Shown here: positions 1 through 21,834 of the stretch, piece by piece | Layout: each line of letters opens with the position of its first letter | Position numbering within the stretch: position 1 is the stretch's first letter | Source of the DNA: a virus | Length of the DNA stretch: 21,834 nucleotides | IMG/VR virus record: IMGVR_UViG_3300028592_000084 | Span: 1 to 21,834 of that record | Reading direction: 5' to 3' (one strand) | The notes under the pieces: model-generated | Told to the model about the DNA's origin: nothing | The model's database searches: none | The model's input: the letters and a program-made list of their open reading frames with translations, nothing else | Translations under genes and position numbers: made by a program

Positions 1-604
1 GCTCGATGTTCGACGCTTCCAGCTGAATCGGATCGAGAATACGGAACGTGCCTTCAGGAACCAGAAGCGACGGAACCCCTGCGTCGATCGCGGCGTTGAT
101 CGTGTCCTGGATCTTGGTCAGCTGGTTGCCGCTGTTGTCTCCGACTGCTCCTAGAGCGGTAATCGAGGGGGTTTCCCGGACCTTGTTGGCGAGGGTCATC
201 AGAAACGGTGCAGCGTCGAACTGGCTGAACGTCACCGATTCAGATGCCTGACGTACCCAAGCACCGACACTCAGAGGCTCATTGTCGCTCTCGATGATGT
301 TGATGTCGTCGGCTTGGCCCGTGAAGTTCCCCAAGGTCCAATCGAAGAGGCCTTCAAGGGAGGTCTCGGTGAGCTTCGCGCTTCCAGTAGCGGGAAGTGC
401 CTTGAACGCGGCTAGAGTCGGTGCCTGCGGAACCTTGCCATCGAGTGCGATTTCAGTGTCTTCAGCGAACTTGCCGAGATTGTACCGATAGTTGTTCGCA
501 GGGTTCAGTCCTCCAACGGGAGCCTCAACAACGAACGGAACGAATGAACCATCAGGAAAATCCGTCAGGCTGTCCGTCATATCGGAGATTTGCGTGCCGC
601 TCAT
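1..604 (-). CDS. Tailspike protein, N-terminal part (gene runs off the left edge)
   Basis: An open frame starts at ATG 604 and stays open for 201 codons to the window edge, so the 3' end is missing. It overlaps the stop of the upstream gene as ATGA. The first part (about residues 1-60, with the stretch NPANNYRYNLGKF) looks like a virion-attachment domain. From about residue 160, QLTKIQDTINAAIDAGVP followed by LLVPEGTFRI matches the entry strand of pectate-lyase-like right-handed beta-helix tailspikes (known family pattern: aromatic or hydrophobic VP-x-G-x-F/Y). Such proteins bind and often cleave host surface polysaccharide. The last position in the late operon matches P22 gene 9. Substrate and enzymatic activity cannot be judged because the catalytic part lies outside the window. 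Confidence 0.75.
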   Translation of the reverse strand, partial: MSGTQISDMTDSLTDFPDGSFVPFVVEAPVGGLNPANNYRYNLGKFAEDTEIALDGKVPQAPTLAAFKALPATGSAKLTETSLEGLFDWTLGNFTGQADDINIIESDNEPLSVGAWVRQASESVTFSQFDAAPFLMTLANKVRETPSITALGAVGDNSGNQLTKIQDTINAAIDAGVPSLLVPEGTFRILDPIQLEASNIE

Positions 605-1071
605 GGAACAATACCCTGAGAATAGAACGACCCGGTGACGCTCGCTTGGGTCGTGGCGCCGTTATCGTCGGTGACCGTGCAGACGAATGTTGCGAAGGTG
701 TATTCGCCAGGAGCCAGGCCGCTCTGCGTGAAGGAAGTTATCAGCGAAGCCGGGATATCGACCGTCGGAGGCGTGATGCCGGTATAGGATTGGACAAACC
801 AAAGCGCTGTGTACGGAGGCGTCCCTCCTGATGGGACTACCGCGGTGGCATTCGATTGCGCAGTGCCGGTTCCGTCGTCATATCCGAACACATCAGACGG
901 CGATGCGACCGCGCTAAGATCGGCTCCAGTCGAGAAGACCACGCGAGAGACACTGTTGCTGTCCCGAACCCGGATTTCAGTGATATCCCGCGGAGTATTC
1001 GACCCATCCCGAATCTGAACCGCAGTGATCGTGCGGGGCACATTGCCACCATCGCGGATGATCAGCGTCAC
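601..1071 (-). CDS. Virion-associated Ig-like protein with N-terminal 15-residue repeats
   Basis: The protein has 156 aa from the GTG at 1071, which overlaps the preceding stop as GTGA; an in-frame TTG at 1089 is possible but fits the operon pattern less well. Residues 5-46 are nearly three copies of a 15-residue unit (IRDGGNVPRTITAVQ, then IRDGSNTPRDITEIR, then a shorter VRDSNSVSRVVF). Residues about 70-150 contain a GGTPPYTALW motif and alternating polar and aliphatic strands ending in CTVTDDNGATTQ, which resembles PKD/SprB-type Ig-like beta-sandwiches. Lying between a tail fibre and a tailspike gene, it is probably a structural or adhesion-accessory protein of the tail tip. No enzymatic motif is seen, and the exact role is unknown. 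Confidence 0.6.
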   Translation of the reverse strand: MTLIIRDGGNVPRTITAVQIRDGSNTPRDITEIRVRDSNSVSRVVFSTGADLSAVASPSDVFGYDDGTGTAQSNATAVVPSGGTPPYTALWFVQSYTGITPPTVDIPASLITSFTQSGLAPGEYTFATFVCTVTDDNGATTQASVTGSFYSQGIVP

Positions 1072-1640
1072 GGCGCGTACTTCGCCCAAGCCTGACCCGG
1101 GAGTGACGTCGGGTCAGGGTCGGTATTTGGAGTTAGCGCCCACTCCCCATTGTTCATCGCGGCGGTGAGCCAGAAGTGATAGACGCCCTTCGTGGATTGG
1201 GTGATTTTACCTGTTACCGCTCCCCCCGCCGCGGGAAGTCCTCCAAGCGCTGAGATCGCGTTGACCGCGCTTGTCTGTCCGGTGCCACCGCTGGCGATCG
1301 GAAGTGGCGCGTCACCCGCCAGAAAGGCGTCTAGATCAGGATCAAAGCTGGGTGGTTCGGTCGGGATGTTGTAGTCATCCTGCGACGTGACCACGGCACC
1401 GTCTTGATCGGTCAGAACCCATTTGATGGTCTGACCCTGATCGATCCAGATCGACGGGAAGCGGCCTTCCGCATCGGAAGGAACCGGGTTCGGATTGGCA
1501 ACGCCAGCCGAGGGCTCGGAATAGGTATTGATCCGGGTTGCAGTATCAGCAGTGTAGAAGTTGAGGCCCCACCCGACGCCGATCGCGCTGGCCTCATCAA
1601 TGACGCTGAAAATCCCGGTGTCGAACAGAACCCGTGCCAC
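1068..1640 (-). CDS. Tail fibre protein
   Basis: The protein has 190 aa from the GTG at 1640, which has GGGG 7 nt upstream; a TTG at 1646 is the alternative. The N-terminal half (LFDTGIFSVIDEASAIGVGW, then a region with SDAEGRFPSIWIDQG and KWVLTDQDGAVV) resembles N-terminal domains of podovirus tail fibres and tailspikes. Residues about 113-140 contain LPIASGGTGQTSAVNAISALG, a variant of the GGTGATTAxxAxxxLG repeat common in phage fibre shafts. It is short for a whole receptor-binding fibre, so it may be an adaptor for the downstream tailspike. Its start codon lies in an inverted repeat (separate entry). Confidence 0.7.
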   Translation of the reverse strand: MARVLFDTGIFSVIDEASAIGVGWGLNFYTADTATRINTYSEPSAGVANPNPVPSDAEGRFPSIWIDQGQTIKWVLTDQDGAVVTSQDDYNIPTEPPSFDPDLDAFLAGDAPLPIASGGTGQTSAVNAISALGGLPAAGGAVTGKITQSTKGVYHFWLTAAMNNGEWALTPNTDPDPTSLPGQAWAKYAP

Positions 1641-1679
1641 AGACAAACCCCGTTTTGATTACGGTCGAGGTTGTCTGTG
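1638..1679 (-). promoter_or_regulatory. Inverted repeat covering the tail fibre start codon
   Basis: Plus-strand 1638-1646 and 1671-1679 are perfect 9-nt inverted arms (CACAGACAA and TTGTCTGTG); two more GC pairs form if one base bulges. In the mRNA the 3' arm contains the GTG start at 1640-1638, and the GGGG SD sits beside it on the loop side. Folding would hide the start codon. Translational control is an inference. Confidence 0.55.
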
Positions 1680-1844
1680 TGACGGTGCGCGACCCTCTAT
1701 CGCGCGGGCACTTGGCCTGTCGATGCAAGGTCTAGCACAGTGCTGAATGCGATGCTAGTCTTCGGCAATATGCGCCGCAGCTTCCGCGACCCCAGAACGC
1801 TTCGCTTCTGGATCATCCTGATTGCCATGTTCTGGTGGTGGCCA

Positions 1845-4631
1845 TCACTTCTTTTCTTCGTCAGTGGTGGCAGCCGCCCGTAGCGGGGTCTGCTCGAATG
1901 TCTGCTGGAGGAAACGCTGTAGGCCAAGTGCGTCCTGGGCCAATGCCGGATCGCGCCTAGCTACATTCGATAGCCCGCGGGTGAATGCCTTGACATCGCC
2001 TTGGGGTGCGCGCGTCAGCAGGTTCACGAACAGTTTCGATGTCAGAAGCTTGCCAAGCCCATACTGGCCAGCCGCCGCTCCCGCTACCGCGGGGAGACCC
2101 GCCACACCACCCACAATAGTTGAGAAGAGTCCCTGTGCTCCGATAGACCGACCTGTGTTCGAACTGTTACTGTATGCTGCAGTCGCCTTCGCTTCCCGAG
2201 CGACTGTGGCAAGCTTATCGAGCGCCTTGCGCGTATCGCTCGGGAAAAGCGTGTCCTTTGCCTTCGTGGACATGCCATCCCACCGTTTCACGAAATCGTT
2301 GAAGGAGAACGCCCCTTCTTCCGCGTTGATCCCCTGACCGAGGCGATTGATGATTGTAGAACGAACGCTGGCCACCTCATCCTCAGGCATGGCGCTCATC
2401 AGTCGTTGCAGGCGCTTTGCGTCACCGGTTTCCCGGCTCGCCATACGCTCCAGCGCGCCAAGCACCTGCTCCCCACTCCGCGGCGCATTCTTGCCCAAAA
2501 GAGGTTCAAGAACCTGGTCTATCGTCTCGACACGCTTTTTCCAGAAGGCGTCCGCGGTTCTGAAAGCCTGCGCAGCGCGGTCGTTCCCGCTTTCCGATAG
2601 ACTATCCAAAATGTCTTCTGAGGCAGCCTCAACGACCGATTTCAAGCGCCGATCGGTGTCGTTGCCGCGCAATCCTCGGCTACCCGTCTCTTCACGTAAC
2701 CGCGTGCGCATATTGCGGATGCCGCGGATCGAAAAGTCCCCCTGCGACAAACTGGAGCGCAGTGCCTTCATCTCATCCAGCAGCGCTGAGCCAACCGGGG
2801 TTTCGGACAGTTCAGCGATCTGATTATCGAGTTCAGCCAAGGCTTTGACGGGCTTTACCCGCGCCCCTTGCGCTAGATCCTCGGCTCGCGTGTAGAGTGA
2901 GCCACCAGTTCGACCAGTCTCCTGCGAATAGACATTGGCTGCCTTCCGCACCAACTCACCCGCATCCTCCTTGTCCAGAGCGCGGCCCACTTGCTCAGCA
3001 GTTCGCCCTCGGAACTCTGCGGCCTGCTCGACGGATTTCGCAACCTTGTTGGCGATCGGAAGCTCTGAAATGAACATTTGCCGAGCTGCGCCGGTCAAGC
3101 CGCGCGTCACAGGACCGCCGACGTCAGCCGGAAGGATGTCAATTCCCGTGTCGCGCGCCGCTGCGGCGACGTTGCGTACTCCTCCTCCGCCGCCTCCCCC
3201 ACCAGCAGGCGGTGTGCGAGCGCCCAAACGATTAGCTACGGCGCCAAGGCCGCCCGCCACGGTAGCCCCGATAGCGGCGCCACCCGGCACAGCCCGGAAC
3301 CTATCGCCTAAATCGCCTTCAGCCGAGCCAAATGCATAGGCGCCCCCAAGCCCCGCACCTTCACCGGCCATTCTCAAGGCGCTACGAGGCGGCGTCGCAG
3401 GGATACCGCCTCGACCGATCACGCGGCCCAACGGAAAGAGCCCTCCGGCAAGCTGGCCACCGATACGCAGGGCCGGATTCACCCGCTCGTCCGCGCGATC
3501 GATCCCCCTTTCTGCTGCGAGATTATCCCGCATGGTGCCGCCTTCGAACAATGTCTTGCCGCCCGCCGCAAGCTCGTCTGCCAACCCGAGAGAAACCGTG
3601 TCTGCAATCCCGCGGACAAGGGGATCGGCAATTTGATCTTGGCGCTGTCTATCCATCGCCGCATCGGCAGCACGGTCTTTGAACTTGGGGTTGATCAGGT
3701 AGGTATCTGACAATGGCGGCTCTTCGCCAAACTCACGCCGATATGCCTCCGCAAACGCCGACGTGCCATCGCCGTAGGCGCGTGCGAGCGCGTCCACAGC
3801 GATTGCCCGATCATAGTCGGCTCGACTTGACCAAGTGCTCTGGGTGCCGTCTTGCTCGGTGCGCGTGACCGTGCCATCCTGGTTGAACACCGGCTTCGAT
3901 GGCTCGCGTTCCAAAGCCTTATCAACCAGAGAGCTAGGCGTGAGCGGATCGATTTCCTTGCCCTGCGTTCCGTCAAAAATCGAGTCGAGGTTGGCTAGAG
4001 CTGCATCGATTTGCGGAGCAGCTGGACCAGCTCGAAGCTTGGCTGATTCTAGCACAGCGCGCAGGCGCTTTTTCTTGTCTTCGATCGTGCCCGGAGCATC
4101 GGAAAGCTGTGGGAAGTGCGAGCGCCACGTATTCTGCAACTGCTCCTTGTTGTACGCGGCACCGGTCGCAAGATAGAGCGCCGCATCCAGCATATCGAGC
4201 TGCGCGTTATGGATGCGCTGCCTATCTTCGGATTGCGCGAACCCGCGAGCTTCATCCCCAAATGCGCCGGCCACGGTTTCCAGAACGCCGGGCTTCGTGT
4301 CCGCTGGGCTGCGTTGACCGGCCGTGGTCAGATCATTGAGAGAGTTCTGCAGGCGCACAGCCGCAGCAGCCGTCTTCGACTGATCCTCGGTGGGTTTTAC
4401 ATTTGCCCTCTCGGCCGCGGTAGCCGCCCGGTCTTCCGCCCGCGCCGCACGCTCGCTGGCTTCCTGCGCGCGCATCTCCGCGGCATCGGCACGTTGATCA
4501 CGCCTTATCTCAAGCGCGCTGGGCTGTTTCGGCCGTCCATAGATGATGCCCGGCGTCTGCGATGGCGCCGGAGCAGGAAGCGAAGCCCCGCCGCCCCAGT
4601 CCATTTCCCAAGGATTCTGTTGCTGCATCAT
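1845..4631 (-). CDS. Large DNA-ejection (internal virion) protein, P22 gp16 position
   Basis: The protein has 928 aa and its ATG overlaps the upstream stop as ATGA; the second codon is also ATG. A Pro-rich start is followed by an Ala/Arg/Glu-rich predicted coiled coil at about 38-102. A central Gly/Ala-rich weakly hydrophobic region at about 385-470 ends in a run of eight glycines. A long charged helical part follows, then another Gly/Ala hydrophobic segment near 840-870 (TIVGGVAGLPAVAGAAAGQY). This composition is typical of internal virion proteins that are ejected with the DNA and insert in the host envelope. Its place after the gp7- and gp20-position genes supports the gp16 role, although P22 gp16 (609 aa) is much shorter. 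No catalytic motif is seen. Confidence 0.7.
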   Translation of the reverse strand: MMQQQNPWEMDWGGGASLPAPAPSQTPGIIYGRPKQPSALEIRRDQRADAAEMRAQEASERAARAEDRAATAAERANVKPTEDQSKTAAAAVRLQNSLNDLTTAGQRSPADTKPGVLETVAGAFGDEARGFAQSEDRQRIHNAQLDMLDAALYLATGAAYNKEQLQNTWRSHFPQLSDAPGTIEDKKKRLRAVLESAKLRAGPAAPQIDAALANLDSIFDGTQGKEIDPLTPSSLVDKALEREPSKPVFNQDGTVTRTEQDGTQSTWSSRADYDRAIAVDALARAYGDGTSAFAEAYRREFGEEPPLSDTYLINPKFKDRAADAAMDRQRQDQIADPLVRGIADTVSLGLADELAAGGKTLFEGGTMRDNLAAERGIDRADERVNPALRIGGQLAGGLFPLGRVIGRGGIPATPPRSALRMAGEGAGLGGAYAFGSAEGDLGDRFRAVPGGAAIGATVAGGLGAVANRLGARTPPAGGGGGGGGVRNVAAAARDTGIDILPADVGGPVTRGLTGAARQMFISELPIANKVAKSVEQAAEFRGRTAEQVGRALDKEDAGELVRKAANVYSQETGRTGGSLYTRAEDLAQGARVKPVKALAELDNQIAELSETPVGSALLDEMKALRSSLSQGDFSIRGIRNMRTRLREETGSRGLRGNDTDRRLKSVVEAASEDILDSLSESGNDRAAQAFRTADAFWKKRVETIDQVLEPLLGKNAPRSGEQVLGALERMASRETGDAKRLQRLMSAMPEDEVASVRSTIINRLGQGINAEEGAFSFNDFVKRWDGMSTKAKDTLFPSDTRKALDKLATVAREAKATAAYSNSSNTGRSIGAQGLFSTIVGGVAGLPAVAGAAAGQYGLGKLLTSKLFVNLLTRAPQGDVKAFTRGLSNVARRDPALAQDALGLQRFLQQTFEQTPLRAAATTDEEKK

Positions 4632-4909
4632 CGGCCCTTCGGTTCCATATGGACGTGATCGCCCTCGTTGATGACATCCAAGTTCGGATTCAGCCGGCGA
4701 AGTTCTGCTGCATAGGCAGCCATGCCCACTCCCGGAGGCGGAACCCTGTCTTCGGCCAGCGCGCGGCCCGAACTATCCCGGCGCTTGTGGAAACTATTCG
4801 CGACGCCGCCAACTGCGGCGTTTTTCGCCGGACTGCGATAGGCGCTTGTGACCCGGTCTCCCTGCACACCTCTAGGGGCGAAACCCACCGCCCCCTTGCG
4901 AGGGCGCAC
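4628..4909 (-). CDS. Peptidase M15-like (D-Ala-D-Ala carboxypeptidase type) virion hydrolase
   Basis: The protein has at most 93 aa. Residues 19-35 (RVTSAYRSPAKNAAVGG), NSFH at 38-41 and INEGDHVHMEP at 80-90 match the M15A peptidase fold, whose zinc is held by a His and an Asp of SxHxxGxAxD and a C-terminal His of HxH. Here H41 and H85/H87 are clear, but the middle reads HKRRDSSGRALAED, with extra residues, so the metal-binding Asp is probably D54. The family cleaves peptidoglycan stem peptides. Position between ejection proteins suggests a virion-borne wall hydrolase for DNA entry rather than the host-lysis enzyme. The start is uncertain: GTG 4909 overlaps its own AGGAGG, and GTG 4888 or 4867 are alternatives. 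Confidence 0.7.
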   Translation of the reverse strand: MRPRKGAVGFAPRGVQGDRVTSAYRSPAKNAAVGGVANSFHKRRDSSGRALAEDRVPPPGVGMAAYAAELRRLNPNLDVINEGDHVHMEPKGR

Positions 4910-5648
4910 CTCCTACCGGCTCCCAATTGGCCCGGTCATTTGGGTTGCCGCCGCGGAAGCGATACTGCCCGACAACAGCACCGGGCTGTGGACCGCCTGT
5001 GCCCTGCCGTCCGAACTGGGCAATCGACTGAGGGTCCTTTTGGTTTACAAGCGTCGCGTCGTAGGGAACCACCATCCAATCCGGCTCGGCTGACTTGATC
5101 AGCTTCTCCATCGCGCCGGCTTCAGCCGCCGCCTGCCTCAAGGCTTGCGGAGAATAGCGCTCCAGATGCGTAGGGATGTCCATCCCGCTCGCTTCAGCCT
5201 GCTGTATATATCCTGCCCACCGACGCGCGCGCTCGGCTTCATCTTGAATGTTCGCCACGTCCATGACAGCCTGCGACATGTATGAAGTCGCCTGCTTGGC
5301 TTGTTCCTTGATCCTGCTGTCCACCTTCGACCATGCGTCGAAGTCCAGCTCCGCAAGACGGGCCATATTATCATCGAACGAAGGCTGCGCAGGAGCGGCC
5401 CCCGGTTGGGGATTTGCCGAAGTGTCCGGGGGCGCACTCTGAGACGATTGACCACCTCCTTTCGGCTGCATCGATTTGGCGATGTCCGCGAGCAAGCTGC
5501 TGGTCTGGGCCTTGCGGTTGAACTCGGCGTCTTCGCGCATTTCCTTGCGCTGCGCTGCCATCTCCGCGAGCCGATTCTGGCGCGCAGACTGATAGACGCC
5601 AAGCACGCCCGGAATGTCTACCTGCTGGATGCCATACGGGTTATTCAT
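4872..5648 (-). CDS. DNA-ejection protein, P22 gp20 position
   Basis: The protein has 258 aa. ATG 5648 overlaps the previous stop as ATGA and has GGAGG 6 nt upstream. It is mostly helical and charged: a probable coiled coil at about 20-60, a Gln/Pro/Ser-rich linker at about 62-90, a helical region at about 90-185, and a Gly-rich tail. The N-terminus (NPYGIQQVDIPGVLGVYQ followed by an R/K/E-rich helix) is the layout often seen in phage ejection or internal virion proteins. No enzymatic motif is seen. Assignment rests on composition and its place between the gp7- and gp16-position genes; P22 gp20 (471 aa) is longer. Confidence 0.55.
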   Translation of the reverse strand: MNNPYGIQQVDIPGVLGVYQSARQNRLAEMAAQRKEMREDAEFNRKAQTSSLLADIAKSMQPKGGGQSSQSAPPDTSANPQPGAAPAQPSFDDNMARLAELDFDAWSKVDSRIKEQAKQATSYMSQAVMDVANIQDEAERARRWAGYIQQAEASGMDIPTHLERYSPQALRQAAAEAGAMEKLIKSAEPDWMVVPYDATLVNQKDPQSIAQFGRQGTGGPQPGAVVGQYRFRGGNPNDRANWEPVGGAPSQGGGGFRP

Positions 5649-6313
5649 CGCCCGCCTCCGAACCCGCCGCCGCGCTGGAATAGATAGGCGCTCAGGACGT
5701 TGTTGATGCCGGAGTTGATCGCGCTACCAGTGTTGGCGTAGCTCGACGCGCGGGCGTTCCCCATGTTCTGGTATGCGTTCATGATGTTGCCAGTGCTTGC
5801 CTGACCAGCAGCAATCCCGGTGTTCGTGGCCGCCTGCCCCACCCCAGCAAGACCAGCGAGACGGTTCCAGTAATTGCCGTACTCAGCCGATGCCGTGTCC
5901 TGCGCATAGTTGTTGGCCGCCTTGAGCGTTGCCCCGGACCCGAGAAGTCCCCGTGCCGCGGCCGAGCGCTCGATTGCCTTGTTGCCCTCCGCAAGACGGA
6001 ACTTGTAGCCAGGATCAGCGACGAACCCGCTTTCAGGGCCGCCACTCTCCGTCGAACCGTTGAGGCCGTATTCCCGCGCCAGCCTAGCAAGAGCGCTTGC
6101 TCCAGTGCTCCGCCACGGCGCAAGGTCTGCGCGGTCCTGCGCGTCCTTCTCACGCTGATAGGCGATCTGCTGGTTAGCCGCGTCCTTCTGGGCCTTGGCG
6201 GCCTTGTTGCCTGAAATGAGGCTCGAACCGGCACCGATTACGGCTCCTCCGACGATCGCGGCGGCGGGAATGGCCGTTACTCCCCGTTGGTGGAGGGCTG
6301 TGACGCCCTCCAC
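5645..6313 (-). CDS. DNA-ejection protein, P22 gp7 position
   Basis: From the GTG at 6313 the protein has 222 aa, close to P22 gp7 (229 aa). It has a short hydrophobic Gly/Ala segment at about 15-34 (IPAAAIVGGAVIGAGSSLIS), then a K/A/Q/D-rich helix. The second half is rich in Ala, Gly and Asn (SAAARGLLGSGATLKA and several N/Y/G repeats), typical of phage DNA-transfer proteins. The start is doubtful. GTG 6313 has no good SD and overlaps the upstream gene by 37 nt. An in-frame ATT at 6271 has GGGGAG 8 nt upstream and would give a 208-aa protein beginning directly at the hydrophobic segment (see findings). Confidence 0.65.
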   Translation of the reverse strand: MEGVTALHQRGVTAIPAAAIVGGAVIGAGSSLISGNKAAKAQKDAANQQIAYQREKDAQDRADLAPWRSTGASALARLAREYGLNGSTESGGPESGFVADPGYKFRLAEGNKAIERSAAARGLLGSGATLKAANNYAQDTASAEYGNYWNRLAGLAGVGQAATNTGIAAGQASTGNIMNAYQNMGNARASSYANTGSAINSGINNVLSAYLFQRGGGFGGGR

Positions 6314-6738
6314 TCATAGACATTGTAGGCCTCGGGGCCGGAGCCAATGTCGAACACCTTCTGTCCGCATGGCTTCATGCCAGCTGCGATGGTGAAGGAT
6401 CGCACATGACGGGCCTCCGGCTTGACCCGTGTCCAGAGGTGCTGTGCCCGGAATTCATCACGCAGGATGCCGATCCCGGCTTTGGCTGCTGCAAGCGCCC
6501 ATTCCCCGCGCCCCGCCTCGGTAATCATGGTGTGGACTTCGTATGTACCCGGCGCGCACCAGATCATGACGAAGCCGCCATAATCGCCCATCAGAGCAAT
6601 ATTGTTCTCATCCTCAATCGCCTTGGAGAGGTCGAGCGGCTTCGAAGCATCCCCCCCGACAAAGGGGCGAATGTCCGGTCGATTGACCAGATCGTTAATC
6701 GATGAACTACGGAAACTTCGCTCAAGGACTGCGGACAT
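6277..6738 (-). CDS. GNAT-like protein in the P22 gp14 (head assembly, DUF2824) position
   Basis: The protein has 153 aa. The sequence reads like a GNAT N-acyltransferase fold: an N-terminal helix followed by RPDIRPFVGGD, a strand pair GGFVMIWCAPGTYEVHTMI (about 55-73), a helix after RGEWALAAAKAGIGILRDE, a strand HLWTRVKPEARHVRSFTIAAGM and a C-terminal YNVYEWRA strand. The usual acetyl-CoA loop (Q/RxxGxG/A) is not evident at its expected site, so enzymatic activity is unproven. It sits between the tail genes and the gp7-position ejection protein, as gp14 does in P22. No SD is visible before ATG 6738; a candidate promoter lies 86-114 nt upstream. Confidence 0.55.
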   Translation of the reverse strand: MSAVLERSFRSSSINDLVNRPDIRPFVGGDASKPLDLSKAIEDENNIALMGDYGGFVMIWCAPGTYEVHTMITEAGRGEWALAAAKAGIGILRDEFRAQHLWTRVKPEARHVRSFTIAAGMKPCGQKVFDIGSGPEAYNVYEWRASQPSTNGE

Positions 6739-6823
6739 GACAGCGGTTCAGCCTGACTGAATCGACCTGCTGTCTGTCGCGGTGGCGGTTCGGTCATTCC
6801 GCCTGCTTGCGCTCGCAATGTAG

Positions 6824-6852
6824 GTTATAGCCTAGTCACAGCTATGCTGCAA
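6824..6852 (-). promoter_or_regulatory. Candidate sigma70-type promoter for the ejection cassette
   Basis: Minus strand: TTGCAG at 6852-6847, a 17-nt spacer, then TATAAC at 6829-6824 (3/6 and 5/6 matches to consensus). It lies across the stop of the fibrous protein gene, in the only gap (6739-6841) within the 9.4-1.8 kb block. No factor-specific motif is seen. Confidence 0.4.
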
Positions 6853-7375
6853 TGATTGGTATCTTATAGTTCGTGCCGTTTACGCTGATCGTTATCGTGT
6901 GCGTGCAGACGACAGTTTCAGCGACAGGAGCCTGATCGATCCTGAATGTATCGCAGCGCAAGTCCTCGCAGTTTACGGTCGGGGACGGGGTTGTTGGCCC
7001 GATGGCTACCCCATTCATGAAACTGCGAAATGCAAGCGCTCCGCCTTCCCTGGTCAGAACCCGGTTATCGCCCGTAGCCGTGATGTCGGCCACATTGCCA
7101 GAGCTGCCCTGAAAGCGGCCGATAACCGATGTGCCGGCGCTTTCCCGGAGCATGTTGTTGGTCACACCGTTAGGGGCGATGGAGATCGAGATGCCGTCCG
7201 CGACAGCACCGCCACCAGTGAGACCGCTTCCCGGGCCTGTCGCGACTTCACCCGCAGCCGCCTCCGCGGTGTTGCGGTTCAGGTTAAAGAAGAAGCGCCA
7301 CCATTCTGGAGCCAGTGCCGGTCCGCCCTTCCAGAGGGGCGTGTTTGGCGGGTTCTGGGTCGTCGGCTGAACCAT
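6842..7375 (-). CDS. Fibrous tail protein in the P22 gp26 (needle) position
   Basis: The protein has 177 aa; ATG 7375 overlaps the upstream stop by one base (TGATG). An N-terminal segment with PLWKGGPALAPEWWRFFFNL is followed by Gly/Ser/Thr-rich, strand-forming sequence (GSGLTGGGAVADGISI, then AGTSVIGRFQGSSGNVADI and ITATGDNRVLTREGGALAF), a common phage fibre-shaft pattern. The C-terminus (about 130-177) looks like a small beta domain with two cysteines (NCEDLRC). In P22 this slot holds the tail needle gp26, but no long coiled coil is visible here, so a needle role is a position-based guess. A minor tail fibre is the alternative. Confidence 0.5.
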   Translation of the reverse strand: MVQPTTQNPPNTPLWKGGPALAPEWWRFFFNLNRNTAEAAAGEVATGPGSGLTGGGAVADGISISIAPNGVTNNMLRESAGTSVIGRFQGSSGNVADITATGDNRVLTREGGALAFRSFMNGVAIGPTTPSPTVNCEDLRCDTFRIDQAPVAETVVCTHTITISVNGTNYKIPIIAA

Positions 7376-8742
7376 CAGCGGATGTCCGCGTAACAGGCGA
7401 CCACACAGCGCTGTACCCGACTAGGCAGCGTCAACTCGATCTGAAGCTGGCGGAACGTGATCCCCATTCGCCAGATGCAGCGCGTGAGATAGTGACCGAT
7501 CTGCCCCATCGTGCGGGACAGTTCGCTCGACCATGTGTTTCCACCATCCTTTGAGTAGCGCAGGATGATCTGCGGGTTCGGATCGTCCAATGTCCCGACG
7601 CCTGCCTCAATCTGCGCTTCAAAGCTGTAGAGCGTGTTCCTCGAACGGTTGGTCTGGAAGCTCGGCAACTGGATGACGACAGGGATTTCCGCACCATTCT
7701 CAGTGTTGGTATAGACGTTGGGTCGATAGAGCTTGCCGGTGTAGATGTCTCCGAAGATGTCACCGCCGTAGACGTTGGCGGAGAACCCGCAGCGATAATT
7801 CGATTTCCCGAGAGACTTGCGCTCATGCCAAGCCCCCGTCGCCATGTCGTAGCCCCAACACCCGAGATTGGTGTTGAGCATGTAGAACTTATGCCCGAGC
7901 TGCGTGTAGGAGAAGGCAAGAAACCATTGCGCACTGGCGATCTGGGTTTCAATCGCGTGGGTCGAAATGCGTACCGGCTCATAGCCGTTCAGGCGATACA
8001 CAACCCGGTCATCGCCCACGAAATGAACGCTGTTGTCGATCTTCACCAAGCTGTTCCGGTCCGTGATGCCGCGCTCAATAAAGGCGTTGCCCTGACGCTG
8101 GAGCGGGAAGTCAGCGGTGCCTGCATTGTACCAGATTTCGACCGTTCTGCCCCCGTAGAACTGCAACTCGCGATGGTCATTGACGCAGGCAACGATATCG
8201 TCGGGGTCGCCCTCCACAGTCGCTACATCGAGAGGGTCGTAGGTCAGGCCATCGTTGAGACCAGAGATGATGAACTGATCGCTCTCGAACACCGTCCACA
8301 CGAAATAGCCGTCGATGTAGACGACGTTCGATACCTGCGGAAGGTTGGGGATGCTGGTGTGCAGGGTTCCGCCTGAATAGACGTACCCCTGATCGCTGTT
8401 GACGCCGCCCTGGATCGCAAGTTCAGCCCCGTTGTCGGCCATCATCACCGGCGCATCGCCGGGGATTGTCCCTAGCGAGGTCGCGACCCCAGCGGACGAG
8501 ATTGAGTAAAGCGTAGACCCCGATACGACATAGAGCGTTTCGGCCATCCGGTGCTCACCGCGGATTTCCTGAGAACCGATATCGCAGAACAGATCCAAGC
8601 CCGGGGTGGCCATGACCGCGAACTGATCGGCCTTGTCGCCTTCCGCCAATTCGGAAAAGCAGTTGACGAGCTTTGCCCCACTCCATGCATTGAACCGGCC
8701 TTCCGAATATTGAAGGGCCGAAAGAACCTTACGAGTGGCCAT
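7375..8742 (-). CDS. P22 gp10-like DNA stabilization / tail plug protein
   Basis: The protein has 455 aa (P22 gp10: 472 aa). The start ATG 8742 has GAAGGG 7 nt upstream and overlaps the preceding gene by 14 nt. The beginning (RFNAWSGAKLVNCFSEL followed by a GLDLF stretch) and internal strands such as ETLYVVSGSTLYSIS, VVYIDGYFVWTV, HRELQFYGGRTVEIWYN and SVHFVGDDRVVYRLNGYEP repeat the beta-propeller-like pattern of the gp10 family. The family forms the hexameric hub that binds below gp4, closes the portal channel and keeps packaged DNA in the head. Location directly after the gp4-like gene is exactly as in P22. Confidence 0.82.
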   Translation of the reverse strand: MATRKVLSALQYSEGRFNAWSGAKLVNCFSELAEGDKADQFAVMATPGLDLFCDIGSQEIRGEHRMAETLYVVSGSTLYSISSAGVATSLGTIPGDAPVMMADNGAELAIQGGVNSDQGYVYSGGTLHTSIPNLPQVSNVVYIDGYFVWTVFESDQFIISGLNDGLTYDPLDVATVEGDPDDIVACVNDHRELQFYGGRTVEIWYNAGTADFPLQRQGNAFIERGITDRNSLVKIDNSVHFVGDDRVVYRLNGYEPVRISTHAIETQIASAQWFLAFSYTQLGHKFYMLNTNLGCWGYDMATGAWHERKSLGKSNYRCGFSANVYGGDIFGDIYTGKLYRPNVYTNTENGAEIPVVIQLPSFQTNRSRNTLYSFEAQIEAGVGTLDDPNPQIILRYSKDGGNTWSSELSRTMGQIGHYLTRCIWRMGITFRQLQIELTLPSRVQRCVVACYADIR

Positions 8743-9436
8743 ACATCAGCCCTTCGTAATCGGGCTGCATGAACAGGGACGCGGGCTCGTTGTCCCATGC
8801 CAACAAGCGCGCTTCAAACTCCTGCGCCTGCGCGATCACGAACTGCATCAGGTTCGGGTCATTCACCGGGTACTGGCTGATCAGCCGCTTAGCACCGCCC
8901 CACATGATCGGCTCTGCCCACTGCTGCGGGATATCGATCGTCTCGTTCGTGGCGGTTACGATGTCCAGAAATCGGAAGTAAGTGTAGTGGATCGTGTACT
9001 GCGTTGCGGCTGAAGCGGAAGGTGCCGGCCAAAGATACAGCGTCCCCGTATCCACCTTCGGATCGAAGTAGAAGTTCACAGGGATCGAGGGTGAAACCAG
9101 CTTGTTAGGCTGGTCGAAATACTCTTGCCGGGAGAACATCGTCATCGGCACATCGATGCCGTTGCGGCGATACCGGCAATCAGTGATACGGAGGGCGCGA
9201 GGAGACACGACGTAAGCCGCCTGCCCCGCAACCAGTGCCAAGGAACCTTCCGTCGCGGTCCAGAGGTGCGGGTAAGCGGACCAGGTCTGAATGAGCCCGT
9301 TGAACGCGCGCAAGCCGTCCTGATACATCTTTGGCGTCAGGGCCTCGCCCTCCTGAGCAACGCCAAGAATGTTGAACATCCCCTCGATGAACTCCAGCAC
9401 ACTGGGCTGGTAAGTGATGATGCCTGAGGTGGTCAC
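8729..9436 (-). CDS. P22 gp4-like tail accessory factor (head-to-tail adaptor)
   Basis: The protein has 235 aa (P22 gp4: 166 aa). A GTG start at 9436 forms a GTGA overlap, with GGGGGA about 6 nt upstream. Typical residues of this family are visible: GEALTPKMYQDGLRAFNGLI near the N-terminus, YPHLW, a central GTLYLWPAPSASAATQY strand-turn segment, and a helical C-terminal part with PQQWAEPIMWGGAKRLIS and FEARLLAW. The family forms a ring under the portal after packaging and connects to the gp10 plug. The gp4-gp10 order is conserved here. Confidence 0.78.
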   Translation of the reverse strand: MTTSGIITYQPSVLEFIEGMFNILGVAQEGEALTPKMYQDGLRAFNGLIQTWSAYPHLWTATEGSLALVAGQAAYVVSPRALRITDCRYRRNGIDVPMTMFSRQEYFDQPNKLVSPSIPVNFYFDPKVDTGTLYLWPAPSASAATQYTIHYTYFRFLDIVTATNETIDIPQQWAEPIMWGGAKRLISQYPVNDPNLMQFVIAQAQEFEARLLAWDNEPASLFMQPDYEGLMYGHS

Positions 9437-9771
9437 AGCGTATCCCCCGGATCGACACCCTCGGTGATCAGGATATTTCCAGTTTCAGTGGTCATGTAGG
9501 CGCCGGTCTGCCAGATGATCGGGCCTGCCACGAACTCGTCGGGAGGCTCGGGGCGCGAATATGGCAGCGCCATGTTGTCCTTGATCCCTCGCACGAAATC
9601 CTGCGGGTTGCGCTTGTCAACAAACCGATAATCGACCAGTTGGTTATCCCACTGCCGCACAAGGTTCTTGAGCGGCACCTTGAAGCCGGATGCAGGATCG
9701 AGTGCTTGCGGCTCAGCCGGGACCGTTGGCGTGCCGTATCGCTTGGGAGGAGTGCCGCCGCGTCGCCTCAT
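9433..9771 (-). CDS. Conserved-looking virion protein of unknown function
   Basis: The protein has 112 aa from ATG 9771, chosen because it overlaps the collagen-like gene stop as ATGA; an upstream in-frame extension would run deep into that gene. It starts with RRRGGTPPKRYGTPTVPAE, then a core with FKVPLKNLVRQWDNQLVDYR and DFVRGIKDNMALP, and ends in strand-like FVAGPIIWQTGAYMTTETGN. I do not recognise the family. Tight coupling to the gp4-like adaptor suggests a small head-tail or tail component. Confidence 0.55.
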   Translation of the reverse strand: MRRRGGTPPKRYGTPTVPAEPQALDPASGFKVPLKNLVRQWDNQLVDYRFVDKRNPQDFVRGIKDNMALPYSRPEPPDEFVAGPIIWQTGAYMTTETGNILITEGVDPGDTL

Positions 9772-10406
9772 CCTAGCACCTCTTCGGTCTGGGCGGCGAT
9801 CGATACCGAGGCAGTCCCGCTCGTGGTTGAAGAGAGCAGGACATAGTGCCCAGCTGGCACGATGTAGGCGAGCGGCGCGGTGTTCGATGTGGTGATCTGC
9901 ACGCCCACCGTGAGCGCGACCGAGGACAAGGCGGCCACCCGACACCGTTCAATAGTCGGTGGATTGCTGGCATCGCTCAACAATCGAACCATCGCGCTCG
10001 AATTGCCCTCCAGAAGCGGGTTCGTCACCTGCGTCACACATGAATAGCTGGCGAGTACTGCTTTCGTCGCGTTAGGCTGAAAAGCTGCACCAATGGTTCG
10101 CGCTGGCGTTGACGGCGTGACTGTACCGAAACCCGCAGGCCCTTGATCGCCCGCGCTTCCCGTAGCGCCCGTTGCTCCTTGGTCGCCTCGCGGGATAGAG
10201 AAGTCGAAAACCGCCGCACTGGACGTCCCAACATTGATGACTGTCGCGCCTGATCCCGGTGCGCCTGTCGTCACTGACCCTACAGCAACCGTGGCAGCAG
10301 CCCCGGTTGCACCAGTGGCTCCGGTATTCCCCGTATCGCCTTTGGCACCTTGCGCACCCGTTTCACCGGTCTGCCCTTTCTGGTTGGGGTTGATGACGCT
10401 GCTCAT
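9768..10406 (-). CDS. Collagen-like phage structural protein
   Basis: The protein has 212 aa; ATGA overlap with the previous gene. Residues 11-37 are nine Gly-X-Y triplets (starting GQTGETGAQGAKGDTG) and 74-94 seven more (GDQGATGATGSAGDQG). Between them is a 36-residue spacer ending in AAVFDFSIPRGDQG, a sequence type commonly found between collagen repeats in phage fibres. The C-terminal domain (about 95-212) is strand-rich with TIERCRVAALSSVALTVG and PAGHYVLLSS. Phage collagen-like proteins are usually homotrimeric fibres on heads or tails. The X and Y positions are poor in proline and rich in Thr/Ala, as in bacterial collagens. Confidence 0.75.
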   Translation of the reverse strand: MSSVINPNQKGQTGETGAQGAKGDTGNTGATGATGAAATVAVGSVTTGAPGSGATVINVGTSSAAVFDFSIPRGDQGATGATGSAGDQGPAGFGTVTPSTPARTIGAAFQPNATKAVLASYSCVTQVTNPLLEGNSSAMVRLLSDASNPPTIERCRVAALSSVALTVGVQITTSNTAPLAYIVPAGHYVLLSSTTSGTASVSIAAQTEEVLG

Positions 10407-10741
10407 GCATCTTCCACCATGAGTGTCAGCGCACCGGAACAGCGTCCTGCACCCCCTAGGTTCAGGACCAGATCCTCCCCGTCATCGGTCATAAGCCAGC
10501 GGCGCTGATTGAATTCGAGCGTGATGACCGCGCCATCCTTCAGCTGAAGCGGGCCACCAAGTACGGTCGAACCGCTCTTGAACACGACATCGCCATAAAC
10601 TTCAGGATCGGGCCGAGTGAGGGTCAACACGATGCGGAAGATACGCATCCACTTGCCCGGCTCGCCTGCGCGAATGACGTGATCACCGGGACCGCTGACA
10701 TCCACTGCAACGGGGATCGAATCCGTGATCGGATTGCTCAT
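10403..10741 (-). CDS. Small beta-rich virion protein of unknown function
   Basis: The protein has 112 aa from ATG 10741, which overlaps the upstream stop as ATGA; a start at 10813 in the same frame would overlap the preceding gene by 76 nt and is less likely. Strands are evident: SIPVAVDVSGPGDHVI, KWMRIFRIVLTLTRP, VYGDVVFKSGSTVLGGPL, AVITLEFNQRRWLMT and CSGALTLMVED. It looks like a single beta-sandwich domain with no catalytic motif. It is probably a decoration or fibre-accessory protein, as it is coupled to the collagen-like gene. Confidence 0.5.
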   Translation of the reverse strand: MSNPITDSIPVAVDVSGPGDHVIRAGEPGKWMRIFRIVLTLTRPDPEVYGDVVFKSGSTVLGGPLQLKDGAVITLEFNQRRWLMTDDGEDLVLNLGGAGRCSGALTLMVEDA

Positions 10742-10989
10742 GTCGTGGCCGTATTGAGCGCAGTCATTTTGCTGATCGAGATCAGCGATGCGCTCGGGTC
10801 CGTTCCATTCCACGGCGGATCATCAGGCGAACCGATGGCCGCGATAAGCTCGGATAGATCAACTGGCGTTCCGCCAGCCCCGAGCAGATTCATGCTCGGA
10901 ATAAACGCCGTCTTTCCGCTGATCGGCGATGTAACCTGTTCGGCGAGGGTGTAATCGACATTCGGCCGATAGACGTCATTCACTGCCAT
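10738..10989 (-). CDS. Small hypothetical virion protein, 83 aa
   Basis: Starts at ATG 10989 with GGAAGGA upstream, and overlaps the preceding gene by 14 nt. The sequence includes RPNVDYTLAEQVTSPISG, a central GAGGTPVDLSELIAAIGSP and a Ser/Thr-rich end. No membrane segment or known motif is seen. Family not recognised; a structural role is inferred only from its place in the block between capsid and tail adaptor. Confidence 0.5.
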   Translation of the reverse strand: MAVNDVYRPNVDYTLAEQVTSPISGKTAFIPSMNLLGAGGTPVDLSELIAAIGSPDDPPWNGTDPSASLISISKMTALNTATT

Positions 10990-11146
10990 CGGGGATTCCT
11001 TCCCATCCGTTCCGCTCGATGGCTGAAAGGAGCTTCCGGTCTCCTCGCGCCTCGGTGAGCGGGATTTGCTTCAGGACGCCTTGCGGGCCGCGGATCACAT
11101 ATTGGCTATACTCGACGCCGCCCTCGATGCGCCCCTGCTTAGGCAT
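10976..11146 (-). CDS. Small hypothetical protein, 56 aa
   Basis: ATG 11146 lies inside the end of the upstream gene (ATGCCTAA, 8-nt overlap), so translation is probably coupled; no clear SD is visible. The protein begins MPKQGRIEGGVEYSQYVIRG and continues with KQIPLTEARGDRKLLSAIERNGWEG, one strand pair and one helix. No family is recognised. The tight overlaps on both sides (8 and 14 nt) support it being real. Confidence 0.5.
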   Translation of the reverse strand: MPKQGRIEGGVEYSQYVIRGPQGVLKQIPLTEARGDRKLLSAIERNGWEGIPDGSE

Positions 11147-11297
11147 CGGACCAACCGTTCAGACGGGCCAGTTCGCGGAGGCAGGCAACTTCCTCCTCCA
11201 GCTTCGCTACGCGCGCAGGAATGGCCTTAGGCAGCGAGCCCCCCTGCTTGCCGTTCCCGTCAGCGTCTGTGCTGCCCTTGCGGTGCGTGCCAGCCAT
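11139..11297 (-). CDS. Small hypothetical protein with a coiled-coil helix, 52 aa
   Basis: ATG 11297 is preceded by GAGGAGG with about 5 nt spacing, a strong SD. The first 23 residues are Gly/Lys/Asp-rich and disordered-looking; the rest (AIPARVAKLEEEVACLRELA) is a heptad-like amphipathic helix suited to oligomerisation. It starts 11 nt after the lectin-like gene stop and overlaps the next gene by 8 nt. Function unknown; possibly a small oligomeric virion component. Confidence 0.5.
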   Translation of the reverse strand: MAGTHRKGSTDADGNGKQGGSLPKAIPARVAKLEEEVACLRELARLNGWSDA

Positions 11298-11307
11298 CAC
11301 AGCCTCC

Positions 11308-11994
11308 TCAGCGCTTCTTGGCCGCGAGCAGATAATCGACCTGGAGGTTCTTTGCCCCCGCCGATCCGTTCGCGAAAAAGATTGTGGGGGTTAGTTCGGT
11401 GTCGGGAAGGAAAGAGGATGAGCCGTCCATCGATCCAACCGAAACGTCGTTGACGTAAACCGTGACCGTGGACTTGCCATCATAGTACCAACCGAGGGTG
11501 ATGAAGTCGGTGGTCAGCGTGCCTGCGGCGAGCGAGGTCGAGCCGGTAGTAGCGTTCTTGCGGCACAGCGCAGTGATGGCGGTGACATCGTCAGCCTTGG
11601 TGAAGAAGATGCCATCCGTCGCATCGATCGGTGTGGTATCGGTAATGCACAGGCCGAGCACAAGCGTGCACTGGGTTGCATCAGACGCTTTAACTCGCGC
11701 CTTGAACAGCGCAGGCTTACCCGCTTCAAGCAGGAAGCTCGCACCAACCTTCTGCAGGGTGATGCTGTCAGTGGCGCCGGTGTTATTGGTGACTAGAAGA
11801 ACGCCGCCGTCCGCGTCGGTCAGGGCGATTGTTCCCGTCGCGGCGTTGGTGACCGTCCAATTGCCAGCGGTGTAATAGTCGAAGTCGTCGAAATAGCTGT
11901 GCCAGCTCGATGGGTCAGGAAGACCATAGTTGCCGGTGTTGGTGGTCTTGGCGACGTTCGTAACGCCACCGGGGAAACGAGTAGGTGCAGACAT
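11308..11994 (-). CDS. Lectin/LamG-like beta-sandwich virion protein
   Basis: The protein has 228 aa. It begins with TRFPGGVTNVAKTTNTGNYG and WHSYFDDFDYYTAGNWTVTN, then alternating strands (GTIALTDADGGVLLVTNN, ALFKARVKASDATQCTLVLG, GIFFTKADDVTAITAL, GWYYDGKSTVTVYVND, TPTIFFANGSAGAKNLQVDY). This is the usual layout of concanavalin-like jelly-roll domains in phage structural proteins. It is the first gene after the capsid terminator, so it may be expressed separately as a head decoration or fibre protein. GGAG lies 9 nt before ATG 11994, next to a nested inverted repeat. Carbohydrate binding is not shown. Confidence 0.65.
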   Translation of the reverse strand: MSAPTRFPGGVTNVAKTTNTGNYGLPDPSSWHSYFDDFDYYTAGNWTVTNAATGTIALTDADGGVLLVTNNTGATDSITLQKVGASFLLEAGKPALFKARVKASDATQCTLVLGLCITDTTPIDATDGIFFTKADDVTAITALCRKNATTGSTSLAAGTLTTDFITLGWYYDGKSTVTVYVNDVSVGSMDGSSSFLPDTELTPTIFFANGSAGAKNLQVDYLLAAKKR

Positions 11995-12004
11995 CCAGAC
12001 AGCT

Positions 12005-12042
12005 CCGTGACGTTCGAAAACGCGGGGCTGCCCGCGTCACGG
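12005..12042 (-). promoter_or_regulatory. Nested inverted repeat upstream of the lectin-like gene
   Basis: Outer arms CCGTGA (12042-12037) and TCACGG (12010-12005) enclose a 6-bp GC hairpin CGCGGG-CAGC-CCCGCG followed by TTTTCGAACG. The 3' outer arm ends in the first two bases of the GGAG SD of the gene at 11994. It could act as translation control, an RNase III site, or a second weak terminator (four Ts follow the inner hairpin). Confidence 0.45.
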
Positions 12043-12094
12043 TGTCGGCTTGGCTGTCTATGCGCACTGCGCCGGTTAGTGCAGAACCGTCACT

Positions 12095-12103
12095 AGCATA
12101 CCA
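12095..12103 (-). promoter_or_regulatory. Possible extended -10 promoter element
   Basis: Minus strand TGG-TATGCT fits the extended -10 pattern TGn-TATnnT and lies directly after the terminator at 12142-12111, ahead of the lectin-like gene. No good -35 is present. This is a weak call based on one short motif and position. Confidence 0.2.
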
Positions 12104-12110
12104 GTCAGAC

Positions 12111-12142
12111 AAAGAAAAGGGGCGACCCCAAAGAGCCGCCCC
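12111..12142 (-). terminator. Rho-independent terminator after the major capsid gene
   Basis: Minus strand: a stem GGGGCG/CGCCCC, extended inward by two C-G pairs and two G-U pairs (10 pairs, 4-nt loop), then TTTTCTTTGT. It starts 19 nt after the capsid stop. It is probably partial, lowering rather than ending expression of the tail block, because no strong promoter follows. Confidence 0.8.
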
Positions 12143-12160
12143 ACCCCGCTGCGCCGGGAG

Positions 12161-13066
12161 TTATGCGCCAGCCGAGCCGTAGGCCCCGCGGAAATCGGAC
12201 CAACCAGCACTGAAGCGCTGATAGGCCTTGTATTTGAGGTTCGACGTGTCGAAGTCACCGTCCTGGGCGAACTCGGGACGCTCACGCCAGAAGAAGGTCA
12301 TCCCGTTCTCCACGTCGGTACGGATAAAATAGGCATCCGCATCGGTGAAATAGGGGTTGATCTTCGCGCCATCGGGGAAATACCCCTCCGAACGCAGAGC
12401 GTTGATCGCGTTGTTACCCGAATCCGGGGTCAGCAGCGACTTGAGGATGCGAGCCGCTTCAGCCCAGTTCGCCGTAGCGACATGCAGCGACTTCGGCATG
12501 AGCGAGATGCGAAGCCCTCGGGCATCGACCGCATTCATGATCTGCGTCACCGCATCCTCCAGAGCCGCTTCCGTCAGATCGGCAGCTGTCAGGAGGTTGG
12601 ACTGGCTTCCGTTCGGCGTCGGGTGCGACGCCGAGAACAACGGCTGACCATCACCACCCGCGAACGAGCTGTTGAAGCCGCGATTGTAGACGTTGGCACC
12701 CACATTCTCGACCGTCTGTCGCATCGATCGCCCGAGGGCTTTCGTCTTCATCGTGCTGTTCTTGAGATAAAGGTTATCCTTCATCTCTTCATGCGTGACG
12801 ATGAAGCCCAGCGCATACGCAACATGCTGGTAGCGAGACTTGGTCTGCTGCTGAGTGGTGTCGTAGATGATCGACGAACCCTGAGGCTTCACGGGAGCGA
12901 GGCCGAAGCCCGGAAGCTCCACATCCTCCTCATAGTTCATCTCCGAGTCCTTGATCTCAAAGAGATCCTCGTACTTCTTGGGCCAGTCCTTGTAGGAATC
13001 GCCCCAGACGGCATTGAGACCAGGCCACAGAAGTGCTGGGATATTGCCGGTTGTAATCACGCCCAT
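12161..13066 (-). CDS. Major capsid protein (HK97-fold type)
   Basis: The protein has 301 aa. ATG 13066 follows AAGGAG with good spacing. Features of a major head subunit: an N-terminal GVITTGNIPALLWPGLNAVW, a segment with ELPGFGLAPVKPQGSSI and YDTTQQQTKSRYQHVAYALG followed by FIVTHEEMKDNLY, a central AGGDGQPLFSASHPTPNGSQ, and a C-terminal HVATANWAEAARILKSLL with FFWRERPEFAQDGDFDT. The pattern resembles Mu gpT-like HK97-fold subunits; it is shorter than the P22 coat protein (430 aa). It follows scaffold and decoration genes and is closed by a terminator, as expected for the most abundant virion protein. Confidence 0.82.
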   Translation of the reverse strand: MGVITTGNIPALLWPGLNAVWGDSYKDWPKKYEDLFEIKDSEMNYEEDVELPGFGLAPVKPQGSSIIYDTTQQQTKSRYQHVAYALGFIVTHEEMKDNLYLKNSTMKTKALGRSMRQTVENVGANVYNRGFNSSFAGGDGQPLFSASHPTPNGSQSNLLTAADLTEAALEDAVTQIMNAVDARGLRISLMPKSLHVATANWAEAARILKSLLTPDSGNNAINALRSEGYFPDGAKINPYFTDADAYFIRTDVENGMTFFWRERPEFAQDGDFDTSNLKYKAYQRFSAGWSDFRGAYGSAGA

Positions 13067-13091
13067 TTCAAATCTCCTTCACGAGCGCGGC

Positions 13092-13706
13092 TCAGACGCC
13101 GGCCACCTGGTTGGCGAAGCGGCTGCGGTTGAGCTTGACGAGCCACTGGCCCGCGGCTGCGCCCGTTGCGGCGGCGGTCCCAAGATCGTTGCCCGGCGAT
13201 TGGAACTGGCCGATGATCTTGAGGTCGAGGGTGTTGGTTGCGGCCTCCGTAGTATTGTCCAGCACCATCCCGGAGAGGCCGGTGATCGTGCTGCCATTCG
13301 AGCCCACGCTGAAATCAACGTTGAGGCCGATAGCGTTCGGAGTGAGCGGAGTGCCCGAATTGATGTCCTGACAGAGCAGGAGCATGTTCGGGTCGATCGC
13401 CACGGTAATCACCGTTTGCGTGCTGGCAGGCGCATAGATCGGAGAATCTCGCGTCACCAGATCGACGCCGATGCAAACGCCGTCCTGAATGCCGCCAGTC
13501 ACCGCTTGCGCAGCAATCGGGAAGCTCTGGACCGCGCCACCGACATTGACCAGCACCGAGTCACCGGTAGCTGTTACGATATCGCCGACGAAGATCGCCT
13601 GCGTATCACCAGATGCGTGGATGTACTGACGAGTTGCACCGTTATACGGCGAACCCGCGAAGTTCGAGACGGGGATGAACCCCTTTGGAGCGTTTGTGTT
13701 CGCCAT
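13092..13706 (-). CDS. Head decoration / structural protein
   Basis: The protein has 204 aa. The start MANTNAPKGFIPVSNFAGSP and following YNGATRQYIHASGDTQAIFV and FVGDIVTATGD match a common type of phage structural protein encoded next to the major capsid gene. The central part has the typical DGVCIGVDLVTRDSP and VAIDPNMLLLCQD strands. It is rich in Gly, Thr, Val and Asn with almost no helix-forming stretches, so it is probably a beta-sandwich that binds the capsid surface. Its SD (GAAGGG) lies in the arm of a strong hairpin. It is transcribed just before the capsid gene. Confidence 0.65.
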   Translation of the reverse strand: MANTNAPKGFIPVSNFAGSPYNGATRQYIHASGDTQAIFVGDIVTATGDSVLVNVGGAVQSFPIAAQAVTGGIQDGVCIGVDLVTRDSPIYAPASTQTVITVAIDPNMLLLCQDINSGTPLTPNAIGLNVDFSVGSNGSTITGLSGMVLDNTTEAATNTLDLKIIGQFQSPGNDLGTAAATGAAAGQWLVKLNRSRFANQVAGV

Positions 13707-13714
13707 AACGGCAC

Positions 13715-13736
13715 CCTTCGCTAGGGCTAGCGAAGG
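13715..13736 (-). promoter_or_regulatory. 10-bp perfect hairpin containing the SD of the decoration gene
   Basis: Plus-strand 13715-13724 and 13727-13736 are perfect inverted arms (CCTTCGCTAG, CTAGCGAAGG) separated by two bases. In the mRNA the 3' arm carries GAAGG, the SD for ATG 13706. The fold would mask ribosome binding, or it could be a processing site or protein-binding site. No T-tract follows, so it is not a terminator. Confidence 0.6.
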
Positions 13737-13758
13737 CGTGCGAAGCAGCGGTCGTCAG

Positions 13759-14232
13759 CTAACCCGGTTGGAACTTTCCCTCGATTTTTCCCCGGCCATA
13801 GGCGTCCGAAAGGTTGCCTTCGGGGTCCGTTCCTCGCAGAATCGCTTGCTCAAAGGCCGTGTGATTGGCCTCTTTGTCGTCGATGCCCGCCTGATATTCT
13901 GCCAGGGGGGTTTCCATGAGGTAGGAATATTGGGGTGCGCCAAAGCCGTCGGTGCCTGTGAGGCGGCGGACGCGAGAGTCGGGGCCATCTGACTTTAAGC
14001 CCTGCTCTGAGACATGCTCATACGCCAATTCATGGGCCTCTGCAATACGTCCTGGCTTATCCACGAACCAACGGCGGAAGTAGCCGAGCCGCTCTGTTGC
14101 GGCCAACTTCAGGTTGAGTCCTGTGATAGCCTTTCGGCGACGACGCGAAGACGGTGCCGCATCGGAAACTTGCTCTGCGACCGGCTGTGAAACCATGGGG
14201 GGGCGGCCCCGCCTCTTTGGAATATCGCTCAT
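13759..14232 (-). CDS. Hypothetical head-region protein, 157 aa
   Basis: ATG 14232 has a perfect AGGAGG 5 nt upstream. The N-terminus is basic with KRRGRPP, an AT-hook-like motif, and SRRRRKAI. The middle (LAATERLGYFRRWFVDKPGR, then IAEAHELAYEHVSE) has the RRW...D..GRI pattern seen in uncharacterised phage proteins between scaffold and capsid. The last third is acidic and helical. I infer a head-assembly or DNA-associated role from the position and basic N-terminus; the function is unknown. Confidence 0.6.
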   Translation of the reverse strand: MSDIPKRRGRPPMVSQPVAEQVSDAAPSSRRRRKAITGLNLKLAATERLGYFRRWFVDKPGRIAEAHELAYEHVSEQGLKSDGPDSRVRRLTGTDGFGAPQYSYLMETPLAEYQAGIDDKEANHTAFEQAILRGTDPEGNLSDAYGRGKIEGKFQPG

Positions 14233-14246
14233 TCGAACCTCCTAGA

Positions 14247-15119
14247 TTACCACGGGCCGGAGTAGGACTTGGCGAAGAGGTCATAGGCCTCCGCCTTAGT
14301 CCTCACCTTGAAAATGCCGAGCCGCATGTAGCGCTCGGCGTGCTCCTTCGCATCGGCGGGTAGGTTGGCCCCGATCTTTGCTCCCCGTGACGATGATCTA
14401 CCAGTCACTGCCGCAACATCGCTGGCGGGCTTTCCCCGCTGCGCTTTTAGACCGAGGGCAGGGAATTTCTCCCGCGTTTCTTCGCCTATTCTCGCGAAGA
14501 ACTCGCTGGGGGCTATATCATTGTGCAGACCTTGACGCATCCACCGTTCCGCCAAGCGATCAGCGTATAGCCGAGCTTCCACCTCGACTTCCGATGCAGA
14601 TGCTAGGCCGCCCTTATCGTACCAGATGTGCTTGTCACGGAATTCATCAAAGGCGTCTTCCGCCTCCTCCTTTGATGGAGCGCGTTGTCCGCTGACAGCC
14701 TCACCAGCCTCTTTGGTCAGCGTGTCAAGCTTGTCCTTTGCGAAATCGAAGGCCGATAGATCTCCAGCCTCCACCGCGTGCCTAAGATCACGCTCCAACT
14801 CCTTGCGGGCATTATCGAAGGCCCTTTTCTCCGCGTCCTTGAGCTGTCCCACCATTTTGGTAAGGTGCGTGACTTTGTTGCGGAGAGCATAGACCTCTTT
14901 CGCCTTGAGGCCGAGGTTGGTCTCTCGGAATTCGATAAAATCCTGCGCATCCTTCCACGCGCCAGGGGGCCCGTCATATTCATCTTTCGGCCGCCAGCCC
15001 ATAACACGGGCTTCTTGCTCGAAATCACGTTCCGGGGCCGCTTCGGCCGCCGTGGTATCCTGCTCCGCAACCTCGCCTCCCCCGAGGCTGTCGGGCATTT
15101 CTGCCAGTTGCGTTGCCAT
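14247..15119 (-). CDS. Capsid scaffolding protein
   Basis: The protein has 290 aa (P22 gp8: 303 aa). ATG 15119 has AGGAG 8 nt upstream. An acidic N-terminus leads to ARVMGWRPKDEYDGPPGAW followed by KDAQDFIEFRE, a motif often seen in phage scaffold proteins. A long charged coiled coil covers about 74-138 and is followed by an acidic helical region. The end is basic (about 262-290), which in the scaffold family contacts the coat protein. Scaffolds direct procapsid assembly and leave before DNA packaging completes. Position between portal and coat genes agrees. Confidence 0.8.
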   Translation of the reverse strand: MATQLAEMPDSLGGGEVAEQDTTAAEAAPERDFEQEARVMGWRPKDEYDGPPGAWKDAQDFIEFRETNLGLKAKEVYALRNKVTHLTKMVGQLKDAEKRAFDNARKELERDLRHAVEAGDLSAFDFAKDKLDTLTKEAGEAVSGQRAPSKEEAEDAFDEFRDKHIWYDKGGLASASEVEVEARLYADRLAERWMRQGLHNDIAPSEFFARIGEETREKFPALGLKAQRGKPASDVAAVTGRSSSRGAKIGANLPADAKEHAERYMRLGIFKVRTKAEAYDLFAKSYSGPW

Positions 15120-15124
15120 TTCTT

Positions 15125-15547
15125 CTACTCCTGTGTCAGTAATCCAATGACATCGGCATCGTTGAGAATGGTGTACTCAACGTCGTCATCGCCCTTGTGC
15201 TGGTCGCCTGTGTATTTCCCGACCTTCACGCGATCACCCGGCTCGGGAAACCGTGCATCGATGCCGAAGTTCTTCGCGTCGTGCTTGGCCTCGCACCATG
15301 CCAGCGCGCCAACGGCGATCACCGTGGCATTGGTCATGGCGAACTTCTTCTTGTCCTTCTCGCTGTCGGGAAGGATGATTGAGCCGATCCTGTCTTCGAC
15401 CTTGTCGTGCAGAACCAGCACGCGATGATCGAGCGGGATGATGCCGGAAGGATTTGCCCTTCTCGTTCGATTGGCATCTACCGCAGCCAAGTGCTCGACC
15501 AGTTCCGCGTGCTTACCAGCTACCATCGATATGAGGCCGCTGCTCAC
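15125..15547 (-). CDS. Phage-encoded GroES-like co-chaperonin
   Basis: The protein has 140 aa from GTG 15547 (GGAGG 7 nt upstream; overlaps the preceding stop). Residues 36-137 align by eye with GroES: IPLDHRVLVLHDKVED (PLHDRVIV in E. coli), a mobile-loop region whose hydrophobic tripeptide IIL at 57-59 corresponds to the IVL that binds GroEL, then ATVIAVG, a GDRVKVGKY strand and YTILNDADVIGLL at the end. Unlike GroES (97 aa), it has a 35-residue helical N-terminal extension and a longer middle segment (81-100). T4 gp31 is a known phage co-chaperonin needed to fold its capsid protein. Placement between portal and scaffold suggests a similar task here. Confidence 0.82.
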   Translation of the reverse strand: MSSGLISMVAGKHAELVEHLAAVDANRTRRANPSGIIPLDHRVLVLHDKVEDRIGSIILPDSEKDKKKFAMTNATVIAVGALAWCEAKHDAKNFGIDARFPEPGDRVKVGKYTGDQHKGDDDVEYTILNDADVIGLLTQE

Positions 15548-15675
15548 CGCTCACCCTCCCCCCTCTTTGGGTTCACGCTGGGGGTGGTCGCGATAGCGTA
15601 GCGCTGGCGCATACCCTCTCGCATCTTGCTCTGCACCGAGGCCGGAACCGGGGTACGCTTGGGATCGTCTGCCAT
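15544..15675 (-). CDS. Small hypothetical basic protein, 43 aa
   Basis: ATG 15675 has GGAGGA 6 nt upstream, and the stop overlaps the GTG start of the co-chaperonin gene by 2 nt. The sequence begins MADDPKRTPVPASVQSKMRE and is rich in Arg/Lys and Pro; no membrane segment. The strong SD and the tight fit between two genes support it being translated. Function unknown; it may also keep ribosomes coupled into the co-chaperonin gene. Confidence 0.55.
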   Translation of the reverse strand: MADDPKRTPVPASVQSKMREGMRQRYAIATTPSVNPKRGEGER

Positions 15676-15677
15676 GT

Positions 15678-15938
15678 TCATTCCTCCACTTTCATCCACT
15701 CAAGGGTTTCGCTCGTCAGCTTGGTCGTCGCGAGGCAGAACATGCCGATTGCGCGCATGCCATCGATGTTTCCCCATCCATAAATTTGCATCTCGCCATC
15801 GATTTCGGCGCACGCGACCATGCTCTCAACATGACCGATCTCACCTGAATCGATCTCGTCGGCCATCCGACGAAACTGGCCCGCAATGTCCTTCGCGCAC
15901 ACGGGCCTAAGCGGGACGACCTCAGGCTTGCTGGCCAT
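15678..15938 (-). CDS. Hypothetical phage protein, 86 aa
   Basis: ATG 15938 was chosen because AGGAGA lies just upstream; an in-frame start at 15974 would add 12 residues without an SD. It overlaps the end of the 84-aa gene by 17 nt. The layout is SKPEVVPLRP, a helix DIAGQFRRMADEIDSGEIG, then strand-rich SMVACAEIDGEMQIYGWG and a C-terminal helix. Proteins starting with VVPLRP and a DEI..G motif occur as small uncharacterised phage genes. Function unknown. Confidence 0.6.
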   Translation of the reverse strand: MASKPEVVPLRPVCAKDIAGQFRRMADEIDSGEIGHVESMVACAEIDGEMQIYGWGNIDGMRAIGMFCLATTKLTSETLEWMKVEE

Positions 15939-16176
15939 CGTCTTCTCCTGCGTGGTACTGGGCGACAACATCATCCCAATCCATCGCTGCTAGCTGGCCC
16001 AACAAGACCGCCTGCGCCTGCGCCTCCGGGAGGTGGGAACCCGCCGTCCCCTGCCCCCATGCCTGCGTCAGGTTCGATTGGCGGTCCCTCAGAAACTGGA
16101 AGAACTCCACCGTCGTCGGGTGCTCCCTCCATTGCTGGAACAGGTCCTTGTCCATCAGGCGGATCGGGCTGGCCAT
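15922..16176 (-). CDS. 84-aa phage protein overprinted on the portal gene 3' end
   Basis: ATG 16176 has GAGGA 5 nt upstream, inside the portal gene, and the frame differs from the portal's; 206 nt are shared. The protein has a normal, well-balanced composition: DLFQQWREHPTTVEFFQFLR, then DRQSNLTQAWGQG and a C-terminal helical QAVLLGQLAAMDWDDVVAQY. The W..(H)P.T......L..R...L..AW pattern is typical of small genes that follow portal genes in other phages (family knowledge, not searched here). In contrast, the portal frame here is Gly/Pro low-complexity, so this frame is the likely older one. Function unknown. Confidence 0.7.
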   Translation of the reverse strand: MASPIRLMDKDLFQQWREHPTTVEFFQFLRDRQSNLTQAWGQGTAGSHLPEAQAQAVLLGQLAAMDWDDVVAQYHAGEDDGQQA

Positions 16177-18100
16177 CGGCTTCCTCTACTGCTTTGGCGG
16201 CCAGTGTGGCCGCGTCTTCCATCAAGCCAAGGTTCGCGGCCCGTTCGGCTGCTCCGGTGTATTTCTCGGCGGCGGTGGCGGATGCGGTCTTGGCTCGGCT
16301 GTCCGCGTCCTTCGCCGCAGTCTCAGCTTTAGCCATGCCCTCCAGCATCTTAGGATCAGGCTGTGGCGGAGGCACTTCGAAATATGCCTTCACATCGCGC
16401 GCGCCCATCGCCACGAGCATATCCTCTCGGATTTTCTTCTGGTTGATGAGCGGGTCGCCATTGAACGTCTGCATCATGGCCTCGGCGCGGGCCATCTTGT
16501 GCATGTCGCTGACCTGCCCCGGGTCGCTGACCGGGATCACATCGAGATCTTCGTCGGCGTAATCCTCACGAGCGATTTCTACAGCCTGCTCTGCATCGTT
16601 GAGCTGGAAATACTCCTCCTCATCGAGGTAGTCCCGGTTGAGGCGACGAAGGATGCGCAGCTCCTGCCCGAACGAACGGTGGATGCGCTTGAAGATGCCC
16701 TTCCGCACCGTCGAAGCCTGTTCGATCAATGCGAGCGTAGTGGTGGCGGGCTGATTAGGGGAGGCGCGGCCCGCCACCACATCCTGCGCTGACGTGATGT
16801 CACGCGCAGCTTGGTAGAGCATCTCAAGAAGGGCGAACGAGGTCGAAGACGGACCTTCTGCTGGCATCGGGAAGAACGCATCGCGCATGTTCATCCCATT
16901 CGGGACATCAGCACGCTTCCACTCTCCGAGGCGGAACGAGAAGTTGCCGCCGCGGACATTGATACCCGAGGCAACAAACCCACCGCCAGCATTGGCGAGC
17001 GCCGCCGCGTCAATCATCTGGTTCTGCAGCCGATCGATCAGGCCAGTGACGTTTTCCAAGAGGTCACCGAACCCAATGTCATAGAACGAGCCATCAGGCG
17101 ACGGAATGAACCCGTACTTGGTGAAGTACTGGCGCCGGCTGATCTTGACGACCTCAAGCTGCATGTTCGGGATCGAACCGCCCTGAAGCAGTTCCACCAG
17201 CTTGGTCGGCTTGGCGAGGATCGGCGAGTTGATGATAACGTCTTCGGGACCAAAGCAAGGCACGACCCGCGCAACTTCGCCGTCAGTCGTGCAGGTGACG
17301 ACGTAATGCTCGGGGTATCCGTCGCCGTCGAGATCCTCACACCGATGCTGCTCGTAGAACTCGACCAGGGCCTGATCGTCTTCGCTGCTATCATCCCCCT
17401 CAAGGCTGACCGGCCTCCACAGGCCTGCAGCGATGAATTCTTGCGCCTCATAGGGGTAATAGTGCAGACGGTGCGTGTACCGCGGCGCCGTCTCGATCGA
17501 CTTCGCATCGTTGCTGATGATGAAGTCGAGGCCGTTGACGATCTCGCTACGGTTCGCGTTCTCGATGCTGTCGTAATAGGTCTTGCGGAACATGCAGCCG
17601 ACAATGGGCAGCATGAGCAAAAGTTTGTCGGTATCCTCTTCCCACCCCGGCATGCGGTAGAGAAGCTGCCACGTCATATGCTGGCCGATGCGATCAGCCC
17701 GCGAACGCTTTTCGCCATCCGGATCAGGACCAAGAACGCGGCCTTTGACCAGGTTCGAGCCATCCACAATGACCGGATAGGCTTCGGCGTTGAACTGGAT
17801 GGCCGCGATGGTCAGGATCGGCGAACGCGAGTTGGATGCGCCAGGCCAAGGGAAGACCTTTGGCTCCTTCTTCTGCATCGCGATGTCGATGTTGCGCTGG
17901 TAGCGGTCCTGCCACTCGCCACGCGACGATTCATCAAGCTCGACGTCGCGAATGACGGCCTGACCGATGCGAGCCAGATCGGTGTCCGGGATGTAATCGG
18001 CGAGGTTTCCGCCGACCGACAGGATATCGAGCAGGCCAAGCGCGGGCGCGGCCTCTTCCTGCGTCTCTTCTTCGATCATTTCGATGGGCTGAGTGGCCAT
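15971..18100 (-). CDS. Portal protein (P22 gp1-like)
   Basis: The protein has 709 aa (P22 portal: 725 aa). The TerL stop overlaps ATG 18100 by one base, and GGGGGA precedes it. An N-terminal EWQDRYQRNIDIAMQKKEPK and FPWPGASNSRSPILTIAAIQ segment is typical of P22-like portals. Helical stem and crown regions with DVVAGRASPNQPATTTLALI and IHRSFGQELRILRRLNRDYL follow. Near 575-640 an Ala/Lys/Glu helix (KMLEGMAKAETAAKDADSRA) may be the start of a barrel. The last 65 residues are Gly/Pro/Asp low-complexity and share DNA with the 84-aa gene. Portals form the dodecameric DNA channel at one capsid vertex. Confidence 0.85.
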   Translation of the reverse strand: MATQPIEMIEEETQEEAAPALGLLDILSVGGNLADYIPDTDLARIGQAVIRDVELDESSRGEWQDRYQRNIDIAMQKKEPKVFPWPGASNSRSPILTIAAIQFNAEAYPVIVDGSNLVKGRVLGPDPDGEKRSRADRIGQHMTWQLLYRMPGWEEDTDKLLLMLPIVGCMFRKTYYDSIENANRSEIVNGLDFIISNDAKSIETAPRYTHRLHYYPYEAQEFIAAGLWRPVSLEGDDSSEDDQALVEFYEQHRCEDLDGDGYPEHYVVTCTTDGEVARVVPCFGPEDVIINSPILAKPTKLVELLQGGSIPNMQLEVVKISRRQYFTKYGFIPSPDGSFYDIGFGDLLENVTGLIDRLQNQMIDAAALANAGGGFVASGINVRGGNFSFRLGEWKRADVPNGMNMRDAFFPMPAEGPSSTSFALLEMLYQAARDITSAQDVVAGRASPNQPATTTLALIEQASTVRKGIFKRIHRSFGQELRILRRLNRDYLDEEEYFQLNDAEQAVEIAREDYADEDLDVIPVSDPGQVSDMHKMARAEAMMQTFNGDPLINQKKIREDMLVAMGARDVKAYFEVPPPQPDPKMLEGMAKAETAAKDADSRAKTASATAAEKYTGAAERAANLGLMEDAATLAAKAVEEADGQPDPPDGQGPVPAMEGAPDDGGVLPVSEGPPIEPDAGMGAGDGGFPPPGGAGAGGLVGPASSDGLG

Positions 18101-19587
18101 CAATATCCCCCCTCAGGCATACGGTCGCCTTCCCAGCGGTCGTGCTCATCTTCGTAGAAACTGGGAAGCACGGGCACAGCGAAGGTCAGCGCAAGGCCAT
18201 CGCCATCGTCAGGCGATGCGAGACCGCGCGCCTTCATGTGCTCCTTGCGCTCAAGCTGGATTTCGTCGCGGACGTTGAAGCTGTACTCCACGCCGGTCAG
18301 ATCGTCCGCAAGCTGCTGATCATCGGTCAACGCGCCGCCATCGAGCCACTCACGCATGATCGCCCACATCTCCGCACGCCGATTGGCGCACTTCACGTTG
18401 TTGAGCAGACGAACCGCGCCAAGCGGTTTCGACCCGAACTGCACCCCAACGACGGGCAGGCCCATCTGCTTCAGGCGATCGACAACACCTGCGCCAATGC
18501 CGCCCTCATCGACGCAGACCATCGCCGCATTGTGGAGCCGCTGCTCTTGGGCGACGCGAGCGGCCAGCTGCATCGTGTCCACACCATGCAGACGAATGGG
18601 CTTGATCGTTCGGGCATCCCTGCCCTGCCGGAAGTAGATCGCGCTATGGTCGTCGCCGAAACGGGCAACATCGACACCTATGACGATCGGCTCGCTTTCC
18701 TCGTGCTGTATCTCCCTGTGCCGGGCTGCGTCCACCAGACCTGAGCCGATGAACTGCATCGATGAGGTGGACGGGAACATGCCCCGCACGCGCACCTTCA
18801 CGATGTCACTGTCCTCGCCATAGGTCTGGACCATCTCGTTGAGATATGCCTTGTTGGTTCCTTCAACGTCGCGACTGTCGATCTGGCGCGTCTTCCACAG
18901 GTTACGGAAGCGACCGAAGCACTCTCGGAAACGGCCTGTGTTCTGCGTAGGGTTTCCGAAGGCTATCCAGATGATCTCGGTTCCCTCGTCCGTCAGCGCG
19001 CCCTCGGTGACCTCCCACACCTTGTCGGCGATCTTGGACGCCTCATCAAAGATGATGACGATGCGCTTGCCCTTGTTGTGCAGGCCGGCGAAAGCTTCGG
19101 TGTTGTGCTCCGACCATGTGACCGCGTCGCAACGCCACGATTCCTCGTGACCGCCGACGATGCTGAAGATCCCCGTCTTGGTGACCTTCCACCAGTCCTT
19201 GGTGATCGCGAGTCCGTTCCACTTGCTGACCTCGGGCCACGTCTTGGTGCGCAGCTGAAGCTCGGTGTTCGCCGTGATGACGATACGCGTGTCTTCGCAG
19301 GTGTCCTTGGCCCACCCGATAATCATGCTGATCAGCGCCGACTTGCCGATACCGTGCCCGGATGCAACCGCGAGGCGAAGCGGCTCATGGCGCGTGGCCG
19401 GGTTGCTCAGATGGTCGCGGATGTCCTCCATGACATCGGACTGCCAGTCGCGTGGCCCTTGCATGTCGGACAGCGCGCCGGTTTCCTGCCATGGATAGGA
19501 ATAGACCGCATAGCCAAGCGGGTCGTGCGTGAAGCCCGCTATGTCGTTCGCCAGTTCGATGATGGGATCAGGCGCGCGACTAGCCAT
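18100..19587 (-). CDS. terL: Terminase large subunit (TerL)
   Basis: The protein has 495 aa from ATG 19587, which has GAGG 6 nt upstream; a start four codons earlier would place that SD inside the gene. Walker A SGHGIGKS is at 76-83 and Walker B VIIFDEAS at 177-184 (ATPase motor). The RNase H-like nuclease domain shows GVDVARFGDD at 304-313, an acidic CVDEGGIGAG near 359, and SPDDGDGLALT at 456-466. TerL pumps DNA into the procapsid and cuts the concatemer. It overlaps terS by 8 nt and the portal by 1 nt, so the three packaging genes are co-translated. Confidence 0.92.
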   Translation of the reverse strand: MASRAPDPIIELANDIAGFTHDPLGYAVYSYPWQETGALSDMQGPRDWQSDVMEDIRDHLSNPATRHEPLRLAVASGHGIGKSALISMIIGWAKDTCEDTRIVITANTELQLRTKTWPEVSKWNGLAITKDWWKVTKTGIFSIVGGHEESWRCDAVTWSEHNTEAFAGLHNKGKRIVIIFDEASKIADKVWEVTEGALTDEGTEIIWIAFGNPTQNTGRFRECFGRFRNLWKTRQIDSRDVEGTNKAYLNEMVQTYGEDSDIVKVRVRGMFPSTSSMQFIGSGLVDAARHREIQHEESEPIVIGVDVARFGDDHSAIYFRQGRDARTIKPIRLHGVDTMQLAARVAQEQRLHNAAMVCVDEGGIGAGVVDRLKQMGLPVVGVQFGSKPLGAVRLLNNVKCANRRAEMWAIMREWLDGGALTDDQQLADDLTGVEYSFNVRDEIQLERKEHMKARGLASPDDGDGLALTFAVPVLPSFYEDEHDRWEGDRMPEGGY

Positions 19588-20041
19588 CGTTGGCCTCATT
19601 GAGCGCTGTTACCTTCGCTCGGCGACCTGCGATGATGTCGGCTAGCCCACCAACCGCGGAATGCTCGTGCTCCACCTTGTCGCGCCATTGATCAGGACGC
19701 CGGTTCTTCAACCAGTTGAGGGCGGCGCCAGCATCCGGAGCAACATGCTCAAGCGTCGGCGCGCGGATAATCTCGCCACCAGCTTGGAATATTTTTTCGC
19801 TCTCGAACGTGTAGCCGACGGCTCGGTTATAGAAGGCGCGCTCGACACGGTCGTCACAAGCCCCCTTCCCTGCCTTGACTGCCTGACAAAAGTCATCGTG
19901 CGAATTTCGCCAGCGATAGATCGTGCGGGTATCGACCTCGAAAAAATCTGCTAGCTCAATGTCGGTCGCACCTAGCTCGCACAGCTTGCGCGCTTGCTCA
20001 GCGAACTCATCGCGGTAATCGGTAGGACGCCCCCCGGCCAT
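19580..20041 (-). CDS. terS: Terminase small subunit (TerS)
   Basis: The protein has 153 aa. An N-terminal helix-turn-helix at about 24-48 (GATDIELADFFEVDTRTIYR) is the DNA-recognition element. A helical oligomerisation region follows, and APDAGAALNWLKNRRPDQWR at 101-120 is typical of this terminase family. TerS recognises the packaging site and hands DNA to TerL. The start lies 1 nt after the small membrane-protein stop; the SD is weak (GGGG within a small 5-bp hairpin), so coupling is likely. Confidence 0.87.
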   Translation of the reverse strand: MAGGRPTDYRDEFAEQARKLCELGATDIELADFFEVDTRTIYRWRNSHDDFCQAVKAGKGACDDRVERAFYNRAVGYTFESEKIFQAGGEIIRAPTLEHVAPDAGAALNWLKNRRPDQWRDKVEHEHSAVGGLADIIAGRRAKVTALNEANDG

Positions 20042-20042
20042 G

Positions 20043-20207
20043 TCAGCCGAGCCCCGTGTGGGGCCAGAACTCGCGCAGCAGCCAGATCACGAGAATCACG
20101 ATCGCGATGACTTGGATGAGCTTCTTGACCGTTGCGGCGATGGGGAGAAGCTGGAGGACGTAGAGCAGTGCGCCAATGACGATCAGTGCGATCAGCAGTT
20201 CCAGCAT
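20043..20207 (-). CDS. Small membrane protein, 54 aa
   Basis: ATG 20207 has GGAGG 6 nt upstream. The protein MLELLIALIVIGALLYVLQL... has two hydrophobic helices (about 3-23 and 32-46) joined by a short basic loop with KK, and ends in REFWPHTGLG. Two-helix proteins of this size and pattern (LLP...K..IQV....VI.WLL) are common in phage genomes. A holin-like or inner-membrane accessory role is possible, but no endolysin gene adjoins it. A hairpin overlaps its start codon. Confidence 0.72.
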   Translation of the reverse strand: MLELLIALIVIGALLYVLQLLPIAATVKKLIQVIAIVILVIWLLREFWPHTGLG

Positions 20208-20235
20208 GTCGAGCCTCCATGACTATTGCTCGACA
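20207..20235 (-). promoter_or_regulatory. Inverted repeat over the start of the 54-aa membrane protein gene
   Basis: Perfect 8-nt arms, TGTCGAGC at 20207-20214 and GCTCGACA at 20228-20235 (plus strand), with a 13-nt loop. In the mRNA the loop carries most of the GGAGG SD, and the A of the ATG pairs in the stem. The fold may set translation of the membrane protein and the coupled terS. Confidence 0.55.
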
Positions 20236-20288
20236 GGTCAGTTACATCACTAATTGAGCCTTGAAACCGGTGGAATAAATCGCTTTGG

Positions 20289-20762
20289 CTATTCGACGTG
20301 CTTATGAGTTATCCGAGTGCGAATATTGCTGATGCATGCGGATGAGGTGGAGAACTCGGCTGCCAATTCAAACAAGCGCTTTGGTGAGCTACGGATGTAC
20401 CGTATCTCGTCTGGAGTGAAGCCCCGACGACCCCCGGTGCCGCGCTCGCATGCATCTGCAATGTTTTCTTTCGGTGATCCCCACCGCAGGTGATCGGCGC
20501 GGACGCAGGCCGGATTGTCGCACGAATGAAGCGCCCATACCCGCACGTCATCAGGGTGCTGTCCCGCGATCAGCAATGAGATTTGACCGGCGCGATATTG
20601 AACGCCGTTTATCGATACGCCCCGAGGATACCCGCCATATCCAAACGACCCCGTCCAAAGCCAGCAATCACCGTGAGGACCTTGGCCATCGGATCGATCG
20701 ACCCGGCGCCAAAATCTATCTTCGATAATCGGGGTGATAGTTGGTATGGGCTTGTCAGCCAT
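20289..20762 (-). CDS. HNH endonuclease (HNH_3 type)
   Basis: The protein has 157 aa; ATG 20762 has AGGAG 7 nt upstream. An N-terminal RFWRRVDRSDGQGPHGDCWL and WTGSFGYGGYPRG segment is followed by the HNH core with ALHSCDNPACVRADHLRWGS and ENIADACERG, giving H79, N83, H91 and a CxxxxC pair (C81, C86). The C-terminal part (FTPDEIRYIRSS, then FELAAEFSTSSACISNI) looks like a helix-turn-helix DNA-binding module. It may be a homing nuclease. The alternative is a packaging-associated HNH, since it sits upstream of terminase. Confidence 0.85.
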   Translation of the reverse strand: MADKPIPTITPIIEDRFWRRVDRSDGQGPHGDCWLWTGSFGYGGYPRGVSINGVQYRAGQISLLIAGQHPDDVRVWALHSCDNPACVRADHLRWGSPKENIADACERGTGGRRGFTPDEIRYIRSSPKRLFELAAEFSTSSACISNIRTRITHKHVE

Positions 20763-20787
20763 ATCGCGCTCCTACGCGTTGTGGTTA

Positions 20788-20821
20788 GGCCCGCGTCGGC
20801 GCTTCCAACACCGCGCGGGCC
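20788..20821 (-). repeat. GC-rich hairpin between the wHTH and HNH genes
   Basis: Perfect 8-bp arms GGCCCGCG and CGCGGGCC; inside them, after one bulged A, five more pairs (one G-U) enclose the loop TTGGAAG. It lies in the leader of the HNH gene. No T-tract follows, so it is probably not an intrinsic terminator. It may be an mRNA structure that limits HNH expression. Confidence 0.5.
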
Positions 20822-20825
20822 GTCT

Positions 20826-21023
20826 CTATATAGAGATTTTACCTAGTGCGCGCAAATCACAAGCGATCCTCCTCGCCTCCCGATAGTCGTACAGCCCGCA
20901 CCTCCGCGCAAGCGCAGCCCATGAGATACGCTCCCCATGTGCAGCAGCATCGGCGAATGCTTCAAGCACTTGGCGGCGGCGATGGGTCATCTGACCGGAG
21001 GGGCGTCCGCGTGCTTTGCGCAT
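20826..21023 (-). CDS. Small winged-helix/HTH-like DNA-binding protein, 65 aa
   Basis: ATG 21023 has GGAGAAGG upstream. A basic start (RKARGRPSGQMTHRRR) leads to a helix QVLEAFADAAAHG and then ISWAALARRCGLYDYREARR followed by IACDLRALGKI, which reads as helix-turn-recognition helix plus the start of a wing. It resembles small phage regulators with a winged-helix fold. It could control the genes downstream; the palindrome over its own stop codon is a candidate site. Confidence 0.6.
   Translation of the reverse strand: MRKARGRPSGQMTHRRRQVLEAFADAAAHGERISWAALARRCGLYDYREARRIACDLRALGKISI
20827..20855 (-). promoter_or_regulatory. Candidate promoter with a 14-bp palindrome over its -10
   Basis: Minus strand TTGCGC (20855-20850), 17-nt spacer, TATATA (20832-20827). 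The -10 is the centre of the perfect palindrome TCTCTATATAGAGA (20823-20836). Promoter strength is modest by eye (3/6 and 4/6). The palindrome could be an operator. It lies at the stop of the wHTH gene, pointing to the HNH gene. Confidence 0.3.
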
Positions 21024-21024
21024 C

Positions 21025-21084
21025 TCACCCTTCTCCTTCGTTCAGGGATGCGGTGATCATGGTTGTTTCTTTGGGGAGGGTCAT
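21025..21084 (-). CDS. Micro-ORF, 19 aa
   Basis: ATG 21084 overlaps the upstream stop as ATGA and has GAAGGAG 8 nt upstream; the product is MTLPKETTMITASLNEGEG. Its own end contains the GGAGAAGG SD of the next gene. It is either a true small gene or a coupling leader that carries ribosomes to the wHTH gene. Short length makes this uncertain. Confidence 0.3.
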   Translation of the reverse strand: MTLPKETTMITASLNEGEG

Positions 21085-21494
21085 GCGGGCTCTCCTTCGG
21101 CGTAGAACCGCTTCGGGATCTCGAACACGTAGTGCCCGCCTCGGCGCCAGCTCAGCATGAAGTGGCGCGTATCAAGGCGGCTCTCGATAAAGCCGATCAG
21201 TGATTCAGCGCCAGACCATCCTCCCGTGCTGAACTCGATACGCTTGACGCGGCGGTCCCCGAATAGCTCGTCAAAACCGTCCTCGACCGAGCAGGCGCAG
21301 CAGCACTGCGTCGCAGCGAACGGGAGTTCGTCGAGGAGGAAGCGAGCAGCCTTCACAAAGTCCAGCGAGAGGTTATCCCACCCCGCGAAGTCGTCGCTTT
21401 CTGCCAAAGGATAACCGTCGTCATCCCACTCGACCGATGGCCAACGCTCGCTTCCGGCCTGAAGTCCATCTTCGGTTCGTTCTGTGGTTGTCAT
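21081..21494 (-). CDS. Conserved-looking hypothetical phage protein, 137 aa
   Basis: ATG 21494 overlaps the upstream stop as ATGA. The N-terminal 40 residues are acidic (SVEWDDDGYPLAESDDF). The rest contains SLDFVKAARFLLDELPF, a Cys cluster QCCCACS, IEFSTGGWSGAESLIGFIES, and a closing WRRGGHYVFEI strand. The STGGWSGAE...I and RRGGHY motifs recur in uncharacterised small phage proteins. Function unknown. No membrane or nuclease motif. Confidence 0.62.
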   Translation of the reverse strand: MTTTERTEDGLQAGSERWPSVEWDDDGYPLAESDDFAGWDNLSLDFVKAARFLLDELPFAATQCCCACSVEDGFDELFGDRRVKRIEFSTGGWSGAESLIGFIESRLDTRHFMLSWRRGGHYVFEIPKRFYAEGEPA

Positions 21495-21733
21495 GCTGGC
21501 GTCCTCTCGAAGAGTTGGCCGTCAACCTTCAGGCTGCCGCGCATGCCAGCCACACGATTCTCCGCGTCAGCGATGTCGTATGCCCAGACCTCAGTGCACC
21601 AACTCGATCCGCCCATCTCGTAGCTGAGAAGGAACACGTACATCGGACGACCAAAGCCATCCCTGCGAACGAACTCAGGGTCAGGTGCAGCGCGCTTGTT
21701 GCGCTCAGCGGTGAGGTCAATGAGGTCGGTCAT
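21491..21733 (-). CDS. Conserved-looking hypothetical phage protein, 80 aa
   Basis: ATG 21733 has GGAGA 6 nt upstream. The N-terminal helix (LIDLTAERNKRAAPDPEFVR) is followed by PMYVFLLSYEMGGSSWCTEV and WAYDIADAENRVAGMRGSL. The last part reads as a strand and a helix with the W(A/Y)D..DAE.RV.(A/G)M pattern common in small phage proteins. It may be a modulator of phage early functions, but the function is unknown. Confidence 0.6.
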   Translation of the reverse strand: MTDLIDLTAERNKRAAPDPEFVRRDGFGRPMYVFLLSYEMGGSSWCTEVWAYDIADAENRVAGMRGSLKVDGQLFERTPA

Positions 21734-21746
21734 GCTCGGTCTCCGG

Positions 21747-21834
21747 TCAATGTTGGACGCCGCCCGCTATTCCGGCCACGAGCTGGCCGATGGGTCGCGG
21801 GGGTCCGTTGTTCCGGCGCTCAGGCTCGGCAACG
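21747..21834 (-). CDS. C-terminal end of an unidentified gene (cut by the right edge)
   Basis: An open frame enters from the right edge and ends at TGA 21749-21747. The visible 28 residues include AEPERRNNGPPRPIGQLVAG and end GIAGGVQH. The RPIG.LVA pattern looks like a protein C-terminus. The stop is 13 nt before ATG 21733, with the next gene's SD in between, which fits the operon. The gene cannot be named from this end. Confidence 0.4.
   Translation of the reverse strand, partial: VAEPERRNNGPPRPIGQLVAGIAGGVQH

Follow-up and report, generated by a model that had tools for sequence, protein, structure and literature searches.

A GroES-family co-chaperonin linked to the capsid gene cassette in a clade of phages

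Introduction

Only for T4 is it known in any depth why some phages carry a GroES of their own, while most use the one of their host. Virioplankton chaperonins were reportedly surveyed in a 2017 ISME J study. In T4, the folding of gp23 requires both GroEL and the phage gp31 (PMC3012670), a lid without roof and with a 22-residue loop (PMC6318259). Closer to the locus described here are two groups of marine phages: GroES is one of the 13 core genes of the HTVC023P-type pelagiphages (PMC9599517), and it is labelled in the CRP-901-type roseophages (PMC10149686). Both papers appear to report only that GroES is present in these marine phages. In the literature searched, which covered few subscription papers, neither the roof motif presented below nor a general association between groES and the capsid cassette was described.

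Here we analyse a Cpn10 (GroES-like) gene from a 21.8 kb virus contig (in the following, the window), for which an original prediction had proposed a phage GroES with a helical N-terminal extension, placed in a head module. The linkage of groES to the capsid cassette, in which the portal gene may move away while groES stays, is a stronger finding than the extension.

Identification of the Cpn10 gene

The Cpn10 gene of the window has a GTG start codon (Table 1). Its product matched the Pfam Cpn10 profile PF00166 (E = 4.2e-10, 39.9 bits, curated cut-off 21.1) and PHROG_3188, “co-chaperonin GroES” (2.2e-9), and the nearest solved structure was the GroES 3nx6 (2.4e-6). GroES, Hsp10 and chloroplast co-chaperonins were strong matches to a profile built from 65 relatives. 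The AlphaFold2 model, built on a 65-sequence alignment, had a mean pLDDT of 89 and a predicted Cpn10 barrel, with helices predicted at residues 3–31, at 61–70, just past the mobile-loop tripeptide, and at 85–93, in the roof segment. Human mitochondrial Hsp10 was the top PDB match of this model (Foldseek, E = 1.6e-7), and the closest predicted viral proteins in BFVD were mostly labelled co-chaperonin GroES.

The GroES-type core named in the original prediction was fully recovered, with PLDHRVLV, IIL (within GSIILP) and DADVIGLL all present. The same prediction had given two outcomes that would speak against it, a placement outside the Cpn10 family and loss of the mobile loop in homologues. Structure and profile comparisons both put the protein inside the family, and the loop was kept, positions 1 and 3 of its tripeptide being hydrophobic in 124 of 138 relatives. 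The closest Cpn10 homologues, on contigs L004 and L005, were 75 and 69% identical to the window protein, and the dN/dS of the core was ~0.14 in both comparisons, indicating purifying selection. With a Pfam match above the cut-off, a hydrophobic mobile-loop tripeptide and a predicted Cpn10 beta-barrel, the window protein is confirmed as a true member of the Cpn10/GroES family with an intact mobile loop, and not a chance match. It presumably forms a heptamer and binds GroEL. Against the NCBIfam set for housekeeping GroES (PRK00364) it reached at best 39.9 bits versus 96, falling below every NCBIfam GroES cut-off.

Table 1 Features of the Cpn10 gene and of the capsid cassette in the window.
Feature	Coordinates	Strand	Evidence
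Portal protein, SU10_portal family (PHROG_1216)	15971..18103	-	Pfam, PHROG
Small ORF directly upstream of Cpn10, overlapping its start (GTGA); L004 homologue in the same place	15544..15675	-	Position, homology
Shine-Dalgarno-like stretch preceding the GTG start	15554..15565	-	Sequence
Cpn10 (GroES-like co-chaperonin), 140 aa	15125..15547	-	Pfam PF00166, PHROG_3188, PDB, AlphaFold2/Foldseek
N-terminal extension, residues 1-32, predicted helix; in-frame insertion missing from L004 and L005	15452..15547	-	Homologue comparison, AlphaFold2
Mobile-loop tripeptide Ile-Ile-Leu (residues 57-59), expected GroEL contact	15371..15379	-	Sequence, comparison with relatives
Enlarged roof segment (residues 81-103), predicted helix 85-93, family-specific A-[FWY] pair (A83-W84)	15239..15307	-	Alignment, AlphaFold2
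Putative scaffold, begins 5 nt past the Cpn10 stop	14247..15119	-	Position, size, coiled character; no Pfam match
Cassette gene X, function unknown	13759..14232	-	Position, homologue in L005
Cassette gene Y, function unknown (head decoration protein is a guess)	13092..13706	-	Position, homologue in L005
Major capsid protein (MCP), Phage_capsid_4 / Mu gpT-like, ~33 kDa; proposed client	12161..13066	-	Pfam, size, linkage

Loop and roof segments

The enlarged middle segment of the original prediction corresponds to a mobile loop and a roof that are both longer than in host GroES. Relative to proteobacterial host GroES, the mobile-loop stretch had three additional residues in the window (family median +4) and the roof segment six (21 versus 15 residues; family median +1). 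The roof opened with an A/C/S-[FWY] pair in 133 of the 138 phage sequences, and the second position of this pair was aromatic in one of the eight host sequences. The loop was atypical in some five diverged members, L092, L113 and L118 among them.

N-terminal extension

The Cpn10 proteins of L004 and L005 open with M-N-T-S-G-I, that is straight at the core, without the extension. The start context TRA-GCG-GTG was common to the window and L004, pointing to an insertion in frame, ~31 codons long, immediately behind the start codon of the window gene. Given the strong Shine-Dalgarno-like stretch, translation from this GTG is likely. The codon-position composition of the insertion was ambiguous: 20% of coding stretches scored as low, and 11% of wrong-frame stretches as high. 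A search for its source in the window and in all loci returned nothing besides the window’s own copy. Among 138 phage and prophage sequences, with start codons picked by rule, a median of seven residues preceded the Cpn10 core.

Thus, of the 35-residue helical extension originally predicted, the open reading frame, the Shine-Dalgarno-like stretch and a predicted helix stood, while its absence from the two nearest homologues counts against it. By these comparisons, the window-type extension appears specific to this contig, and of all parts of the original prediction it has the weakest support. The suggestion that it recruits the client is weak, the nearest homologues lacking it while the capsid linkage is near-universal.

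Another extension of ~21 residues (M..ILK...AEY..A.W.G.N.SG) recurred in one Cpn10 subgroup, including L041, L065, L047, L087, L066 and others, in most of which a good Shine-Dalgarno preceded the ATG.

The head module of the window

The original prediction had spoken of a P22-like module. This assignment did not hold: the portal matched the SU10_portal family (4.4e-15) and P22_portal only at 1e-3, with 18.2 bits under the cut-off of 26.1; the adaptor matched the SU10 family, and the MCP belonged to the Phage_capsid_4/Mu gpT-like family. Cpn10 was absent from SU10, from P22 and from 80 P22-coat loci, the latter being near-identical prophages of little diversity.

Several further genes were noticed around the head modules. 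The last ~200 nt of the portal gene (3′ end) were also covered, in a second frame, by an 84-aa ORF (window 15922–16176, minus strand). Similar proteins were located at the corresponding position in L004 and L005, suggesting a genuine overlapping gene. An HNH endonuclease ORF (window 20289–20762, minus strand) lay upstream of the small terminase gene (PHROG_59, 1.7e-17). L005 (IMGVR_UViG_3300020045_001559, positions 3545–7002) had an MCP gene in normal order and a second, inverted one, 86% identical to that of the window. Two oppositely oriented GIY-YIG endonuclease ORFs were found between the two, in a region that may be a chimera or a real rearrangement.

Linkage of groES to capsid genes

The gene neighborhood was surveyed from two anchors, portal and MCP, so that loci with and without groES could be picked up. 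As the seeds of both alignments came from phages that carry groES, the counts describe the clade near the seed phages rather than whole Pfam families. From the portal anchor, Cpn10 was found downstream on the same strand in 71 of 80 IMG/VR loci, the other nine being cut off or having <2.5 kb downstream. L026 and L038 were not counted as losses, having <2.5 kb downstream of the portal whereas the gap to groES reaches 4.1 kb. From the MCP anchor, Cpn10 lay ~2 kb before the MCP in 63 of 80 loci; all of the remaining 17 had ≤2.3 kb upstream, and every contig with enough upstream DNA carried it (63/63). The order portal, Cpn10, MCP on one strand was kept in all 122 loci holding the three genes. The distance between Cpn10 and MCP was tight (median 2034 nt, CV 0.12), and that between portal and Cpn10 loose (CV 1.37). 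For example, ~9 kb lay between portal and groES in Roseobacter phage CRP-902 and in MW202675, and eleven small ORFs in Pelagibacter phage HTVC027P, groES still being directly before the scaffold in all three. The family to which the window protein belongs is widespread. An annotated GroES was present in Caulobacter phage RW (RW_GP090c), Alcaligenes phage vB_Af_QDWS535, Planktothrix phage Pag-Yong1 and phage DSL-LC04. These results support the link between groES and head assembly made in the original prediction.

In two more distant relatives, vir526 and MW202601, Cpn10 was away from the head genes, which counts against the capsid protein as client. The virus vir526 (BK063670) is assigned to Methanomicrobiales (Archaea), and had its Cpn10 (L100, positions 1027–1383) upstream of the terminase, as well as a related MCP. 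A contig binned as Candidatus Saccharibacteria (L189, positions 7956–13803; binning taken as given) carried the entire cassette of portal, Cpn10, scaffold and MCP. In Phenylobacterium sp. J367, the prophage head region was present in two near-copies (L181 and L186), ~45 kb apart at one contig end. One of the copies had a broken Cpn10 frame, possibly due to assembly overlap.

GroEL partner

Searches of the window and of 53 related phage records (51 records, several of them >40 kb, plus vir526 and MW202601) gave no Cpn60 above the family cut-off. One weak Cpn60 match in G040 was judged to be due to chance (12.6 bits versus a cut-off of 34.3, inside a 725-aa frame). Seven prophage-bearing bacterial genomes or MAGs, namely Phenylobacterium, Zavarzinia, Hyphomonas and MAGs of Paracoccus, Acidobacteriia, Nitrospiraceae and Saccharibacteria (MAG contig binning taken as given), each had one GroEL, located beside the host groES, and an orphan prophage Cpn10. 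Because no phage GroEL was found and these genomes have a single GroEL, the partner of the phage Cpn10 is most likely the host GroEL, rather than the phage-specific GroEL originally suggested.

Proposed function

We consider it rather probable that the phage Cpn10 is a dedicated GroEL lid for folding capsid proteins of the Phage_capsid_4/Mu gpT-like family, its roof and loop being reshaped for this client, in analogy to T4 gp31. During infection, a heptamer of the phage Cpn10 would cap the host GroEL, in place of or beside the host GroES, with the mobile loop docking onto GroEL as that of GroES does. The gene is the first of a conserved cassette, groES, scaffold, X, Y and MCP, and its main task would be the GroEL-assisted folding of the ~33 kDa capsid protein, which presumably folds poorly with the host’s own lid. 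The longer loop and the roof, with its short helix and conserved A-[Phe/Tyr/Trp] pair, may remodel the top of the folding cage to suit the capsid client. The capsid protein is proposed as client based on the linkage to the capsid cassette and on the T4 precedent (PMC3012670), and the role of the roof is likewise suggested. SU10 points in the same direction, having related portal and adaptor families but an MCP of another family, and no Cpn10. The size argument made for gp31 is not transferable, as an MCP of ~33 kDa, unlike the 56 kDa gp23, should fit the ordinary GroEL–GroES cage.

The phage Cpn10 could instead be a general supplement, which raises the lid dosage or replaces the host GroES late in infection to allow the folding of many phage proteins, its place in the cassette reflecting only late, high expression and no special capsid client. 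T4 gp31 can also act on general GroEL clients (PMC3012670, PMC6318259), the loop that contacts GroEL is similar to the one in host GroES, and the location of the gene outside the head cassette in vir526 and MW202601 fits as well. We nevertheless regard such a role as unlikely, considering that the gene accompanies one MCP clade almost without exception and at a nearly fixed distance, the family-specific roof additions, and the lack of Cpn10 in SU10 and P22, although both make heads late in infection. Still less likely is that the lid serves the scaffold or the portal instead, to which the original prediction tied groES by position. The scaffold gene starts a few nucleotides past groES in the window and at a median of 39 nt elsewhere; being nearer to groES than the MCP gene, its position does not separate the two as clients. 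Obligate dependence on GroEL is less likely for a protein that is so poorly conserved (13–25% identity to the window outside L004 and L005) and has a coiled character. The portal, at 77 kDa, exceeds the size that can be fully encapsulated, and in several phages its gene lies apart from groES.

The location in the head module and the family-specific loop and roof additions would also agree with a Cpn10 fold which no longer works as a lid and has been taken over for a structural or assembly role in the head. For the family this is highly improbable, the hydrophobic GroEL-contact tripeptide of most members being hard to explain without GroEL binding; it may hold for some of the diverged members with an atypical loop.

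Returning to the dedicated capsid lid, a wider reading can be offered tentatively: this capsid clade may fold badly with host GroES and have co-evolved with its own lid, whose remodelled roof would contact the capsid protein. This would be the second case of a lid of the gp31 kind, independent of the first and more widespread. The clade comprises phages of Alphaproteobacteria, Alcaligenes, Cyanobacteria and others, as well as MAG contigs assigned to Acidobacteriia, Nitrospiraceae and Saccharibacteria. With a capsid clade paired to a phage Cpn10, it becomes testable whether lids are adapted to individual clients, and through which of their parts. Cultured members are available on Caulobacter vibrioides CB15, Alcaligenes faecalis and Planktothrix.

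Comparison with known systems

The HTVC023P-type pelagiphages and the CRP-901-type roseophages have the same Cpn10 family and the same cassette (groES, scaffold, X, Y, MCP) as the window. They differ in that their portal is farther from groES, and no window-type N-terminal extension was seen in them. The head module of SU10 (Kuravirus) resembles that of the window in its portal and adaptor families and in the order portal, small ORF, scaffold and MCP, but its MCP is from another family (PF17236) and it has no Cpn10.

With bacterial GroES, the phage protein shares the barrel, the G-x-I-x-L/I mobile loop and the terminal strands. In contrast, the phage gene is an orphan without groEL, and its product has an extra roof helix and the A-[FWY] pair; in the tree, phage and host Cpn10 fell on separate sides with an SH-aLRT support of 100, calculated from only 108 columns and eight host sequences. 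The co-chaperonins T4 gp31 and RB49 CocO are a further known system close to the phage Cpn10. The Foldseek match to T4 gp31 (4.8e-3, 9% identity) was weaker than that to GroES. The roof, gone in gp31, is kept and enlarged in the window protein, and the proposed client has 33 kDa, compared with the 56 kDa of gp23. Judging from the retained roof, the phage Cpn10 family appears to be a separate lineage with a design of its own, rather than a close relative of gp31.

Follow-up and report, generated by a model that had tools for sequence, protein, structure and literature searches.

A phage portal gene that most likely grew into an older small gene, with both readings of the overlap apparently kept by selection

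Where the 3' end of one gene runs far into the next gene in another frame, it has to be asked which of the two genes grew, and whether the second reading is kept for the protein it encodes. This question is raised by the portal gene of the virus contig analysed here (21,834 bases, the whole of which we call the window), the end of which lies over a small gene for 206 nt. A function is difficult to demonstrate for long overlaps of this kind, many of which can be accounted for by neutral models. In the present case, the diverged relatives number in the dozens, include both overlapping and non-overlapping loci, and serve as internal controls for selection in the second frame; the series of overlap lengths found among them shows intermediate states and allows a direct test of the way in which protein segments may newly arise through stop-codon loss.

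Both genes are on the (-) strand. The SU10-like portal gene (15971-18103) encodes 710 aa from a TTG at 18103 or 709 aa from an ATG at 18100, the latter being probably the start as judged by eye from the sequence, and it ends in a TGA stop codon (15973-15971). The protein reached 55.6 bits against PF23899, SU10_portal (E 4.4e-15; Pfam gathering cut-off 30), and E 1.5e-26 against the PHROG portal family; its predicted fold, a moderate model with a pLDDT of 73, had the SU10 portal 7z44 as its best Foldseek match (E 3.3e-18), and a PDB sequence-profile search gave no match at E 0.1. The small gene (15922-16176, ATG start) encodes 84 aa with four predicted helices and a W16...T22 motif, and its Shine-Dalgarno sequence GAGGA (16182-16186) lies within the portal gene, 5 nt 5' of the ATG. 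The shared DNA (15971-16176) encodes portal residues 643-710 and small-protein residues 1-68. With more than 6 nt shared on the same strand in different frames and the small gene in the +1 frame relative to the portal, this is a long phase-1 overlap, in which each portal codon is made of the third base of one small-gene codon and the first two bases of the next. An earlier note on this DNA had pointed to the overlap, to the ribosome site and to a low-complexity Gly/Pro/Asp portal tail, all of which were borne out, the tail being 30% Gly, 21% Pro and 10% Asp.

Downstream, the next gene (15678-15938) has a likely start, picked by eye, at the ATG at 15938 with AGGAG ahead of it. Its longest open reading frame (15678-15974) begins inside the portal stop (ATGA), and the ATG at 15938 has the better ribosome site; the gene thus probably starts at 15938 rather than at 15974 and overlaps the small gene by 17 nt. 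It is followed by a gene for a GroES-like co-chaperonin (15125-15547; PF00166 at E 4.2e-10, PHROG co-chaperonin GroES at E 2.2e-9), and the gene order is terminase, portal and GroES-like gene, with the capsid protein beyond. Elsewhere in the window, a 928-aa protein (1845-4631) matches a PHROG of unknown function over only part of its length (about 150 residues, E 1.5e-15).

The first six relatives that reached the portal end all carried the small gene in the same place (6/6, 41-69% identical). Further relatives were obtained via portal searches and via alignments, and those from two wider scans are the best 80 of 113 and the best 80 of at least 537 matches. The collection of 233 loci with a portal was reduced to 167 distinct complete portal 3' ends, of which 151 had a small-gene homologue (E 1e-3 or better) beside the SU10-like portal and 16 had none at that threshold; the scans started from overlapping phages, with their portals and small genes as queries, and the sample therefore favours overlapping relatives. 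Leaving out five matches without a start codon (L012, L038, L149, L151 and L152) gave 146 loci. The small-gene profile also found homologues in outgroups whose portal stops no later than the small-gene start, namely two Manatee Spring phages and Alcaligenes phage vB_Af_QDWS535; in the last (L012, OK172329.1) the homologue at 3346-3531 is unannotated and was assigned without a common start codon. The internal ribosome site is widely kept, with a Shine-Dalgarno match of at least 4 bases in 66 of the 71 rows with an overlap above 100 nt.

Searched as a single sequence, the small protein had no match among viral contigs and phages; the 84-aa protein of the window had none in Pfam or PHROGs, and 33 members of the family gave best values of E 0.0032 in PHROGs (two members) and E 0.0035 in Pfam (four members), none of them consistent. 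There was no significant match to PDB sequences, and the predicted fold (pLDDT 84.8) had no Foldseek match at E 0.001 or better in the PDB and none at E 0.001 in a viral structure library, where the best sub-threshold match was an uncharacterized Caudovirales protein (E 0.023, TM 0.75 by query length). In some pairs the small gene diverges more than the DNA on either side, as in L191 and L216, where it is about 0.7 identical between flanks near 0.89, so that a host-facing or assembly role is possible on sequence grounds. In both L191/L216 and L188/L197 the small gene region is about 0.6-0.7 identical and the flanks are near 0.89, as if alleles had been exchanged; in L122 and L135 the portal cores are 99% identical at the protein level and the small genes 48%, with divergence starting about 450 nt before the portal stop. 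Prophages of this type lie in two sphingomonad genomes, which suggests an alphaproteobacterial host for the window; related prophages are those of Sphingopyxis sp. JAI128 (L056) and Sphingobium chungbukense DJ77 (L057). A host survey matched 1 of 396 genomes in the order, 3 of 385 in the class and 3 of 398 in the phylum, the seed genome being counted in all three and one other genome in two of them.

Of the 146 loci, 71 have an overlap above 100 nt and 24 one of 8-100 nt; in the remaining 51 it is shorter than 8 nt or absent. The start codons used here are rule-based, and some overlap lengths varied between assignments. Each of the 95 overlaps of at least 8 nt lies in the +1 frame, and their lengths form a graded series of 8, 14, 17, 20, 23, 26, 32, 35, 38, 53, 56, 62 and 65 nt that continues through 71, 83, 92, 95 and 113 up to 236 nt. 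Long overlaps cluster, with 4 changes on a mixture-model tree of 43 rows (mean of 12.7 for shuffled labels) and 10 on a FastTree of 167 rows (mean of 53.9). The earlier note had seen the overlap as an exception within this operon; this did not hold, as it is common to a deep clade, and in the clade of the window on the larger tree 43 of 43 rows overlap by more than 100 nt. On trees with long branches and weak deep forks, the long overlap may have had one origin with losses or several origins.

The substitution pattern bears on whether both frames are in use. In 15 close pairs (861 codons), changes in the overlap were spread almost evenly over the three small-gene codon positions (.116/.114/.130), whereas the same genes beyond the portal stop gave.108/.115/.253 (296 codons), non-overlapping homologues.145/.103/.312 (13 pairs, 1031 codons) and the portal core.064/.034/.276. 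Third-position changes, at 112/861 in the overlap against 75/296 in the C-terminal part, were thus about halved (Fisher p 1.6e-6). Pairs with a small-protein identity below 55% were left out of this comparison, L122/L135 among them, for which an earlier pair set had given.148/.138/.149 in the overlap. A pattern that is flat in the overlap and three-periodic beside it indicates that both frames restrain change, and such purifying selection in both frames is the mark of functional overlapping genes. That the small gene is coding is indicated by the periodicity of its C-terminal part and by conservation beyond chance; it appears from this comparison of sequences that natural selection maintains both readings. 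The earlier note had proposed a test for a conserved 84-aa frame beside a variable portal tail. The first part stands, the small frame being conserved in overlapping and non-overlapping relatives alike, and the second does not, in that the portal frame is itself constrained.

The composition of the tail tells what this constraint may be for. The window's tail has no Lys, Arg, His, Cys, Trp or Tyr and a net charge of -10. For a null model, the small protein was held fixed, its codons were redrawn with the portal's own usage and only open frames were kept; 70 of the 71 rows with long overlaps could be used, L236 giving too few open shuffles for the test of excess. In these 70 rows the tails fell below expectation (observed/expected, in %) in Arg (0.7/9.2), Lys (0.2/1.0), His (0.2/2.3), Cys (0/0.9), Trp (0/0.3), Tyr (0.1/0.9) and Ser (3.8/6.9), and rose above it in Gly (27.3/17.8), Asp (7.8/5.5), Glu (6.2/4.8) and Met (3.1/0.8). 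In the window, the six residues that are absent were expected 10.7 times, and 0 of 200 shuffles came as low. Related rows make row-based p-values overstate the case; with 34 representatives below 50% small-protein identity, which only reduces the effect of kinship, the sum of Lys, Arg, His, Cys, Trp and Tyr was below expectation in 34/34 (sign test p 1e-10), and L029 was the sole representative without significance alone (P 0.155). The shifted frame in three controls, namely the C-termini, the portal core and the non-overlapping homologues, showed no such purge (Arg ratios 1.04, 1.05 and 0.91) and no deviation in net charge or in Lys plus Arg. In short overlaps of 30-100 nt there was a polar shift, with Gly, Asn and Gln up, and no shift to net negative charge (mean z -0.17). 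Stop avoidance was also considered as evidence and dropped, given that the frame is by definition open up to its stop and that chance openness is about 0.3 at the median; in the window, 14% of the shuffles that keep the 84-aa protein and use the portal's codons leave the portal frame open.

The same purge can be read from the small gene's choice of third bases. Where the following small-gene codon begins with G, the third base in the overlap is G 91% of the time and C 1.8%, as compared to 30% and 45% in sampled chunks of the portal core. Before A, C is used in 39% of cases where it gives the portal Gln and in 1.7% where it gives His (p 3e-49), and A in 19% where it gives Asn and in 1.3% where it gives Lys; before G, A is used in 14% for Ser and in 1.3% for Arg. 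These splits occur within one and the same dinucleotide, which excludes dinucleotide effects. Moreover, at two conserved Trp-codon columns of the small gene the portal has Met more often than expected (59% vs 21% at column 18 and 71% vs 10% at column 42), so that some positions seem to be selected as residues and not by composition alone. In the window, the Met of a portal 'MEG' motif (16130-16132) is formed from the last base of small-gene Q15 (CAA) and the TG of W16, and that of a 'GMG' motif (16058-16060) from the last base of A39 (GCA) and the TG of W40. Taking composition, codon choice and the model of the fold together, the tail appears to be an acidic and disordered extension, under selection, of the portal barrel; its function we infer.

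Of the other explanations, the one that survives best is that passive stop loss in GC-rich genomes left a long neutral tail, the Gly/Pro richness of which would be a by-product of the small gene's codons. Overlap length does correlate with GC content (rho 0.73), which fits a portal that can run on more easily when +1-frame stops are scarce; published neutral models predict long phase-1 overlaps through elongation of the upstream gene (PMC3887535, PMC2174442, as seen in part), and part of the Gly, Pro, Ala, Asp and Glu does follow from the small protein (54.5% expected). However, the observed share is 71.4%, with an excess in 70 of 70 rows when compared to open shuffles only (mean z 3.36), the third-position changes are halved, and the His/Gln, Lys/Asn and Arg/Ser splits could not come from base or dinucleotide composition. 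Codon biases and a flat substitution pattern, the two signs that speak against a neutral tail, were both observed. As an account of the tail as it now stands, passive stop loss is thus unlikely; as a model of the first step only, it stays open.

It could further be argued that translational coupling or an RNA element, rather than the tail protein, is what maintains the overlap. The ribosome site of the small gene does lie inside the portal gene, and overlapping gene pairs are often translationally coupled, but a few nt of overlap suffice for coupling, and an RNA element would leave unexplained a choice of codons that is specific to the amino acid along some 60 codons. We consider this rather improbable as the reason for the overlap, and coupling may act in addition.

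The direction of growth can be judged from the loci without overlap. The same small gene follows the portal without overlap in named phages and in many contigs, and the median length of the small protein is 82 aa with overlap and 78 aa without, from which it seems that the small gene is not the one that grew. In the predicted portal fold the last helix spans residues 628-643, residues 645-710 have a pLDDT below 50, and the overlap starts in portal codon 643, at the end of the fold. These observations, together with the graded series in a single frame, point to an origin by 3' elongation of the upstream gene and uphold the suggestion of the earlier note that the portal stop was lost and the C-terminus extended. 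From such comparisons it is most likely that the small gene is older and that the portal grew into it. The opposite order, in which the 84-aa gene was born de novo within an older and longer portal gene, is the usual direction for viral overlaps, a new frame arising inside an existing one (PMC6195259, in the part available). It is very improbable here, with homologues standing alone, non-overlapping, beside many diverged portals including those of the outgroups, and with a portal fold that the model has as complete without the tail. Ribosomal frameshifting that joins the two frames in a minor fusion product, which the overlap would permit, is hardly credible for a small gene that has its own Shine-Dalgarno sequence and start and is non-overlapping elsewhere.

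Three exceptions indicate that the overlap can be undone. In L071, which falls within a group of long overlaps, the region that overlaps in relatives holds a gene for a GIY-YIG endonuclease (PF01541, E 1e-9; 5940-6566). The portal of L071 has a different C-terminal tail, which is again acidic, and the small gene lies intact 611 nt downstream; the overprinted tail can thus be given up or replaced. L010 has an overlap of only 4 nt and a long non-overlapping Pro/Gly/Met-rich portal tail with no Lys or Arg in its last 80 residues. L033 has another portal tail, which contains Lys, and its contig ends before any small gene could show. L071 and L010 hint that a tail that is acidic, or uncharged to acidic, is retained or re-formed on loss of the overlap, and L033 does not fit. 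In two other relatives a Tad2-like anti-defence gene (PF11195) lies between the portal and the small gene (L188, 6082-6612, E 1.1e-22; L223, 5933-6448, E 6.5e-23), and with varied short open reading frames at this junction in further relatives, it looks like an insertion spot.

Considering these findings, it can be proposed that the 84-aa gene was an old separate gene of the portal-GroES-capsid operon, and that an ancestor of the clade to which the window belongs lost the portal stop, in a single step or in several, the order of events being inferred. The portal would have run on in the +1 frame into the small gene, adding some 40-75 residues that, by comparison and by the predicted fold, form a disordered, acidic, Gly/Pro-rich tail past the last helix of the portal. 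Both proteins would be made from one mRNA, the portal by through-translation and the small protein by internal initiation, as its start and Shine-Dalgarno sequence suggest. The tail is now selected as protein, as the data show: the synonymous sites of the small gene are used to exclude Arg, Lys, His, Cys, Trp and Tyr from the tail and to hold two Met in it. Twelve such tails most likely hang from the portal barrel into the head as a flexible negative brush that would neither bind nor snag the packaged DNA. For a tail from which Arg, Lys and His have been purged, a brush that repels DNA is the simplest interpretation, and through the Met motifs it may touch a partner in assembly. We hold it to be probable, with good confidence, that the whole account is right in its outline of an old small gene, a portal that ran on, two proteins made and a tail selected as protein. 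It is a more tentative thought, and somewhat less likely than not, that the portal gained a new working part de novo by stepwise migration of its stop codon through the older gene, namely a disordered tail that repels DNA and carries two Met anchors. The chemistry of this tail would be stored in synonymous sites of the small gene, and the steps would be preserved in the overlaps of 0 to 236 nt, among them a case in which a homing endonuclease broke the overlap and another tail took its place.

The pair also marks a blind spot of annotation. Prodigal limits same-strand overlaps to 60 bp (PMC2848648, as far as the part seen goes), with the consequence that it cannot report the small gene together with the full portal, and this may explain why the pair has been missed. 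In literature on overlaps of portal genes, on disorder in portal tails and on long overlaps in phages, available mostly as titles and abstract openings, we did not find the arrangement described.

The mechanism of stop-codon loss is known; what is new is the depth, the graded series and the dual coding at the level of residues. Long phase-1 overlaps by stop-codon loss are established (Fonseca et al. 2013, PMC3887535; PMC2174442; both as excerpts), and there too the genes share a strand, the frame is +1 and the upstream gene is extended into the downstream one. Their models have length and phase arise largely without selection, whereas the present tail is purged of basic residues, Cys, Trp and Tyr and has been kept over a deep clade. 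In the accessible part of a survey of viral overlapping genes (PMC6195259), overprinted proteins are disorder-promoting and Pro-rich, as here, but they are enriched in arginine, whereas this portal tail is nearly free of it. The portal of phage SU10 (PF23899; PDB 7z44; PMC9509320) is alike in the family and fold of its core, and the tail present here after the last helix, overprinted and acidic, has no counterpart in the portion of the SU10 paper at hand. A further parallel is the barrel of the P22 portal (PMC5290284, an excerpt), which is C-terminal and inside the head, as proposed for the present tail, is mildly acidic and unfolded in the procapsid, and has been proposed to be straightened by repulsion from DNA; in the mature P22 virion, however, the barrel is helical, whereas the tail described here is predicted to be disordered, is rich in Gly and Pro, and is dual-coded.
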